Notes under the pieces: model-generated
Database searches by the model: none
Seen by the model: only the letters and a program-made list of their open reading frames with translations
What the model was told of the DNA's origin: nothing
In this document: one piece after another, positions 1 through 64,000 of the stretch
How the letters are laid out: every line of letters starts with the position of its first letter
Position numbering within the stretch: position 1 is the first letter of the stretch
Made by a program: the position numbers and the translations under genes
Assembly: GCF_001428665.1 (NCBI RefSeq)
Contig: NZ_LMIJ01000023.1
Coordinates: 166,727 to 230,726 of the forward strand
DNA from: Acidovorax sp. Root219
GTDB taxonomy: Bacteria; Pseudomonadota; Gammaproteobacteria; Burkholderiales; Burkholderiaceae_C
Direction of reading: 5' to 3'
Length of the DNA: 64,000 nucleotides

Positions 1-37
1 GTTGGCACGCAGCAGAAGCAACCAAGAAGCCGAAACT

Positions 38-982
38 TCAATACCGCGTATGGCTCAACTCAGCAAACAGATCCCCATAGATCCGGTACCGGTTCTCGCT
101 GATCCCATCATCCGCAGGCCCGCGCTTGACCGCATCGATCACCCCACAGCCCGGCTCGTGCAGATGCGTGCAGTTGTAGAACTTGCAGTCCGTGGCGTGC
201 GCCGCTATGTCGGGCATGCAGGCTGCCAGCTGCATGGGTGCGATGTGGTGCAGGCCGAACTCCTGGAAGCCCGGCGAGTCGATCAGCGCTGTGGTGCGCT
301 CCTTGTCCATCCAGTACCAGTGCGTGCTGGTGGTGGTGTGCTTGCCGGAGTTCAGTGCCTGGGAGATCTCATTCGTGAGTACCGTGGCGCCGGGCACCAG
401 GAGGTTGATCAGGGTGCTCTTGCCCGAGCCTGACGGGCCTAGCACCAGTGTGATCTTGCCCTTGAGGTGCTCCATCAGCAGGGCCCGGTCCACGTCGCTC
501 GACAGGCGCAGCGACAGCGGCAGCACGCCGTAGTGCTTGCCTGAACCCATGTGGCGGTAGGGCAGCAGCCGCTCCCAGGCCCGTGCGAAGGGTTCGACCA
601 GATCGCTCTTGTTGAGCGCGATGATGGGTTGGATGCGCGCCGCCTCAGCCGCGATCAGTGCGCGCGAGAGCTGGCTTTCGGAGAACACCGGTTCCGCTGC
701 AATCAGGATCAGCACCTGGTCCAGATTGGCGGCAAACGACTTGGTGCGGATCTCGTCCTGGCGGTAGAACAGGTTGCGCCGCTCCTTGACCTTCTCGATG
801 GTGCCTTCCTCGCCCTGGCCGGGTGGGGGCGCCTGCCAGAGCACATGGTCGCCCACCACGGCCTGGCTCTTCTTGCCGCGAGGATGGCAGATGCGGCGCT
901 CGCCATCGGGGGTTTCGACCATGCAGTGGCGCCCGTGGCTGGCGACCACCGTGCCTTCCATGAGGGCGCTGCGCTCAGCCAT
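38..982 (-). CDS. rsgA: Ribosome small-subunit-dependent GTPase RsgA
   Basis: Circularly permuted GTPase that checks late 30S ribosomal subunit maturation. The 314-residue protein shows the family's permuted motif order: an N-terminal OB-fold, then G4 NKSD (residues 124-127), the P-loop GPSGSGKST (182-190) and G3 DSPG (235-238). The C-terminal zinc finger has C266, C271, H273 and C279. Length is typical and the gene is complete. It lies 12 nt downstream of the pterin dehydratase gene on the same strand and is probably the last gene of a three-gene operon with it and the M48 peptidase. The permuted motifs make the family assignment very secure. Confidence 0.96.
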   Translation of the reverse strand: MAERSALMEGTVVASHGRHCMVETPDGERRICHPRGKKSQAVVGDHVLWQAPPPGQGEEGTIEKVKERRNLFYRQDEIRTKSFAANLDQVLILIAAEPVFSESQLSRALIAAEAARIQPIIALNKSDLVEPFARAWERLLPYRHMGSGKHYGVLPLSLRLSSDVDRALLMEHLKGKITLVLGPSGSGKSTLINLLVPGATVLTNEISQALNSGKHTTTSTHWYWMDKERTTALIDSPGFQEFGLHHIAPMQLAACMPDIAAHATDCKFYNCTHLHEPGCGVIDAVKRGPADDGISENRYRIYGDLFAELSHTRY

Positions 983-994
983 GGTGTTGCGGCC

Positions 995-1345
995 TCATGA
1001 GGAAGTGACCAGTGCGTCGAAGCGCGTGGCGCATTCGAAGTCGGTGCTGGAGATGCCTTTCACGTCGTGCGTGTTCAGGCGCACCACGCAGCGGTTGTAG
1101 TGCACGGACAGGTCGGGGTGGTGGTCCTGTGCGTTGGCGATGAAGGCCACGGCATTCACGAACGAGATGGTCTCGTGGTAGTTGGCGAAGTGGTAGGTCT
1201 TCTCGATGGCCACGTTGGCGCCATCGCCGGTCAGGCTCCAGCCCTCCAGCTTGGCGAGCTGGGTGACCACTTCGGTCGCCGTCAGCGCGCGGCGCGTGAT
1301 GGCCGACCAGTCTTTTTTCTTGAGCATCGAGGAGGGGGCTGTCAT
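995..1345 (-). CDS. Pterin-4a-carbinolamine dehydratase (PhhB/PCD family)
   Basis: Small cytoplasmic enzyme that dehydrates 4a-hydroxytetrahydropterin, recycling the cofactor of aromatic amino-acid hydroxylases; some family members have other roles. The 116 residues carry the family core: a KTYHFANYHETISFV helix and the catalytic HHPD motif followed by LSVHYNRC. The ATG overlaps the stop of the upstream M48 peptidase gene by four bases (ATGA), indicating translational coupling. No phenylalanine hydroxylase gene is visible nearby, so the physiological partner is unknown. The family call is firm; the cellular role is inferred. Confidence 0.93.
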   Translation of the reverse strand: MTAPSSMLKKKDWSAITRRALTATEVVTQLAKLEGWSLTGDGANVAIEKTYHFANYHETISFVNAVAFIANAQDHHPDLSVHYNRCVVRLNTHDVKGISSTDFECATRFDALVTSS

Positions 1346-2652
1346 GGGGTCAGAGTCGGTGTGTGCATGCGTGCCAGCCGTTCGGTGGCAGGCGGGTGTG
1401 AATAGTAGAAACTCACGTAGAGCGGGTCGGGCGTCAGCGTGGAGGCGTTGTCCTCGTACAGCTTGAGCAGGGCCGAGGACAGATCCGCACCACTGGCCTG
1501 GGCGACGGCATAGGCGTCGGCCTGGAATTCATGGCGGCGCGATTGCCGTGCGAAGAGCGGGGAGATGAAGAAGGTGAACACCGGCACGGCCAGCATGAAC
1601 AGCAGCAGTGCCAGGGCATCGTTCGGGGCGGACGCCACACCCGCGTCGAGCGAGATGCTGGGCCGCACGCCCAGGCCCGTGTAGAACCACACCTGGTTGG
1701 AGAGCCAGCCCAGCAGCGCGAAGCCCGCCAGGCTCATGGCGAACAGGCCCACAATGCGCTGGATGATGTGGCGGTGCTTGAAGTGCCCCAGTTCATGGGC
1801 CAGCACGGCTTCCACCTCGCCGGGCGCGAGCTGGCGCAGCAGCGTGTCGTAGAACACCACCCGCTTGGCCGCGCCAAAGCCCGTGAAGTACGCGTTGGCG
1901 TGCGCGCTGCGGCGGCTGCCGTCCATCACGAACAGGCCCTTGGCCGAGAAGCCGCAGCGCTGCATGAGGGCGGTGACGCGTGCCTTGAGCGACTCGTCTT
2001 CGAGCGGCTGGAATTTATTGAACAGCGGGGCGATGAAGGTCGGGTAGACCACCATCAGCAGCAGGTTGAAGCCCATCCAGAAGCCCCAGGCCCACAGCCA
2101 CCACATCGGGCCGGCAGCCCCCATGAGCCACAGGATCAGCGCCGCGATGGGCAGCCCGATGAGGGCGCCCACCAGCAAACCCTTGAGCGCGTCGGCCAGC
2201 CACAGGCGCAGCGTCATCTTGTTGAAGCCAAAGCGCTCCTCCACCACGAAGGTCTGGTACAGCGAGAGCGGCAGGTCGATGAGCCCGCTGATGGCCGCGA
2301 ACGCCGCCAGCAGGGCGAGCTGCTGCCACATGCCGCCGCCCAGCACGGCGAGCAGGGCCTGGTTCAGGGCATCCAGGCCGCCAAGCAAGGTCCAGCCCAG
2401 CAGCACGGCGGCACCGAGTGCCATTTCCAGCAGCCCCAAGCGTGCCTTGGTGATGGTGTAGTCGGCCGCCTTCTGGTGCGCGGCCAGGGGGATGCGTTCG
2501 GCAAACGCCGCAGGCACGCTGGCACGGTGGCCTGCCACGTGGCGGATCTGCCGGCTGGCCAGCCAGAACTTGAGCGCCAGGCCGATGACCAGGGCCGCGG
2601 CAAAGGCCAGCGTGAGCAGCATCGAGGGGGAGAAGTCTTCTGTGTTCGGCAT
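1342..2652 (-). CDS. M48 family (Ste24/CAAX-type) membrane zinc metalloprotease
   Basis: Integral membrane protease of 436 residues. The N-terminal half holds several hydrophobic helices typical of the Ste24-type N-terminal domain. The catalytic zinc motif HELGH lies near residues 285-289 (context VLAHELGHFKH), and a later EFQADAYA segment supplies the third zinc-ligand Glu. Bacterial homologues are usually linked to membrane-protein quality control rather than prenyl-protein processing. It is the first gene of an operon with the pterin dehydratase and rsgA and diverges from orn, with under 40 bp between the two starts. A weak TAAACT -10-like element lies 9 nt before the ATG. Substrate unknown. 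Confidence 0.92.
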   Translation of the reverse strand: MPNTEDFSPSMLLTLAFAAALVIGLALKFWLASRQIRHVAGHRASVPAAFAERIPLAAHQKAADYTITKARLGLLEMALGAAVLLGWTLLGGLDALNQALLAVLGGGMWQQLALLAAFAAISGLIDLPLSLYQTFVVEERFGFNKMTLRLWLADALKGLLVGALIGLPIAALILWLMGAAGPMWWLWAWGFWMGFNLLLMVVYPTFIAPLFNKFQPLEDESLKARVTALMQRCGFSAKGLFVMDGSRRSAHANAYFTGFGAAKRVVFYDTLLRQLAPGEVEAVLAHELGHFKHRHIIQRIVGLFAMSLAGFALLGWLSNQVWFYTGLGVRPSISLDAGVASAPNDALALLLFMLAVPVFTFFISPLFARQSRRHEFQADAYAVAQASGADLSSALLKLYEDNASTLTPDPLYVSFYYSHPPATERLARMHTPTLTP

Positions 2653-2677
2653 GTACCGGGGAGTTTAGGGGATAGGA

Positions 2678-2683
2678 GACAAT
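2678..2683 (+). promoter_or_regulatory. -10 element (GACAAT) of a near-leaderless orn promoter
   Basis: GACAAT lies 7 nt upstream of the ATG at 2691, so transcription would start at or next to that codon. The same spacing is seen before uvrD, polA and the DUF2782 gene in this window. No convincing -35 hexamer is seen. The element overlaps the alternative in-frame ATG at 2682, which argues for the downstream start. Confidence 0.45.
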
Positions 2684-2690
2684 GCGCGCC

Positions 2691-3278
2691 ATGTCAGAAA
2701 CCAACAACCCCACCCCCGTAAAGCTCGCCAAATCGGACCAGAACCTGGTCTGGCTCGATTGCGAAATGACCGGCCTGGAGCCCGACACCGACCGCCTGCT
2801 GGAGATCGCCGTGGTCGTGACCGGCCCCACCCTGGAGCCCCGCGTCGAAGGCCCCGTGTTTGCGATCCACCAGTCGGACGAACTGCTCAATGGCATGGAT
2901 GCCTGGAACAAGGGCACCCACGGCCGCAGCGGCCTGATCGACAAGGTCAAGGCGTCCACCGTGACCGAGGCCGAGGCCGAGCAGCAGATCATCGCCTTCC
3001 TGGCCCAGTACGTGCCCAAGGGCAAGGCGCCCATGTGCGGCAACAGCATCGGGCAGGACCGGCGCTTTCTGGTGCGCTACATGCCCAAGCTGGAACAGTT
3101 CTTCCACTACCGCAACGTCGATGTGAGCACCCTCAAGGAACTGGCCAAGCGCTGGAAGCCCGAGGCCTACACCAGCTTCAAGAAGGCGCAAAAGCACACG
3201 GCCCTGGCCGATGTGCACGAATCCATCGACGAGCTCGCGCACTACCGCCAGCACCTGCTGTCGGTGGAGGTGAAGTAG
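2691..3278 (+). CDS. orn: Oligoribonuclease
   Basis: 3'-5' exoribonuclease that degrades 2-5 nt RNA oligomers, including pGpG, the linear breakdown product of c-di-GMP. The 195-residue protein has the DEDDh signature: D23 and E25 in WLDCEMTGL, a later Asp in SIGQDRRF, and His/Asp in HTALADVHE. An in-frame ATG three codons upstream (2682) is possible, but it sits inside the putative -10 element and only 2-3 nt from the AGGAGA run, so 2691 is preferred. Its pGpG-clearing activity is relevant because the window also encodes a diguanylate cyclase and c-di-GMP-dependent cellulose synthase, although orn is a general housekeeping gene. Confidence 0.96.
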
Positions 3279-3602
3279 ATCTCCTAGGCGCTCGGGTTCC
3301 CTTCCCGGTCATGGGAGGGGCCGTGCGGCTTGCAAGTTTTCGAAGTTGAGGGGTATTGCGGGGAAACCCTTAATCGTGCCATAATCGCTGGCTGCGCAGG
3401 AATACCTCGCAGATTGTGCATCTCCCCTCACACACCGGGCTTGCCAGCCGACTGTCCAAGACAGTGCAGGACTGGCGAATAACGCCCACCCGCCTTGACC
3501 TTCTGAGTCAGCGCAGGTTTCGTTTGATGGTTGATGTTTTTTAACCATTTAACGAAGCCAACCGTGGGCTCCGCCTGCGGCCGTCTTCGTGAGAGAAAAA
3601 TC
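3279..3602 (+). other. 324-bp intergenic region: promoter and leader of the DEAD-box helicase gene
   Basis: No gene was found here. It contains a plausible sigma70 promoter (TTGCGG at 3356-3361, 18-nt spacer, CATAAT at 3380-3385), which would leave an untranslated leader of about 210 nt. The last 90 bases are relatively AT-rich and end in a GAGAG ribosome-binding-like run. Long leaders are common on cold-induced RNA-helicase genes; whether this one regulates is inference. Confidence 0.4.
3356..3385 (+). promoter_or_regulatory. Putative sigma70 promoter of the DEAD-box helicase gene
   Basis: TTGCGG and CATAAT are separated by 18 nt. The -10 matches the consensus at five of six positions; the -35 keeps only TTG. 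No better pair was noticed between orn and the helicase start. Confidence 0.4.
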
Positions 3603-5528
3603 ATGACCGACACCTCCTTGGTGCAGGGCGAATTCGCGCCTGCCGACACTTCCTTTGCTGCCGACATTTCCGTGCAGTCCTCCCCCCTCGACGCCGTGGT
3701 GGAATCCGCCGCTGAAGCCGATGCCGCCGTGACCGCCGAACCCAATGGTTTCGTGGAACTGGGCCTGGCCCCTGAACTCGTGCAGGCCGTGGCCGACCTG
3801 GGCTACACCCAGCCCACCAGCGTGCAGCTCAAGGCCATTCCCCTGGCCATGGGCAGCGATGCCTCGAAGTTCATCGACCTGATGGTCTCCAGCCAGACCG
3901 GCTCGGGCAAGACCGCCGCCTTCCTGCTGCCCGTGCTGCACACGCTGATCAACCAGCAAGCCGCTGCCGAAGCCGAAGAACGCGCTGCCTTTGATCGTTC
4001 CGTGGCCGAAGCCGCCGAGCGTGGCGAACCTGCTCCCAAGCGCGCCAAGCGCAAGGACCCCACCAGCTCGCGCAACTTCAAGGCCGCCACTCCTGGCGCC
4101 CTGATCCTGTGCCCCACGCGTGAACTGGCGCAACAGGTGGCACACGACGCCATCGACCTGGTCAAGCATTGCCGTGGCCTGCGCGTTGCCAACGTGGTGG
4201 GCGGCATGCCTTACCAGTTGCAGATCGCCAAGCTGCAGAACGCCGACCTCGTGGTCGCCACCCCCGGCCGCCTGCTGGACCTGCAGCGCTCGATGCAGAT
4301 CAAGCTCGACAAGGTGCAATTCCTGGTCGTCGACGAAGCCGACCGCATGCTCGATCTGGGCTTCTCGGACGACCTGGCCGAACTGAACCAGCTGACCAGC
4401 CAGCGCAAGCAGACCATGATGTTCAGCGCCACGTTCGCGCCGCGCATCCAGCAACTGGCCATGCGCGTGATGCACGACGGCGGTTCGTCGGTGCAGAAGG
4501 TGACCATTGATTCTCCACAAGAGAAGCACGCCAACATCAAGCAGATGCTGTACTGGGCCGACAACGCCCAGCACAAGCGCAAGCTGCTGGACCACTGGCT
4601 GCGTGACACCACGATCAACCAGGCCATCGTTTTCGCCAGTACCCAGGTGGAGTGCGACGGCCTGGCCAACGACCTGCAACAAGAAGGCTTCTCGGCCGTG
4701 GCACTGCACGGTGCCCTGAGCCAGGGCCTGCGCAACCGCCGCCTGATGGCGCTGCGCGCCGGCCAGGTGCAGATCCTGGTGGCGACCGATGTGGCTGCCC
4801 GCGGCATCGACGTGCCCACGATCACCCACGTGTTCAACTTCGGCCTGCCCATGAAGGCAGAGGACTACACCCACCGCATCGGCCGTACCGGCCGTGCTGG
4901 CCGCGACGGCCTGGCTGTGACCTTCGCCGAGTTCCGCGATCGCCGCAAGATTTTCGACATCGAAAGCTACAGCCGCCAGCAGTTCAAATCGGAAGTGATC
5001 GCCGGCATGGAACCCACGCAGCGCTCGCCCCAGGCACCGCGCGGTGGCGACTTCGGCGGTGGCCGTGGTGCCCCAGGCCGTTCGTACGACAACCGTGAAA
5101 ACCCATCGCGCGGCCGCTTCAATGGCCCCGCACGTGGTAATGACCGCGGTGGCAACGACCGTGGCGGTTTCGGTGGTGGCTTTGGCGGCGGCTTTGCCGG
5201 CCGTGGCAGCGACAACCGCGGCGCCCCCCAGGGTGGCGGCCGTGAAGGTGGCTACCAGGGTGGCAACGGTGGCGGCGGCTACGGCGCTCCCCGTGAAGAC
5301 CGTGGCTTTGGTGGTGGCGCTCCCCGCCGCGATGCCGATGGCTATGGCCGCAAGCCAGGCTTTGGTGACGCGGGCCAGGGCCGCTTTGCCCCCCGTGCCG
5401 ACGCCGGTGCACCGCGTGGTGACTTTGCTCCCCGCAAGCCCGCATTCTCCAAGCCAGCCGGCGCTGGCGGCGCCAAGCCGTTCGTGGCCCACGACGCACG
5501 CAAGCGTCCTGCCCGTCCTGCACGCTGA
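3603..5528 (+). CDS. DEAD-box ATP-dependent RNA helicase with RGG-rich tail (RhlE/SrmB-like)
   Basis: RNA-remodelling ATPase of 641 residues. All core motifs are visible: a Q motif (YTQPTSVQLKAIP), motif I SQTGSGKT, PTRELA, TPGR, DEAD in VVDEADRML, SAT, VATDVAARGID and HRIGRTGRAG. An Ala/Glu-rich insertion of about 50 residues separates motifs I and Ia, and the last 180 residues are a Gly/Arg-rich, low-complexity RNA-binding tail. Reading could open at 3531, but ATG 3603 is preceded by GAGAG at good distance and begins the more natural N-terminus. A perfect terminator follows. Likely roles are ribosome assembly or mRNA decay at low temperature; the exact subfamily is uncertain. Confidence 0.93.
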   Translation: MTDTSLVQGEFAPADTSFAADISVQSSPLDAVVESAAEADAAVTAEPNGFVELGLAPELVQAVADLGYTQPTSVQLKAIPLAMGSDASKFIDLMVSSQTGSGKTAAFLLPVLHTLINQQAAAEAEERAAFDRSVAEAAERGEPAPKRAKRKDPTSSRNFKAATPGALILCPTRELAQQVAHDAIDLVKHCRGLRVANVVGGMPYQLQIAKLQNADLVVATPGRLLDLQRSMQIKLDKVQFLVVDEADRMLDLGFSDDLAELNQLTSQRKQTMMFSATFAPRIQQLAMRVMHDGGSSVQKVTIDSPQEKHANIKQMLYWADNAQHKRKLLDHWLRDTTINQAIVFASTQVECDGLANDLQQEGFSAVALHGALSQGLRNRRLMALRAGQVQILVATDVAARGIDVPTITHVFNFGLPMKAEDYTHRIGRTGRAGRDGLAVTFAEFRDRRKIFDIESYSRQQFKSEVIAGMEPTQRSPQAPRGGDFGGGRGAPGRSYDNRENPSRGRFNGPARGNDRGGNDRGGFGGGFGGGFAGRGSDNRGAPQGGGREGGYQGGNGGGGYGAPREDRGFGGGAPRRDADGYGRKPGFGDAGQGRFAPRADAGAPRGDFAPRKPAFSKPAGAGGAKPFVAHDARKRPARPAR

Positions 5529-5560
5529 TCACACAGACACCCTGGTCTGAAGGTCATGAA

Positions 5561-5592
5561 GGGCTGGCACCGCAAGGTGCCAGCCCTTTTTT
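5561..5592 (+). terminator. Rho-independent terminator of the DEAD-box helicase gene
   Basis: Perfect 11-bp GC-rich stem (GGGCTGGCACC with its complement), a GCAA tetraloop and a run of six T. Textbook intrinsic terminator 32 nt after the helicase stop codon. Confidence 0.93.
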
Positions 5593-5663
5593 GCGTCGGC
5601 AGATTGCACAGGCCCGGTTTTCCCTGGCCATGTCGTCAATAATTGCCCACGGAGGAAATTGTC

Positions 5664-7133
5664 GTGGTGTCATCTCTATCCTCGGGGGCCGACTACGAGC
5701 ACATGTTCGAGTTGACGCCCGTGTCGTTGTGGCTTGAGGACTTCAGCGAACTCAAGCAGCTGTTCGACGGCTGGCGCGCGCAAGGGGTGACCGATATCCG
5801 CGCGCACCTGTCCGAGGACCGGGCCCGCCTGCGCCAGTGCAGCGCATCGCTGCGCGTCCTGCAGGTCAACCGCCGCACACTCGAGCTGTTCTCTGCCAAC
5901 AGCCTGGAGCACCTGGTCGCCAACCTGGACAAGGTCTTTCGCGACGACCGGCACGACACCGCCGCGCACGAGCTGGCGCAGCTGTGGGACGGGCAGCTGG
6001 AGTTCTCCAACCAGACCGTGAACTACGCGCTCGATGGCCGGCGCCTGGACGTGCAGGTGCGTGCGCGCATCTTGCCCGGCCACGAGCACGACTGGAGCCG
6101 CGTGCTCGTTTCGCTCGAAGACAACACCGTGCAGTTCAACGATGCGCGCCGCATCCAGCGCAGCGAGCAGTACGCGCGCGACCTGTTCGAGCATTCGCCC
6201 GTGTCGCTGTGGGTCGAGGACTTCAGCGCGGTCAAGAACCTGCTCGATGGCGTGCGTGCCCAGGGCATCGGCGATTTCAAGACCTTCCTCAAGGTGCACC
6301 CGGACTTCGTGGCCCGCTGCATGCAGGAGATCCGCGTCATCGACGTGAACCAGCAGACCTTGCGCATGTTCGGTGCCTCCAGCAAGGAGATGCTGCTCAA
6401 CAGCATCGGCCGCGTGTTCCGTGGCGAGATGCACGAATCCTTTGGCGAACAACTGCAGGACCTGTGGGAGGGCAAGACCTTCCAGCAGCGCGAGGTGGTG
6501 AACTATTCGCTCTCGGGCGATGCGGTGAACATCCACATGCAGTTCTCGGTGCCCGACAGCCACCGGCACGACTGGGGCCTGGTGCTGCTGTCGCTGGTGG
6601 ACATCACCGCCCGCAAGAAGGCCGAAGCCTACCTCGAGTACCTGGGCAAGCACGACGTGCTGACCCAGTTGCGCAACCGCGCCTTCTATGCCGAAGAGCT
6701 CAACCGGCTCACGCGCAAGGGGCCCTGGCCGCTGTCCGTCATCGCCATCGACCTCAACGGCCTCAAGGTCGTCAACGATGAGCAGGGCCATGCGGCCGGT
6801 GACTCCATGCTGCGCCGCGTGGGCGAGGTGCTGGCCAAGGCCGTGGATGCCCCGGCCTGTGCGGCACGCATCGGTGGCGACGAGTTCACCGTGCTGCTGC
6901 CGGGCACCGACGAGCGCGGTGCCCTGGCATTGCAGGAGCGCATCATCTCCATGCTGGACCTGAACAACCAGTTCTACCCCGGCCAGCACCTGAGCCTGGC
7001 CATGGGTATTGCCAGCTGCCAGTCGGGCGATGCGGTGGAGGCGACCATCAACCGTGCCGACCAGGCCATGTACGCGGAAAAGAACCGCTACTACCAGCAA
7101 AAGAACATCGACCGCCGGCAACCGGGGTCGTGA
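5664..7133 (+). CDS. Diguanylate cyclase with two tandem PAS domains (PAS-PAS-GGDEF)
   Basis: Predicted soluble sensor enzyme that makes c-di-GMP from GTP. Two homologous PAS modules occupy roughly residues 10-155 and 175-320. Each repeats a PVSLW(L/V)EDFS start, an RAQG(V/I) segment, a VN(R/Q)(R/Q)TL strand and an HDW turn, showing internal duplication. The GGDEF domain follows, with DLNGLKVVND and an intact RIGGDEF active site. No RxxD inhibitory site lies at the usual five-residue spacing before GGDEF. GTG 5664 is chosen because GGAGG lies 8 nt upstream; a TTG at 5643 would add seven residues. No transmembrane segment is evident. The nearby cellulose operon has c-di-GMP effectors, so local coupling is plausible but unproven. 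Confidence 0.9.
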   Translation: MVSSLSSGADYEHMFELTPVSLWLEDFSELKQLFDGWRAQGVTDIRAHLSEDRARLRQCSASLRVLQVNRRTLELFSANSLEHLVANLDKVFRDDRHDTAAHELAQLWDGQLEFSNQTVNYALDGRRLDVQVRARILPGHEHDWSRVLVSLEDNTVQFNDARRIQRSEQYARDLFEHSPVSLWVEDFSAVKNLLDGVRAQGIGDFKTFLKVHPDFVARCMQEIRVIDVNQQTLRMFGASSKEMLLNSIGRVFRGEMHESFGEQLQDLWEGKTFQQREVVNYSLSGDAVNIHMQFSVPDSHRHDWGLVLLSLVDITARKKAEAYLEYLGKHDVLTQLRNRAFYAEELNRLTRKGPWPLSVIAIDLNGLKVVNDEQGHAAGDSMLRRVGEVLAKAVDAPACAARIGGDEFTVLLPGTDERGALALQERIISMLDLNNQFYPGQHLSLAMGIASCQSGDAVEATINRADQAMYAEKNRYYQQKNIDRRQPGS

Positions 7134-7157
7134 TGCCGGAGCCGGTGCCGGGGCGGG

Positions 7158-8390
7158 TCAGAGATTGACGGGCATGCGGCCGATGTCGGGCCAGCGGTGG
7201 TGCAGGTAGATCCAGGCCAGCATGCCGATGCCCATCATCAGCAAGGATGACAGGGCCAGCCAAATGGTCGAATGCATCACCAGCGGGGCGATCACGCCCG
7301 CCACCAGCCCGTTGGCCGTGGAACCCACGAAGGCCTGCATCGATGAGGCCATGCCCCGCCGCTCGGGGTACAGGTCCAGCACCAGCAGGGTCACCACCGG
7401 CACCATGAGGGCCCAGCCAAAGGCAAACACCGCAATCGGCAGCAGTGCCCACCAGGCATGCGGTGGGAACAGCAGGTTGGCCGCCAGGTTCAGCAGCGCC
7501 ACCGTGAACATGATCAGAAAGCCGTGGCGGATCTGCCGCTTGGGTGGAATGCGCCCGGCCAGGCGCCCGCTGAGCCACGCTCCGCCCATGATGCCCGAGA
7601 TGGTAAGGATGAAGAACCAGAAGAACTGCGTGGGTGCCAGCGACAGGTGATCCCCCAGGAAGGCGGGCGCCGACAGCACGTACAGGAACATGCCATTGAA
7701 GGGCACACCGCTGGCCAGCGCCAGCAGCACAAAACGCGCGCTCGAACCCAGCTGCACGTAGCCCTGCATCAGGTGGCGCACGTTGAAGGGCTGGCGCTGC
7801 TCGATGTGCAGCGTCTCGGGCAGCAGCCGGTAGTTGGCCGTCCACAGCACCACGCCCACCAGGGTCAGGAACCAGAAGATGCTGTGCCAGCCGGTGTGCA
7901 CGAACAGCCAGCCACCGACGATGGGCGCGATGGCCGGGGCCACGCCGAAATAGATCGTGACCTGGCTCATCACCTTCTGCGCCTGGGCGGGCGGGAACAT
8001 GTCGCGGATCACCGCCCGCGAGACCACGATGCCCGCGCCCGTGGACAGGCCTTGCAGCGCACGGAACACCACCAATTGCCCGATGGTCTGCGACAGCGCG
8101 CAGCCCGCCGATGCCAGCGTGAACACCGCAATGCCCCAGAGGATCACCGGCCGGCGGCCGAAGCTGTCGGCCAGCGCACCATGGAACAGGCTCATGAAGG
8201 CAAAGCCGAACAGGTAGGCCGACAGCGTCTGCTGCATCTCCACCGGCGTGGCACCCAGCGCCGCCGCGATACCCGAAAACGCCGGGATGTAGGTGTCGAT
8301 GGAGAACGGCCCCAGCATGCCCAGAACCGCCAGCAGCACCGCCAGGGCCCAACGGGGTGCTTTCCAGAGCAGATGGGCTTGTGGATTCAT
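7158..8390 (-). CDS. Bcr/CflA-family MFS multidrug efflux transporter
   Basis: Inner-membrane proton-driven drug exporter of 410 residues with about 12 hydrophobic segments. Family features include the FSIDTYIPAF motif in helix 1 and the loop 2-3 motif GALADSFGRRPVILWG. The start is ATG 8390 (MNPQAHLL); reading stays open upstream without an obvious ribosome-binding site, so the exact start is uncertain. The gene runs in the same direction as the cellulose operon 190 bp upstream of it and converges with the diguanylate cyclase gene. It is not an expected part of a cellulose system and is probably independent. Substrate unknown. Confidence 0.9.
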   Translation of the reverse strand: MNPQAHLLWKAPRWALAVLLAVLGMLGPFSIDTYIPAFSGIAAALGATPVEMQQTLSAYLFGFAFMSLFHGALADSFGRRPVILWGIAVFTLASAGCALSQTIGQLVVFRALQGLSTGAGIVVSRAVIRDMFPPAQAQKVMSQVTIYFGVAPAIAPIVGGWLFVHTGWHSIFWFLTLVGVVLWTANYRLLPETLHIEQRQPFNVRHLMQGYVQLGSSARFVLLALASGVPFNGMFLYVLSAPAFLGDHLSLAPTQFFWFFILTISGIMGGAWLSGRLAGRIPPKRQIRHGFLIMFTVALLNLAANLLFPPHAWWALLPIAVFAFGWALMVPVVTLLVLDLYPERRGMASSMQAFVGSTANGLVAGVIAPLVMHSTIWLALSSLLMMGIGMLAWIYLHHRWPDIGRMPVNL

Positions 8391-8579
8391 GCGGGAGGAG
8401 CCGGGAGTTCGTGAGGGGTGCGCCGCAGGCGGGCAGGAAAGAGGCCCGACGCTTGGCGGGCTCTCCGACCGATTATGCGGGAAGCGGCGGCCTGCGGCAC
8501 AGTGCCAGCGCAATCCCTGCACCAGATTGGGGCTGTCCGGCCGGCACCCAGGCGCAAAGCGCCCCAGGGCACCGATGTA

Positions 8580-10154
8580 TCAGTAGGTATACGGAATCCA
8601 CTCCCCGTTGCCCGACTTCATCATGTACTTGCCGGCGGCGTTGCGCATCACGATCACGTCCGCGTTCTCCGAGACGAAAGGCGTCGTCTCGGGCGCCTGC
8701 ACGCGCTCGGCCAGGGGGCGGGCCGATGCGGCATAGGGGCTGTCGCTGAGCAGATCACCCAACAGCGTGAACAGGCCCAGGTAGCTCATGGGCTGGTTCA
8801 CCACCACCGGCGCGGCGGGCGGCGCGTCCGCAGCCTTCTTCATGCCGACCAGCTTCACGGCGGCCGGCACGAGGGTGATGCGCGGGCCCGGGATCTCGCG
8901 CATGCCCGAGATCTGGATCTTGTCGCCGCGCAGCGAGGCGCCGTGCTCGGGCACCAGCACCACCACCACCGGGCGGCCAGCGGTCTCCAGCTCCGTGATG
9001 AACTTGTCGAAGTCGGCCATCAGCTGCACCAGGCGCGGCTTGTAGGTATCGAGGCTGCTGCGCGAGCTCATGCCCGGCACGCGGTTGCCATCGTGCAGCG
9101 AGATGGTGTTGTAGTACATCGCCACCGGCGCGCCGCCGCTCTGGGCGCTGCGCTTCTTCCACCACTGCGACAACAGGGCGTAGTCGTTGTAGATCGGCGA
9201 GCCATCGAAATTCTGCATGTGCACCGGCGCATCCTGGTTGCGCTGCAGCTTGCCGGCCAGGCCCCCGCGCTGCTCCAGGGTGTGGGCGAACTCTTCGTAG
9301 AGGCCATCATGGTTCAGCAGGCCCGCCGTCTGGTAGCCCAGTTTTTCCAGGTTGGGGAACACGTAGCACTGCGGATCGATGCCCTCGTAGAGCTTCTTGT
9401 GCGGCGTCTGCCCACAGGAGCCGTGCAGCACCCGCAGGGAGGCCGGGCCGCTGTAGCTGGCCGCGCTGTTGAAGTTGGTGAACAGCACATCGAAGCGCTG
9501 CAGCAGCGGGTGGTTGCGCTGGCCCACGAACTCCATGTCGTCCCAGGACAGCGAGCACACGTGCAGCAGGATGATGTCGAAGGGGGGCGTGCTGCCCGCG
9601 GCCGAGGTGAACTGCAGGCGTTTCTGGCCCTCGCTGGCGTAGAACTTCTGCAACAGGGCATCGGGGTCCGAGGCATCGGCCGGCTGCGTGCCATCGCCCT
9701 GGCTGGCCAGGGTGCCGCCGGCTTCATTTTCCTGGGCCTTGTGCTCCTGGATGGCCGCCACCAGCGGTACGCTGAGGATGCCGGCCAGGGCGAAGGTGGC
9801 AAAGCGCACGCGGCGCGCCAGCGCTGCGTACAGGCACAGTCCGGCAATGGCCAGCACCAGCGCCGCAGGATTCACCAGCCGTGTGGCCAGCTCCAGCCAG
9901 TAGTCTGCGCTGAAGCCGGCCAGCGCCTTGAGCTGCGAGAGCACGCGTGCCGGCGTGGGCAGGTAGGAGTCGTGGTAGAGCAGCGCCAGCGCCGCCGGCC
10001 AGGCCAGCACCGCGCGGGTGCGCCGCAGCAGCCGGTGGCCAATGGGTGGCAGCAGCGCCAGCCACAGCAGCAGGTTCAGCCACCAGTTGAAGCCGATGTA
10101 GCCGGTGAAGGTCAGGCCGACCTTGGCCAGGAAATACAGGTTCCAGTAGCTCAT
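8580..10154 (-). CDS. bcsG: Cellulose phosphoethanolamine transferase BcsG
   Basis: Membrane enzyme that transfers phosphoethanolamine from phospholipid to nascent cellulose on the periplasmic face. The 524-residue protein has N-terminal membrane helices (about residues 1-135) and an alkaline-phosphatase-fold domain. The E. coli catalytic pattern is preserved with identical spacing: C200 and C247 (disulfide pair), nucleophile S235 in SYSGPA, and zinc-binding E403-H404 in VPEHGASL. Its ATG overlaps the bcsA stop by four bases. It is the last gene of the operon. Its presence with bcsE and bcsF predicts pEtN-modified cellulose. Confidence 0.95.
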   Translation of the reverse strand: MSYWNLYFLAKVGLTFTGYIGFNWWLNLLLWLALLPPIGHRLLRRTRAVLAWPAALALLYHDSYLPTPARVLSQLKALAGFSADYWLELATRLVNPAALVLAIAGLCLYAALARRVRFATFALAGILSVPLVAAIQEHKAQENEAGGTLASQGDGTQPADASDPDALLQKFYASEGQKRLQFTSAAGSTPPFDIILLHVCSLSWDDMEFVGQRNHPLLQRFDVLFTNFNSAASYSGPASLRVLHGSCGQTPHKKLYEGIDPQCYVFPNLEKLGYQTAGLLNHDGLYEEFAHTLEQRGGLAGKLQRNQDAPVHMQNFDGSPIYNDYALLSQWWKKRSAQSGGAPVAMYYNTISLHDGNRVPGMSSRSSLDTYKPRLVQLMADFDKFITELETAGRPVVVVLVPEHGASLRGDKIQISGMREIPGPRITLVPAAVKLVGMKKAADAPPAAPVVVNQPMSYLGLFTLLGDLLSDSPYAASARPLAERVQAPETTPFVSENADVIVMRNAAGKYMMKSGNGEWIPYTY

Positions 10155-12661
10155 GCACGCAGCCTTTGTTGCCCGCGCTGGCCACCCAGCGGCCAGCGGG
10201 CCTTGGCGGCATCCACCAGCGATCCCCAGAACTTGCGGTAGCCCAGCACCCCCAGCTGCGCGATCTCCTGCAGGCCGTGCAGGGGGCGGTCGGTGTCATG
10301 GCTGTCGTTCCACTCGCGCCAGGTGTCGGGGCGCGCGAAGGTGCACTGCACCAGGTCAATCTGTTGTTCGCGGGTCATGGGGTCGAATTGCAGGCCCGTG
10401 GCGCTCTGGCCCCGGTGCAGCATGATGGTGGCAGGGAAAGTGCATTCGGTATCGCCGCGCCACAGGCCCACCTGGACCTGCTCGCCCACGGTGAGCTGCG
10501 TGCCTTGCGGCAGCTGCAGGCCCACGCCGGTCATCGAGAAATCGGTGCACACGGCCGTCAGCACGCTGCCGTCGTCCTGGTACAGGGTGGCCTGCAGCTG
10601 CGTGGACACGCGGTGCATGCGGCGCACCTGGCGTGCCTCGGAGGCCACGCCCAGCGCCGCGCCCAGCATCAGGATGCTGTAGGTGGTCCACAGCAGGTTC
10701 AGCAGCACCGTGGCGGTCTCCTCGGTGTTCCAGAAGAACAGGCGCATGAGCCCCATGCCGAAGGCGGCGAAGTTCAGCAGCACCAGCACCGTGTAGGGGC
10801 GCGAGATCACCCAGTCGAAATAAGGCTGGTCCACCAGCCCGCCCTTGGCGGTGACGTTGAACTTGCCCAGGCGCGGGTTGATCAGCGCCACCGTGGTCGG
10901 CAGGGCCACGTACCAGGCCAGCACCGTCTCGTAGACCTCGGCCCAGAAGGTGTGCCGGTGTTCGCCCTGCACGTGGGCGTTGGCGATATTCGATTGCAGG
11001 ATGTAGGGCAGTACGTACAGCGCGATCATGATGGCGCCAGCGTTGATGATGTGCCACTCGAAGAACAGGAAGGCCATGGGCGCGGTGAGGAACACCAGCC
11101 GCGGCAGCCCGAAGAAGAAGTGCACCATGGCATTGGCATAGCAGATGCGCTGCCACAGCGTGAGCCCCTTGCCCGTGAAGGGGTTGTCCACGCGGAAGAT
11201 CTGAGCCATGCCGCGCGCCCAGCGGATGCGCTGGCCCACGTGGGCCGACAGGCTCTCGGTGGCCAGGCCGGCGGCCTGCGTCTCGTTGATGTAGGCCGTG
11301 GTGTAGCCGCGCCGGTGCAGCTTCAAGGCCGTATGCGCGTCCTCGGTCACCGTCTCCACGGCGATGCCGCCCACTTCCATCAGCGGGCCGCGGCGTATCA
11401 CCGCGCAGGAGCCGCAGAAGAACGTGGCGTTCCAGAAATCGTTGCCGTCCTGGATCAGGCCGTAGAACAGCGCGCCCTCGTTGGGCACGCGGCGGAAGGT
11501 GCCCAGGTTGCGCTCGAACGGGTCGGGCGAGAAGAAATGGTGCGGCGTCTGCAGCATGGCGCACTTGGGGTCGCGCTGGAACCAGCCCACGGCGGTGGTC
11601 AAGAAGGAGCGCGTGGGGATGTGGTCGCAGTCGAAGATGGCGACCAGCTCGCCGTCCGTCTTGGCCAGCGCGTGGTTCAGGTTGCCGGCCTTGGCATGGT
11701 TGTTGTCGGGGCGCACGATGTAGCCCACGCCCATGGACTCGGCGAACTCGCGGAATTCCTCGCGCCGGCCGTCGTCCAGGATGAAGACCTTGACCTTGTC
11801 CTTGGGCCAGTCCAGCGCCATGGAGGCCAGCACCGTGGTGCGCACCACGCTCAGCGGCTCGTTGTAGGTGGGGATGTACACATCCACCGTGGGCCACGAT
11901 GCCGGCATGCCCTGCAGTTCGGCCGGGCGGCGGTGCAGCGGCCACGCGGTCTGGATGAAGCCAAGCACCACCACCAGCCAGGTGTAGGCCTCGGCGGCCA
12001 GCAGGCCATAGCCGAGGAAGGACTCGATGACCGAGTCGAACTCGATGGACGAGGTGATGCGCCACCAGGCATAGCGGCCCATGGCCAGCAGGCTGATGGC
12101 GGCAAGGGCCAGCGACGGGTAGCGCCCGGGCAGGCGGCGCAGCACCAGCGACAGGCTCCAGCACAGCAGCATGAACAGGGTTTGCCCGAACCAGTTGAAG
12201 GGCGTGGTCATCACGACCAGGCCGGCCACCATGCCCACGGCCAGCACGGCCCAGCGCAGTCCGGGGATCTCCAGGGCGGGGGACAGCACCTGGTCAGCCA
12301 GGCGCATGCCTTTTCCCACATTGACGTGGGCGGCCAGGCGGTCCATGGCGCGCAGGAACAGCCGGATCGGCCAGAACACGGCGGTCAGCAGCAGCGCCAG
12401 GCTCTTCCAGCCCCAGCGCAGCACGAAGCCGAGGCCGGCAAACAGCCAGTGCAGCGGCTGCAGCAGCCAGGGCAGCAGGGCGCGCTCCGGGGTGGCGGGC
12501 AGCACCACGCAGCGCCACAGCCACATCCACCAGGGGGCGCCGGGCGCCACTTCGAGCTGGCGCGCCAACCAGGCCCACGCCAGGCGCAGCCGTGCGCGGG
12601 CGTGCTGCACTCGCGGGGTTTCAGCGGGCAGGGCCGCGCTGGTATCGGGTTGCGCCATCAT
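10151..12661 (-). CDS. bcsA: Cellulose synthase catalytic subunit (UDP-forming) BcsA
   Basis: Inner-membrane GT2 processive glycosyltransferase that polymerises and translocates beta-1,4-glucan. With the chosen start it has 836 residues. Visible motifs are DDG (296-298), DCD (344-346), TED (439-441) and the QRIRW product-binding motif (477-481). A C-terminal PilZ domain has RRMHR (680-684) and DFSMTG (707-712), the c-di-GMP-binding signature. The start at 12661 is chosen because ATGATG overlaps the bcsQ stop in ATGA fashion; reading extends 22 codons upstream inside bcsQ. It lies near the end of the operon, far from its partner bcsB, which is unusual. Confidence 0.96.
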   Translation of the reverse strand: MMAQPDTSAALPAETPRVQHARARLRLAWAWLARQLEVAPGAPWWMWLWRCVVLPATPERALLPWLLQPLHWLFAGLGFVLRWGWKSLALLLTAVFWPIRLFLRAMDRLAAHVNVGKGMRLADQVLSPALEIPGLRWAVLAVGMVAGLVVMTTPFNWFGQTLFMLLCWSLSLVLRRLPGRYPSLALAAISLLAMGRYAWWRITSSIEFDSVIESFLGYGLLAAEAYTWLVVVLGFIQTAWPLHRRPAELQGMPASWPTVDVYIPTYNEPLSVVRTTVLASMALDWPKDKVKVFILDDGRREEFREFAESMGVGYIVRPDNNHAKAGNLNHALAKTDGELVAIFDCDHIPTRSFLTTAVGWFQRDPKCAMLQTPHHFFSPDPFERNLGTFRRVPNEGALFYGLIQDGNDFWNATFFCGSCAVIRRGPLMEVGGIAVETVTEDAHTALKLHRRGYTTAYINETQAAGLATESLSAHVGQRIRWARGMAQIFRVDNPFTGKGLTLWQRICYANAMVHFFFGLPRLVFLTAPMAFLFFEWHIINAGAIMIALYVLPYILQSNIANAHVQGEHRHTFWAEVYETVLAWYVALPTTVALINPRLGKFNVTAKGGLVDQPYFDWVISRPYTVLVLLNFAAFGMGLMRLFFWNTEETATVLLNLLWTTYSILMLGAALGVASEARQVRRMHRVSTQLQATLYQDDGSVLTAVCTDFSMTGVGLQLPQGTQLTVGEQVQVGLWRGDTECTFPATIMLHRGQSATGLQFDPMTREQQIDLVQCTFARPDTWREWNDSHDTDRPLHGLQEIAQLGVLGYRKFWGSLVDAAKARWPLGGQRGQQRLRA

Positions 12662-13446
12662 GGCCGGCTGGCTCCCGCCACCAGCATCGACGGGGGCGCC
12701 TGGCGCTGGCCGGTGAGCCAGTTGCACACGCCCTGCAGGTCATGGGCAGACTGGGCCTGGGGCGCGAAACTGTGGACGCACATCGCGCGTGCCAGCGCGC
12801 GCGGGATGTTCTCGTCTTCGTGCAGCGTGTAGGGAATCAGCTGTTCGCCCCATTGCTGGCGCAGCGTCTGCAGGGCTTCGCGGTGCGAAATGCGGCGCGG
12901 GTCGAAGCGCGTCACCAGCACGCCCTGGTCGGCCGGTGCCGCTGCTGCCTCGTGCAGCATGGCCTGCACCCCGGCGGGGTCGGCGCAGGCGCGGGCAGAG
13001 GCCTCCAGCGTCACCAGCACCACATCGGCACAGCGCAGCGCTGCCCGCGCCAGGGGCGATGGCCACGCGGGCGTGTCCAGCACCACCGTGCAATCGTCGG
13101 GCACGTCGAGCAGTTCCAGCTGGTCCAGCAGCCAGCGCGGTTGCGCCTGCAGTTGCCGGTGCAGGGCTTCGATGGCATCGGGCGGCGCCTTGCCGAAGGG
13201 CAGCACGCTGACGCCGTCCGTGTTGTCGAAGCCGCCATCGGCCCACCACTGGCCCGCCGCTGCCAGGGGCGCCCAGCCCAGGGCACTGGGCTCTTGCATG
13301 CCCAGGTGCCTGGCGAGCAGGTTCTGGGCACACAGTTCCACCGCCAGGCAGGGCTGGCCCTGGCGCGCCAGGAGCGTGGCCAGGTGGGCGGCCAGGGTGG
13401 TTCGCCCCGATCCACCGAGCGGCGATACGATGGCAATCACGCGCAT
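12658..13446 (-). CDS. bcsQ: Cellulose biosynthesis protein BcsQ (MinD/ParA-like ATPase)
   Basis: Cytoplasmic SIMIBI-class ATPase needed in type II systems for polar placement and assembly of the cellulose machinery. The 262-residue protein starts with a deviant Walker A, GGSGRTT, where the usual Lys is Arg; the E. coli BcsQ P-loop is also deviant. Other family features are an ELCAQNLL segment after strand 2, SVLPFG, and a C-terminal LHEDENIPRALA region matching E. coli BcsQ. It is 25 nt after bcsF and overlaps bcsA by four bases. A GAGAGA run gives a ribosome-binding site. No bcsR is seen upstream. Confidence 0.92.
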   Translation of the reverse strand: MRVIAIVSPLGGSGRTTLAAHLATLLARQGQPCLAVELCAQNLLARHLGMQEPSALGWAPLAAAGQWWADGGFDNTDGVSVLPFGKAPPDAIEALHRQLQAQPRWLLDQLELLDVPDDCTVVLDTPAWPSPLARAALRCADVVLVTLEASARACADPAGVQAMLHEAAAAPADQGVLVTRFDPRRISHREALQTLRQQWGEQLIPYTLHEDENIPRALARAMCVHSFAPQAQSAHDLQGVCNWLTGQRQAPPSMLVAGASRP

Positions 13447-13471
13447 GCAGGGTCTCTCTTCATTCGTTCGG

Positions 13472-13645
13472 TCATTCCGCGCGGGGCGGGGTCACTGCCC
13501 CGGGGGGCGGCAGCTCAGGGCGGTAGGGCTGCACGCAGCGCAGCGGCCGGCGCGCGTGCCGCAGGCGGCGCAGCACCAGCCAGCAGGGCCAGGCCAGCAG
13601 CGCGCCCAGCACGGTGTAGAGCAGCAGCTCCATCAGGATCTTCAT
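13472..13645 (-). CDS. bcsF: Small membrane protein BcsF
   Basis: A 57-residue protein with one strong hydrophobic helix (residues 2-25, LMELLLYTVLGALLAWPC) followed by a very basic juxtamembrane stretch (RRLRHARR) and a proline-rich tail. This is the architecture of BcsF, the small inner-membrane protein that recruits BcsE to the synthase and works with BcsG. The ATG overlaps the bcsE stop by four bases (ATGA), and position between bcsE and bcsQ fits the bcsEF pair. The call rests on size, topology, overlap and context, since such short proteins diverge quickly. Confidence 0.82.
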   Translation of the reverse strand: MKILMELLLYTVLGALLAWPCWLVLRRLRHARRPLRCVQPYRPELPPPGAVTPPRAE

Positions 13646-15468
13646 GCCATGGACCTCGGTGAGGGGCGCGGCACGGCACGCCGCCCAATGGGCCGGTGCT
13701 GCACGCCAGGCCCGGCGGCCATGGGCAGCAGCGGGCGGGATTCGGTGCCGGGCGCATCGGGCGCCGGGATGGGCGCGGTCGGCAGCGCTGCAGAGACCGG
13801 TGCCACCGCCTGCGCCACCAGCGCTGGGGCCGGTGAAGCGCTGGGCCGGGGGCTGTCCGCCAGGGCGGCGCTGTAGTCGGGCAGGCCCTTGCGCAGCGAT
13901 TCCTGCAAGGGCGTCACCATGGCGCGGATGCCGGTGTCCGAGCTGTCGGTGGCTTCGCTGGAGAACAGCTGGGTCAATGGCAGCGTGAACAGGCGGTTGA
14001 GGGCCAGCTCGACGTCGGGTTCGCGGCAGGCGAACAGAAAGACGTAGACGCTTTCGTGGTCGGCCGTGAACAGGTCACCGTCGCGCGAGGTGTGGCAGGC
14101 GCGCAGGGCGTCGAGGTGGGGGATCTGCGCCAGCACGTTCAGCCGCACCAGACTGTGCGACAGGCCGATGCCGTGCGTGCGGTCCAGCATGCCGCGCACC
14201 AGGGTGCAGAACTGCGCGGGCGGCTGGTAGCCGCGCTCGCGCGCGGGCATGAAGCTGCCGAGCGCCTCTTCGTAGTCGGGGTGCACCTTGCGCGTGTGGC
14301 TCTGGGCGTTGATGTCCTGCAGCAGCTGCAGCAGCCGGGAGAAGCCCACTTCCTTGTAGACCACGGCGCTCGCACCCAGTTGCAGCAGGGCCTGCTCGCT
14401 GTGCGTGCGCAGCTTGCCCAGGTTTTCACGCACCACGATCTTGAGCGTGAGCGGGCGTGACAGGCGCAGCTGGTGCACCAGGCGCGCGCGCGCCTCGAAG
14501 TCCGACGCCTGGCCGGCGTCGATCAGCACCGTGGCGGCCACGCTTGCGGCGGCGGCCACTTCCATGTCGGCCAGGCTGTCGACGATGCGCCAGTGGCCGG
14601 GCACGCCGCGCTGGCCATCGACCGAGGCGCGTGTGGCGATCACCTCCGACTGGTCCACGGCCTCGACCAGCTCGCGCACGGCGCCGCGGGTGCGCGTGCC
14701 ATCGGCGGCCAGGCGGCCCGATGCGCCGTCGTGCAGCAGGCCGAAGGCGGTCTGGAAGAGGGCGCCGGCATCGGTATTCCAGCGCTCCAGGCCCAGGCTC
14801 CAGCGGTCGGCCTCGGTGTGCAGCGTGGCGATGTGCATGGACATCTGGCACAGGTTGCGCAGCGCAGGCAGCAGCACCTCGGGTTCCAGCGGGGGAAAGA
14901 AGCCCAGCACCACGGGGCGCAGCCGCTCGCGGCACAGCGCACTGAGCTGGCGGCTCACGCGCGCCAGCTCGGTCACGCTCAGGCCCGTCAGCAGGCCCTG
15001 CGCATCGCAGGTGTACAGGGCGTGTTCGTCCTTGAGTCCCGTGCGCCTGAGCTCTTCCAGCAAGGGTGGCAGGCCGTGGCGCCGCACCTCGGCCTGCAGG
15101 CCGGGCGAGAGCACCCACAGCATGAGCCGGCCCGTGCGGTAGGCTTCGCGCACAGGAGGGCGCAGCAGCAGTTCATCCGCCCATGCGGTGCCCGATGCCA
15201 CCAGGGCCACCGGGCCTGCAGCGACGGCATCCTCGATGAGGGCCGGGAACCACAGCGCCGCGCTGCTGTCGTCGGCTGCCACCAGCGACACCGGCACATG
15301 CGGCGGCAACTGCCCCACGCCGTCGGGCAGGCCTTCAATGCCGATGCGCGTGGGTACGGCGGCGCCGACCATGTCCTGGCGCGATGGGGGCCGCACGAGC
15401 CGGGCAACGGAGCGCAGCCAACCCGCAGGCGGGGCGGCTTTTCGCTGGGAGGAAGAGGCGGAGGGCAT
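13642..15468 (-). CDS. bcsE: c-di-GMP-binding cellulose regulator BcsE
   Basis: Cytoplasmic protein that binds c-di-GMP and boosts cellulose synthesis in type II systems through contacts with BcsA, BcsQ and BcsF. The 608-residue protein has a degenerate receiver/GGDEF-like organisation. An RDGD sequence (context HTSRDGDLF, about residue 460) matches the RxGD I-site used by BcsE. The last 100 residues are Pro/Ala-rich and probably disordered. ATG 15468 follows the bcsC stop after one base (TGAGATG); an extended reading upstream would run into bcsC and is rejected. It is somewhat longer than E. coli BcsE (about 520 residues). Confidence 0.9.
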   Translation of the reverse strand: MPSASSSQRKAAPPAGWLRSVARLVRPPSRQDMVGAAVPTRIGIEGLPDGVGQLPPHVPVSLVAADDSSAALWFPALIEDAVAAGPVALVASGTAWADELLLRPPVREAYRTGRLMLWVLSPGLQAEVRRHGLPPLLEELRRTGLKDEHALYTCDAQGLLTGLSVTELARVSRQLSALCRERLRPVVLGFFPPLEPEVLLPALRNLCQMSMHIATLHTEADRWSLGLERWNTDAGALFQTAFGLLHDGASGRLAADGTRTRGAVRELVEAVDQSEVIATRASVDGQRGVPGHWRIVDSLADMEVAAAASVAATVLIDAGQASDFEARARLVHQLRLSRPLTLKIVVRENLGKLRTHSEQALLQLGASAVVYKEVGFSRLLQLLQDINAQSHTRKVHPDYEEALGSFMPARERGYQPPAQFCTLVRGMLDRTHGIGLSHSLVRLNVLAQIPHLDALRACHTSRDGDLFTADHESVYVFLFACREPDVELALNRLFTLPLTQLFSSEATDSSDTGIRAMVTPLQESLRKGLPDYSAALADSPRPSASPAPALVAQAVAPVSAALPTAPIPAPDAPGTESRPLLPMAAGPGVQHRPIGRRAVPRPSPRSMA

Positions 15469-15469
15469 C

Positions 15470-18400
15470 TCAGAAACTCGAGTAGGGCTGAACGGGGCGC
15501 GGCCGGTTCTCCAGCGGCGCGAGCACCGGATCGAAGCGGTAGCGGCCATAGACCATGAGGTTGGTGGGCGCGTAGTAGGCCGAGCGGTCCAGCTCCAGCT
15601 GGGCACCCAGCGCGAGGTTTTTGCTGACCTGGTACTCCAGCACGCCGCGGAACGATCGGCCGAAGCCCGAGCCGGAGCTGCCCGTGTACACCGGCACGCT
15701 GCCGCTTTCGGCCAGGCGCGCGCGCGCCAGCGACTGCAGCAGCGCGTTCTGCGGAAAGTAATCGGTGTCGGCGCTGCTGCTGCGCGAGACCGAGATCGCA
15801 CCCCGCGCCAGCCAGGTGAACGCCCCCTTGCGGCCGCTCCACTCGATGGGCAGGGCCACGGAGGCATAGCTGCGCGGGCTGTAGTAGCCGCCATGGCCGA
15901 AGCTGTACTCCGACAGGTCTTTGCCGTAGTGCCAGGCCGAGAAGGTCACGCCCATGTTCACCACGCTGTGGCTGTTCTTCCAGACATCGCGGTCCACCGC
16001 CAAGCGCAACTGGGCGCGGGTGTTGCTCTCCACGTTCTTGCCCGTGAGGGCCGCCAGGCTCAGGCTCACCGAACTGCTGTAGGGGCCGAAGTCGGTCGAC
16101 AGGCGCCCGGAAGCGCCCGTGGCCACCACGCCGCCCCACACCTGGCCGGTGATGGGGTCGCGCGCGCCGGCATACGACAGCAGGCTGCCCGTGATGGGGC
16201 GGCGAAACCCTTCGAGCTTGTAGCCGTAGCGGCCCAGGTCGCCGGTCCGGGCGATGCCGCCCACCAGGTTGGTCACCGGAAAGCCCACGCCCGTGGTGCC
16301 GATGTCCCACTGGAAATCGTCGCCCACAAAGCCGAAGCCCAGGTTGGTGCCCGAGCCGCGCTGGCGCCGGTAGGCCAATGGCGAATTGGGGGGCAGCGCC
16401 GCGATCTGGCCGAAGTCCGTGAAATCCGAGCCATCGGCGGGCAGTTCCCCGGCGTCGAGCTTGACCCGGTCCACGTGCAGGAAGTAGTGCCCGTCGTAGC
16501 CGCGCGGCATGAAGGCCACCAGGGGCCGCTCCCAGCCGCGCAGGCTGGAGATGCCGTCGGTGGAGTTCTTGCGCAGCCCTGTGTGGGCGGCCTCGATCCA
16601 CACCTGGCGGCGCGCCTCGATGGAGTCGATCTCGCCCTGGATCTTGGCCACCACGGCTTGGTCGACCGGCAGTGAGAGGGCGTAGCTTTGCTGCAGCACC
16701 AGCGGGGGCTCGGCCACTGCGGATTCGCCTGGAGCGGGCTCCGTGGGCGCGCTGGCAGCGCCGCGCGTCTCCAGCGTGAGCGCGCTGCGGAAAAACACCA
16801 GCGCCTGCGCATAGTTGCGGTTGGCGCGCTCCAGCCGCGCGGCATGCAGCAGCACGTCGCTGTCCTGCGGGAAGGCCTGCAGCAGCCTGGCGGACAGGGC
16901 ACGCGCCTCGTCCATGCGGCCTGCGCGCTGCCAGATGCGCAGCAGCGCCAGTTGCTGGCCGGCGTCGGTGGGCGGCAGGTGGTCCTGCAGCCACAGCGCC
17001 TGCTCGGTGGCACCCCGTGCATCGCCCAGGCGCGACAGGGCGTCCGCCAGGTTCATGCGGATTTCCAGGCTGTCGGGCTGGGCCTTGGCCAGCGGTGCCA
17101 GCAACCGGGCCACATCGGCGTACTCGCCGGCCGCCATGAGCAGGCGCGCCTGCGTCTGCGTGCGCTGCTGCGCCGTGGTCGGCGTGTCGGGCAGCTGCAG
17201 CGGCTGGCGCGCCAGGCGCAAGGCCTCGCCCAGGTTGCCGGCCTGGCGCTGCTGCTCGATGAGCCGCTCGCGGTGCGCGGTGTACAGGGCGATGAGCCGT
17301 GCCTCCTGCTCCTCGCTCCAGCCCGGCGACTGCAGCAGGGCGGGCAGGCGGGCGGCCAGGCCCGCGTCGTCCAGCGCGCGGTTGAGCAACTGGGCATGGT
17401 CGAGCTGCACCTCCGGTGGCAAACCGGGGCTGCGTGCGGCCAGGCGGTCGAACACGGCCACGCCACGGGCCGGTTGCGTGCGGCGGAACCAGGTGTTGGC
17501 CACGGCATACAGCAGTTCGGCATCGTTGCCGGCCGCTTGCTCGGCCTGGTCCAGCAAGGCCTGTGCTTCGGCGGTGTCGCGGCTGGCGCCGGCCCGGGCG
17601 ACCAGCGATTTGACCGTGGAGCGCTGCACCAGCGCCCGCATGGCATCGGTCTGTTCTGCAGCGGGGATTTGTGCCAGGTCGGCAAGGGCACCCAAGTCGT
17701 TGTCCACTGCCGAGCGGATCAGGGCGCGCGCATAGTGCATGGCGCTGCGGTCCGCGGCGGCGGTGCTGGTCCGCGCGATGCCTTCGTCCATCACGCTCAG
17801 CGCCTCGCGCGGCAGGCTCAGCCGCAGGTACAGGCGGGCCAGGCGGTGGCGCAGCCAGGCATCGCCCGGCGTCAGCACGATGGCCGACTCCAGCGTGCGC
17901 ATGGCGGCGCTCAGGCGCTGGGCCTGCATGTGCTCGTCGGCCTGTGCCACCAGGATGTCGGCCTGCGTGCCCACGAGCTTCTCGCCCAGGGCCGCGTCGC
18001 TGGCCGAGGCCTTTTCCAGCAGCACCAGGGCCTCGCCCGAGCGGCCCGTGCGCGCGTAGAGACCGGCCAGGCCCTTCAAGGCCGAGCTGCTGTTGGCTTC
18101 GGCCTTGAGCGCGCTCTGGTACAGGGCTTCGGCCTGGGTGCGGTCGCCCTGCAGGTCGCGGATGCTGGCCAGTGTGGTCAGTGCCTCGGCATTGTTCGGC
18201 TGCATGGCCAGGGCCCGGCCCGCGAGGTCGGCTGCCGTGGCCAGTTCGCTCTTCTCCAGCGCCACATCGGCCTGGCGCAGAAAGCCCCAGAACCGGGAGG
18301 TGGCCTGCAGGTCCTTCCACTTGCCCTGGCGCGTGAGTGCGAAGGCCTGGCCGAACAGGTCCTGCGCCTCTCCATGCTGGCCCTGGCGCAAGCGGATCAT

Positions 18401-19378
18401 GCCCAGGTTGCCCAGGCTCTCGCCATCGCCGGGGCGCAGCGCGAGCACGGTTTGCAACTGCTCTTCGGCGCGTTCGGTGTTGCCCTGGTCCAGTGCCACG
18501 CGCGCGGCATTGCGCGCGATGTTGGCCGGGTCGCGGGCAGCGCGCTCCGCACGTTCCACCGCCTGCTGCATGGCGGCCAAGCGGTCGACCATGGCCTGGT
18601 CGGCCGGGTAGCGCTGCAGGAAGGCGCGCACGCGCGGCATGTTGGCGGCGGTGTTGGGCAGCCGGTCCACGGCACGGCGCCACAGGTCCTGCAGCTGCTG
18701 GGCATTCACGTCGGGTTGTTTGGCAAGCGCTTCGATCTCCTGCACCACGGTGCTGGGGTTCTCGCCCCCGTACATGCGCATTTCGAGCTGCGCCAGGCGG
18801 TAGCGCGACTCACCGGTTTCCTGGTAGAGCTTGCCCAACTGGCGCACGGATTCGCCGCCGCCCTTGGTGCCCGAGCCGCCCACGATCTGCAGGTACTCCA
18901 GCGCCAGGCCGCCGAGTTCGGGCGGGCCGCTGGGAAACAGTTCGCGCGCCACATCGGCGGCCTCGGCCTTGCGGCCGGCGCGCGCCATCAACCGCATCTG
19001 CGAGAGTTTTTCGCGGTCGGGGCCGTACACGCGCACCAGGGTTTCGAGCTCCTGCGTCACCTTGTGCCCTGGGTGGCGGGTGCGCAGCGTCTCCAGGATG
19101 CGCTTGGCCTCGTCGGTCTTCTTCTCGCGCAGCGCCAGGTCACCGAGGGCACCCAGGCCCTGGGGGGAGTAGGGGTCCACGGCCAGCAGCTTGTCGATCA
19201 GCTGGCGCGCCATGTCGGGGCGGTTCTTGGAGGCCCACAGGCGCGCACCGCTGAGCAGCTCGGCCTCGATGGCCGGCGGCGCACTGGCCAGCACGCCGTG
19301 GCTGGCGGGAAGGCAGGCGGCTGCCAGCAGGGTGAGCGAGGGCAGCCAGTGGCGGGGTCGGCGCGGCCGGCTGGGCAT
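15470..19378 (-). CDS. bcsC: Cellulose export protein BcsC (TPR scaffold plus outer-membrane beta-barrel)
   Basis: Carries the glucan through the periplasm and outer membrane. The 1302-residue protein has an N-terminal signal peptide (basic start, hydrophobic LPSLTLLAAACLPASHG). A long alpha-helical region of tetratricopeptide repeats follows to about residue 900, and then a C-terminal BcsC barrel domain with alternating strands ending in VQPYSSF, a terminal Phe typical of barrels. Start ATG 19378 gives a clean signal peptide. A GTG at 19387 overlapping the bcsZ stop (GTGA) is an alternative that would add three residues. Length is slightly above E. coli BcsC. Confidence 0.95.
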   Translation of the reverse strand: MPSRPRRPRHWLPSLTLLAAACLPASHGVLASAPPAIEAELLSGARLWASKNRPDMARQLIDKLLAVDPYSPQGLGALGDLALREKKTDEAKRILETLRTRHPGHKVTQELETLVRVYGPDREKLSQMRLMARAGRKAEAADVARELFPSGPPELGGLALEYLQIVGGSGTKGGGESVRQLGKLYQETGESRYRLAQLEMRMYGGENPSTVVQEIEALAKQPDVNAQQLQDLWRRAVDRLPNTAANMPRVRAFLQRYPADQAMVDRLAAMQQAVERAERAARDPANIARNAARVALDQGNTERAEEQLQTVLALRPGDGESLGNLGMIRLRQGQHGEAQDLFGQAFALTRQGKWKDLQATSRFWGFLRQADVALEKSELATAADLAGRALAMQPNNAEALTTLASIRDLQGDRTQAEALYQSALKAEANSSSALKGLAGLYARTGRSGEALVLLEKASASDAALGEKLVGTQADILVAQADEHMQAQRLSAAMRTLESAIVLTPGDAWLRHRLARLYLRLSLPREALSVMDEGIARTSTAAADRSAMHYARALIRSAVDNDLGALADLAQIPAAEQTDAMRALVQRSTVKSLVARAGASRDTAEAQALLDQAEQAAGNDAELLYAVANTWFRRTQPARGVAVFDRLAARSPGLPPEVQLDHAQLLNRALDDAGLAARLPALLQSPGWSEEQEARLIALYTAHRERLIEQQRQAGNLGEALRLARQPLQLPDTPTTAQQRTQTQARLLMAAGEYADVARLLAPLAKAQPDSLEIRMNLADALSRLGDARGATEQALWLQDHLPPTDAGQQLALLRIWQRAGRMDEARALSARLLQAFPQDSDVLLHAARLERANRNYAQALVFFRSALTLETRGAASAPTEPAPGESAVAEPPLVLQQSYALSLPVDQAVVAKIQGEIDSIEARRQVWIEAAHTGLRKNSTDGISSLRGWERPLVAFMPRGYDGHYFLHVDRVKLDAGELPADGSDFTDFGQIAALPPNSPLAYRRQRGSGTNLGFGFVGDDFQWDIGTTGVGFPVTNLVGGIARTGDLGRYGYKLEGFRRPITGSLLSYAGARDPITGQVWGGVVATGASGRLSTDFGPYSSSVSLSLAALTGKNVESNTRAQLRLAVDRDVWKNSHSVVNMGVTFSAWHYGKDLSEYSFGHGGYYSPRSYASVALPIEWSGRKGAFTWLARGAISVSRSSSADTDYFPQNALLQSLARARLAESGSVPVYTGSSGSGFGRSFRGVLEYQVSKNLALGAQLELDRSAYYAPTNLMVYGRYRFDPVLAPLENRPRPVQPYSSF

Positions 19379-19383
19379 GGGGG

Positions 19384-20535
19384 TCACGGCTTCCACCGCG
19401 CGATGAGCTGGCCCGCCGCCGTGAAGCGGTACTGGCCATCGAATGCGCCCTGGCCGAAGAGGGCCAGCACCTGCTCGTAGTAGGCCGTAGGCCGCAGGGG
19501 CCGGGCCTCCAGGCGCATGCGCTGCGATTGCAGGGCCTTGTCGTCCCCTGCGGCGCGCAGAAAGGGCAGCATCGCGGCCGAGAAGCCCGAGGGCGCGGGG
19601 CCCGAGGCCTGCGCGCTCAGGATGTCGATGGATTCGGGCGGATAACCCTGGTCGCGCACGTAGCGGGCCATGGGCGCCAGGGTGTCGAGCAGCGCCCGGC
19701 GGCCCGGTGCGTCGGCATGCATCATGCCGGCCCACAGGTAGACGCGGATGGCGTTGTAGGTGCCCTGGCCCTTCTCCTTGCCCTCGGTGTCAACGAGGAA
19801 GCCCTGCTTGGCGTCGTACACCGTCCAGTCGGGCGTGAAACCCTTGGGCGAGGAGCCGCGAATGACCTTGAGCGAGCTGTCCACCATCAGCTTCCACTGC
19901 GGGTCGGCGTCACCCGCCGCCAGCCAGTGCATCAGGTGCATGGGCATGTAGCTCGGGTTCAGGCGCCAGCGGCCGTTGGGCTGCACGAAGCCTTTGGGTG
20001 CGGGCAGCAGGGTGGGGCCCAGGCCCGGGATGTCGGCGGTTTCTTCGCGCAGCACGCGCGCCGCCAGCAGGGCCGACAGGGCCCGGTAGCTGCGCTCGTT
20101 CCACAGGCGCCCGGCTTCGCCCAGGGCGTAGGCGATCCACAGGTCGGCGTCGGAGGCGGCGTTGGCGTCGATCACGCCCCAGGTGCCGTCGGGCCGCTTG
20201 CCCCACAGCCATGCAGGCAGGCGCGCCGTCATGTCGCCGGCGCACAGGTTGTTCTCGGTCCAGCGCAGCAGCTTGTCGAACATGGGGCGGTCGTTGGCCA
20301 CCAGCGCGAAGAACAGTGCATAGCCCTGGCCTTCGGAGTAGGTCTGGCCGCCACCGTCATCGTCGGAGACCACGCGGCCGCCTTCGTTGATGAACTGGGC
20401 CTTGAAGGCATCCCAGGCGGGCCAGGTCGGGCGGCCGGCGCCCGCCTGCTGGGCCCGGGCTGCCGGTAGGCAGGACAGAAGCGCGGCACCGGCACCGGCC
20501 TGCAGCGCTGTGCGGCGTCGAAGGAAATCAGTCAT
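19384..20535 (-). CDS. bcsZ: Periplasmic cellulase BcsZ (GH8 endo-1,4-beta-glucanase)
   Basis: Trims or corrects nascent cellulose in the periplasm. The 383-residue protein has a signal peptide with RRRTALQ before a hydrophobic stretch, so Tat export is possible although the motif is imperfect. GH8 signatures include the general acid E68 in TYSEGQGYAL and the Asp cluster in VIDANAASDADLW (about 123-133). The gene begins within the last eight bases of bcsB and ends 5 nt before bcsC, which implies coupled translation. Confidence 0.95.
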   Translation of the reverse strand: MTDFLRRRTALQAGAGAALLSCLPAARAQQAGAGRPTWPAWDAFKAQFINEGGRVVSDDDGGGQTYSEGQGYALFFALVANDRPMFDKLLRWTENNLCAGDMTARLPAWLWGKRPDGTWGVIDANAASDADLWIAYALGEAGRLWNERSYRALSALLAARVLREETADIPGLGPTLLPAPKGFVQPNGRWRLNPSYMPMHLMHWLAAGDADPQWKLMVDSSLKVIRGSSPKGFTPDWTVYDAKQGFLVDTEGKEKGQGTYNAIRVYLWAGMMHADAPGRRALLDTLAPMARYVRDQGYPPESIDILSAQASGPAPSGFSAAMLPFLRAAGDDKALQSQRMRLEARPLRPTAYYEQVLALFGQGAFDGQYRFTAAGQLIARWKP

Positions 20536-22918
20536 TGCGTGCCGCCAGTCGGCGCCGAGCCATGCTGCGCAGCGCGGCGTAGACGATGAAGGTCAGGAGC
20601 AGGCCGGAGCCGATACCCACCAGGGCCAGCAGCAGCGGGTGGCTGTGCATGTGGAACCACAGTCGCTGCCACCACGGCAGGTCGCCCACGTAGTACACGG
20701 GCTTGATGCGGAAGCTCTCGATGGCATCGCCGCGCATCAGGCCCAGGTCACCGCGCAGGCTCTTGATCTTGCCTGCGTCGTTCAGGCCCAGGCTCAGGAG
20801 TGCCATGGCCTCCTTGTCGGTGGCCGTGAGGGCCACCACGCTGCGCCCGGCCGATAGAGGCGACTCGAAGCCAGTCACGGCCGCCAGCGGCCCATTGCCC
20901 TGCAGGATGGCCTGGCCGCCCGAGGCCGACAAGCGCTGGTTGGATTCGAGGTTGAACAGATCGATGAAGGAGCCCATGGCGCGCTCCAGCGGCTGCACGG
21001 AGCGCGCGCCTGCGGCCAGCAGAGCCGGCAGGTGGTTCTTCCACTTCTGCAGCAGGCCGTCGCTGTCGGCCTGGGAGATCACGAGGATGTCGGTGTCGGC
21101 AGCCTTGTCGGCCTCGTCCGCGCGCAGCAGCTTGAAACGCGTGCCGGGGTAGCCGGTGGAGGCGCTCATGCGGCCCACGGCGGTGAGAAACACTTCCACA
21201 TCCGATGTCGTGGGTTGGTTGGGCAGGATGATGGAAGTCTGCGCCAGGTCCGGCACCCGCGTGAAGGGGAAGCCGCTGTTGGCATAGGCCGCCAGGTTGG
21301 GCATGGCCAGGTAATGGCGAAACGCCGTGAGGTCGATGGTCGACTGCGGGTCGATGGCGGCGAACAGCTCTGTGGGCGGAGCCGAGCGGCAGCGGCCCAG
21401 GTCGTTGGGGGGGATCTGGAATGCGAACTGCAGCTGGTTGTCGCCGCCGATCATGAAGGCCGGGATCTTCAGATCCGAACGCGTCTGCGCATTGCCGTCG
21501 TCGAACAGCGGCAGCATCACCGTGCTCTTGCTGCTGGTGCGGTCTTCGCGCGACTGCAGCGGGTAGGACTGGATGAACTGGTTGTTGATCGAGATGTTCA
21601 GCGCGCCGTGGTCCGACACGCTGTTGGGCGTGTAGCGGTAGGTCAGGTCCAGCGGCACGCCCTTGGCGTTCCAGGTGAACAGGTCGGGCGCCATGCGCGT
21701 GTAGACGTTCACCGTGTCGTTGAGCACCGAGCCGCGCAACTGCAGGTCGGCCGCGCTCTGCACCAGCTCGGCCAGGCGCACGGGGCGCTTGGTGGTGATC
21801 CAGCGGGGCGCATCGTAGGGCTTGGCCAGGTCGGGGTATTCAAGCGACTTGACGGCGATGCTCTGCCCCGAGAGCACGGCCTTGCCCAGGGCCAGCGCGT
21901 CAGCGGCCATCTGCACCTGCGCATCGTCCTTGCCCAGCACCAGCAGCAGCTTGGCGCCCGGGACGTCGGGGTGGGGCACCACGGAGAGGGTGGGCTCGGT
22001 GACCGGTGCCATCGCCTGCAGGAAGGCGGGGCGGTTGTCGTTGGTGGCCAGCACCACGGCGTGCTGGCGTGGCAGTTGGTTCTCGAACACCGGGAACTGG
22101 TTGCCCCGGTAGCCGGCGAGCATGCCGATCCAGCTGGCAATCGAGCCCGAGGCCTTGAGCGTGCCAGTGCTGGGCTTGGCGCCGTACACGAAAGGCAGGT
22201 TCACCGGCCGGTTGTCACGCGGGTCAAAGAACGGCGCGGGCAGCAGGGCCAGGTCGTCGCGCAGCGGGATCTGGCGCAGCGACAGATCCAGCTGGCTTTC
22301 ATTGCTGATGGTGGCCCACAGGCTCGAATGGTTGGGCGCCTCGCATTCCATCGTGTAGTGGCCGATGAACTGGAAGCGAAAGCGGTTGTAGTCGGTGAAG
22401 TAGCGCGGGTCGATGTTCAGCTCGACCGTCTGCGGCGTTCCCAGGCGCTCCTTGTCGAGCACGATGGTCTGCAGCGTCTCGTCGTTCAGGATCACCTTGA
22501 GGTGCGACAGGTTCGGGATCAGCGCCGGCGAAAGCGTGAAGGTCAGGCGCAGCCGGGCGGCCTCCACGATTTCGTCGCGCCGCACACCCACGCCCACGCT
22601 GGCTTCGCTCTCCACGCCGCGCAGCGTGACCGGGCGCGCCAGGCCCAGGTCCTTGAGGCTGGTTTTCCACTGGCGCAGCGGCAGGGCGGGCGCTGCCGCC
22701 ATGGCTGCAGAAGCCGCAGGCGCCGGGGCGGCGCTTTCGGATGCTGCCGTGGCGGCCGCTGCCGCGCGCGCCGCGCGTGCCTTGGCCCGCTCCTTGGCGC
22801 TCGATTCCTTGGCGGGCGCGGTCTGGGCATGGGCCGTGGGAAGAGGCGCAGAGACCAGCCCCAGGGCCATCAACGCAGCCAGCAGGGGAGCTGTTCGGGT
22901 GGTGTGTCGAGAATTCAC
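20528..22918 (-). CDS. bcsB: Cellulose synthase periplasmic subunit BcsB
   Basis: Periplasmic carbohydrate-binding partner of BcsA, anchored by a C-terminal helix that completes the active synthase. The 796-residue protein begins with GTG (22916-22918) and a signal peptide ending near AHAQ. An Ala-rich linker of about 45 residues follows, then the repeated carbohydrate-binding and flavodoxin-like modules, and finally a single transmembrane segment (HPLLLALVGIGSGLLLTFIV) with basic residues after it. No convincing Shine-Dalgarno sequence precedes the GTG. It is the first gene of the operon, unlike the usual bcsA-bcsB order. Confidence 0.95.
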   Translation of the reverse strand: MNSRHTTRTAPLLAALMALGLVSAPLPTAHAQTAPAKESSAKERAKARAARAAAAATAASESAAPAPAASAAMAAAPALPLRQWKTSLKDLGLARPVTLRGVESEASVGVGVRRDEIVEAARLRLTFTLSPALIPNLSHLKVILNDETLQTIVLDKERLGTPQTVELNIDPRYFTDYNRFRFQFIGHYTMECEAPNHSSLWATISNESQLDLSLRQIPLRDDLALLPAPFFDPRDNRPVNLPFVYGAKPSTGTLKASGSIASWIGMLAGYRGNQFPVFENQLPRQHAVVLATNDNRPAFLQAMAPVTEPTLSVVPHPDVPGAKLLLVLGKDDAQVQMAADALALGKAVLSGQSIAVKSLEYPDLAKPYDAPRWITTKRPVRLAELVQSAADLQLRGSVLNDTVNVYTRMAPDLFTWNAKGVPLDLTYRYTPNSVSDHGALNISINNQFIQSYPLQSREDRTSSKSTVMLPLFDDGNAQTRSDLKIPAFMIGGDNQLQFAFQIPPNDLGRCRSAPPTELFAAIDPQSTIDLTAFRHYLAMPNLAAYANSGFPFTRVPDLAQTSIILPNQPTTSDVEVFLTAVGRMSASTGYPGTRFKLLRADEADKAADTDILVISQADSDGLLQKWKNHLPALLAAGARSVQPLERAMGSFIDLFNLESNQRLSASGGQAILQGNGPLAAVTGFESPLSAGRSVVALTATDKEAMALLSLGLNDAGKIKSLRGDLGLMRGDAIESFRIKPVYYVGDLPWWQRLWFHMHSHPLLLALVGIGSGLLLTFIVYAALRSMARRRLAARND

Positions 22919-22981
22919 GGTGCTTTAGGGGTGTTCTGGCGTGGTGGTGCAAAAGACGCCCGTGGCATATCTGCCGACGAT

Positions 22982-23011
22982 GTCATTTGTATGACAAAGT
23001 GTATCGATACA
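22982..23011. promoter_or_regulatory. Two adjacent dyads upstream of the cellulose operon
   Basis: GTCAT-TTGT-ATGAC (22982-22995) and the perfect 12-bp palindrome TGTATCGATACA (23000-23011) lie 64-94 bp upstream of the bcsB start codon in an AT-rich stretch. Position and symmetry suit binding sites for dimeric regulators of the bcs promoter. The regulator is unknown, and no confident -35/-10 pair was found. Confidence 0.45.
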
Positions 23012-23069
23012 TTTTGACTATGGGATGATGGAAGACACTAGTTTGCAATTAAGCGCACATGCCTTTGCG

Positions 23070-23090
23070 GGCGTACGCAAGCTGTACGCC
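23070..23090. promoter_or_regulatory. Inverted repeat between ndvB and the cellulose operon
   Basis: GGCGTAC and GTACGCC are separated by 7 nt, about 150 bp upstream of bcsB. There is no T run on either side, so it is more likely an operator or RNA hairpin than a terminator. Confidence 0.3.
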
Positions 23091-23188
23091 GGGAGATGCC
23101 AACTGGATTCAGATTTGTAAAAAGAGAATCCTGTCGCGCAAAATTCACTGGCAGTCTGGTCGGGTATGGGGGCAATTGCCCCCGGCCC

Positions 23189-26100
23189 TCAGCGCTGCGG
23201 TAGGGTGATGCGCACGTGGTGCTCACCCATGCGCAGAGGCAGGCGCAAAGGGCCTGCATCGCAGGGCAGAGCCGCCCCGTCCAGCTCGGCAGATGCAACA
23301 CTGCTGCCCTGTCCCATGGCCGCAGTGACTTCCACCGTGTAGCGGGCGTCACCCAGCACGATCTGCACCTGGAACCCCGGCCACTCGGCAGGAATGCACG
23401 GGTCGATCACCAGCATCTGTCCTTCGCGCCGTATGCCCAGGATGCTCTCCACCCCGGCACGGTACATCCAGCCCGCAGCGCCGGTGTACCAGGTCCAGCC
23501 GCCGCGCCCGGTGTGCGGCGCCACGGAATAGACGTCGGCGGCCACTACGTAAGGCTCCACGCGGTAGCGCGCCACCTCATCGGGCGTGCGCGCGTGGTGG
23601 ATCGGGTTGACCAGCGCGAACAGCGCGTGCGCCCGGGCGCCGGCCTGGGGGTCGTTGCGCAACTGGGCCCGGGCCATGATGGCCCACATGGCCGCATGGC
23701 TGTACTGCCCGCCGTTTTCGCGCAGGCCGGGCGGGTAGCCCTTGATGTAACCGGGGTCGTGCGGCGTGGTGTTGAACGGCGGGGTGAACAGCAGGGCCAG
23801 GCCCTCCTGCGGCAGCACCAGCTTGTCGCCCAGCGAGGCCATGGCGATCAGCGCGCGCGCTGGGTCGGCGGTGCCCGAGAGCACCGCCCACGATTGGGCG
23901 ATGGAGTCGATGCGGCATTCCTGCGCATCGTGCGTGCCCAGCCAGGTGCCGTCGTCGAAGGTCGCACGCCGGTACCAAGCGCCGTCCCAGGCCTCGCGCT
24001 CCAGCGCCGCGCGCACCGCCTCGGCATGCGCGCGCCAGCGCGCTGCCCTTGCGGGGTCGCGGGCATCCGCCAGTGGCGCCATCAGCGCCACCGTGCGCAC
24101 CAGCAGCCAGCCCAGCCACACGCTCTGGCCCCGGCCTTCCTGGCCCACGCGGTTCATGCCGTCGTTCCAGTCGCCCGTGCCCATGAGCGGCAGGCCCAGG
24201 TCACCGGTCAAGGCCATGGTCTGGTCCAGCGCCAGCGCGCAGTGCTCGAACAGGGTGGCCGATGCATCCGCCAGCATGGGCTGGAAGAACGCGTCGTGCT
24301 CGCCCGGCTGCAGTGCAGGCCCTTCCAGGAAGGCAATGGATTCGTCCAGCACCGCTGCGTCGCCCGACACCTGCACGTAGCTGGCGGTGGCAAATGCCAG
24401 CCACACCCGGTCGTCCGAGATGCGCGTGCGCACGCCCTGGCCCGAGTGCGGCAGCCACCAGTGCTGCACGTCGCCTTCGGCAAATTGCCGGCCCGCCGCA
24501 CGCAGCAGGTGGGCGCGCGTCTCATCGGGGCGTGCAAAGGCCAGCGCCATGCCGTCCTGCAATTGGTCGCGAAAGCCGTAGGCCCCGCTGGCCTGGTAGA
24601 AGGCCGAGCGGGCCCAGATGCGGCAGGCCTGCGTCTGGTACAGCAGCCAGCCGTTGAGCATGATGTCCATGGCCCGATCGGGCGTGCGCACCTGCACGGC
24701 GCCCAGCAGGCTGCGCCAATGGCGCACCACCTCCTGCAGCAGCGCATCCACGCCGAGCATGCGGTAGCGGGCCACCAGGGCCAAGCTCTCCGCCGCCGAT
24801 GCGCACTGCCCGATGAAGCCGGTCACCTCCCGGGTTTCCCCGGGCTGCAGCGTGAGCGTGCACTGCAGCGCCGCGCAGGGGTCGCGCCCCGCACCGCCGC
24901 CGCCAGACAGCGCTGCATGGCCGCGCAGCGCCGCAGGCGCCGCCAGGCTGCCATGCCGCCCCAGAAACTCCGTGCGGTCGGTGGTCCACGCGGTCTGCTG
25001 GCCGCCCAGGTCGGCAAAGGCCACGCGGCCCGCAAACGCCGTGCTCCAGGGGTTGCGTGCCAGCAGCACGCCGCTGTCCGCATCGCGCTCGGTCAGCACG
25101 AACGGGGCCGATGCCCCGCGCGAAGTGCCCAGCACCCACTCCGCATACAGCGTCACGGTGATCTGTCGCACCTGCGCCGTGCGGTTGTGCAAGGTCAGGT
25201 GCGAGACCTTGATCGGGTCGGCGATGGGTACGAACTGCAGCAGCTCCAGCGCGATGCCATGGGCCTCGTGCAGAAAGCGGCTGTAGCCGTGCCCATGGCG
25301 CGCCGTGTAGGTACCCTGGCCGCGCATAGGCTGCGCGGTGGGGCTCCACAGCTGGTCGCTGGCATCGTCGCGCACGAAGAAGGCCTCGCCCGCCGGGTCG
25401 CTCACCGGGTCGTTGGACCAGGGCGTGAGCTGGTTCTCGCGGCTGTTGCCGGCCCAGGTGTAGCCGCTGCCATCGGCCGACACGTGAAAGCCGAAGCCCG
25501 GGTTGGCGATGACGTTGATCCACGGCGCGGGCGTGGTGGCCCCGTCGCGCAGGATCGTCACGTACTCCGTGCCGTCCTTGTCGAAGCCGCCCAGGCCGTT
25601 GAAGAACTCGAGCCCGGCGGTGTCAGGCGCAGGGGCCGGTTCGTGCTGTGGCTGCGGTGCCGATGGCGCAGGCCTGCCCACCGCCTCGGGGGCCTCCGCG
25701 GGCATCAGTGCCAATTGCTGGGCGATGGGGCCGCGCCGCGCCACCAGGGCTACCCGGGCGATGGACTGCAGCAGTGCGCGCGAAGCCGCATCCATGAGGT
25801 CGGCACGCAGCGTGTGGACCACCCCCTGCGCCAGCGACTCACCCAGGCGCGGGCGCGACTGGCTGCTGCGCACGGCGGTCTCGATGGCGATCTGCAAGTC
25901 CTGCACGTAGGACGACGCACGCTCGTTGATGACCACCAGGTCCACGCCCAGGCGCTTCATGCGCCAGTACTCGTGCGCCTGCAGCAACTGGTGCAGCTGG
26001 GCGATGTCCTCGATGTCGTCGATGCGCAGCAGCACGATGGGCACATCGCCCGAAATGCCGTGCTGCCACAGGCCCGACTGCGGGCCCGCGCCGCGCGCAA

Positions 26101-29100
26101 TGGCATCGGCTGGTGCGCGAAAGCGCGCGTCCGCATACAAAATGGGCGCGGCCAGGCGCTGAAAGTCCGCCGCCGCCTCGGCGCCGATGCCGATGTGGCG
26201 CAGCTGCACCTGGGCCTGGGTCCAGGCCAGGGTGCGCGCGCGCTCGAAGGCGCTGCGGTCGTGGTGCTGGTCCACCAGGTCGAGCAGCGCCTCGCGCGTG
26301 GGCGCCAGCAGGGTCCAGAAGGCCACGCGGGCCATCTGGCCGGGGGCGATGCGCACGCGCTGGCGCAGCGCGAACACCGGGTCCAGCACCGTGCCCACGG
26401 TGTTGGAGAGCGCACCGCCGCCGTGCACCGCCAGCGCATTGCGCGCCGTGCGACCCCGGCCGAGGAACAGGCCCCGGTCGGTCTCGTACTGCGCCGGTGC
26501 TGTCACCGTGCCCTCCACCACCGCGAAATGCGCGGCCCACACCCCCGGCTCGCCCGGGCTGCGCGCACGCCGCGTGGCCAGCAGCGCGCCAAACTCGGGC
26601 AGGTACTCGGTCTGCACGAACATTTTGGAAAACGCCGGGTGGGCGTTGTCGGCCGCAGGCGGGGCCAGCACCAGCTCGGCGTACGAGGTCAGGTCGATCT
26701 CGCGCGCCCGCGGGCCGGTGTTGACCAGGGTGACCTGGCGCACCTCGCCATCGGCCTCGGCCGATACGATCACCTCGGTGGTGGTGGTCATGCTGCCGTC
26801 GTGGCGGGTGAAGGCCGCATGGTCCTCGGCAAACGCCACCTCGTAGCGGTCAGCAGCGCGGCCCGAGGGCTCTGCCGCACCGGACCAGGTGCGGCCACTG
26901 TGCGCGTCGCGCAGGTAGACATGCGAGCCCCAGTCCTCGCTGGTCGCGTCCTCGCGCCAGCGGGTCACCGCCACGTCGCGCCAGCGGCTGTAGCCGGTGC
27001 CGGCCGCCGTCAGCATGACGGCATAGCGCCCGTTGGACAGCAGGTGTGTGGCCGGTGCCCCCGCGCCTGGCGCGCCCATGCGCCGCACGGCATGCAGGTC
27101 GTCGCGCACGTCGGCGGGGCCGGTCTGCGTCTCTTCGGCGCGCGGGTGGGCCACGGCCACCAGGCGCGGCATGCGCTCCTGCAGCAGCAGCTCGCAGGCC
27201 TGCACCATGGGCTCTCGGTGAAAGCGCTCGCGCATCTGCCCGCCGTGCAGGGTGTTGGCAATGGCCACGATGGTCATGCCCTGGTGGTGGGCCATGTAGT
27301 TGCGCACGATGGCCACGGCCTGCCCCTCGGGCAGGCGGCTGCGTGTGAAGTCGAGCGCTTCGTAAAAGCCGTGCTGCCCCAGGGCACCCAGCTGTGCCAG
27401 GCGCGCGAAGTTGTGCCCCGCCGCCGTGGCATCCACCATGCAGGCCAGGCCCGTGGCGTAGGGGGCGATCACCAGGTTCTCGGCCAGCCCGCGCTTGAGC
27501 CCCAGGCCCGGCACGCCGAAGTTGGAGTACTGGTAGGTGAACTCCAGGTCGCGCGCGTTGTAGGCCGATTCGGAGATGCCCCAGGGTATGCCCTGCAGCG
27601 CGCCATAGGCTATCTGCCGCTGCACCACCAGGGTATTGGTGTGCTCCAGCAGGCTGCCGGCAGGCGCGCGCATCACCAGCGAGGGCATCAGGTACTCGAA
27701 CATCGAGCCCGACCAAGACACCAGGGCCGAGCCCTTGCCCACCGGGATCGCCGTGCGCCCCAGGCGGAACCAGTGGCGCGTCTCCACGTCGCCCTTGGCG
27801 ATGGCGAACAGGCTGGCCAGCCGCGCTTCGGACGCCAGCAGGTCGTAGCAATTGGCATCGAGCCGGTTTTCCACCGCTGCGTAGCCGATGGACAGGAGCT
27901 TGCGCTCGGGGTCGAGCAGAAAGGCGAAGTCCATGCCCAGCGCCAGCGCGCGCGCCGTGTCGGCCAGCCCCTGCCAGCGCATGTCGAGCGTGGGCGCATC
28001 TGTCCCGGTGGCCTGCAGATCGCGCCCCTGCTCGGCGACCAGCGCGCGCACGGCGCCGCTCCAGAACAGCAATGCATCGCCATCGCCGCTGCCTGCCGGC
28101 ACCACGATGTCCTGCGCCTCCTTCAGCGCCTTGTCGGCCAGGCGCTGCAGGGCGGGCAGGCCCATCTCCACGGCGCCTGCAGCCACTGCGGTGTCGATCT
28201 CGGCCAGCATGGCCAGCAGCCGCCGGCCCTGCGCGCCCTGGGCTGCGGGCACGCTGGCCACTGATTCACGCGCCAGTGCCACGGCATCGCGCAGCCCCTG
28301 TACCCAGGTGCCGGGCAGCGGCGCGCGCACCCAGCCCTCGCAGGCATTGGCCAGCGCGATCAGGTGGCCGGCCAGGTTGCCGCTGTCCACCGACGACACG
28401 TAGGCCGGTGCCAGCACCTGCGCCGTGCCCGTGTCGTACCAGTTGTAGAAATGGCCCCGGTGGCGCGCCAGCGCCCCCATGCTGGCCAGCGTGGCTTCCA
28501 GCCGGTCGGCGGTCTGCACGGCGCCGGCCCAGCCGAAGTCGCGCGCGGCCACGGCCGACAGCAGGTACAGCCCCATGTTGGTGGGCGAGGTGCGGCGTGC
28601 CACCACGGGCTTGGGGTCTTCCTGGAAGTTGTCGGGCGGCAGGTGGTGCTCGGCCGCCGTGACGAAGGTCTCGAAGAAGCGCCAGGTGCGGCGCGCGATG
28701 CGCCGCAGGGCCAGCGCGTTGTCCAGTGCTGGTGCGCTCTGTGGCGCGGGCACGGAACGGCGGCTCGAACGCCAGGCCAGTGCCGGCGCCGCGAGCCACA
28801 GGGCCAGCAGCGGCAGCACCAGCGGCCGCGATGCCGGTGCGAAAGCGGCAGTACAAGCGGCCAGCACCGTGGCCAGCAGCAGGCCGCCGGCCATCAGCCG
28901 GTAAAAGCCCGCAGGCCCCGGGCGCGGTTTGGTGGCCGACTGCGCGGCGGTTTTCCACTCCAACATCTGCCGATGCGTGGCATACAGCCGGACCAGCGCG
29001 CGCACGATGGCATCCACCGCGCGCCAGGCATGGTCGGGCAGCAGTGCAATGGCAGCCACGGTCTGCAGCACCGCTACGCGGAAGTCGGCCACCAGCAGGC

Positions 29101-31819
29101 GCAGGTGGCTGGCCACGCGGATGCCGGGGCGGCTGGCCCACAGCTCGGCCATCCCCGGCAGAAACGCCGGTACGCCCAGCGCCGCCAGCACCAGCAGCAC
29201 GCCCCAGGGTGCCTGCGGCCAGGGCAGAGCGCAGCACAGCAGCAGGGTCAACAGGCCGGCCGGGGCCAGCAGCGAGCGGCGCAGGTTGTCCAGCATCTTC
29301 CAGCGGCCCAGCGCGGGCAAGGCGGCACCCTGGTGGCGCCGGCCCAGCACCCAGGGCAGCAGCTGCCAGTCGCCGCGCGTCCAGCGGTGCTGGCGCTGCA
29401 CGGCCACGTCGTAGCGGGCCGGAAAGTCCTCCACCACCTCCACGTCCGACGCCAGGCCGGCGCGTGCCAGCACGCCCTCGAACAGGTCGTGGCTGAGCAG
29501 CGTGTTCTCGGGCACGCGCCCGGCCAGCGCGGCTTCGAAGGCGTCCACGTCGTAGATGCCCTTGCCGGTGTACGAGCCCTCGCCAAACAGGTCCTGGTAC
29601 ACGTCCGACACCGCGGCCGCATACGGGTCCATGCCGCCGGGGCCAGAGGTCAGCCGCTGGTACAGCGAGCCCTCCAGCCCCATGGGCAGCGCCGGCGTCA
29701 CGCGTGGCTGCAGGATGGCATGGCCTCCCACCACGCGCTGCTCGGCCGGGCTGAAAGTGGGCTGGTTCAGCGGGTGGGCCATCTTGCCGATCAGGCGCAG
29801 CGCGGCGTCGCGCGGCAGGCGCGTGTCGGCGTCGAGCGTGATGACGTAGCGCACATCGGGCAGGATGTCGGGCTGTGTCCCACCGTCCAGCGCCATGAAG
29901 CTGGTGTCCGTGGCGCCGCGCAGCAGGCGGTTGAGCTCGTGCAGCTTGCCGCGCTTGCGTTCCCAGCCCATGAAGCAGTTCTCGCCGGCATTGAAGCGGC
30001 GGTGCCGGTGCAGCAGGTAAAAGCGCTGGCCGCCAGGCGCCGGGCCGTGCCGCAGGTTCAGCGCGGCAATCGCCTCCTGCGCCACGGCAATCAGGTGGGC
30101 GTCGCTGCCTGTGACCTCGGTGGCGGCGTCCAGTCCGTCGGACAGCAGTGCAAACGACAGGTCGCCCCCTGCGCCCGCCAGGTGGTGCACCTCCAGGCTT
30201 TCGATGTGGGCGCGCAGGTCGGCCTCGCTGGTCAGCAGCGTGGGCACTACCACCAGGGTGCGCAGATGGGTGGGCACGCCATCATCCAGCGCCAGGCCTG
30301 GCAGCCCCACCGGGCCAAAGCGCCGGGTGACGCGCCGGTTGACGAGCACGCTGGCCACCTCGGTGGCAGGCAGAAAGCCGGCCAGCGCCAGCGCCACCAG
30401 CCAGCCCGGGTGCGTGCCGTGCATGCCCGCCCACCACAGGGCCGCGCCCAGCAGCAACAGCGCCAGGCCCATGATGGCGGCAATGTAGCCGCGCACGCCC
30501 AGGCCCACCTGCCAGCGGTTGAAGCGAAAGCCCCAGGGCGGCTTGAAGCCGATGGCCTGCTCCAGCGCGGGCCGGCCTTCGGCCACCAGGTGGTACCCGG
30601 GGTCGGTGGCGCGCGCGGGGGTGGCCCCGGTGCCTTGGGCGGCTACGGCTGCCTGCGCACTGGCCAGGGCCTGCTCGGCAATGGCCAACTCGGTCAGGGC
30701 CGAGCCACGTGCCAGTTGCTCGATGGCATTGCGGTAAAGGTTGCGGGTGGCAAAGTCCATCGCTGCGAAGCCGCTGCTCTCGCGCAGGCGTGCGTCCACC
30801 AGGCCCATGCCCTCGACCAGGTCGGCCCAGTCGATGTCGGACATCAGCCGCATGCTGGTGATCACGTTGCGCACGCTGACGTTCGATGCGCCCTGGCGCT
30901 GCTGGGCGTGCTCGATCACCAGGCCCACGCTGGTGCCCTGCTGGGCCAGCCGCTCTTCCAGCCACTGCAGCGCCGGGGTGGTGCGCGGGTCCTGGTCGCG
31001 CAGGCGCTTGGCCAATTGCGCGGCAAACAGCTCCGACAGCGGGCCGCTGGCGCGTGTGCCGATGTCGCCCACCAGGGCCGAATGCGCGCTGCCCGAGGCC
31101 AGCAGGCGGTTGGCCAGTGCCTGCGCATCGGCGCGGTCCGCCCGGCCGGCGCTGATCTGGTCGGCCAGCCGGCGCAGGTTTTCCACCAGCACGATGCGCA
31201 AGGTGATGGCCACCGCCCACAGCTCGCTGATCATCAGCGGCTGCACCTCCTGGTAGGCCGCAATGAAGCGGCGCAGCGCCAGCGGATCGAAGTGGCTGTC
31301 GGTATGGGCGACAAAGGCCCAGGCAATGCCGAAGACGCGCGGGTAGCCGGCAAACGGCCCCTGTGCCAGCTTGGGCAACTGCCGGTAGTAGCCCGGGGGC
31401 AGGTCGACCCGGATCTCGCGGATCTGCTCTTCCACCACGTGGTAGTTGTCCAGCAGCCAGTCGGCGGCGGGCACCACGCTGGATCCCGACTCCAGCTCGG
31501 CGGCGCTGGCCCGGTACGCGGCCAGCAACTGGCTGGCGTTGGACCGCAGGCGCCGGTGCAGCGAAGGGACCTGGGGCGGACGCAGGCTCACCTGCTGGGC
31601 GGCGGCCAGGCTGCGCGCATGCTGCTCCAGCCGCTCCATACCGAAGAGTTCTTCGCGCACGGGCGCGGTGCCGTTCCACGGCGGCGCGTCAGCGCCCCTC
31701 AGAACATGGGAGAGGGAAGACAGGGCATCGACAACAAGCACGGGCGCCTTTCGGGGCACCCCGGGGCCGCGCTGTGCCCTGTGGTGTGCCCGCTGCAGGA
31801 GAAGGGGCGAACGGGCCAC
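23189..31819 (-). CDS. ndvB: Cyclic beta-1,2-glucan synthase (NdvB/ChvB family)
   Basis: Giant inner-membrane enzyme that makes periplasmic cyclic beta-1,2-glucans, covering initiation, elongation, length control and cyclisation. At 2876 residues it matches the family (about 2830-2870). In order: an N-terminal cytoplasmic region, a GT84 domain with membrane helices around residues 440-490 and 860-960 containing LDADTRLPRD (about 660) and QRQHRWTRGDW (about 808), a glycoamylase-like central region, and a C-terminal GH94 phosphorylase-like domain with GTGDWNDGMN (about 2548), which holds the catalytic Asp. No frameshift is seen. The N-terminal start is the first ATG and could be slightly too long. 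The gene is monocistronic and upstream of the cellulose operon on the same strand. Confidence 0.94.
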   Translation of the reverse strand: MARSPLLLQRAHHRAQRGPGVPRKAPVLVVDALSSLSHVLRGADAPPWNGTAPVREELFGMERLEQHARSLAAAQQVSLRPPQVPSLHRRLRSNASQLLAAYRASAAELESGSSVVPAADWLLDNYHVVEEQIREIRVDLPPGYYRQLPKLAQGPFAGYPRVFGIAWAFVAHTDSHFDPLALRRFIAAYQEVQPLMISELWAVAITLRIVLVENLRRLADQISAGRADRADAQALANRLLASGSAHSALVGDIGTRASGPLSELFAAQLAKRLRDQDPRTTPALQWLEERLAQQGTSVGLVIEHAQQRQGASNVSVRNVITSMRLMSDIDWADLVEGMGLVDARLRESSGFAAMDFATRNLYRNAIEQLARGSALTELAIAEQALASAQAAVAAQGTGATPARATDPGYHLVAEGRPALEQAIGFKPPWGFRFNRWQVGLGVRGYIAAIMGLALLLLGAALWWAGMHGTHPGWLVALALAGFLPATEVASVLVNRRVTRRFGPVGLPGLALDDGVPTHLRTLVVVPTLLTSEADLRAHIESLEVHHLAGAGGDLSFALLSDGLDAATEVTGSDAHLIAVAQEAIAALNLRHGPAPGGQRFYLLHRHRRFNAGENCFMGWERKRGKLHELNRLLRGATDTSFMALDGGTQPDILPDVRYVITLDADTRLPRDAALRLIGKMAHPLNQPTFSPAEQRVVGGHAILQPRVTPALPMGLEGSLYQRLTSGPGGMDPYAAAVSDVYQDLFGEGSYTGKGIYDVDAFEAALAGRVPENTLLSHDLFEGVLARAGLASDVEVVEDFPARYDVAVQRQHRWTRGDWQLLPWVLGRRHQGAALPALGRWKMLDNLRRSLLAPAGLLTLLLCCALPWPQAPWGVLLVLAALGVPAFLPGMAELWASRPGIRVASHLRLLVADFRVAVLQTVAAIALLPDHAWRAVDAIVRALVRLYATHRQMLEWKTAAQSATKPRPGPAGFYRLMAGGLLLATVLAACTAAFAPASRPLVLPLLALWLAAPALAWRSSRRSVPAPQSAPALDNALALRRIARRTWRFFETFVTAAEHHLPPDNFQEDPKPVVARRTSPTNMGLYLLSAVAARDFGWAGAVQTADRLEATLASMGALARHRGHFYNWYDTGTAQVLAPAYVSSVDSGNLAGHLIALANACEGWVRAPLPGTWVQGLRDAVALARESVASVPAAQGAQGRRLLAMLAEIDTAVAAGAVEMGLPALQRLADKALKEAQDIVVPAGSGDGDALLFWSGAVRALVAEQGRDLQATGTDAPTLDMRWQGLADTARALALGMDFAFLLDPERKLLSIGYAAVENRLDANCYDLLASEARLASLFAIAKGDVETRHWFRLGRTAIPVGKGSALVSWSGSMFEYLMPSLVMRAPAGSLLEHTNTLVVQRQIAYGALQGIPWGISESAYNARDLEFTYQYSNFGVPGLGLKRGLAENLVIAPYATGLACMVDATAAGHNFARLAQLGALGQHGFYEALDFTRSRLPEGQAVAIVRNYMAHHQGMTIVAIANTLHGGQMRERFHREPMVQACELLLQERMPRLVAVAHPRAEETQTGPADVRDDLHAVRRMGAPGAGAPATHLLSNGRYAVMLTAAGTGYSRWRDVAVTRWREDATSEDWGSHVYLRDAHSGRTWSGAAEPSGRAADRYEVAFAEDHAAFTRHDGSMTTTTEVIVSAEADGEVRQVTLVNTGPRAREIDLTSYAELVLAPPAADNAHPAFSKMFVQTEYLPEFGALLATRRARSPGEPGVWAAHFAVVEGTVTAPAQYETDRGLFLGRGRTARNALAVHGGGALSNTVGTVLDPVFALRQRVRIAPGQMARVAFWTLLAPTREALLDLVDQHHDRSAFERARTLAWTQAQVQLRHIGIGAEAAADFQRLAAPILYADARFRAPADAIARGAGPQSGLWQHGISGDVPIVLLRIDDIEDIAQLHQLLQAHEYWRMKRLGVDLVVINERASSYVQDLQIAIETAVRSSQSRPRLGESLAQGVVHTLRADLMDAASRALLQSIARVALVARRGPIAQQLALMPAEAPEAVGRPAPSAPQPQHEPAPAPDTAGLEFFNGLGGFDKDGTEYVTILRDGATTPAPWINVIANPGFGFHVSADGSGYTWAGNSRENQLTPWSNDPVSDPAGEAFFVRDDASDQLWSPTAQPMRGQGTYTARHGHGYSRFLHEAHGIALELLQFVPIADPIKVSHLTLHNRTAQVRQITVTLYAEWVLGTSRGASAPFVLTERDADSGVLLARNPWSTAFAGRVAFADLGGQQTAWTTDRTEFLGRHGSLAAPAALRGHAALSGGGGAGRDPCAALQCTLTLQPGETREVTGFIGQCASAAESLALVARYRMLGVDALLQEVVRHWRSLLGAVQVRTPDRAMDIMLNGWLLYQTQACRIWARSAFYQASGAYGFRDQLQDGMALAFARPDETRAHLLRAAGRQFAEGDVQHWWLPHSGQGVRTRISDDRVWLAFATASYVQVSGDAAVLDESIAFLEGPALQPGEHDAFFQPMLADASATLFEHCALALDQTMALTGDLGLPLMGTGDWNDGMNRVGQEGRGQSVWLGWLLVRTVALMAPLADARDPARAARWRAHAEAVRAALEREAWDGAWYRRATFDDGTWLGTHDAQECRIDSIAQSWAVLSGTADPARALIAMASLGDKLVLPQEGLALLFTPPFNTTPHDPGYIKGYPPGLRENGGQYSHAAMWAIMARAQLRNDPQAGARAHALFALVNPIHHARTPDEVARYRVEPYVVAADVYSVAPHTGRGGWTWYTGAAGWMYRAGVESILGIRREGQMLVIDPCIPAEWPGFQVQIVLGDARYTVEVTAAMGQGSSVASAELDGAALPCDAGPLRLPLRMGEHHVRITLPQR

Positions 31820-31959
31820 GCCGTCCGCGTCGAAGGGGGCCTGCGTGCGGCACGCGGGCGGGCCTGCGCTTGCGCGAGGCCGTGAATGCTGCGCGCTCCC
31901 TTCAAGCCCGGTGCTTGAAGGGGGCGAACAGCCAGGGCAGAAAAGGCCCTGTTGGGGGA

Positions 31960-32094
31960 TCAGCCCTTCTTGGCTGCGCGCTGCGGCGCTGCGCCGCCGG
32001 CCTTTGCGGGGGCGGCGGGTTCCACCATCGCGACGGGCTTCTGCTTGGGCTTCTTCGATTCCTTGTTGCCGCGTTTCTGTTCTTTTCCTGCCAT
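31960..32094 (-). CDS. Small basic Lys-rich protein, function unknown
   Basis: Predicted 44-residue protein starting MAGKEQKRGNKESKKPKQK and ending in an Ala/Lys-rich tail. It has no hydrophobic segment and is probably disordered and nucleic-acid-binding in character. ATG 32094 is preceded by AAGGAG at 7-nt spacing, strong support for translation. A longer in-frame reading to 32196 lacks such a site. Similar short proteins opening MAGKEQKRGNKE occur in other Proteobacteria as far as I recall, but no function is known to me. It lies 140 bp upstream of ndvB on the same strand. Confidence 0.65.
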   Translation of the reverse strand: MAGKEQKRGNKESKKPKQKPVAMVEPAAPAKAGGAAPQRAAKKG

Positions 32095-32397
32095 GAAAGG
32101 CTCCTTCGCTTGGAACACGCCCCGTGGGTTGGCGGGCGCAATGGTCTCAGCCACCCGCAGCGGTGCCGGGGTGGGGCGTTCGGGCCCCCCCAGCAACCCT
32201 CTGCAAAGGAGGGCGCAAGCAGGTACCCGGAGGAAGGGAAAAGGTCTGCAGAACGCAGGCGTCCAGCGGCGGGACGTGATTTGAGCGGCAGTTCTTCGAC
32301 AGCAGCAGATGGTGGCGAATGCGGCGATTGCAAGGTGCCGGCGTGGGCCGGCCGTGGCGGGGCACGATGCAGGGCCGGTATCGCCTCGGGCAGAAAC
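32095..32397. other. Intergenic stretch without recognised features
   Basis: No credible gene, RNA or repeat was found in these 303 bases beyond the ribosome-binding site of the small basic protein at its left edge. Open frames here have no start context and no recognisable motifs. Confidence 0.5.
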
Positions 32398-32433
32398 AAA
32401 AAAGCCGGCGCCATGTTGTTCATGGCGTCGGCT
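32398..32433 (-). terminator. Rho-independent terminator of tRNA-Lys
   Basis: On the minus strand a 13-bp stem with one mismatch (AGCCGACGCCATG against CATGGCGCCGGCT) and a 5-nt loop is followed by six T. It lies 24 nt beyond the tRNA 3' end. Confidence 0.88.
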
Positions 32434-32456
32434 TCATGTGCCTTGCGGCTTAGATT

Positions 32457-32532
32457 TGGTGGGTCCTGAGTGACTCGAACACTCGACCTACGGATTAAGA
32501 GTCCGCTGCTCTACCAACTGAGCTAAGAACCC
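32457..32532 (-). tRNA. tRNA-Lys (anticodon CTT)
   Basis: A 76-nt cloverleaf with encoded CCA. The acceptor stem GGGTTCT pairs with AGGACCC (one G-T pair), followed by discriminator A and CCA. The D arm includes AGCTCAGTTGGTAGAGC. The anticodon stem/loop CGGACTCTTAATCCG places CTT at 34-36, decoding AAG. The T arm carries GTTCGAGTC. It is a single gene with its own promoter and terminator. Confidence 0.97.
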
Positions 32533-32573
32533 AAATCTTTTAGTGATCTGCCTGCATTGCTGCAGAGCCTCGA

Positions 32574-32603
32574 ATTATGCACTAGTTTTTGGCCGGCTTG
32601 CAA
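32574..32603 (-). promoter_or_regulatory. Promoter of tRNA-Lys
   Basis: On the minus strand TTGCAA (32603-32598) is followed after 18 nt by CATAAT (32579-32574). The predicted start site gives a leader of about 35 nt before the mature tRNA. Confidence 0.55.
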
Positions 32604-32617
32604 GTGGGGCCCAAAAA

Positions 32618-33508
32618 TTATTGCATCGCGTTGCGGCTGGCGAGTTCCACGAACAGCGCACTGTGGTCCAGTTCGCCCAGGCCGTGCTCCACGCCTTCGG
32701 AGTAGAGCGCTTCGAAAAGCGCGGTCACGGGCGCGTCGAACCCGATCTCGCCGGCCGTGGCCAGGGCGTTGCGCATGTCCTTGAGCTGCACCGTCATGCG
32801 GCCCTGGGGGGCAAAGTTGCGTTCCACCATGCGCTGGCCATGCAGTTGCAGGATGCGGCTGTCGGCAAACCCGCCGCTGATGGCCTCGCGCACCTTGGCC
32901 ATGTCGGCCCCGCCCTTGGCAGCGAACAGCAGCGCCTCGGCCACGGCGCCGATGGTGATGCCCACGATCATCTGGTTGGCCAGCTTGGCAAGCTGGCCCG
33001 CGCCGTGCGGCCCCACGTGCGTGGCGCGCCCGAAGGCGGCAAAGATCGGCAGGGCACGGGCGTAGTCCTCGGGGCGCCCACCGGCCATGATGGCCAGGGT
33101 GCCGCTTTCGGCGCCCACCGTGCCGCCGGAGACCGGCGCGTCCAGGTGGGCGATACCCATCTCGCCCAGGCGGGCCGCATGGTCGCGCGCCTCGCGCGGC
33201 TGGATGGAGGCCATGTCGATGAACAGCGCGTCGCGGCGCAGGGCCTGCGCTGCGCCGCGCTCGAAGAGCACCTGGCCCACCACGGGCCCGTTGGCGAGCA
33301 GGCTGATCACCACGTCGGCGCCGGCCACGGCAGCGCGCACATCGGAGTGGACGGTGATGCCGAAGGCAGCGAGCGGATCGGCCGCCTCGCGCGTGCGGTT
33401 CCAGGCATGGACCTCATGGCCGGCAGCGCGCAGCCGGCGCGCCATGGGCGCGCCCATCATGCCGATGCCCAGGACGGTGGTGCGCAGGGGAGGGGTGTTG
33501 TTGTTCAT
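32618..33508 (-). CDS. NAD(P)-dependent oxidoreductase, 3-hydroxyisobutyrate dehydrogenase family
   Basis: Beta-hydroxyacid dehydrogenase of 296 residues. The N-terminal Rossmann fold has VLGIGMMGAPMA (residues 12-23). The substrate motif DAPVSGGTVGAESGTLAIMAGG and the catalytic-Lys segment GAGQLAKLANQM are intact. The pattern fits tartronate-semialdehyde reductase (GarR/GlxR) about as well as 3-hydroxyisobutyrate dehydrogenase, so the substrate cannot be fixed. It diverges from the alpha/beta hydrolase gene with 130 bp between starts and lies just downstream of the tRNA promoter region on the same strand. Confidence 0.9.
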   Translation of the reverse strand: MNNNTPPLRTTVLGIGMMGAPMARRLRAAGHEVHAWNRTREAADPLAAFGITVHSDVRAAVAGADVVISLLANGPVVGQVLFERGAAQALRRDALFIDMASIQPREARDHAARLGEMGIAHLDAPVSGGTVGAESGTLAIMAGGRPEDYARALPIFAAFGRATHVGPHGAGQLAKLANQMIVGITIGAVAEALLFAAKGGADMAKVREAISGGFADSRILQLHGQRMVERNFAPQGRMTVQLKDMRNALATAGEIGFDAPVTALFEALYSEGVEHGLGELDHSALFVELASRNAMQ

Positions 33509-33638
33509 GGTCTCTGTCTCCTGGTGCGGATGTCTCTGCCGCCATCATCGGCGGTTTTCGCGGTGCAGCCTGTCATCGGGCTTGCAGTCGGCGCCACTTG
33601 CCAGGATGATGTGGCGCCAGGACGAGGAGAACACACCC

Positions 33639-34535
33639 ATGGCCCTGGACACCAAGACACCACACGACCCCGCCTGGCTGGAGTTGATGTACAACAACCG
33701 GGCGCTGGTGCCCGAGCACGTGAACTATTTCGCCCGCTGGGCGAAGGAGTCGGCCCAGGTACGGGCCGACCACCCCTGCGTGGCCGACCTGGCCTATGGC
33801 AAGGGCGCGCGCGAGACCCTGGATGTCTTTCCCACTACCCAGCTGCCGCCCGGCTCCGGCAAGGGGGCGCCGGTGCTGGTGTTCATCCACGGCGGCTACT
33901 GGCGCGCGCTCGACAAGTCGGACCACTCCTTCATCGCGCCGGCGTTCAACCGTGAAGGTGTCTGCGTGGTGGTGGTCAATTATTCGCTGTGCCCCGGCAC
34001 CCCGGAGGCACCGGTCGGCATTCCCCAGATCATGCGGCAGATGGAAAAGGCCATCGCCTGGATCTGGCAGAACATTGGGCGCTATGGCGGCGACCCGCAC
34101 CGCATCACGGTGGCGGGGCATTCGGCGGGTGGGCAACTGGCGGCCATGCTGCTCACCAGCGTCTGGCCCCTGATCGGCAACCTGCCCGACGGCGCGGTGC
34201 GCAGCGCCTTGTCGATTTCGGGGGTGCACGACCTCGATCCGCTGATGCACACACCCTTTCTGCAGGAGGCGCTCAAGCTCACCGAGCAGCAGGTGCTGCA
34301 GTACAGCCCGGCACGCCTGCAGGCGCCCGGCCAGGGCATGCTGTACTGCGCCGTCGGCGGCGATGAGAGCCCGGAGTTCATCCGCCAGGCGCGGCTGGTG
34401 CAGGACGCATGGGGCTCGCATGCCGTGCCGCGCTGCCAGGTGCTGGAAGGGCTGAACCACTTCAGCATCGTCGATGCGCTGGCCAAGCCCGGGCATGACC
34501 TGCACCACATGGCGCTGATCCTGCTCAGGGCCTGA
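33639..34535 (+). CDS. Alpha/beta hydrolase (arylformamidase/carboxylesterase-like)
   Basis: Predicted cytoplasmic serine hydrolase of 298 residues. The oxyanion-hole motif is HGGYW (84-88) and the nucleophile elbow is GHSAGG with S162. The likely acid is in the SISGVHDLDP region or later, and the likely His is in GLNHFSIVDAL near the C-terminus. HGGYW plus this layout resembles kynurenine formamidase-like and BD-FAE hydrolases. ATG 33639 is chosen because GAGGAGA lies 8 nt upstream; reading is open much farther upstream but antisense to the dehydrogenase gene. It converges with guaC. True substrate unknown. Confidence 0.88.
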   Translation: MALDTKTPHDPAWLELMYNNRALVPEHVNYFARWAKESAQVRADHPCVADLAYGKGARETLDVFPTTQLPPGSGKGAPVLVFIHGGYWRALDKSDHSFIAPAFNREGVCVVVVNYSLCPGTPEAPVGIPQIMRQMEKAIAWIWQNIGRYGGDPHRITVAGHSAGGQLAAMLLTSVWPLIGNLPDGAVRSALSISGVHDLDPLMHTPFLQEALKLTEQQVLQYSPARLQAPGQGMLYCAVGGDESPEFIRQARLVQDAWGSHAVPRCQVLEGLNHFSIVDALAKPGHDLHHMALILLRA

Positions 34536-34553
34536 CCCGCGCCGGGCGGGGGC

Positions 34554-35531
34554 TCACATCAGCAGGTGCTCGCCCGCGTTGTCGCCGCCCAGGATCACGT
34601 AGTTCACCTTGCGGATGTCCATGAGCTTCTTGCCGCCGGCGTAGCTGATGGAGCTTTGCACGTCCTGCTCCATCTCGATCAGGGTGCCCGCCAGCTTGCC
34701 CTTGATGGGCTCGAGGATGCGCTTGCCCTCCACGTGCTTGTACTCGCCCTTGTTGAAGTCGCTGGCCGAGCCGTAGTACTCCTTGAACAGGGCACCATCG
34801 ACCTCCACGGTGTTGCCGGGCGATTCTTCGTGCCCCGCGAACAGCGAGCCGATCATGACCATGCTGGCGCCAAAGCGGATGCTCTTGGCGATGTCGCCGT
34901 GGCTGCGAATGCCGCCGTCGGCAATGATGGGCTTGGTGGCCACGCGGGCGCACCACTTGAGCGCCGACAGCTGCCAGCCGCCCGTGCCGAAGCCGGTCTT
35001 GAGCTTGGTGATGCAGACCTTGCCCGGCCCTACGCCCACCTTGGTGGCGTCGGCGCCCCAGTTCTCCAGATCGATCACCGCTTCGGGCGTGGCCACGTTG
35101 CCGGCGATCACGAAGGCCGCAGGCAGTTTGGACTTGAGGTAGCCGATCATGTTCTTCACGCTGTCGGCATGGCCGTGCGCGATGTCGATGGTCACGTACT
35201 CGGGCGTGATGCCCGCAGCCGCCAACTGGTCCACGGTGTCGTAGTCAGGCTGCTTCACGCCCAGCGAGATCGAGGCATAGCAGCCCTTGGCATGCATATC
35301 CTTGACGAACTGCAGGTTGTCCAGGTCGAAGCGGTGCATGACGTAGAAATAACCGTTCTGCGCCATCCAGGTGCAGATGGTTTCGTCCACCACCGTCTTC
35401 ATGTTGGCCGGTACGACCGGCAGGCGGAATGTGCGCCCGCCCAGCTCCACGCCGGCATCGCATTCCGAGCGGCTTTCCACCTGGCACTTGCGCGGCAGCA
35501 AGAGAACGTTGTCGTAATCGAAGATTTCCAT
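34554..35531 (-). CDS. guaC: GMP reductase
   Basis: Converts GMP to IMP with NADPH, returning guanine nucleotides to the purine pool. The 325-residue protein is of the short Bacillus-type GuaC class. It starts [15 protein letters not shown] and has the IMPDH/GMPR catalytic loop [10 protein letters not shown] with C173, then [13 protein letters not shown] and [12 protein letters not shown] phosphate-binding motifs. No CBS domains are present. The start at 35531 matches the family N-terminus; an in-frame ATG at 35549 is possible. The leader carries an 8-bp inverted repeat. The gene is preceded by the terminator of the upstream secreted-protein gene, so it should have its own promoter. Confidence 0.95.
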
Positions 35532-35555
35532 GAGATTTCCAAGCTCCATAAGAGG

Positions 35556-35581
35556 CTGCAGCAAAACGATTTCTGCTGCAG
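35556..35581. repeat. Perfect 8-bp inverted repeat in the guaC leader
   Basis: CTGCAGCA and TGCTGCAG are separated by 10 nt and end 25 nt before the guaC start codon. It could be an operator or an mRNA hairpin near the ribosome-binding site. It does not resemble a purine riboswitch. Confidence 0.45.
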
Positions 35582-35656
35582 TGGGCGCTTGGCTTGAAGA
35601 CCGGTCATGCGATTGGAGCTGTGATGGCTGCAACGAACCCTGCTGTGCGCAGGCAC

Positions 35657-35690
35657 AAAAAAACCGGGCAGCAAGAAACTTGGGCCCGGT
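35657..35690 (-). terminator. Rho-independent terminator between the CxxC secreted-protein gene and guaC
   Basis: On the minus strand ACCGGGC and GCCCGGT flank a 14-nt loop and run into seven T. A second 7-bp hairpin without a T run (35700-35723) lies just upstream. It follows the 238-residue secreted-protein gene. Confidence 0.82.
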
Positions 35691-35759
35691 GATTGATTCT
35701 ACCCGCGCCAACCGGTGCGGGTATATCCCTACTGTTATCTCTCCAATAGGGAACGGGTT

Positions 35760-36476
35760 CTAGGGGGCGCAGCGCGACTGTGCTGCATCGATGATCCGCC
35801 CGTCCTTGTCCTGCACCCAGCCCACCAGGCGCAGGCGGTCGGTCTTGGCGCCTTCGGGGATGTAGATGGGGCGCGAATCGCGCCAGCCCGAGCGCTCGCC
35901 TTTGGACAGGGTGTGCGGGTTGTCCAGCGAACGCTGGTACACGTTGCGCACCAGATGCCGGGCCACGGGCGAGCCCTCGGTGCCCGCCGGGATGGATTCC
36001 ACCAGCAGCAGGTAGAAGGCCCCTGCATCAGGCCCTGCAGCGGGCGCAGCGCCCCGGGTGGGCACGGGGGAGAAGGCGATCGACGCCCCCAGGTAGTCGT
36101 TGATGGCCGGCCCGTGCGACACCCGCAGCCGGCTGCCCTGCACACCCTGCACCGGGGCGGTGTTCACATCCGTGGCCGTGGGCGCCGTGCGGCCCAGGGC
36201 GGCCAGCCGCGCCAGGGCATCGCGCGTGGCGGCTGCCGACAGCGGGGCATCGTCGCCCTGCGTGCCGGGCACGATCCAGTCGAGCACCACGGTGCCGGGC
36301 GCCTTGGGGGCCGGGGTGGCCTTGTCGGCCCAGCAGCTTTCGCAGTCGGCGCTCACGAAGCGTTCGAACAGCGCGACCGGGCGGGGCACGCCGTCGCTGC
36401 TGCAGCTGGACTGGGCTGCGAGGTGGGGGGCATGCAAGGCGAGCAGCATGGCGGCGGCAAGGGCAATGTTTTTCAT
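35760..36476 (-). CDS. Secreted protein with a CxxC motif, DUF1223-like N-terminus, function unknown
   Basis: Predicted periplasmic protein of 238 residues with a clear signal peptide (MKNIALAAAMLLALHAPHLAAQ). The mature N-terminus reads VALFERFVSADCESCWADKA, which weakly recalls the ELFTSxGCxSCPPAD start of DUF1223 thioredoxin-fold proteins, with the CxxC retained as CESC. The rest is not recognised; a C-terminal cysteine is present. It is divergent from uvrD with only 31 bp between starts and followed by its own terminator. A redox role is suggested only by the CxxC. Confidence 0.6.
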   Translation of the reverse strand: MKNIALAAAMLLALHAPHLAAQSSCSSDGVPRPVALFERFVSADCESCWADKATPAPKAPGTVVLDWIVPGTQGDDAPLSAAATRDALARLAALGRTAPTATDVNTAPVQGVQGSRLRVSHGPAINDYLGASIAFSPVPTRGAAPAAGPDAGAFYLLLVESIPAGTEGSPVARHLVRNVYQRSLDNPHTLSKGERSGWRDSRPIYIPEGAKTDRLRLVGWVQDKDGRIIDAAQSRCAP

Positions 36477-36495
36477 GGCGGGCGTTGGCGCTTTC

Positions 36496-36501
36496 TACAA
36501 T
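36496..36501 (+). promoter_or_regulatory. -10 element (TACAAT) of a near-leaderless uvrD promoter
   Basis: TACAAT ends 6 nt before the uvrD ATG, so the transcript should begin at or beside the start codon. No Shine-Dalgarno sequence precedes the ATG, consistent with leaderless translation. The -35 is poor. Confidence 0.5.
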
Positions 36502-36507
36502 GCCCCC

Positions 36508-38961
36508 ATGTTCCCACAAGACCTGTTCCCGGGTGCACCGGATCCCCTGGTGCCCCCCACGCCCGCTGCACCATCGGCTGTACCGCCCCTGCTGGCCAAT
36601 CTCAACCCCGAGCAGCTTGCAGCCGTCACCCTGCCGGCGGGGCATGCGCTCATCCTGGCGGGCGCCGGCTCGGGCAAGACCCGGGTGCTCACCACCCGCA
36701 TCGCCTGGCTGCTGCAGAACGGCTATGCTACGCCCGGTGGCATCCTGGCCGTGACCTTCACCAACAAGGCCGCCAAGGAAATGGTGGCCCGCCTGTCGGC
36801 CATGCTGCCCGTGAATGTGCGCGGCATGTGGATAGGCACCTTCCACGGCCTGTGCAACCGGCTGCTGCGCGCGCACCACAAGCCCGCCGGCCTGCCGCAG
36901 TCGTTCCAGATCCTGGACACGCAGGACCAGCTCTCGGCCGTCAAGCGCCTGTGCAAGCAGCACAACGTGGACGACGAGCGCTTTCCGCCCAAGCAACTGG
37001 CCTACTTCATCTCCGGCTGCAAGGAGGAGGGCTTGCGCCCGGGCGACGTGCAGGCCAACGACAGCGACACGCGCAAGAAGATCGAGGTCTACCAGCTCTA
37101 CGAGGAGCAGTGCCAGCGCGAGGGCGTGGTGGATTTTGGCGAGCTCATGCTGCGCAGCTACGAGCTGCTGCGCGACAACGACCCCATTCGCGAGCACTAC
37201 CAGCGCCGCTTCGCGCACATCCTGGTCGATGAGTTCCAGGACACCAACAAGCTGCAGTACGCCTGGCTCAAGCAACTGGCCGGCAACGACAGCGGCGGGC
37301 GCTTCGAGGCGCGCGGCAGCGTGATCGCCGTGGGCGACGACGACCAGAGCATCTACGCCTTTCGCGGTGCGCGCGTGGGCAACATGGCCGACTTCGTGCG
37401 CGAGTTCGATGTGCAGCAACAGATCAAGCTCGAGCAGAACTACCGCAGCTACAGCAACATCCTCGACTCGGCCAACGCCCTGATCAGCCACAACAGCCGC
37501 CGCCTGGGCAAGAACCTGCGCACCACGCAGGGCCCCGGCGAGCCGGTGCGCGTGTACGAGGCCACCACCGACCTGGCCGAAGCGCAGTGGATGGTGGACG
37601 AGATCCGGCAGTTGGTGAAGAGCGACAGCTTCGAGCGCAAGGAGATCGCCGTGCTCTACCGCAGCAATGCGCAGAGCCGGGTGATCGAATCGGCGCTGTT
37701 CAACGCCAGCGTGCCCTACCGGGTGTATGGCGGCCTGCGCTTTTTCGAGCGCGCGGAAATCAAGCACGCGCTGGCCTACCTGCGCCTGTTGGAGAACCCG
37801 CACGACGACACCAGCTTTCTGCGCGTGGTCAACTTTCCGCCGCGCGGCATCGGCGCGCGCAGCATCGAGGTGCTGCAGGACGCCGCGCGCGCCGCCGGCT
37901 GCTCGCTGCACGACGGCGTGAGCGCCGTGCCCGGCAAGGCCGGGGCCAACCTGTCGGCCTTCGTCGCCATGGTCGACGTGCTGCGCGAGCAGACCGAGGG
38001 CATGAACCTGCGCAAGATCATCGAGCAGATGCTGCAGTCCTCGGGCCTGGTGGAGCATTTCCGTACCGAGAAGGAAGGCGCCGACCGCATCGAGAACCTG
38101 GAGGAACTGGTCAACGCGGCCGAGAGCTTCGTCACGCAGGAGGGCTTTGGCCGCGACGCCGTGGCACTGCCGGTGGACGAACTGCGCAACGACCGCCTGG
38201 GCCAGAGCCCGGCCAGCCAGGGCCTGGATCCCGATGCGCCGGTGGTGGACGAGCCCCTGCCCGCCGTGGCGGGCATCGTGGACTTCGACACCGGCGAAAC
38301 GCTGTCGCCCCTGGCCGCGTTCCTGACCCATGCGGCCCTCGAAGCCGGTGACAACCAGGCCCAGGCCGGGCAGGACGCCGTGCAGCTGATGACCGTGCAT
38401 GCCAGCAAGGGCCTGGAGTTCGATGGCGTGTTCATCGGTGGCATGGAAGAGGGCCTGTTCCCGCACGAGAACTCGGCCAACGAACGCGAGGGCCTGGAAG
38501 AAGAGCGCCGCCTGATGTATGTGGCCATCACCCGCGCGCGCAAGCGCCTGTACCTGAGCCATTCGCAGACACGCATGCTGCACGGCCAGACACGCTACAA
38601 CATCAAGAGCCGCTTCTTCGACGAGCTGCCCGAGGCGGCGCTCAAATGGATCACGCCCAAGCAGCAGGGCTTTGGCACCTATGCGCCCAATGCAGGCAGC
38701 AACCCGTTCGGCCAGCGCGACCGCAGCCCCTTCGGCTCCGGCCGCACGGAGCAGTTCGCCAGCCCGCCGGTGCCCGTGCAGAAGGCCGCGCCATCGCATG
38801 GCCTGCGCGTGGGGCTGGCCGTGTTCCACACCAAGTTCGGCGAGGGCAAGGTGCTGGCGCTGGAGGGCACGGGCGACGATGCGCGGGCCCAGGTGAGCTT
38901 TCCGCGCCACGGCACCAAATGGCTGGCGCTGTCGGTGGCCAAGCTCACGGTGGTGGACTGA
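36508..38961 (+). CDS. uvrD: UvrD/PcrA-type superfamily 1A DNA helicase
   Basis: 3'-5' DNA helicase acting in nucleotide excision and mismatch repair and in removing stalled complexes. The 817-residue protein has a Q motif (NLNPEQLAAV), Walker A AGAGSGKT (51-58), TFTNKAAKEM, motif II DEFQDTN (about 241-247), DDDQSIYAFRGA, NYRS, TVHASKGLEFD and VAITRARKRL. The C-terminus has the UvrD Tudor-like RNA-polymerase-binding module (HTKFGEGKVLALEG). Start 36508 begins the conserved N-terminus; upstream open sequence is antisense to the divergent gene. No linked repair gene is seen. Confidence 0.93.
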   Translation: MFPQDLFPGAPDPLVPPTPAAPSAVPPLLANLNPEQLAAVTLPAGHALILAGAGSGKTRVLTTRIAWLLQNGYATPGGILAVTFTNKAAKEMVARLSAMLPVNVRGMWIGTFHGLCNRLLRAHHKPAGLPQSFQILDTQDQLSAVKRLCKQHNVDDERFPPKQLAYFISGCKEEGLRPGDVQANDSDTRKKIEVYQLYEEQCQREGVVDFGELMLRSYELLRDNDPIREHYQRRFAHILVDEFQDTNKLQYAWLKQLAGNDSGGRFEARGSVIAVGDDDQSIYAFRGARVGNMADFVREFDVQQQIKLEQNYRSYSNILDSANALISHNSRRLGKNLRTTQGPGEPVRVYEATTDLAEAQWMVDEIRQLVKSDSFERKEIAVLYRSNAQSRVIESALFNASVPYRVYGGLRFFERAEIKHALAYLRLLENPHDDTSFLRVVNFPPRGIGARSIEVLQDAARAAGCSLHDGVSAVPGKAGANLSAFVAMVDVLREQTEGMNLRKIIEQMLQSSGLVEHFRTEKEGADRIENLEELVNAAESFVTQEGFGRDAVALPVDELRNDRLGQSPASQGLDPDAPVVDEPLPAVAGIVDFDTGETLSPLAAFLTHAALEAGDNQAQAGQDAVQLMTVHASKGLEFDGVFIGGMEEGLFPHENSANEREGLEEERRLMYVAITRARKRLYLSHSQTRMLHGQTRYNIKSRFFDELPEAALKWITPKQQGFGTYAPNAGSNPFGQRDRSPFGSGRTEQFASPPVPVQKAAPSHGLRVGLAVFHTKFGEGKVLALEGTGDDARAQVSFPRHGTKWLALSVAKLTVVD

Positions 38962-39209
38962 CCCGGCCACAGGCCGCCGTGCTCCTACACCCGTTCGGCG
39001 CAGGCTGTGGTAGCCGGGTGCGCAAAATGTAACTTTTCAGGGGAGGCCGTAGGGCCGTTCCAGCCGCGCCGGGCGGGGATGCGGCCTGTGCCGCTGCGCC
39101 GGCCCGGTTCCCCGGCGATGGCCGGAGTTCGAAACCCTTTCTTACAGGCATGGCCGATGGGCATCCAAGAATGGACGCCGATCCATCTGCACCAAGGGAA
39201 GTACCTGCC

Positions 39210-39815
39210 ATGAACCCCGGAACATCCGATTCCCTGTCCCGCGCTGCCCTGGCCGCTGCCTGCGTGCTCGCGCTGGCACTGGCCGGTTGCGACCGCGCGC
39301 CCAAACCCAAGGCCGATGAAGCGCCTGCCGCGGCGCCCGCCGCCCCTGCTGCGCCGGCCGGTCCGGCCCCTGTGTCGGCCGCTCCTGCGGTCGTTCCTGC
39401 CGCCACCACCGCACCCGCCGTGGCGGCCGCGGCCACCAGGAAGGTGCCGGTGGCACTACAAGGGGTTGCTTCGGCAGGGCTCACCGTGCGTGTCAAAGGC
39501 GTCGAGATCGGCGGCGATGCCACCGTGGTCGACGTCAGCATCTCCTTTGCCAACCGCATCACCAACACCACCATGCTGGCGCTGGCGGACACCTTCCTCG
39601 AGGACGAATCCGGGGCACGCCTGCACATCAAGCGGCCGGAAAACAACCGCAACATCTCGGTGCGCGAAGGCGAAACCCTGGACGGGCAACTGGTCTTCAT
39701 GGGCAGCGTACCCGTCAGTGCGCGCACCCTCAAGGTGGTGTTCAACGACGGCAACCAGGGCGACAACATAGTCGCTCCGGGCCTGACCATCAACCTGCCG
39801 TTGCAGGACGGCTGA
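39210..39815 (+). CDS. Lipoprotein with Ala/Pro linker and C-terminal beta domain, function unknown
   Basis: A 201-residue lipoprotein with lipobox LAGC; the lipidated Cys is residue 27. It is followed by an Ala/Pro/Val-rich linker of about 50 residues and a roughly 125-residue beta-rich domain (VRVKGVEIGGDATVVDVSIS and later strands) that looks immunoglobulin-like. ATG 39210 follows an AAGGGAAG ribosome-binding site. The stop overlaps the start of the OmpA-domain gene (TGATG), so the two products are made together and probably function together in the envelope. No family was recognised. Confidence 0.75.
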   Translation: MNPGTSDSLSRAALAAACVLALALAGCDRAPKPKADEAPAAAPAAPAAPAGPAPVSAAPAVVPAATTAPAVAAAATRKVPVALQGVASAGLTVRVKGVEIGGDATVVDVSISFANRITNTTMLALADTFLEDESGARLHIKRPENNRNISVREGETLDGQLVFMGSVPVSARTLKVVFNDGNQGDNIVAPGLTINLPLQDG

Positions 39816-40552
39816 TGGGACGCCGGCCTTCCGTGCGCGCCGTCCGGCAACGGCCCTTGCGCGTGGCCGTGCTCGCCGCGGCGGCGTTGCTGTGCGCGTC
39901 CCAGGCGCAGGCGCTGTCCGTCCAGCGCAGTCACCGCTCGCTCAAGGACGTTCCGACGCAGCTGGTCACCAATGCCGCGGCGCCTGCCACGGTGTTGCGA
40001 CCGCAGGCGGTGGGCGGCACGCTGGCTGCCGGCGGGCCCGAGACCCGCCTGGGCAGCAGCGCCCAGCCCGCCACGGCGCTGCGCCAGGCCGAGATCCCGC
40101 CGCAGCGGCTGGAGCTCACGCGCAGGCTGCTGTCCGAACTCCAGGCCCGCGAGACCCCCGAGCGTGCCATCTCCATCGACTTGCCCGCCGACGTGCTGTT
40201 CGATTTCGACAAGGCCGAACTGAGGCCCGACTCCAAAGGCCCTCTGGACAAGGCCGCCGAACTCATCCGGGGCTATCCGTCCGCACCGCTGCTCGTGGTG
40301 GGCCACACCGACGCCAAGGGCACGGATGCGTACAACGACCCGCTGTCCCAGCGCCGGGCCCAGGCCGTGGCCGACGCGCTGCGCGAGCGCACCCACCGCC
40401 AGGCGCAGACGCAGGGACTGGGCAAGCGCCAGCCCGTGGCGTCCAACACCACGCCCGAAGGGGGCGACGACCCGCAAGGCCGCCAGCGCAACCGGCGTGT
40501 GCAGATCCTGCTGCAGCCACCCTCGGCGGCGGACGTGGCGGCTGCGCGTTAG
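39815..40552 (+). CDS. OmpA-family periplasmic protein with peptidoglycan-binding domain
   Basis: A 245-residue secreted protein with a signal peptide (cleavage near SQAQA), a variable middle region and a C-terminal OmpA-like domain. The domain opens ISIDLPADVLFDFDKAELRPDS and contains VVGHTDAKGTDAYNDPLSQRRAQAV and a late RQRNRRVQI, the residues that grip diaminopimelate. There is no beta-barrel and no lipobox. Translation is coupled to the lipoprotein gene through TGATG. The pair may link a lipoprotein complex to the cell wall. The stop codon touches the left end of the inverted-repeat element. Confidence 0.85.
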   Translation: MGRRPSVRAVRQRPLRVAVLAAAALLCASQAQALSVQRSHRSLKDVPTQLVTNAAAPATVLRPQAVGGTLAAGGPETRLGSSAQPATALRQAEIPPQRLELTRRLLSELQARETPERAISIDLPADVLFDFDKAELRPDSKGPLDKAAELIRGYPSAPLLVVGHTDAKGTDAYNDPLSQRRAQAVADALRERTHRQAQTQGLGKRQPVASNTTPEGGDDPQGRQRNRRVQILLQPPSAADVAAAR

Positions 40553-40845
40553 CGCTCAGAACCTGTTCAAAGTCTTTTTGCAGCCGCGTTGGAGTGCAAT
40601 CGGGATGAGTGGATGCTTCGGATGCGCCGCATGGGCTCATGCCCATACAAGCAGCCGGGGCGCCAGGCACTTCAAGTTCATCGGCCGATTTCACTCCAAC
40701 CCTCCGGGCAAGTGCCTTGTCGGGCGGTCTGCGGCGTTGCGGCGCTTGCCAATAGCCGAGCTATTGGCTGCACCCCGCGCCTTGCATCCCATCCCGACAA
40801 GGCATTTGCGCGGCTCCAAAAAGACTTTGAACAGGTTCTCAGCGC
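40552..40845. repeat. MITE-like element with 29-bp terminal inverted repeats
   Basis: The ends (40552-40580 and 40817-40845) are inverted copies matching at 28 of 29 positions, centred on AGAACCTGTTCAAAGTC. Inside are a second inverted pair (TTGGAGTG(C/A)AATCGG near 40590 and 40690) and a perfect hairpin GCCAATAG-CCGAG-CTATTGGC (40748-40768). There is no coding capacity. The left end abuts the ompA-family stop codon, and the right end contains the stop codon of the DUF6985-like gene. Similar AGAACCTGTTCAAAG repeats are, from memory, dispersed in Comamonadaceae genomes. Confidence 0.72.
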
Positions 40846-41369
40846 AATGGGTGGTAGACCACATTCTCCAGCGCGGCATCGGCGTAGCTGTCGGCGTTGC
40901 TGAGGTGGCCATCGAACATGCCGACCTTGGTCACGCGCTCGCCATTTTTCAGCACGATCTGCAGGCCATGCTCCGGCTCCCAGTCGCAGCTGCATTCGAT
41001 CGACACGTAGATGCCCTGGTCGCCGTGAGGCCGGCGCGTCACGTAGAGCTCGTCGCCAAACTCGATGCAGTCCCACACAGCCTCCGGGCTGTCGATGGCA
41101 AGATAGTCTTCGTCCGAAGGATCTCGCTGTGAATTCACGTCCTCGCAGTACCTGAACAGCTCCTGCTGCACTGCCTCCAGGACGGAGACGTCCGCGGCCA
41201 GCAGCTTCCTGACGGCCGCGAGAAATTCCTCGGGCTTGTCATCGTCGTCGTAGCCTTCGAGGAAGATGGTGCATTCCTGGTTGCCGAGCATGGGTACTTC
41301 AATGGGCTCGCTGGCATAGCCGCCCACGTCTTCGTCCGGGGTGAATTCGCCGATTCCTGGAATGTTCAT
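40839..41369 (-). CDS. DUF6985-like acidic protein, function unknown
   Basis: Predicted cytoplasmic, strongly acidic protein of 176 residues beginning MNIPGIGEFTPDED, with a FLEGYDDDDKPEEF segment and an SIECSCDWEPEHGLQIVLKNG strand region. It resembles DUF6985 proteins by its opening motif, an identification from memory. A GTG at 41378 could add three residues; no ribosome-binding site supports either start. Base composition is lower in GC than its neighbours. The stop codon lies inside the terminal repeat of the adjacent element, which suggests the insertion shaped the gene end. Related acidic proteins sometimes act as toxin immunity proteins, but no toxin is nearby. Confidence 0.62.
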   Translation of the reverse strand: MNIPGIGEFTPDEDVGGYASEPIEVPMLGNQECTIFLEGYDDDDKPEEFLAAVRKLLAADVSVLEAVQQELFRYCEDVNSQRDPSDEDYLAIDSPEAVWDCIEFGDELYVTRRPHGDQGIYVSIECSCDWEPEHGLQIVLKNGERVTKVGMFDGHLSNADSYADAALENVVYHPLR

Positions 41370-41507
41370 GGGATGCACAGCCGTTGGTGGTGAGGCTGTG
41401 ATTTTCCCGGCACCCAGGCAGGTGTCAATGGTGCGGCGATCGTTCTTCCCGTTCCCCCTGGCATGGCGGCGCGGCGCGAGGCTGCGGTGCAGCCCGCCGC
41501 AGGGACA

Positions 41508-42482
41508 TCAATCCACCTTGATGTTGCGTGCCTTCACCACGCGGCTGTAGATGTCCGCGTCGCGGCGCACCATGGCAGCCATCTCGGTGCGCGTGACGCC
41601 CAGGGGCTCGCTGTGCAGCTCCTTGATGCGGCGCGAGAGATCGGGGTCCTTGCTCGCCTCGACCAGCAGTGCGTTGAAGCGGGTGAGGATGGGCTGCGGC
41701 GTGGCCGCAGGCGCCCAGATGCCGTGCCAGGACATCATCGAGAAGCCGGGCATCACCTCCGACAGCGTGGGCACATCGGGCAGGGCGGGATGGCGTGTGG
41801 GGCCCGAGTAGGCGAGCGCCTGTACCTTGCCGCTGCTGATCAGCTGGTAGCCGGTGGCGATTGGCTCCATCAGCGTGTCCACCTGGCCGCCCATGAGGTC
41901 GGCGATGGGGCTGGCGCGGTAGGGCACGTGCAGCATGTCAATGCCGACCTCGTCCTTGAGCGACTCCACGATCAGCTGCGAGGGGCTGCCCGCGCCGTAC
42001 GAGGCGTGCGAGTAGACACCCGGCTTGGCCTTGGCGGCGGCCACCAGGTCCTTGACGGTCTTGGCCGGGAACTTGTTGGTGGCGATCAGCACCAGGCCCT
42101 GGCGCATAGTGGTGGCCACGGGCACCAGGTCCTTGTCGGGGTCAAACGGCAGCTTGCTGTAGATGAAGGGGTTGATCGTGAACGCCGTGGACAGGTTGTA
42201 CACGAAGGTGTAGCCGTCCGCAGGCGACTTGGCCACTGCGTCCGAAGCCAGGTTGCCGGCCGTGCCAGGCCGGTTGTCGATCACCACCGGCACGCCGAGC
42301 TTCTTGCCCGCGTAGTCTCCGTACATGCGGGCGAAGATGTCGGGCGGCGTGCCGGGCGCAAAGCCCACCACGATCTTGATGGGCTTGTTCGGCCATTCCG
42401 CCCCCTGGGCCAGGGCCTTGCCGGCCAGCAAGGTACCGGCGGCCAGCACCAGCATCGTCTTCATCACCATTGTTCTGCGCAT
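41508..42482 (-). CDS. Bug-family (TctC-like) tripartite tricarboxylate transporter binding protein
   Basis: Periplasmic solute-binding protein of 324 residues with a signal peptide ending at KALAQ. Family features are WPNKPIKIVVGFAPGTPPDIFAR, NRPGTAGN, an SPADGYT segment and SYGAGSPSQL. Bug proteins bind carboxylates such as aromatic acids, glutamate and citrate. ATG 42482 has AGGAGAC 6 nt upstream. It is the last gene of the catabolic operon and the second of two Bug paralogues in a row. No TctA/TctB permease is present here, so it would need a partner elsewhere or act as a sensor. Confidence 0.92.
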   Translation of the reverse strand: MRRTMVMKTMLVLAAGTLLAGKALAQGAEWPNKPIKIVVGFAPGTPPDIFARMYGDYAGKKLGVPVVIDNRPGTAGNLASDAVAKSPADGYTFVYNLSTAFTINPFIYSKLPFDPDKDLVPVATTMRQGLVLIATNKFPAKTVKDLVAAAKAKPGVYSHASYGAGSPSQLIVESLKDEVGIDMLHVPYRASPIADLMGGQVDTLMEPIATGYQLISSGKVQALAYSGPTRHPALPDVPTLSEVMPGFSMMSWHGIWAPAATPQPILTRFNALLVEASKDPDLSRRIKELHSEPLGVTRTEMAAMVRRDADIYSRVVKARNIKVD

Positions 42483-42692
42483 TCTTGTCTCCTGTTGCGG
42501 GTTCATGCCCGCTTGTGTGGTCTGTTCGCTTCGCTCGTCTGCAGCGCAACGCCGCCATGGCGTGCATCGCACCGTGTGGGTCTGTCCGTCAATCGATGGC
42601 ATCACTCCTTTCGTGCCGGGCATGGCTGCGCCAGAGCCGCCGACTCCGGTGGGCGGGCTGTGGGAGGGGCATGCGTGGCTTGTCGGTCGCTA

Positions 42693-43649
42693 TCAGTCCA
42701 CCTGGGCGCCGGAGCGTTTCACTGCTTCGCCCCACTTGGCGACCTCGGCCGTGCCGAAGGTGGCCATCTCCGCTGCGTTCATGGCCGCGGATTCAATGCC
42801 CTGCGCGGCGAGCTTCTCGCGCACCTCGGCCTGGGCCAGCACGGCCTGCGTGGCATCGCGCAAGGTGTCGCGCTGCGCGGCCGGCATCGAGGCGGGCGCA
42901 TACAGCATGAACCACGCGACCAGGTCGAAATCCGCCACGCCCTGCTCGGCCAGCGTGGGCACGTCGGGCGCTGCCGCACTGCGTTTGGCGCTCGACGCGC
43001 CCAGGGCGCGCAGCTTGCCCGCACGGATGTGCGGCAGCACGGCGGCCGGGTGGTAGAACATGAACTGCACGTTGCCGCCCATCAGCTCGGTGAGCGCCTG
43101 CGCGCCGTCGCGGTAGGGCACGTGCACGAAGTCTTTCCCCAGGCGGATGTTCAGCGTCTCGCCCGCCAGGTGGCCCGAGGTGCCGTTGCCCGCCGAGGCG
43201 AAGCTCACGGATTTGCCACTGGCCTGGCGCAGGTCGGCCACGCCCTTCCACGGCGCGCTGGCCGGCACCACGAGCAGGGTGGGTGTGGCGCCTGCAAAGC
43301 CCAGCGGCACGAAGTCGCGCAGCGGCTGGTAGGGCAGCTTCTTGTACAGCGTGGGGTTGATGGCATGTGTGCCCACGGTGCCCATTAGCAGGGTGTTGGC
43401 ATCGGCACCCGCGCGCGCCACCATCTCGCTGCCGATGGTGCCTCCCGCACCGGGTTTGTTCTCTACGATCACCGTCTGCCCGAGTTGGCGGCCCAGGGCC
43501 TCGGCCAGCACCCGGCCCACGATGTCGGTCGAGGTACCGGCGGCAAAGGGCACGACCAGCTTGAGGGGGCGGCCGGTGCCCTGCGCGCTGGCAGCGCTGG
43601 CCAGCAGCGCCAGTGCTGTGGCGGCGATGAGCTGGCGGCGCTGCGTCAT
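42693..43649 (-). CDS. Bug-family (TctC-like) periplasmic substrate-binding protein
   Basis: A 318-residue secreted protein with a signal peptide (RRQLIAATALALLASAASAQ) and Bug motifs LKLVVPFAAGTSTDIVGR, ENKPGAGGTIGSE, and SAGNGTSGHLAGE. Its ATG overlaps the stop of the citrate-synthase-like gene by four bases, so it belongs to the catabolic operon. It differs clearly from the downstream Bug protein, so the two probably bind different acids or arose from an old duplication. The ligand is likely the compound degraded by the operon. Confidence 0.92.
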   Translation of the reverse strand: MTQRRQLIAATALALLASAASAQGTGRPLKLVVPFAAGTSTDIVGRVLAEALGRQLGQTVIVENKPGAGGTIGSEMVARAGADANTLLMGTVGTHAINPTLYKKLPYQPLRDFVPLGFAGATPTLLVVPASAPWKGVADLRQASGKSVSFASAGNGTSGHLAGETLNIRLGKDFVHVPYRDGAQALTELMGGNVQFMFYHPAAVLPHIRAGKLRALGASSAKRSAAAPDVPTLAEQGVADFDLVAWFMLYAPASMPAAQRDTLRDATQAVLAQAEVREKLAAQGIESAAMNAAEMATFGTAEVAKWGEAVKRSGAQVD

Positions 43650-44452
43650 GCTGCTTCTCCAAAGCCATCGGGCAGGCTGCCCTCGTACTGCAGTTCGCGC
43701 GTGGCCTGGTAGGACAAGGCAAAGCCGCTCGGCGTCTCGGCCTCTTCGGCCAGGTGAGCTATGAGCCCCGCTGTGCGCGCCAGGATGGGCACGCCGCGCA
43801 GCGACGCCACCGGGAAGCCCACGCCCATCAGCACCGCCGGGATCGCGGCCGAGACGTTCAGCCGCAGCTCCTTGCCGACGATACCGGGGATCACCTTCTC
43901 CAGTGCCAGCGCGATCTGCACGTAGCGCAGGTCGGCGCCGGCTTCGGTGGCCACGGCGATGAGCCGGCCCACGCGCGGGTCCACCTCCTTGTGCAGCGGG
44001 TGGCCATAGCCCGGGATGGAACGGCGCGCGGCCTTGAGCTCGGTGACCACGGCCGTGGCCGCATCGTCGAGCGTGGCGCCGGCATCCACCCGCGCCGCCA
44101 CGTCGGCGAACATGCGGCCTGCGGTTTCCGATGCGCCGAGGATCACCGAGCCGCAGCCCAGGATGCCGGCGGCCACCGCACCCTGCAAGGCATCGGGCGC
44201 GGCGGCAAAGGTCATGCGGCTGGCTTGCACGCTGGGCACCAGGCCGTGCTCGGCGATCGCCACCAGGGTGGCGTTGAGCACCGCGCTGCAGGCCGCGTCG
44301 GGCCGGCGGCCGGTGAGCAGCAGGAAGAAGTAGTCGGCGAACGGGATGTGGCCGATCAGGTCCTGGCACAGGTCCTCGCCGCGCACGACGATGGTGTGCT
44401 CGTTGGAGGTGCAGATGGCGGTGCGCGGGACGGTGGATTTTCCGATTTTCAT
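43646..44452 (-). CDS. Short citrate-synthase-like protein (citryl-CoA lyase type)
   Basis: A 268-residue member of the citrate synthase fold, lacking about a third of a full citrate synthase, as in citryl-CoA lyase-type proteins. Conserved parts are the active-site His region SIPGYGHPLHKEVDPR and NVSAAIPAVLMGVGFP, plus GCGSVILGASETAG near the middle. Such enzymes can cleave citryl-CoA or related hydroxyacyl-CoA esters to acetyl-CoA and an oxo acid. Placed beside a CoA-transferase and a ring-cleavage dioxygenase, it may perform the final cleavage of a CoA-activated ring-fission product. That role is inference. Confidence 0.82.
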   Translation of the reverse strand: MKIGKSTVPRTAICTSNEHTIVVRGEDLCQDLIGHIPFADYFFLLLTGRRPDAACSAVLNATLVAIAEHGLVPSVQASRMTFAAAPDALQGAVAAGILGCGSVILGASETAGRMFADVAARVDAGATLDDAATAVVTELKAARRSIPGYGHPLHKEVDPRVGRLIAVATEAGADLRYVQIALALEKVIPGIVGKELRLNVSAAIPAVLMGVGFPVASLRGVPILARTAGLIAHLAEEAETPSGFALSYQATRELQYEGSLPDGFGEAA

Positions 44453-44462
44453 GGAGCGGCTT

Positions 44463-45356
44463 TCAGGCGTTTTGCGGTTCGAGGCGGAAGTCGTAGTGCG
44501 CCGACCACCAGGGCGCGGCCTGTGCCGTGCCGTCCGGCGCCTGGCCGGCGGGGTGCTGCTCGAAGTCCACGATCAGGCTGGGGCGCACGCCGAACACCGC
44601 ATCCGACTCGATGTAGGGGCTGCCTGCCACGAAGAGGTGGGTGGTGACCGGGGCATGCCCAGTTGCGGAGACCATCATGTGGATGTGGCCGGGCCGGTTC
44701 GGGTGGCGGCCCATGCCGTCGAGCATGCGGCCCACGGGGCCGTCTACCGGCACGGGGTAGAAGCTCGGGCGGATGGACCAGAACCAGTAGCGGCCCTGGT
44801 CATCGGTGCGGACGCGTGCGCGCGCGGCCATGCCCGAGCCTTCCACCTGCATGTCGTACACGCCCTCGCCATCGCCCGACCAGATGTCGAGCAGCGCGCC
44901 CGCCAGCGGCTGGCCGTGCGTGTCGGTCACGCGGCCACTGTAGAAGGTGGGTTCGCCCTTGACGCCTGCGGACAGGTTGGCGCCCAGCGGCAGCTCGGGC
45001 GCGCCCTCCCAGTAGTAGGGGCCCTGCACCGTGGCCTCGGTGGCCTCGGTCATGCGCTGGCTGCCCTTGGCATGGGCGGTGGCACGCAGCTGGTCGAGCA
45101 TCACCACCATCATCGAGGCGCCCAGCGTGTCCGACAGCAGGATGAACTCCTGGCGTTGGCCGGTGCAGGCCTTGCCCACGGCGGTGAGGAACTCGATGCC
45201 CTGCATCCATTCCTCGGGCTTCAGGTCCACCTCGCGGATGAAGGCATGCAGGTGCGTGACCAGCGATTCCATGATCTGCGCGAAGCGCGGGTCGCTGGCG
45301 CCGTCCAGGCGCTGCAGCACGGCCTGGGTCAGCTCGTTTTCATTCGATGGGGTCAT
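44463..45356 (-). CDS. Intradiol ring-cleavage dioxygenase (hydroxyquinol/catechol 1,2-dioxygenase family)
   Basis: Non-haem Fe(III) enzyme that opens a catecholic ring between the hydroxyls. The 297-residue protein has the N-terminal helical dimerisation domain (about 1-100) and a catalytic beta-sandwich. All four iron ligands are visible: Y167 (DGEGVYDMQ), Y200 (SFYPVPVDGP), H224 and H226 (PGHIHM). The RTDDQGRYWFWSIRP and DAVFGVRPSL stretches are closest to hydroxyquinol 1,2-dioxygenases. AAGGAG lies 10 nt before the ATG. It is the second gene of the operon; no maleylacetate reductase, the usual companion, is seen. Confidence 0.9.
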   Translation of the reverse strand: MTPSNENELTQAVLQRLDGASDPRFAQIMESLVTHLHAFIREVDLKPEEWMQGIEFLTAVGKACTGQRQEFILLSDTLGASMMVVMLDQLRATAHAKGSQRMTEATEATVQGPYYWEGAPELPLGANLSAGVKGEPTFYSGRVTDTHGQPLAGALLDIWSGDGEGVYDMQVEGSGMAARARVRTDDQGRYWFWSIRPSFYPVPVDGPVGRMLDGMGRHPNRPGHIHMMVSATGHAPVTTHLFVAGSPYIESDAVFGVRPSLIVDFEQHPAGQAPDGTAQAAPWWSAHYDFRLEPQNA

Positions 45357-45398
45357 GGGTTCTTGTCTCCTTGTCTTTTCTTGGGGTCGGCTGGCGGG

Positions 45399-46550
45399 TC
45401 AGAGCGCTTGCCCGAGCCGCTGGCGTATGGGTCCGACGATGGCCGCGTTGTCGGCCCCCAGCATGGGCGGCGCGGTGACTTCCAATGCGCGCTCGCCGTC
45501 GAAGCTCACCGGCGAGCGGATGGTGCGCCACTGGCCGCCCTCGGGGTGGGGGGCGCTCACTTCCAGCTGCAGGTGGCGGGCCTGGGGGTCTTCCATGGCT
45601 TCTCGGGTGTCGTACATGGGTGCGTGCGGCACGTCCTGGGCTTCGAGCCGGGCACACCAGGTGGCGCGCGTCTGTTCGCGGAACAGGCCGCCGAGCAGCG
45701 TGATCAGGTCCTCCTGGTGGGTGATGCGCGCCTCGCGCGTCGCGAAGCGCGGGTCGTCGAACAGGCGCGGGCGCTCGATGGCGTTGGCCAGGCCCTGCCA
45801 GAATTTTTCGGGCGAGGACATGTGCAGCGCGATCCACAGGCCGTCGGCGCATTCGAGCACGTAGGACTGCGAGACGCTGGGCCGGCTGTAGGGGCCCATG
45901 ACCTCGTCTTCCGAGAAGTAGTGCGTGAACGCATCGAGATTGAAGTGGCACATGGCTTCGAGCATGGACACCTCGACCTTGCGGCCCACGCCCGTGCGGC
46001 CGCGCTCGACGATGGCACCCAGCACGCCGTAGGCGGCGTAGAAGCCGGTCATCGCATCGGCCAGCGCCGGGCCCACCACGCGGGGGTTGGCAGGGTTCAC
46101 CAGCAGCTTGAGGAAGGCGCTGGCGGCCTGGGCCACGGTGTCGTAGGCCGGGCGGCCTGCGGCCGGGCCGGTCTGGCCGAAGCCGCTGATCGCGCAGTAC
46201 ACCAGGCGCGGGTTCAGTCCGCGCAGCCGGGCCTCGCCCGCGCCCAGCCGGTCGGCAGCGCCGGGGCGAAAGTTCTGGATGTAGACGTCCGCATCCTTGA
46301 CCAGCTCGTCGAACACGGCTGCGTCCTCGGGCAGCTTGGGGTTGAGCGTGATGCTGCGCTTGTTGCGGTTGTAGGTCTGGAAGTGCGGGCTGTAGAGGCC
46401 GCCGCGGAACGCGCGGAACGGGTCGCCCGCGCCGGGCTGCTCGATCTTGATGACCTCGGCCCCCAGGTCGGCCAGGAACATGCCTGCCGCCGGGCCCGTG
46501 ATGAACGTGCCTTGCTCCAGCACCTTGATACCGCTGAGGACTTTGTGCAC
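45399..46550 (-). CDS. CaiB/BaiF family CoA-transferase
   Basis: Class III CoA-transferase of 383 residues that moves CoA between carboxylic acids. It opens VLSGIKVLEQGTFITGPAAGMFLADLGAEVIK, has YNRNKRSITLN and the active-site Asp in GPALADAMTGFYAAYG, and shows family-typical GRKVEVSMLEA. The start is taken as GTG 46550 because AAGGAGA lies 7 nt upstream and the family N-terminus begins there; reading stays open to an ATG at 46676, but that would overlap the regulator's operator. First gene of the operon and divergent from the LysR gene. Donor and acceptor acids unknown. Confidence 0.92.
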   Translation of the reverse strand: MHKVLSGIKVLEQGTFITGPAAGMFLADLGAEVIKIEQPGAGDPFRAFRGGLYSPHFQTYNRNKRSITLNPKLPEDAAVFDELVKDADVYIQNFRPGAADRLGAGEARLRGLNPRLVYCAISGFGQTGPAAGRPAYDTVAQAASAFLKLLVNPANPRVVGPALADAMTGFYAAYGVLGAIVERGRTGVGRKVEVSMLEAMCHFNLDAFTHYFSEDEVMGPYSRPSVSQSYVLECADGLWIALHMSSPEKFWQGLANAIERPRLFDDPRFATREARITHQEDLITLLGGLFREQTRATWCARLEAQDVPHAPMYDTREAMEDPQARHLQLEVSAPHPEGGQWRTIRSPVSFDGERALEVTAPPMLGADNAAIVGPIRQRLGQAL

Positions 46551-46657
46551 CTCGTTGTCTCCTTGTGGGTCTCTGGCCGCCTGGACTTCAGGGCGGTCTT
46601 GTGGGTTGCAGGCGACTGTAGGGGGCGTACCGACTTCCTGGAAATGATTGTTTTTCA

Positions 46658-46686
46658 TGGTTACCATCGATAGCATCGATCAACCA
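46658..46686. promoter_or_regulatory. Probable LysR operator in the divergent promoter region
   Basis: Nested dyad: outer arms TGGTT (46658-46662) and AACCA (46682-46686), inner arms ATCGAT-AGC-ATCGAT (46666-46680). It lies just upstream of the LysR ATG and within the 149-bp divergent intergenic region, the usual place for a LysR-type regulator to bind and repress itself while controlling the operon. Confidence 0.6.
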
Positions 46687-46699
46687 CCGGTGGCATGCC

Positions 46700-47620
46700 A
46701 TGGAACTGAGGCACCTGCGCTACTTCATCGCCCTGGCCGGCTCGCTCAACTTCACGCGTGCGGCCGAGCGGCTGCATGTGACGCAGTCCACGCTGTCGCA
46801 CCAGATCAAGCAGCTCGAGGAGGAGATCGGTGCGGCGCTGTTCGACCGCGCAGGCAAGCGCGTGGCGCTGACCGGTGCGGGCGACGAGTTTCTGCACTAC
46901 TGCACCAAGGCCCTGCACGAGATCGACCTGGGCCTGGGCGCCCTGCGCCAGAACGGCTCGGAGGTGGCGGGCGAGCTGCACATCGGCTCCACGCACACCT
47001 TCAACCTGGGCTTCATCCCGGGCTGCATCGCCGCCTTCCACGAGCGCCATTCGCGCGTGAAGGTGGTGGTCGAAGAACTGTCGGCAGACCACATCGCCGC
47101 GCGCCTGCAGCAGGGCACGCTGGACCTGGGCATCGCCTACCGGCCGGCAGTGCCGGGGCCGCTGCAGTTCGAGCCGCTCTACAACGAAGAGATGGTGCTG
47201 GTGGTGGCCAAGGGCCACCCGCTGGCGCGGCGCAAGCGTGTGCGCATGGTCGAGTTGCACCGCATGCCCATGGCCCTGTTGCCGGCCAGCTTTGCCACGC
47301 GGCAGATGCTGGACGAGTGCTTTCGCTCCTGCGGCGCCGAGCCGCAGGTGGTGGCCGAGATCAACACGCTTGCGCCGATGATGGACTTGGTGGGCAAGAC
47401 GCAACTGGCGTCCATCGTGGCGGCCAATGTGGTGTCTCCGCATTCGGGGTTGGTGGTGGTGCGGCTGGAAAGCCCCACGCCCGTGCGCACCCCGGGCATG
47501 CTGTGGTCGCCCGTGGCGCGCGAGTCGGCGCCCACCCGCGCGTTCTCGGCCATCGTGCGCAAGCTGGCGCTGCGCAGCAGCCTCAAGGACGTGGCCCAGC
47601 GCGCAGGCCGGGCGGCCTGA
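46700..47620 (+). CDS. LysR-family transcriptional regulator of the catabolic operon
   Basis: A 306-residue regulator with the N-terminal winged helix-turn-helix (RHLRYFIALAGSLNFTRAAERLHVTQSTLSHQIKQLE, residues 4-40) and a C-terminal periplasmic-binding-like effector domain of CynR/CbbR style (ELHIGSTHTFNLGFIPGCIAAF). It is transcribed away from the CoA-transferase operon, with a strong dyad between them, so it very probably activates that operon in response to its aromatic or carboxylic substrate. It converges with the DUF1513 gene 21 bp downstream. Confidence 0.93.
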   Translation: MELRHLRYFIALAGSLNFTRAAERLHVTQSTLSHQIKQLEEEIGAALFDRAGKRVALTGAGDEFLHYCTKALHEIDLGLGALRQNGSEVAGELHIGSTHTFNLGFIPGCIAAFHERHSRVKVVVEELSADHIAARLQQGTLDLGIAYRPAVPGPLQFEPLYNEEMVLVVAKGHPLARRKRVRMVELHRMPMALLPASFATRQMLDECFRSCGAEPQVVAEINTLAPMMDLVGKTQLASIVAANVVSPHSGLVVVRLESPTPVRTPGMLWSPVARESAPTRAFSAIVRKLALRSSLKDVAQRAGRAA

Positions 47621-47641
47621 AATGCCAGCCCCTGGGAGGGG

Positions 47642-48775
47642 TCAGGCCAACCTTACCCAGTGGTTGTCCATGCGCGCGCCCGTGAGCTCCTTGGCGTGCG
47701 CGTGCGTGAGTGGATGGGTGGAGCGCGCGTCTTCGAGCGAGTGTGAAACCCCGGCTGCCCACAGGCGGCCGCTGCCCACCGCCAGTGCGCAGACCTCTTC
47801 CAGCCCCACCAGGCCGCGCCACTGCCCATCGGGCGTGAAGGTGGCCACGCCCTGGCTGCGCGGGCAGCTCACGGCCCAGCCCTCGGCGGTGCTGGCGATG
47901 CTGCCGCCATAGCCGGCCATCGACTGGCCGGCGGGGCACAGGCGCAGCGCCTTGCCATCGAACAGCGCAAGGATGGGCGCGGCCGCCTTGTCCGCCGCCT
48001 CGGCGTGCTCGGCCTGCAGTGCGATGCCCAGCACCGTGCGCTCGGCGTTCCAGGCCAGGTGGCGCAGGCTCAGGCGCGCATCGGGCAGGCGCCACTGGCC
48101 CTGCAGTTCGCCGCTGTCGCCGTGCAGCCGCACGATGCTCGAATCCATGGTGTGCAGGTCGCGCTTGGTGCGCCCCGTTTCGGGCGCAGTGGGCACGCCG
48201 CCGTTGGCCACGATCAGCGCCGGTGGGCTACCCTTGGCGGCGGGTGCCCAGATCAGCTCGTGCGCATCGATGCCCTGCGTCGCCCACTCGTCCACGGTCT
48301 CAAGGCTGCGCGCATCGCGCCGTGCGACCAGGCTGGCGCCCGTGTCCACGTCGGTCTCGGTGGTGTAGAGGAAGCGGCCGTCAGCGCTGGCGATCACATG
48401 GCCGTTGAAGGAGCGCGTCGCATCCACCCAGTGCCATTGCGCCTTGCCAGCGGGCTGGCCCGGATGCCAGCGCACCAGCCAGTCACCGGGGCGGCGCGCG
48501 GTGGCAACCATGCTGCCATCGTGCAACTGGGCCAGGCCGTGGGCGCGCGTGGGCACTTCCAGTGCCTGGCGCACCTGCAGGGGCGAAGGCCCGCCGGCCT
48601 GCGCGGCCAGCACGCCGATGCGGTAGCTGCCATTGGCCTGCTGCCAGGCAGCCAGCAGTTGCATGGCTGCCGCAGCGGCGGGGGTTGCGTGGGTTGCCAG
48701 CGGCATCGCCGCCAGACCGCCCATCAGCCACAGGGCCTGGCGGCGGCTCAGCGTGGCGTTCACCTCAATCCCCAT
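47642..48775 (-). CDS. DUF1513 periplasmic protein of the imelysin cluster
   Basis: A 377-residue protein with a twin-arginine-like signal (SRRQALWLMGGLAAMPL). The mature part has repeated strand-turn units with WHPGQP, HVIASADGRFLYTTE and HELIWAP, consistent with the beta-propeller-like DUF1513 family. The start lies 11 nt inside the upstream imelysin gene, indicating coupled translation. It is the last of four iron-linked genes. Homologues recur beside imelysins and DUF1111 proteins in many Proteobacteria; the biochemical function is unknown, with iron or haem handling the favoured idea. Confidence 0.85.
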   Translation of the reverse strand: MGIEVNATLSRRQALWLMGGLAAMPLATHATPAAAAAMQLLAAWQQANGSYRIGVLAAQAGGPSPLQVRQALEVPTRAHGLAQLHDGSMVATARRPGDWLVRWHPGQPAGKAQWHWVDATRSFNGHVIASADGRFLYTTETDVDTGASLVARRDARSLETVDEWATQGIDAHELIWAPAAKGSPPALIVANGGVPTAPETGRTKRDLHTMDSSIVRLHGDSGELQGQWRLPDARLSLRHLAWNAERTVLGIALQAEHAEAADKAAAPILALFDGKALRLCPAGQSMAGYGGSIASTAEGWAVSCPRSQGVATFTPDGQWRGLVGLEEVCALAVGSGRLWAAGVSHSLEDARSTHPLTHAHAKELTGARMDNHWVRLA

Positions 48776-49862
48776 CCGCGTCCGAAAAGCCGATGCTCAC
48801 CTGCAGTGCAGGCGCGATCTCGGCCTCGGCCAGGCGCTTGAGCGCCGCCAGTTCCCTGGACGCCTGCAGCACCCGCTCGCCGCCGGCCTTGCCGGTGGCG
48901 CCGGACTGGTCGATGGCCTGCAGGGCCTTGTCCACGCGCTGCGTGGTGGCCAGCAACTGGTCGGCCAGCGGGTTCAGGCCGCGGCCGCGCAAATAGGTCT
49001 CCAGCGGCACCAGGGCCTCGCCGGGCGTGGGGGTCGGGGCGCTTTCGGGCAGCACGGCCAGGGTGCGCAGGGCGTTCCACTCGGCCTTCCAGGCGGCAGA
49101 AGCCTGGCCGCTGGCGGCGCGGGGGTACTCGGGCGGGCGCGTGCCTTGCGCGGCGCGCAGCGGCTTTTCCATGTGCGCCCAGCGCAGGCGCTCGATGCCG
49201 CCCACCCACTGGTTGATGAACTCGCCCATGGCCGCGGTGGAGCGCTCCTGTTCGTCCTCGGCTGCCCAGTCGGTGCCGGCTGCGGTGTCGAAGGCGCTGG
49301 CCACGGCCATGGCTTCGCGCTCGATGTCCAGGGCCACTTCCACCGCATAGCCGCAGGCCGGTGTGCCGGGCGCCACGGGTTGCGTCCACAGCAGCCATTC
49401 CAGCGCTGGCAGGCCCTTGGCGGGCGTGCCGATGCGCTCGAAGGCCTTGGCGCCCTGCGGCTGGGTCTTGATGGCCCGTTCGATCAGGGCCGGGCGCGTG
49501 GGGGCAAAGTCCATCTGTCGCTGTGTCCGGCGTGTGATCACCGGGCCCACGGCCACGGCGCCCAGCGTCTCCCAGGCCATCATGCTGCGCTGCCAGGCGT
49601 TGCGGGCGCCGGTGAGGGCTGCGGCCGATTGGCCTGCAGGCGCCTCGCACAGCGCCCGCACGGCAGGGGCCAGCGCCTGCGCGGCCGTGGCCAACTCCTG
49701 CGCGCGCGGCTTGCCCCAGTGGCCGTACAGGCTTTGCAGCGCGTGCGTGGTGTCGTAGAAGGGCACGGCGTTGAGTTTCCAGCCGGTCTGGGCCTGTGCC
49801 GGCAGCAGCAGTGCGCCCAGGGCCAGGGCGGCAGCTGCTGTGCGAAGGAATGGGTGTTTCAT
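48765..49862 (-). CDS. Imelysin-family periplasmic protein with degenerate GxHxxE motif
   Basis: A 365-residue secreted helical protein of the imelysin (IrpA/IcmP-like) family, signal peptide ending at PAQAQ. Family landmarks are KPRAQELATAAQ, RNAWQRSMMAWETLGA and LPALEWLLW. At the position of the family GxHxxE motif it reads GLPALE, so the metal-binding His is missing, unlike the partner imelysin in the same cluster. The ATG overlaps the DUF1111 gene stop by four bases. Probably envelope iron-related, but as a non-canonical family member its ligand may differ. Confidence 0.87.
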   Translation of the reverse strand: MKHPFLRTAAAALALGALLLPAQAQTGWKLNAVPFYDTTHALQSLYGHWGKPRAQELATAAQALAPAVRALCEAPAGQSAAALTGARNAWQRSMMAWETLGAVAVGPVITRRTQRQMDFAPTRPALIERAIKTQPQGAKAFERIGTPAKGLPALEWLLWTQPVAPGTPACGYAVEVALDIEREAMAVASAFDTAAGTDWAAEDEQERSTAAMGEFINQWVGGIERLRWAHMEKPLRAAQGTRPPEYPRAASGQASAAWKAEWNALRTLAVLPESAPTPTPGEALVPLETYLRGRGLNPLADQLLATTQRVDKALQAIDQSGATGKAGGERVLQASRELAALKRLAEAEIAPALQVSIGFSDADGD

Positions 49863-51325
49863 AGCGACTCCACGAACTTGACCAGCGCATCGCGCTCGGC
49901 CTTGTTCATCTTCAGTACCTTGTCCTTGGCGGCTTCGGCCTCGCCACCGTGCCACAGAACGGCCTCGAGCACGCCGCGGGCGCGACCGTCGTGCAGCAGC
50001 CGGGTATGGCCGTTCACGTCCTTGATCAGGCCCGTGCCCCACAGCGGCGGCGTCTTCCACTGCCGGCCATTGGCGGCGAAGTCGGGCCGGTTGTCGGCCA
50101 GGCGTTCACCCATGTCGTGCAGCAGCATGTCGGTGTAGGGCCAGATGCGCTGGCCCGACAGGGCCTTGCTCGTCAGGTGCGGGAAGGGGCCTTCCTTGGT
50201 GACGTAGCTCGGCCGGTGGCAGGTGGCGCACTGGGCATTGGCGAACAGCGCCTGGCCACGCACGACCTGCGCGTCCTTGGGGTTGCGGCGTGCGGGCGGT
50301 GCCAGCGTGGCCTGGTAGAACACCACTTCGTCGAAGGTCTTGTCGTCGATCTCCACGCCCGGCTGGCCCTGCGCCGCGGCGCTCTTGCCGCTCGGTGCGG
50401 CCAGGCAGTCCTTCTGAGTGGGAGTGCAGGTCTCGTTGGCAAAGTGCTTCGAGGTGATGCCCATGTCGCCCTGGAAGGCGCCACCGGTCTGGTGCGCGAT
50501 GGTCGCAACGTTGCCCTTCCAGCCGAAGCGGCCCAGCATCATCTGGCCCGAGGGGGCGTCCCACACGCGGTTGGGCACGCCCTTGATCGGGCCGTCTGCC
50601 GCTGCCTGGTCGGCCGCGTTGGCCAGGATGTCGGCCTCGGCAATGGCTTCGAGCAGGCCCACGCCGATGATCTGCGGCGCAATGCGCGGGCTCGCCATGA
50701 TCTGTGGGTGCATTGGGCCATAGCCCAGGTCGGCAAAGCCGTAGTGGGGATCGAGCAGTTCGTAGGGTGTGCCGTCGGCGAACTTTCCTTTGACGGTCTT
50801 GTAGCGCAGGGTCACGCGGCCCTCGGGCTTGACGCCCTGGACAGCGGCGTTGTTGAACTGGTCGCCGTACACCGGGTCGTGCTTCGGGCCGCCATGGGCA
50901 TCGGCGCCAGGGATGGACAGGCGTATCAGCAGGGCCACCGTCGGGTCCTTGGTTTCGCCCAGGCGGTTGAAGATGGCTGGCGGCTCACCCCGGCCGTCCT
51001 GAACGTGGCAGCCGCCGCACGAGCGCGCGATGAAGTGCGGGCCCAGGCCGTCGCGCGCCTTGGTGGAGGCCGGTGCCTCGACCCAGTTGCGGCGGAAGAA
51101 CGAATTGCCGATCACGAAGCGCGTGCGCTCAGCGTCATCGAGGTTGGCGGCCGGGAAGGAAAAGGCATTGCGGCCCGTGGCGTACACCGTGGTGTTGCCG
51201 CCGACCTTCTCGCCGAGTGGGTCGGCGGGGGTGTCGGCCATGAGGCCGCCCAGGGCCGCAAGGCCGATGCTGGCAATCGCCAGGCGCGTGGCGCGCCGGC
51301 GGTCAGGGGCTTGCAAAAGCGACAT
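49859..51325 (-). CDS. Di-haem cytochrome c oxidoreductase (DUF1111 family)
   Basis: A 488-residue exported cytochrome with two CxxCH haem motifs: CGGCH near residue 104 and CATCH near residue 370. Other features are NTTVYATGRNAFSFPAANL near the mature start, GPHFIARSCGGCHVQDGRGE, and a C-terminal LHDGRARGVLEAVLWHGGEA. DUF1111 proteins resemble MauG/cytochrome c peroxidases and are linked to imelysins in iron-acquisition clusters, perhaps handling iron redox state in the periplasm. It overlaps the downstream imelysin gene in ATGA fashion. An N-terminal hydrophobic segment acts as signal or anchor. Confidence 0.9.
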   Translation of the reverse strand: MSLLQAPDRRRATRLAIASIGLAALGGLMADTPADPLGEKVGGNTTVYATGRNAFSFPAANLDDAERTRFVIGNSFFRRNWVEAPASTKARDGLGPHFIARSCGGCHVQDGRGEPPAIFNRLGETKDPTVALLIRLSIPGADAHGGPKHDPVYGDQFNNAAVQGVKPEGRVTLRYKTVKGKFADGTPYELLDPHYGFADLGYGPMHPQIMASPRIAPQIIGVGLLEAIAEADILANAADQAAADGPIKGVPNRVWDAPSGQMMLGRFGWKGNVATIAHQTGGAFQGDMGITSKHFANETCTPTQKDCLAAPSGKSAAAQGQPGVEIDDKTFDEVVFYQATLAPPARRNPKDAQVVRGQALFANAQCATCHRPSYVTKEGPFPHLTSKALSGQRIWPYTDMLLHDMGERLADNRPDFAANGRQWKTPPLWGTGLIKDVNGHTRLLHDGRARGVLEAVLWHGGEAEAAKDKVLKMNKAERDALVKFVESL

Positions 51326-51355
51326 GGAACGAAAGGAAAGCGCAGGCGGGGAGCC

Positions 51356-52558
<1,203 letters not shown>

Positions 52559-52714
52559 GCGTTTCTCCTCAAGAACGAAGACGGGTGACAAGGCAGACCT
52601 GCCTGGAGCCGCCCGGGCTGGCCGGGGCCAGGCCGGGAATCCGGTGGGCGTGATGGGGCGAAAAGGCCCGAAGTTCAAGGATGCATCGCGGTGCCGCACC
52701 CCTGGATCGCAGTG

Positions 52715-52748
52715 ATTATAAGAATGGGATGTATTTGCATTGGTGCAA
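52715..52748 (-). promoter_or_regulatory. Putative promoter/operator of the imelysin cluster
   Basis: On the minus strand a perfect TATAAT (52720-52715) lies about 160 nt before the first imelysin gene. Just upstream, where a -35 would sit, is the inverted repeat TTGCA-CCAA-TGCAA (52748-52735 read on the minus strand). No good Fur box was recognised, although the region is AT-rich. Confidence 0.4.
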
Positions 52749-52803
52749 AAGGGCATTGTGCCTGCGTGTGCCATGCGGCTCCCCTGTGGGGGTGCCGTCC
52801 ACG

Positions 52804-52835
52804 AAAAAAGGGGTCCCGCATGGCTGCGGGACCCC
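52804..52835 (-). terminator. Rho-independent terminator of the minus-strand phoX-like gene
   Basis: A perfect 11-bp stem (GGGGTCCCGCA with TGCGGGACCCC) with a 4-nt loop is followed by six T on the minus strand, 42 nt beyond the stop codon. Confidence 0.9.
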
Positions 52836-52877
52836 CTTGGTGGCTGCGCCCGGCGCAGCCGTTGCAGAACCGGAAGA

Positions 52878-54824
52878 TCAGCCCAGGCGTGGCTGCTTGG
52901 GCGTTGCCGTGAGGTAACCCACGGCGGCGCCGGCCTTGTTCTTGTAGTTGGCGATGATCAGCGGGTCCAGCGTGGGCTTGACCACGCTGTGGATGGCGCC
53001 CCAGTCACCGGCGTGCTGGAAGTTGCTCATGATGTAGGTCCAGCCGTTGATTTCGTCCACGGCATGCAGGCCGGTGGATTCGCCGCCGGCGGGAATGGAC
53101 ATCAGGCGCGACAGCTGCTTGGTGTCGATGTTGTAGGCCCACAGGAAGTTGTTCACGTGCTGGCTGCTGTCTTCGCCGATGAACAGGGTGCGCATCTTCT
53201 CCGAGAACTTGAGGTTGTCGGGGTTGCCGATGGTGTTCGGGTTGGCGGTGTTGCCCAGGGCGTCGGAGGCGATGTCTTCGCCAACCAGCAGCGCCTTGGT
53301 GTCCACAGGCATCCACTCGCTGTTGATGTTGGCGCCAGCAGTGTCCTTCTGGCCGCCGCGCAGGTTCAGGGCCATCACGGCACCGGCGTTGATGGCCTTG
53401 GGCACGGACACGCCGTTGCCCGCCACGTTCAGGGCATTGCCGGCCACCATCGAGGTCTGCACGTTCTGCAGGGCCGAGTAGGCGATCTTGTCCTTGGCGT
53501 TGACCGTGGTGCCTTCCATCTTGGTAAAGCCCATGCTGGCGCCCACGAAGGCGGCGTAGCGGTGGGTTTCCAGGAAGGCGGCGGCCTTTTCCATGCCGGG
53601 CTTGAGCTTGATCCACTCTTCCTTGCCGTTGGACACGATGCGGGTGTAGCTGGCATCGCTCGGGTTGGCGGTGGCCACGGTCATGATGTCGGTGGGCTTG
53701 AGCGTGTTCGCCAAGGCTTCGATCTCGGCGCTGTTGGCCGAGCCGAGCTTGATCCAGGTCAGCGGTGCGCCGGCAGTGGCCTTGGCATCGACGGTGAAGC
53801 CGGCGCCGACCTTGGCGGCATACAGCGTACCCGAGGACAGGTCCTTTTCCTTGTCGGCCACGAACACGAAGTAGGCGCTGTTGGTAGCGTCGTCACCCAT
53901 CAGCGCGGTGCGCTGGTCGGGCATGACCTGCACCAGCTCGTGCGAGATGCGGCCCATGCAGAAATGCTTCTTGATGCTGGCGGTGCCGTCGGGGTTGACC
54001 GTCACTTCGGGCATGTGGCCGTAGTGGTAGGGGTTGGCGCGGCTCGCGTCGCCGTACAGGTTCTTGGCGTAGGCCTGGAACTGGGTGTTGCTTGCGACGG
54101 TGAACGCGTCGGGTTCGTACTCTTCGCTCGACAGGTGGGTGCCCCAGGGCGACAGGCTGGCGCCGCAGGTGATCCACAGGCCGTGCACCTTGGAGGTGTC
54201 GACGTTGTGGTACTTCACCAGGCTCAATTTGCCGGTGTTGGGATCCTGGTCCAGCGTGAGCACGGCGATGGGCGAGGGCAGCTTGCCGTACATGTCGGTC
54301 TTGCCGTCCTGGGCCCAGGTGGTGTATTCGAACTGCACCACGGCGAACACGTGGTTGCCCTTGACGCCGTCGACCTTGGCGTTGGGCACGGTCAGCAGCG
54401 AGGTGCCGTCCGGGGCATCGGAGAAGAACTGGCGGTCCTTGCCGGCCACCGTGGTGTCGATGATGGGCTGGTTGTTGATGTCGAAGTAGCTGCCCGCCAG
54501 GATCTGGCCGCCCTTGACGTTGGGCACCGAGTCGCCGGTGATGAAGAAGGGCTGGTAGGCCAGCGCGTAGCTCTGCACCGAGCCGTCGCTCAGCGTGACC
54601 TGCATGGTCGAGCCCACGGTGTTCGTGGCCATGGCCGCCGGGTTGGCCAGCGTGGGCGCGGCCATCGAGGTGAACGCGGTGGACACATAGGACGCGCCGT
54701 CATCGCCACCGCCGCAGGCGGTCAGCAGCGAGGCAGCGATGCCGCCTGTGCCCAGCGGAAGCAGGGGGATGCCGGCCAGGAATTGGAGGGCCTGGCGGCG
54801 CGAAGGGGTGGACGCAGAGGTCAT
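52878..54824 (-). CDS. PhoX/DUF839-family alkaline phosphatase, Tat-exported
   Basis: A 648-residue exported protein with a twin-arginine signal (SRRQALQFLAGIPLLPLGTGG) ending near a LLTACGGG lipobox-like sequence. The body matches the PhoX/DUF839 six-bladed propeller family: WGTHLSSEEYEP, HYGHMPEVTVNPDG, an ISHELVQVMPDQRTALMGDD metal/phosphate-site strand and EDSSQHVNN. PhoX enzymes are calcium/iron phosphomonoesterases used in phosphate starvation. A Pho box with a correctly spaced -10 lies about 120 bp upstream. It diverges from a second PhoX gene with only distant sequence similarity. A strong terminator follows. Confidence 0.88.
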   Translation of the reverse strand: MTSASTPSRRQALQFLAGIPLLPLGTGGIAASLLTACGGGDDGASYVSTAFTSMAAPTLANPAAMATNTVGSTMQVTLSDGSVQSYALAYQPFFITGDSVPNVKGGQILAGSYFDINNQPIIDTTVAGKDRQFFSDAPDGTSLLTVPNAKVDGVKGNHVFAVVQFEYTTWAQDGKTDMYGKLPSPIAVLTLDQDPNTGKLSLVKYHNVDTSKVHGLWITCGASLSPWGTHLSSEEYEPDAFTVASNTQFQAYAKNLYGDASRANPYHYGHMPEVTVNPDGTASIKKHFCMGRISHELVQVMPDQRTALMGDDATNSAYFVFVADKEKDLSSGTLYAAKVGAGFTVDAKATAGAPLTWIKLGSANSAEIEALANTLKPTDIMTVATANPSDASYTRIVSNGKEEWIKLKPGMEKAAAFLETHRYAAFVGASMGFTKMEGTTVNAKDKIAYSALQNVQTSMVAGNALNVAGNGVSVPKAINAGAVMALNLRGGQKDTAGANINSEWMPVDTKALLVGEDIASDALGNTANPNTIGNPDNLKFSEKMRTLFIGEDSSQHVNNFLWAYNIDTKQLSRLMSIPAGGESTGLHAVDEINGWTYIMSNFQHAGDWGAIHSVVKPTLDPLIIANYKNKAGAAVGYLTATPKQPRLG

Positions 54825-54925
54825 TGGATTGCAGCTTCCGTGGTTTGTTATATGGGTTTTATGAAGAGAGGCCGCTGCTCGCCATGCAGGCATGGCAGGG
54901 CAACGGGCCGCTCTCTTGGTGCTGG

Positions 54926-54959
54926 ATGCTAAGAACACTGTGTGACAGGCATTTGACGG
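54926..54959 (-). promoter_or_regulatory. Pho box and -10 of the minus-strand phoX-like gene
   Basis: On the minus strand CCGTCAA-ATGC-CTGTCAC (54959-54942) matches the PhoB consensus of two CTGTCAT repeats spaced by 4 nt. Ten nucleotides later comes the -10-like TAGCAT (54931-54926), the geometry of PhoB-activated promoters in which the box replaces the -35. Confidence 0.68.
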
Positions 54960-55015
54960 TGCCGTGGCGGGCTGCCGGCCACACCCTCGAATCGCCCTGC
55001 GCGCCGAGTGCTCTT

Positions 55016-55049
55016 GCGTCACGGATCGGTCATATGCGATTTCTAGACT
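55016..55049 (+). promoter_or_regulatory. Pho box and -10 of the plus-strand phoX gene
   Basis: GCGTCAC-GGAT-CGGTCAT (55016-55033) keeps GTCA at an 11-bp period. Exactly 10 nt later is TAGACT (55044-55049). The layout is identical to the divergent Pho promoter, though the box is a weaker consensus match. Confidence 0.6.
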
Positions 55050-55093
55050 GCCGACTCCCATGACTTATCAATACCTAGAGGAGTGCGGTTTTC

Positions 55094-57124
55094 ATGAGCA
55101 AGACTATTTCTGACAAGGTCGTTCGCAACGACGCTGGCAACACCCCTTTCAGTGCCATCCTGGACGTCCACCTGTCGCGCCGCACGGTCACGCGCGGTGG
55201 TCTGAGCGCAGCGCTGGCCCTGCTGACCGGCACCAGCCTGTCCGCCTGCGGCGGCAGCGACGACGAGCCGCTGAAGCTGGGCTTCAGCTCGCTGGCCAAT
55301 TCCATGACCGACGCCTGCGTGGTGCCTGCGGGCTATGTGGCCCAGGTGCTGGGTGCCTGGGGCACGCCGCTCAACGACAGCGCCGCCGAGTGGGACAAGG
55401 ACGGCAAGAACAGCTCCAAGGACCTGCTCAACTCCACCGGCATGCACCATGACGGCATGCATTACTTCCCGCTGGACGGCAGCTCCAGCGAAGGCCTGCT
55501 GGTGGTCAACCATGAGTACATCGACGAGAAGGCGCTGCACCCCGCAGGCCCCACCACGGTGAACAGCAAGCGCCCCGCCGAAGAAGTGCGCAAGGAAGTC
55601 AACGCCCATGGCGTGGCCGTGATGCACATCCGCAAGACGGGCAGCGCCTGGGCCATCGTCAAGAACTCGCGCTACAACCGCCGCTTCACCTCGGCCACGC
55701 CCATGGCCATCAACGGGCCGGTCGGGGGCACCGACTGGGTCAAGACGCCGTACTCGCCCACGGGCACCACGGTGCGCGGCACCAACAACAACTGCGGCAA
55801 CGGCACCACGCCCTGGGGCACCTACATCACCGCCGAGGAAAACTGGGCGGCCTGCTTCGTCAACACCAATGCATCGACCCAGCCCGCCCACCAGGTGCGC
55901 GTGGGTGTGCCCACGGCCGCCGGCCGTTACAAGTGGGAAACCGCCGCCGGCGATGCCACCGAAGTGCAAGGTGAATTTGCCCGTTTCAACGTCACGCCCA
56001 GCGGCACCAGTGCCCTGAACGACTGGCGCAACGAGGTCAACGGCTTTGGCTACCTGGTCGAGATCGACCCCTACGACCCCGCCAGCGTGGCCACCAAGCG
56101 CACGGCCATGGGCCGCTTCGCCCATGAAGGCGCAGCCTACGGCAAGCCCGAAGCGGGCAAGCCGCTGGCCTTCTACAGCGGTGACGACTCGCGCTTCGAG
56201 TACATCTACCGCTTCGTGTCGGACGCCAATTGGGATGCGGCCGATGCCCGCCGCAGCGACCGCCTGGCCGTGGGTGCCAAGTACCTGGACAAGGGCACGC
56301 TCTACGTCGCGCGCTTTGGCGACGACGGCAGCGGCACCTGGCTGCCGCTGACGCTGGCCAGCGTGGGCAAGGACGGCACCCGCCTGGGCGACAAGTACAA
56401 GACGATCGACGAGATCCTGATCAACACCCGCGCCGCAGCCGACTTCGTGGGCGCCACGCCCATGGACCGCCCCGAGTGGACAGCCGTGCACCCCTCCAAC
56501 GGCGATGTGTACGTGACGCTGACCAACAACACCAGCCGCAACGCCACCACGGGCACGAATGCGCCCAATCCACGCCTGAACAATGCCAACGGCCACATCG
56601 TGCGCTGGCACGACACCCCGGGTGCGAATACCTTCAAGTGGGAGATCTTCGTGTTCGGCTCCGAGGCCGGCGCTGCCGCCGACACCAACCGCTCGGGCCT
56701 CACGGCGCTGAACCAACTGGCCAGCCCGGACGGCCTGGCCTTCGACGACCGCGGCATCCTGTGGATCCAGACCGACAACGGCATCGACGGCGGCCGCAAC
56801 AATGCCGTGGCGCGCTCCACCAACGACCAGATGCTGGCCGTGATCCCCGGCGCCATGACCACCGACAGCAAGGGCACGGGCCCGGTCATCAATGCCCAGA
56901 ACCAGGGCGACCTGCGCCGCTTCTTTGTGGGCCCGAACGAAGCCGAGATCACCGGCTTCGCGTTCACGCCGGACTACAAGACCATCTTCCTGAACATCCA
57001 GCACCCGGTGAACTGGCCGGCCTACGGCACGAGCGACGCCACGGTGGCCGCCTCGGGCACCGTGCGTCCCCGCTCTTCCACCGTGGTCATACAGAAAGCA
57101 GACGGCGGGCCCATCGGCGTCTGA
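55094..57124 (+). CDS. PhoX-family alkaline phosphatase, Tat-exported
   Basis: A 676-residue exported phosphatase with a twin-arginine-type signal (LSRRTVTRGGLSAALALLTG) and a following SACGGSDDE. Typical PhoX segments are HHDGMHYFPLDG, LLVVNHEYIDE, NNCGNGTTPWGTYITAEENW, GRFAHEGA, YSGDDSRFEYIYRFVS and SPDGLAFDDRGILWIQTD, which line the metal site in the family. A GAGGAG site lies 11 nt before the ATG. Together with the divergent paralogue it forms a phosphate-starvation pair. It is closer to canonical PhoX than its neighbour. A terminator follows. Confidence 0.92.
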   Translation: MSKTISDKVVRNDAGNTPFSAILDVHLSRRTVTRGGLSAALALLTGTSLSACGGSDDEPLKLGFSSLANSMTDACVVPAGYVAQVLGAWGTPLNDSAAEWDKDGKNSSKDLLNSTGMHHDGMHYFPLDGSSSEGLLVVNHEYIDEKALHPAGPTTVNSKRPAEEVRKEVNAHGVAVMHIRKTGSAWAIVKNSRYNRRFTSATPMAINGPVGGTDWVKTPYSPTGTTVRGTNNNCGNGTTPWGTYITAEENWAACFVNTNASTQPAHQVRVGVPTAAGRYKWETAAGDATEVQGEFARFNVTPSGTSALNDWRNEVNGFGYLVEIDPYDPASVATKRTAMGRFAHEGAAYGKPEAGKPLAFYSGDDSRFEYIYRFVSDANWDAADARRSDRLAVGAKYLDKGTLYVARFGDDGSGTWLPLTLASVGKDGTRLGDKYKTIDEILINTRAAADFVGATPMDRPEWTAVHPSNGDVYVTLTNNTSRNATTGTNAPNPRLNNANGHIVRWHDTPGANTFKWEIFVFGSEAGAAADTNRSGLTALNQLASPDGLAFDDRGILWIQTDNGIDGGRNNAVARSTNDQMLAVIPGAMTTDSKGTGPVINAQNQGDLRRFFVGPNEAEITGFAFTPDYKTIFLNIQHPVNWPAYGTSDATVAASGTVRPRSSTVVIQKADGGPIGV

Positions 57125-57164
57125 CAGGGCGTTTTAGGCGCTTTTTTCGCAGCAAGCCTTTGCA

Positions 57165-57196
57165 GGCTGTCACGCGCAGGCGTGGCAGCCTTTTTT
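57165..57196 (+). terminator. Rho-independent terminator of the plus-strand phoX gene
   Basis: An 11-bp stem with one G-T pair (GGCTGTCACGC with GCGTGGCAGCC), a GCAG loop and six T, 41 nt after the stop codon. Confidence 0.88.
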
Positions 57197-57243
57197 CATG
57201 CGCGTCTGCCTGGCGGCAGGCTTGCCAATGGGTCGGGGGTGCT

Positions 57244-58071
57244 TCAGTAGTCGGAGCCATACGGCGACGGCGGCCGTGCGCGCGAAGAGGGTCCGGGGGC
57301 CGGTGCTGGTGGCGTGGTGCCGCCGCTGCCGCCAGGTGCTGCAGGGTAGGTGATCTGCCCGCTGCCATCCTTGCTGCCCTTGCGCCCGGCGATCTGCCAG
57401 GCAGTGCGCTGGTCCACCAGGCGGGCCAGGAACTCCAGTTCCTCGTCCGTGTGGTTGATGGCGCCGGCCGGCGTCAGCATGCGGCCGTTGCGCGGCGCGA
57501 CCTCGGCCCAGAAGGCCTGGTGGTAGGAGGCCTGGCTGACGACGGATTCGCCCCCGGCCGCAATGTCCACCGTACCGTAGCAGTTGCAGAAATAGCTGCG
57601 AAAGTCCTGTTCAGGGAACACCTCGGCATACACCCCCGTGCCGCGGATGCCCGCCGTGGCCGTGGGCATGACCACCTGGCGCTCGCTGCCCCGGCCCCAC
57701 ACGCTGGCCACCGCACCGGTCAGCAGGCGCAGCACTTTCACGGCCATGGGGGTGTCGCCTTCCAGCGAGATGCGGGTGTTCTGGCGCACCATGAAGGCGT
57801 CCTTGCCGACGGTGAAGACCACGGTGGAGCCCGGCCCCGTCTCGATCCGGTCACCAGGAGCGATGGCTTCGCCCGCCGCCAGGGCCTGGCCGTTGCGGCG
57901 CACATCGCCGCGCATCTCCACCACGTTGCGGCCTTGCTGCGCATGCGCCGCAGTGAACCCTCCAGCCGCCGTCCAGGCGGCAGCCGCCTGCAGCAGGCTG
58001 CGCCTCTGGTACCAGACGGCTTCGTCCTCAGTGCGGCCCTGGAGTTGGTGTGGGTGCTGGCTGTTCGTCAT
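57244..58071 (-). CDS. FecR-domain protein with Tat-like signal
   Basis: A 275-residue exported protein. The N-terminus has a twin-arginine-like YQRRSLLQAAAAW stretch, followed by a FecR-type beta domain (NVVEMRGDVRRNGQALAAGEAIAPGDRIETGPGS region) and the cysteine motif YFCNCYGTVDI. The C-terminal tail is Gly/Pro/Ser-rich. ATG 58071 overlaps the upstream membrane-protein gene by 44 nt, yet a strong GGAGGAA site 6 nt before it supports this start. It is not linked to a FecI sigma factor or TonB receptor, so it is probably a stand-alone FecR-domain protein rather than an iron-signalling anti-sigma factor. Confidence 0.83.
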   Translation of the reverse strand: MTNSQHPHQLQGRTEDEAVWYQRRSLLQAAAAWTAAGGFTAAHAQQGRNVVEMRGDVRRNGQALAAGEAIAPGDRIETGPGSTVVFTVGKDAFMVRQNTRISLEGDTPMAVKVLRLLTGAVASVWGRGSERQVVMPTATAGIRGTGVYAEVFPEQDFRSYFCNCYGTVDIAAGGESVVSQASYHQAFWAEVAPRNGRMLTPAGAINHTDEELEFLARLVDQRTAWQIAGRKGSKDGSGQITYPAAPGGSGGTTPPAPAPGPSSRARPPSPYGSDY

Positions 58072-58867
58072 GGGATTCCTCCGGCGAGGGTTTGGCGGGC
58101 GGTTCGAAGCAGTCGCGGAACGTGAACACGATGGAGGTGAAGAACATCGCCGCCAGCATCATGGCCGTGCCGACCATGATGCCACTGGCGGCTGTGCCCA
58201 GCCCGGCCAGGGCAATGAGGCCCGACGCAAGGGCCACTACCACGCCAGCCACGAGGAAGATGCCCATCCAGCCCAGACCGAACACGAAGAAGGCGCCGAA
58301 GTTGCGCACACAGGCCACCAGGCTGAAGAACAGGGCCTTCACGGGCGGCACCCCATGCCAATGCACCAGCCCGGGTGCATGCCAGAAGGTCAGCGACAAA
58401 GGCAGGTACAGCAGCATCGACAGCCACATGGCGCCCTGGAACGATGCGCTTTCGGCCACCTCGCGCGTGAGTGGCGCGCCCCCCAGGTAGACGCTGGCGA
58501 ACTGGCCGCCGTCGATCAGTGCCGACAACCCCATGATGGACAGGAAGCCCACGGCATACAGCGCGCCCAGCACCAGCATGTCGCGCAGGCGCTGCTGGCC
58601 GGTGCGAAAGGCCACCAGCAGCACGGCGGGCGTCGGAAAGCGCCCCATGGTGGTTTCGGCCGCTGCCACCATCATGGCCAGCGTAGCCGAGGGCAGCAGG
58701 GCCAGCGCAATCGCCGGGCCCACCAGCGGGACCAAGCTGGCCAGCGACATGGCGGCCATGGTCATGAAGAACAACGCCGCCAGTGCCATGGGTTGGCGCC
58801 AGAACGACCGGATGCCGAGCTTGACCCAGGCGATGCCGGTGCGGGCGGGAACGATGTGGAGTTTCAT
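58028..58867 (-). CDS. BPSS1780-family inner membrane protein
   Basis: A 279-residue protein with about six transmembrane helices, a conserved opening GIAWVKLGIRSFWRQPMALAALFF and a short acidic/proline-rich cytosolic tail. The family name is taken from the Burkholderia prototype; the function is unknown. Conserved Trp/Pro in FWRQP and a CVRNFGAFFVF segment are typical. It overlaps the FecR-domain gene by 44 nt, so the two are co-transcribed and possibly translationally coupled. Confidence 0.85.
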   Translation of the reverse strand: MKLHIVPARTGIAWVKLGIRSFWRQPMALAALFFMTMAAMSLASLVPLVGPAIALALLPSATLAMMVAAAETTMGRFPTPAVLLVAFRTGQQRLRDMLVLGALYAVGFLSIMGLSALIDGGQFASVYLGGAPLTREVAESASFQGAMWLSMLLYLPLSLTFWHAPGLVHWHGVPPVKALFFSLVACVRNFGAFFVFGLGWMGIFLVAGVVVALASGLIALAGLGTAASGIMVGTAMMLAAMFFTSIVFTFRDCFEPPAKPSPEESHDEQPAPTPTPGPH

Positions 58868-59050
58868 GGATGCAGGGGCGGATCAGGAGGGGACCCGCGC
58901 CATCGGGCCTGGCTTCTGGGTGGGGGAGATGGCGCCTAATTTACCCCAGCGGACCATGGCGGGGGCCATGTGGGGGCATGCGAAAGGCCCCGGGGCGTGA
59001 TATTCCTCGCGGAATGCGCGTGCAGATGCCCTGTTTCTGCGCAGAACCGT

Positions 59051-60004
59051 TCAGTCCACGTGCACCGGCAGCGCGATGCGCCCGCGCAGCACGCGCTCGA
59101 AGTGGGTCGGGTCGTGCGGGGTCAGCATGGAGGCCTCGCGCGGCAGGTAAAAATCCCACAGCCGCGAGATCCAGAAGCGCAAGGCGCCGGCACGCAGCAG
59201 GGCCGGCAGCAGTTCGCGCTCGGCAGCCGTGAGGGGGCGCACGGCCTGGTAGGCGTCCAGCATGCGCCGGGCGCGCGCGGCGTCGTGCGTACCGGTGGGC
59301 AGGTCGATGCACCAGTCGTTCAGGCACACGGCCAGGTCGAACAGCCAGGTATCGACGCCGGCAAAGTAGAAGTCGAAAAACCCCGTGAGCTCCTCGCCGT
59401 CGAACATCACGTTGTCGCGGAACAGGTCGGCATGCACCGGCCCGGTGGGCAGCGCCGTGTAGGCCGAAGAGGCCGCCACATGGTTCTGGTAGGCAAGCTC
59501 CGAGCGCAGCAGGGCTGCCTGGCTGGCATCGAGGTGCGGAAGCACCACGGGCACGGTCTCGTTCCACCACGGCAGGCCGCGCAGGTTGGGCTGGTGGCGG
59601 TCGTAGCCGCGCCCCGCCAGGTGCATGCGCGCCAGCATGGTGCCCATGGCGGCGCAGTGCACCGGGCCGGGGGCCAACTGGCTCTTGCCGCGCAGCTTGC
59701 TGACCACGGCGGCCGGCTTGCCGCACATGCTGTGCAGGATGTCGCCGTTGGCGTCAGCGCGCGGGTCGGGCACGGGCACGCCGCCGTGTGCCAGGTGCTT
59801 CATCAGGTGCAGGTAGAACGGCAACTGCTCGGCCGTCAGGCGCTCGAACAGCGTCAGTACGAACTCGCCCTGGTCGCTGGTGAGGAAGTAGTTGGTGTTC
59901 TCGATGCCGCCTTCGATGCCGCGCAGCGCGACCAGCTCACCCAGGTGCAAACGGCGCAGCAACTCGCGCGCCTCATCATTGGAGACTTCGGTAAAAACGG
60001 CCAT
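59051..60004 (-). CDS. thrB: Homoserine kinase (aminoglycoside phosphotransferase-fold, type II)
   Basis: Phosphorylates homoserine in threonine biosynthesis. This 317-residue protein belongs to the APH-fold homoserine kinase family used by Pseudomonas and Burkholderiales, not the GHMP-type ThrB. It begins [22 protein letters not shown] and has [10 protein letters not shown], the catalytic [14 protein letters not shown] (HxDxxxxN) and the DFYFAG metal-binding segment. Context supports it: thrB, a DUF2782 gene and polA are adjacent in Pseudomonas too. It lies 75 bp downstream of the DUF2782 gene on the same strand. Confidence 0.94.
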
Positions 60005-60079
60005 CGCTCAGCAGGGGAAATGCGGAAAAAATCCGGAGGAAAAAGCGGGAGCAGGGGGCGCAGCACCCCCGGCCAGGCA

Positions 60080-60439
60080 TCAGAACTTCAGGACGTTCCA
60101 GACCCGGGGGCCGGTGTTGGTCTCGGCGCCGTTGAGGGCCCCGGTGCGGCCGCGCGCGCCGTCGGGGGACTGTACTTCGTAGCTGGGCATGTTGCCGGTC
60201 TTGGGTTGCACGTTGATGCTCTGCGTCTGGCCGCCCACACGCACCTCGTCGACGCGGCTGCCCGCGTCCTCGATCTGGATGCGTTCGGTGCGCTGGTTGT
60301 TGCGCCCTGACAGGGACTCGGGCGTGGTAAGTGCCTCGCCTTGCCGGGGGGCGCCCGCAGGGGCATTCTGGCCGCCGGTCTGGGCCAGTACGGGGCCGCA
60401 GGCCAGAGCCAGCAGCAGGGAGAGATGAACAGCGCGCAT
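60080..60439 (-). CDS. DUF2782 small secreted protein
   Basis: A 119-residue exported protein with a signal peptide ending at VLAQ. The C-terminal part RVDEVRVGGQTQSINVQPKTGNMPSYEV fits DUF2782, a small beta domain of unknown function whose gene typically lies between polA and thrB, exactly as here. The start is ATG 60439, placed 6 nt after a TACAAT -10 on the minus strand; a longer reading to 60496 has an unlikely N-terminus. It is divergent from polA with 65 bp between starts and upstream of thrB. Confidence 0.8.
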   Translation of the reverse strand: MRAVHLSLLLALACGPVLAQTGGQNAPAGAPRQGEALTTPESLSGRNNQRTERIQIEDAGSRVDEVRVGGQTQSINVQPKTGNMPSYEVQSPDGARGRTGALNGAETNTGPRVWNVLKF

Positions 60440-60445
60440 GCATCC

Positions 60446-60451
60446 ATTGTA
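60446..60451 (-). promoter_or_regulatory. -10 element (TACAAT) of a near-leaderless DUF2782/thrB promoter
   Basis: On the minus strand TACAAT is followed by 6 nt and the ATG at 60439. No Shine-Dalgarno sequence lies between. Same architecture as before uvrD. Confidence 0.45.
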
Positions 60452-60491
60452 GAGCGCGCCGGGCGGCGGTGGTGCGCGGCCTTTGGCCGTG

Positions 60492-60497
60492 CACAAT
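60492..60497 (+). promoter_or_regulatory. -10 element (CACAAT) of a near-leaderless polA promoter
   Basis: CACAAT ends 7 nt before the polA ATG, in a context (CACAATTGCCCCCATG) almost identical to that of uvrD (TACAATGCCCCCATG). No Shine-Dalgarno sequence is present. Confidence 0.45.
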
Positions 60498-60504
60498 TGC
60501 CCCC

Positions 60505-63327
60505 ATGAGCAATAAAAAGACCCTGGTGCTGGTGGACGGCTCCAGCTACCTGTACCGTGCCTACCATGCCATGCCCGACCTGCGTGCCGTACCGGGCGAC
60601 TCCACGAGCGCGGCCACGGGCGCCATCCGCGGCATGATCAACATGATGCAGGCCCTGCGCAAGGAGGTGCATGCCGACTACGCCGCCTGTATCTTCGACG
60701 CCAGCGGCCCCACCTTTCGCGACGAGATCTACCCCGAGTACAAGGCGCAGCGCGCGCCCATGCCCGACGACCTGCGCTCGCAGATCGATCCCATCCACGA
60801 CGTAGTGCGCATGCTGGGCTGGACGGTGCTGGCCATTCCGGGCGTGGAGGCCGACGATGTGATCGGCACCCTGGCCGTGACCGCTGCCAGCCAGGGCATC
60901 GACGTGGTGGTCTCCAGCGGCGACAAGGACCTGTCGCAGCTGGTGGACGAGCACATCACCATCATCGACACCATGAACGGCAAGCGCCGCGACGTGGCCG
61001 GCGTGACCGCCGAGTTCGGCGTGCCCCCGCACCTGATGGTGGATTTCCAGACCCTGGTGGGCGATACCGTGGACAACGTGCCCGGCGTGCCCAAGGTGGG
61101 CCCCAAGACCGCCGCCAAGTGGCTGATGGAATACGGCTCGCTGGCCGAACTGGTGGCCCGTGCCCACGAGATCAAGGGCGTGGCCGGCGAGAACCTGCGC
61201 AACACGCTCGACTGGCTGCCCACCGGCCGCAAGCTGGTGACCATCCGCACCGACTGCGACCTGGTCGAGCACATCGTGGGCCTGCCCGCGCTCGACGCCA
61301 TCGTGATCGGCGAGCAGCAGGTCGATGGGCTGCGCGACTTCTATGAAAAGTACGGATTCAAGGGCCTGGCGCGCGCGCTGGGCTCACCGGCCGAGCCGCC
61401 TGCTGCACAAGCCGCTCCCGCCGCGCGCAAGAAGGCCGGCGATACCGACACCGCCGACCTGTTCGCCGAGCCTGCAGAGGGTGGGGTAGATGGTGCACAG
61501 GTCGCTGCCGAAAAGCCGCCCCGCAATGAGCGCTACGAGACCATTCTGACCTGGGACCAGTTCGACCGCTGGCTGGCCACCCTGCACGTGGCACCCCTGA
61601 CGGCGCTGGACACCGAAACCACCTCGCTCGACGAGATGCGCGCCGAGATCGTGGGCATCAGCTTCAGCGTGGAGCCTGGGGCTGCGGCCTACATTCCGCT
61701 GCGCCACGAGGGCCCCGATGCGCCGGTGCAACTGCCCTTCGACGAGGTGCTGGCACGTCTCAAGCCCTGGCTGCAGGACCCGCGCCACCTGAAGCTGGGC
61801 CAGCACATCAAGTACGACCGCCATGTGTTTGCCAACCACGGCATCGAGGTGCAGGGCTACGCGCACGACACCATGCTGCAAAGCTACGTGCTCGAAGTGC
61901 ACAAGCCCCATGGCCTGGCCAGCCTGGCCGACCGGCACCTGGGGCGCAGCGGCATCGGCTACGAAGACCTGTGCGGCAAGGGCGCGCACCAGATCCCCTT
62001 TGCGCAGGTCGATGTGGCCAAGGCCGCCGAATACTCGTGCGAGGACTCCGACCAGACCCTGGACGTGCACAAGGCCCTGTGGCCGCTGCTCGAAGCCAAT
62101 GACAAGCTGCGCTTCATCTACGAACTGGAGATGGCCAGCAGCGAGGCCCTGTACCGCATCGAGCGCAACGGCGTGCTGATCGACGCGCCCACGCTGGCCA
62201 ACCAGAGCCATGAGCTGGGCCAGCGCATCGTGCAGCTCGAAACCGAGGCCTACGAGATCGCGGGCCAGCCCTTCAACCTGAGCAGCCCCAAGCAACTCGG
62301 CGAGATCTTCTTCGACAAGCTCGGCATGCCCGTGGTCAAGAAGACCGCCACCGGCGCGCGCAGCACCGACGAAGAGGTGCTCGAAAAGCTGGCCGAGGAC
62401 TACCCCCTGCCCGCCAAGCTGCTGGAGCACCGGGGCCTGGTCAAGCTCAAGGGCACCTACACCGACAAGCTGGCCCAGCTGGCGCTGCCGCGCACGGGGC
62501 GGGTGCACACGCACTATGCGCAGGCCGTGGCCGTCACCGGGCGGCTGTCGAGCAACGACCCGAATCTGCAGAACATCCCCATCCGCACGCCGGAAGGCCG
62601 GCGCGTGCGCGAGGCCTTCGTGGCGCCCGCAGGCAGCGTGATCGCCAGCGCCGACTACTCGCAGATCGAGCTGCGCATCATGGCCCACATCAGCGGCGAC
62701 CACTCGCTGCTGCATGCCTTCCATGCCGGGATGGACGTGCACCGCGCCACCGCCGCCGAGGTGTTCGGCGTGGAGGTGGACCAGGTCACCAGCGAGCAGC
62801 GCCGCTACGCCAAGGTCATCAACTTCGGGCTCATCTACGGCATGAGCAGCTTCGGCCTGGCCAAGAACCTGGGTATCGAGACCAAGGCCGCGGCCGCCTA
62901 TATCGACAAGTACTTCCAGCGCTACCCTGGCGTCAAGCAGTACATGGACGAGACCAAGGCTGCTGCCAAGTCCATGGGCTATGTGGAGACGGTGTTCGGC
63001 CGGCGCCTGTACCTGCCCGAGATCAATTCCCCCAACGGCCCGCGCCGCAGCGGTGCCGAGCGCGCCGCCATCAACGCCCCCATGCAGGGCACGGCGGCCG
63101 ACCTGATCAAGCTGGCCATGGTGGCCGTGCAGAAGGAACTCGACGCGCACAAGCCCGGCATCAAGATGATCATGCAGGTGCACGATGAACTGGTGTTCGA
63201 GCTGCCCGAGGGCGAGGTGGACTGGGTGCGCAGCCACATCCCGCGCCTGATGGCCGAGGTGGCGGCGCTCAAGGTGCCGCTGCTGGCCGAGGTGGGTGTC
63301 GGCCCCAACTGGGACAAGGCACATTGA
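60505..63327 (+). CDS. polA: DNA polymerase I
   Basis: Repair and Okazaki-fragment-processing polymerase of 940 residues. The 5' nuclease domain begins LVLVDGSSYLYRAYHA and includes PGVEADDVIGTLA and SGDKDLSQLVD. The 3'-5' exonuclease domain is intact in key residues (ALDTETTSLDEM, and a later YSCEDSDQT). The polymerase domain has motif A SADYSQIELRIMAHISGD, motif B RRYAKVINFGLIYGMSSFG and motif C MQVHDELVFE. ATG 60505 begins the conserved N-terminus; earlier in-frame sequence is antisense to the DUF2782 gene. The linker near residue 300 is Ala/Lys-rich. Confidence 0.97.
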   Translation: MSNKKTLVLVDGSSYLYRAYHAMPDLRAVPGDSTSAATGAIRGMINMMQALRKEVHADYAACIFDASGPTFRDEIYPEYKAQRAPMPDDLRSQIDPIHDVVRMLGWTVLAIPGVEADDVIGTLAVTAASQGIDVVVSSGDKDLSQLVDEHITIIDTMNGKRRDVAGVTAEFGVPPHLMVDFQTLVGDTVDNVPGVPKVGPKTAAKWLMEYGSLAELVARAHEIKGVAGENLRNTLDWLPTGRKLVTIRTDCDLVEHIVGLPALDAIVIGEQQVDGLRDFYEKYGFKGLARALGSPAEPPAAQAAPAARKKAGDTDTADLFAEPAEGGVDGAQVAAEKPPRNERYETILTWDQFDRWLATLHVAPLTALDTETTSLDEMRAEIVGISFSVEPGAAAYIPLRHEGPDAPVQLPFDEVLARLKPWLQDPRHLKLGQHIKYDRHVFANHGIEVQGYAHDTMLQSYVLEVHKPHGLASLADRHLGRSGIGYEDLCGKGAHQIPFAQVDVAKAAEYSCEDSDQTLDVHKALWPLLEANDKLRFIYELEMASSEALYRIERNGVLIDAPTLANQSHELGQRIVQLETEAYEIAGQPFNLSSPKQLGEIFFDKLGMPVVKKTATGARSTDEEVLEKLAEDYPLPAKLLEHRGLVKLKGTYTDKLAQLALPRTGRVHTHYAQAVAVTGRLSSNDPNLQNIPIRTPEGRRVREAFVAPAGSVIASADYSQIELRIMAHISGDHSLLHAFHAGMDVHRATAAEVFGVEVDQVTSEQRRYAKVINFGLIYGMSSFGLAKNLGIETKAAAAYIDKYFQRYPGVKQYMDETKAAAKSMGYVETVFGRRLYLPEINSPNGPRRSGAERAAINAPMQGTAADLIKLAMVAVQKELDAHKPGIKMIMQVHDELVFELPEGEVDWVRSHIPRLMAEVAALKVPLLAEVGVGPNWDKAH

Positions 63328-63368
63328 AAAGCCGCGGCGCTGGCGCGTTCATTGCAAGGTAAAAAGGC

Positions 63369-64000
63369 ATGCGCCTTCGCCACATTGAAGTCTTCAACGC
63401 CGTGATGCTCACCGGCAGCGTGAGCGCTGCCGCACGGCTCATCAACGTCACCCAGCCGGCGGTGAGCCGCATCCTCGCGCATGCAGAGCTGCAGCTCGGG
63501 TTCGCGCTGTTCCACCGGCTCAAGGGCCGCTTGGTGCCCACCACCGAGGCACAGACCCTGTACCCGCACATCGAGCGCCTGTTCACCCAGCTTGACGACG
63601 TGCAGCGCCTGGCCGCCAGCCTCAAGGGCGACGGGCGCGAGGGCGAGCTGCACATCCTGAGCGTGCTGGCACTGAGCTACGAGGTGCTGCCGCGCGCGCT
63701 GCGCAGCTTTCGCGCGCTGCACCCGGACGTGGGCATCACCATCGAGGCACTGCACTCGCCGCAGATCGTCTCGGCCCTGGTGCTGCAGGAGGCCGACGTG
63801 GGCTTCGTGTTCAGCTCCATCGCCCACCCCTCGCTGAGCCAGGAGCACATTGCCGACGGCTACATGGTCTGCGTGGCGCCCAAGGGCATGCTGGCCCCCG
63901 CGCTGGTGCGCTCGGGCACCGTGCACCTCACCGACCTGGCCGACACCCCGGTGGTGCGCCTGGACGTGCGCGACCCCATCGGCACCGTGGTCAGCCATGC
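63369..64000 (+). CDS. LysR-family transcriptional regulator (cut by window end)
   Basis: The first 210 codons of a regulator that runs off the right edge. The winged helix-turn-helix is clear (RHIEVFNAVMLTGSVSAAARLINVTQPAVSRILAH, about residues 4-38), followed by the start of the effector-binding domain (GELHILSVLALSYEVLPRALRSF). ATG 63369 follows an AAGGTAAAAAGG purine run and lies 41 bp after polA on the same strand. The reading frame stays open to the edge. Target genes are outside the window. Confidence 0.9.
   Translation, partial: MRLRHIEVFNAVMLTGSVSAAARLINVTQPAVSRILAHAELQLGFALFHRLKGRLVPTTEAQTLYPHIERLFTQLDDVQRLAASLKGDGREGELHILSVLALSYEVLPRALRSFRALHPDVGITIEALHSPQIVSALVLQEADVGFVFSSIAHPSLSQEHIADGYMVCVAPKGMLAPALVRSGTVHLTDLADTPVVRLDVRDPIGTVVSH

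Follow-up and report, generated by a model that had tools for sequence, protein, structure and literature searches.

A candidate catabolic operon of Acidovorax sp. Root219 joining a hydroxyquinol-type ring-cleavage dioxygenase, a class III CoA-transferase and a citrate-synthase-fold protein

The hydroxyquinol pathway is made up of hydroxyquinol 1,2-dioxygenase, maleylacetate reductase, 3-oxoadipate CoA-transferase and thiolase. A logic of CoA transfer followed by a lyase is that of the itaconate-type pathway, whose lyase, Ccl, we take to be a CitE-type TIM-barrel enzyme. As set out in PMC12290011, CoA is transferred in this pathway to an acid, from which the lyase then produces acetyl-CoA and a smaller acid, and a TctC-type gene is located near the itaconate-type cluster of C. 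necator. As for citryl-CoA cleavage, PMC2864759 states that C. metallidurans CH34 has no genes for the combined citryl-CoA synthetase and lyase. Among the matches listed in the open-licence PMC literature, no description was found of an operon such as the one analysed here.

The window, that is the whole stretch of DNA analysed, comprises 64,000 nt of Acidovorax sp. Root219 (GCF_001428665.1, contig NZ_LMIJ01000023.1, positions 166,727 to 230,726, forward strand). On its minus strand, from 46550 to 41508, it carries an operon for a CoA-transferase, an intradiol dioxygenase, a 268-aa citrate-synthase-fold protein and two Bug/TctC receptors; coordinates and Pfam matches agree with the place that a previous sequence-only reading had given for the first three genes. 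The class III (CaiB/BaiF) CoA-transferase gene (45399..46550, PF02515) starts with a GTG at 46550, with AAGGAGA ahead of it, and is separated by 42 nt from the gene of the intradiol ring-cleavage dioxygenase (44463..45356, PF00775/PF04444), which is hydroxyquinol-1,2-dioxygenase-like and of a distinct clade. The gene of the 'citryl-CoA lyase'-like protein with Ser201 (43646..44452, PF00285, NF004868; hereafter the lyase) follows after 10 nt, and its stop codon overlaps, in ATGA, the start of the first periplasmic solute receptor (42693..43649). The start of the second receptor (41508..about 42470) was picked by codon usage, its ORF being open upstream to 42623. A divergent LysR-type regulator (46700..47620, plus strand) belongs to the unit; it and the two receptors are members that the sequence-only reading had not listed, nor had that reading mentioned the hydroxyquinol type of the dioxygenase or Ser201 of the lyase.

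We propose, with a confidence close to even but short of it, that the genes of this operon together serve to break down, by one route, an aromatic compound of the hydroxyquinol type (1,2,4-trihydroxylated and perhaps bearing substituents). The dioxygenase would open the ring between two vicinal hydroxyls to give a muconate-type acid, which in the case of hydroxyquinol itself would be 3-hydroxymuconate/maleylacetate; the class III CoA-transferase would put CoA onto this acid, and the citrate-synthase-fold protein would cut the bond beta to the thioester, so that acetyl-CoA and a C4 acid are left. For a beta-keto substrate like maleylacetate, water (or CoA) would be needed as nucleophile, and acetyl-CoA plus maleate/fumarate would be formed. 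Such a route would bypass maleylacetate reductase, 3-oxoadipate CoA-transferase and thiolase, while the Bug receptors would serve uptake and LysR would control the operon. We infer the substrate, the order of the activation and cleavage steps and the cleavage products, and maleylacetate-type acids appear the most likely substrate. The sequence-only reading had expected an oxo acid beside acetyl-CoA; with maleylacetate as the ring-opening product, a C4 dicarboxylate would take its place. A monooxygenase supplying the trihydroxybenzene is absent from the window operon, which speaks against a single route.

Compared with solved sequences, the dioxygenase matched 1TMX with an E-value of 2.5e-77 and the best catechol enzyme with 1.2e-36, and its top five solved matches comprised two hydroxyquinol 1,2-dioxygenases, one 6-chlorohydroxyquinol 1,2-dioxygenase, PnpC and one protein named by its intradiol domain only. 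The predicted ligands Y167, Y200, H224 and H226 were confirmed as intact, being unchanged across the 21 sequences aligned (that of the window among them); by its closest solved relatives and its Tyr2His2 iron ligands, the protein is, as far as sequence can tell, of the hydroxyquinol 1,2-dioxygenase type. The far better match to hydroxyquinol than to catechol enzymes led us to discard a plain catechol/beta-ketoadipate reading. In a tree from which four rows, damaged or partial, were omitted (L127_2, L042_2 and two pieces of L119, whose dioxygenase is split across two frames), the enzyme belonged to a clade of its own, close to the hydroxyquinol 1,2-dioxygenases. It shows the motifs ATVQGPY and RPGHIHM (clade pattern ATV[QEL]GP and RPGH) and lacks both ATVFGPF and RPAHLHF, the motifs of most of the reductase-linked dioxygenases compared; the sole low-confidence segment of its model (pLDDT 79.6), residues 99-111, ends at the changed motif. 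Moreover, a second dioxygenase lineage, of which the one member tested had PnpC and hydroxyquinol dioxygenases as best PDB matches, occupies the same operon in four Halomonas/Saccharospirillum-type loci, and this favours a single route.

The linkage was then followed in relatives. Among 299 genomes of the family, with the dioxygenase clade cut at no less than 369 bits (a threshold set once the list had been viewed; the next match down has 307 bits), the lyase was found in 22, the dioxygenase clade in 24 and both in 21 (Fisher p 4.7e-28, shared ancestry uncorrected). The dioxygenase was without the lyase in G110, G205 and G291, the last being 58% complete and having a dioxygenase match that begins at a contig end. 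Scanning 84,980 species genomes yielded 492 stretches with lyase relatives, the best 80 of which were retrieved, and the combined comparison included 96 distinct loci; neighbourhoods were drawn by a home-made gene finder, which left the lyase gene uncalled in two of the 96 (L047, L107), and some retrieved stretches are cut by contig ends. Lyase and dioxygenase were both called in 72 loci, on the same strand in 68 and on opposite strands in four, with a gap of up to 50 nt in 50 loci and up to 200 nt in 58. Ten same-strand gaps were above 200 nt: four are start-codon errors of the gene finder (L033, L036, L054, L118), four contain the CoA-transferase (L091, L095, L122, L126), and in L045 and L046 the dioxygenase is more than 3 kb away. 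The order of the genes and the kind of transporter (Bug, ABC, TRAP) differ between loci while dioxygenase, lyase and CoA-transferase stay together, and a LysR of the same cluster was present in 18 of the 22 loci that were compared at first. Co-occurrence and adjacency across genomes exclude a chance linkage and bear out the three genes as one conserved unit, which is probably co-regulated.

Further genes accompany the unit in some relatives. FMN_red, YciI, Dabb and nitroreductase genes would fit the handling of quinones or hydroxyquinol. We also noted a MetE-like/UROD-like gene in 19 loci, in the ABC-transporter version of the operon, an amidohydrolase in 6 and the nitroreductase in 6 (the one tested, in L095, is named malonic semialdehyde reductase), for which no place in a pathway was found.

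The dioxygenase, on the other hand, is not obligatory in the operon. It is missing from 20 of the best 80 of the 492 loci, 18 of which still have the CoA-transferase adjoining the lyase, mostly with a Bug gene, and in nine of the 20 genomes concerned a search at E 1e-20 found no intradiol dioxygenase; thus, the CoA-transferase/lyase pair can use an acid of other origin. This bears out in part the counter-evidence named by the sequence-only reading, namely relatives without the dioxygenase linkage; in the co-occurrence test, 21/22 lyase genomes had the dioxygenase and 21/24 dioxygenase genomes the lyase. The dioxygenase-free loci, together with a more distant relative (L177, 51%) placed between CaiB-like and Bug-like genes (neighbours read by eye), would suit an operon in which CoA-transferase and lyase handle an acid imported via the Bug receptors and similar to citrate, citramalate or aconitate, the dioxygenase being merely co-regulated with substrates that co-occur, for instance in plant litter. 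We consider this unlikely, as in most loci the dioxygenase lies between, or directly adjoins, CoA-transferase and lyase, the association involves more than one dioxygenase lineage, and ABC or TRAP systems replace the receptors; in the lyase tree, the dioxygenase is present in 75 of 96 labelled rows and the label requires just 6 changes.

According to the sequence-only reading, the standard pathways employ other partners for the dioxygenase. This is true of the window operon, from which the maleylacetate reductase of the canonical hydroxyquinol operon is absent; it does not apply throughout, since maleylacetate reductase homologues occur in the retrieved stretch of 7 of the 96 loci (not all independent, L040 and L041 being near-identical), so that the operon is not set wholly apart from the hydroxyquinol pathway. 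Two of these homologues were tested and had 3W5S and 3HL0 as best named matches; their occurrence also counts in favour of the proposed route. The window genome itself contains, on another contig (G000:C30), a separate operon with a hydroxyquinol-type dioxygenase and a maleylacetate reductase homologue, hence the window operon is not simply the standard route, and a reading as a mere duplicate of the hydroxyquinol operon was rejected. It might be supposed that maleylacetate is first reduced by a reductase encoded elsewhere, and that the CoA-transferase then forms 3-oxoadipyl-CoA, with the lyase replacing thiolase to release acetyl-CoA and succinate or succinyl-CoA. The 70%-identical reductase on the other contig and the seven loci, L106 and L075 among them without dioxygenase, would agree with this; nevertheless, it seems quite unlikely, because the reductase on the other contig sits beside its own dioxygenase, no reductase is found in the retrieved stretch of 89 of the 96 loci (some cut by contig ends), and the replacement of thiolases as widespread as those for 3-oxoadipyl-CoA would presumably need a reason.

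Regarding the activation step of the proposed route, PF02515 matched the CoA-transferase with an E-value of 1.5e-104 over its full length (profile 1-366 of 366), and the nearest solved proteins were a chain named formyl-CoA transferase and succinate-hydroxymethylglutarate CoA-transferase. The class III catalytic Asp, in a VGPALAD motif and equated with that of formyl-CoA transferase by alignment, was kept in 90/90 CoA-transferases found across the 96 loci, and the protein is by these sequence features a class III member. In one genome (L032/L111), an AMP-binding acyl-CoA ligase replaces the CoA-transferase beside the lyase. Both the conserved Asp and this replacement support CoA activation upstream of the lyase, as the gene comparison suggests.

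The lyase exceeded the cut-off of the NCBIfam model NF004868 (PRK06224.1-5) 'citryl-CoA lyase' (337 bits, cut-off 193), and its structural model (pLDDT 86) matched the citryl-CoA lyase 6HXP with Z 24.5 and rmsd 2.4 over 232 residues, at 33% identity, so that it is predicted to have the citrate-synthase large-domain fold of about 260 residues. The two catalytic His, H69 and H151, are kept, whereas Ser201 occupies the position of the catalytic Asp of 6HXP: the window protein and its near relatives read NVS instead of NVD. Two of the three aligned citrate synthases of the window genome possess the Asp, the third being aligned with a shift. Ser was found in 96/96 loci, a figure partly due to selection since one of the two scan patterns held the NVS motif; a less biased comparison is that of 29 wider homologues (rows of protein searches, some of one genus), which have at this position 3 Ser, 24 Thr, 1 Ala, 1 Val and no Asp. 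Because the catalytic Asp is missing, a 'citryl-CoA-lyase-type' chemistry cannot be assumed; this description is sound for length, NF004868 membership, fold and both His, and fails at the Asp. The name is probably a transferred annotation, and no support for citryl-CoA as the substrate was seen in the analysis.

The lost residue presumably corresponds to Asp1026 of human ATP citrate lyase. In PMC10115795, this Asp is called essential, its Ala mutant trapping citryl-CoA, and its role is also called debated, an allosteric one being preferred; on this account, loss of the Asp does not prove lost chemistry. The trapped mutant and the replacement in 29/29 wider homologues would be in line with a protein that is not a C-C lyase, acting instead as a hydrolase of thioesters, a sensor of CoA esters or a condensing enzyme. 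The debated role of the Asp and the two His, invariant in 96/96 loci (a set partly selected by the NVS motif), make this highly improbable in our opinion.

The oxo acid of the sequence-only reading would result if the ring-cleavage product were hydrated to a citrate-like tertiary alcohol (or came from a carboxylated trihydroxybenzene) and the lyase then split it in a true retro-aldol-type reaction to acetyl-CoA and a 2-oxo acid. Citryl-CoA lyase is in fact the closest fold, the changed dioxygenase motifs allow a substituted substrate, and aconitase-superfamily LeuCD hydratase genes follow the CoA-transferase in L076 and L119; however, such a hydratase cluster occurs in only 2 of 94 operon runs and the Asp expected for a citryl-CoA lyase is missing, and we deem this chemistry very unlikely. 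Curated models name the LeuCD-type genes of these two loci 3-isopropylmalate dehydratase, and a further LeuD-like gene is present elsewhere in both genomes. Hydratases of this kind could also be expected if maleate-like acids arise, as in the route that we favour.

In the divergent promoter, a putative LysR operator, ATCGATG-N2-ATCGATG-NTANCNATG (46656..46680, minus strand), is contained in a conserved block at about 46642-46681. Its pattern came from aligning 16 loci of the window type and hit the 6.8-Mb genome just once when up to 2 mismatches were allowed, against 0 hits for a control pattern, so the search for co-regulated peripheral genes returned the window site only. With up to 3 mismatches it was found in 53 of the 96 loci, 22 of them exact, in a scan without chance control; of 21 loci lacking the dioxygenase, only two had it, L076 at the boundary and L075 far from it. 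The single genomic site and the scarcity in loci lacking the dioxygenase speak against a single route. Operator conservation, like the families, the linkage and the co-occurrence, is established by comparison of the DNA and protein sequences.

As one route, the succession of ring opening, CoA activation and cleavage is well supported by the linkage, gains from the ligase replacement, and loses from the dioxygenase-free loci and the missing Asp of the lyase. The operon likely represents an undescribed variant of aromatic catabolism and, given the 492 stretches in 84,980 species genomes, a common catabolic module. If the proposal is true, a new lower route would be added to hydroxyquinol-type aromatic degradation, and proteins named, or foldable, as citryl-CoA lyase without the Asp would bear the wrong name and might cleave C-C bonds by a new chemistry. 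A bolder and rather doubtful extension is that of a third lower branch of hydroxyquinol-type pathways, in which a class III CoA-transferase and then an Asp->Ser citrate-synthase-fold C-C hydrolase/lyase would convert a beta-keto acyl-CoA to acetyl-CoA and a C4 dicarboxylate, without reductase or thiolase; the large Ser/Thr 'citryl-CoA lyase'-like group in the bacterial order would in that case form a new class of enzymes cleaving C-C bonds of acyl-CoAs, active in many catabolic operons.

With the hydroxyquinol pathway, whose first two enzymes have homologues elsewhere in the genome, the window operon shares the dioxygenase family, but its dioxygenase forms a clade of its own with changed motifs, and in place of reductase, class I CoA-transferase and thiolase it has a class III CoA-transferase and a citrate-synthase-fold protein. 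It resembles the itaconate-type pathway in the CoA-transferase-then-lyase logic and, as PMC12290011 reports for C. necator, in the nearby TctC-type gene. It differs in its added ring-cleavage dioxygenase and in a lyase of the citrate synthase fold; from operon content and the Pfam matches of six proteins, neither a hydratase nor a CitE-type lyase is present beside the CoA-transferase. Finally, the lyase, by score a member of the NF004868 'citryl-CoA lyase' subfamily, shares fold, length and both catalytic His positions with the Hydrogenobacter citryl-CoA lyase (6HXP) and the ATP citrate lyase module, from which it is set apart by Ser in place of the conserved Asp and by partner genes that are aromatic-catabolism-like.

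The genes of interest form a compact minus-strand operon, in which a class III CoA-transferase (46550–45399, GTG start) is followed by the intradiol dioxygenase (45356–44463), a 268-residue citrate-synthase-fold protein, here called the lyase (44452–43646), and two Bug/TctC receptors (43649–42693 and about 42470–41508). The first gaps are of 42 and 10 nt and the third junction is a 4-nt ATGA overlap; these coordinates confirmed the three-gene operon proposed by the sequence-only reading. A LysR gene (46700–47620) is divergent from it. The host genome measures 6.8 Mb (completeness rating 100%), and its closest named relatives, five Acidovorax records (L048–L052), share the gene order, with lyase identities of 94–99%. 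A DUF6985 protein (40839–41369) lies directly downstream on the same strand. Elsewhere in the window, the closely packed minus-strand genes at 47642–52558 (DUF1513, imelysin, di-haem oxidoreductase, imelysin) bear no relation to the operon, and genes resembling those of bacterial cellulose synthase lie at 10151–19396, where the two ORFs tested encode a PilZ-domain glycosyltransferase and a BcsC-like protein.

The top solved relatives of the dioxygenase are hydroxyquinol 1,2-dioxygenase 1TMX (E 2.5e-77), PnpC and 6-chlorohydroxyquinol dioxygenase; the best solved catechol 1,2-dioxygenase matched at E 1.2e-36. The ligands Y167, Y200, H224 and H226, previously described as intact, were indeed invariant across 21 aligned sequences. 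Lyase-linked dioxygenases have in common the motifs ATV[QEL]GP, WSGD (WSSD in genomes G110 and G205) and RPGH, and the hydroxyquinol-type enzymes linked to maleylacetate reductase carry ATVFGPF, W[QE]xD and RPAHxHF, with the exception of row L088_2 (ATVLGPFF). We take the Phe-to-Gln position to be pocket-lining, as in the 1TMX literature. In a quick-method tree of 88 rows, the 69 lyase-linked rows required two changes, with G110 and G205 among or beside them; they were separate from a further lineage found in four Halomonas/Saccharospirillum-type operons and from the enzymes linked to the reductase, a grouping that was itself weakly supported. In the Paraburkholderia locus L119 (7683–8865) a minus-strand dioxygenase is split over two frames, by pseudogenization or sequencing error.

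Among 299 genomes of the family, the lyase (E at most 1e-60) was present in 22, and in all of these loci but L047 (21 of 22) the dioxygenase lay within the fetched stretch. The dioxygenase query matched 87 of the same genomes at E 1e-50; the lyase-linked type, delimited by a cut chosen after the list was viewed (369 bits or more, next match 307), occurred in 24, of which 21 also have the lyase (Fisher p 4.7e-28, shared ancestry ignored). The remaining three are G110, G205 and G291, the last 58% complete and with its match lying where a contig begins. The dioxygenase of G110 and G205 (L152 4277–12686 and L153 6110–13356) has as neighbours, typed partly by eye, genes of nitroreductase, SnoaL or Dabb, and ABC-transporter type. 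A scan of a species-genome collection yielded 492 stretches encoding lyase relatives; among the best 80, the retrieved stretch contained an intradiol dioxygenase scoring at least 100 bits against the profile in 60 and none in 20. The linkage expected across relatives thus largely held in the family genomes and failed in these 20 loci. Adding another 15 distinct loci and the window to the 80 brought the comparison to 96 loci. Of these, 72 had calls for both genes, which shared a strand in 68 and lay on opposite strands in four; at most 50 nt separated them in 50 and at most 200 nt in 58.

The CoA-transferase was kept in 18 of the 20 loci devoid of dioxygenase (missing from L085 and L094). Because the two genes stay paired there, we regard CoA activation and cleavage as the core of the module, with ring cleavage as a usual but not constant addition. 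Of the genomes of these 20 loci, of unstated completeness, nine gave no match to an intradiol dioxygenase at E 1e-20, and the other 11 have one or more elsewhere. On a quick-method lyase tree (99 rows), the dioxygenase label (75 with, 21 without) required six changes, and 19 of the 21 dioxygenase-less rows fell in one 29-row group with nine dioxygenase-bearing rows, compatible with gain or loss.

Several architectures were drawn from the 94 of 96 loci in which the lyase gene was called. Besides the window type (CoA-transferase, dioxygenase, lyase, one or more Bug genes), a second type has dioxygenase, lyase and CoA-transferase, often with a Bug or FMN reductase gene, four ABC transporter genes and a MetE-like gene. 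A third (L091, L095, L122, L126) joins lyase and CoA-transferase to the different dioxygenase lineage, TRAP-type genes and a nitroreductase. In Bordetella, Achromobacter and Cupriavidus records, CoA-transferase, lyase and Bug occur without dioxygenase, and the pair may there, or more generally, act on an imported acid. Two loci (L076, L119) combine lyase and CoA-transferase with a LeuCD-type hydratase, which curated models name 3-isopropylmalate dehydratase; a further LeuD-like gene lies elsewhere in each genome. Maleylacetate reductase homologues occurred in the retrieved stretch of seven of the 96 loci (best named relatives of the two tested, 3W5S and 3HL0); a maleylacetate-type acid may also be reduced first by such an enzyme, before CoA transfer and cleavage. 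A MetE/UROD-like protein (cluster c9; PF01717 in L037, the one tested) occurs in 19 operon runs (L033, L036, L037, L038, L087, L092, L097, L102, L103, L104, L110, L111, L112, L113, L114, L116, L118, L120, L121).

Aligning 16 window-type loci brought out a conserved block in the divergent promoter, with ATCGATG repeated (46656–46680). At up to two mismatches it was the sole match in the host genome (control pattern, 0), and gave there no pointer to upstream enzymes. At up to three mismatches, in a scan run without a chance control and including a few matches away from the boundary, it occurred in 53 of 96 loci, among them ABC-type and two Halomonas-type ones, but in only two of 21 dioxygenase-less loci, one of these matches being at the boundary. 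Exact copies were found in 22 loci, mostly of the window type from which the motif was derived. This pattern supports a LysR circuit that would control one operon including the dioxygenase.

Most likely, the dioxygenase would open the ring of a hydroxyquinol-type compound, the CoA-transferase would move CoA onto the product, and the lyase would cut the CoA ester to acetyl-CoA and a C4 acid, with substrate and products inferred. The order of the last two steps, as originally proposed, is supported by one Aquabacterium genome present in two collections (L032, L111): no CoA-transferase was found in its locus and an AMP-binding ligase adjoins the lyase, a non-homologous replacement which, although observed in this one genome, gives the strongest indication that CoA activation precedes the lyase. 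If the acid were maleylacetate, its CoA ester would be a beta-keto acyl-CoA, whose cleavage would need water or CoA and yield maleate or fumarate, so that of the products first suggested acetyl-CoA would stay and the oxo acid would not. Maleate hydratases are LeuCD-like, and the downstream hydratase of two loci would fit maleate hydration. Similarly, the FMN reductases and YciI/Dabb proteins of relatives would fit hydroxyquinone handling, for which TftG is presumably a parallel. Alternatively, the lyase substrate may be a hydrated, citrate-like acid.

The lyase scores 337 bits (cut-off 193) with NCBIfam NF004868 and is therefore a member of this family, which bears the name citryl-CoA lyase. 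Ser201 stands in place of the NVD-motif Asp, and Ser was found in all 96 near-group loci, a partly selected result as one scan pattern itself contained the Ser motif. In a wider set of 29 homologues, made up of the genome's own paralogue and 28 loci found by searching 300 genomes of the order, the position held Thr in 24, Ser in three, Ala in one, Val in one and Asp in none; the 27 order-wide homologues examined (L177–L203) all lacked Asp (23 Thr, 2 Ser, 1 Ala, 1 Val), and several of their flanks held genes that by eye resembled those for Bug receptors, CoA-transferases and acyl-CoA ligases and dehydrogenases. Two of three aligned host citrate synthases have Asp, the third row being shifted. 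The paralogue (34% identity; L155 5706–10465, contig C11) has NATG instead of NVS and lies, by eye, beside Bug, acyl-CoA-ligase-like and two short-chain-dehydrogenase-like genes, possibly another acid-activation and lyase module. The profile match ends at 211 against Methanosaeta residue 551, consistent with 201 facing 541 if ungapped. We take D1026 of human ACLY to be the equivalent position. PDB titles name the Asp-to-Ala mutants ACLY D1026A and Methanosaeta D541A (citryl-CoA complex). According to one paper, D1026A traps citryl-CoA and the residue is called essential, its role being also called debated, with an allosteric rather than chemical function argued (PMC10115795). Since the Asp is replaced and its role debated, 'citryl-CoA lyase' is here a fold assignment and a name, from which the chemistry does not follow.

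Overall, the initial interpretation was partly borne out: operon and linkage stood, qualified by the replaced Asp and the loci lacking dioxygenase. We found no description of such an operon among the open-licence papers listed in our searches, and it is probably a not yet described variant of intradiol-type aromatic breakdown, marked by an unusual enzyme of the citrate-synthase fold. Compared with citryl-CoA lyase 6HXP, the AlphaFold model (pLDDT 86) shares the fold (Z 24.5, 232 residues) and both catalytic His positions, but differs at Ser201. The same genome has, on contig C30 (L154 6385–9673), one run with a hydroxyquinol-type dioxygenase (49% identity to that of the window; 1TMX, E 3.1e-92), a Dabb-like protein, a maleylacetate reductase homologue and a Bug-like receptor. 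Because this separate dioxygenase/reductase unit lies on another contig, the window operon is not the ordinary hydroxyquinol route of its host.
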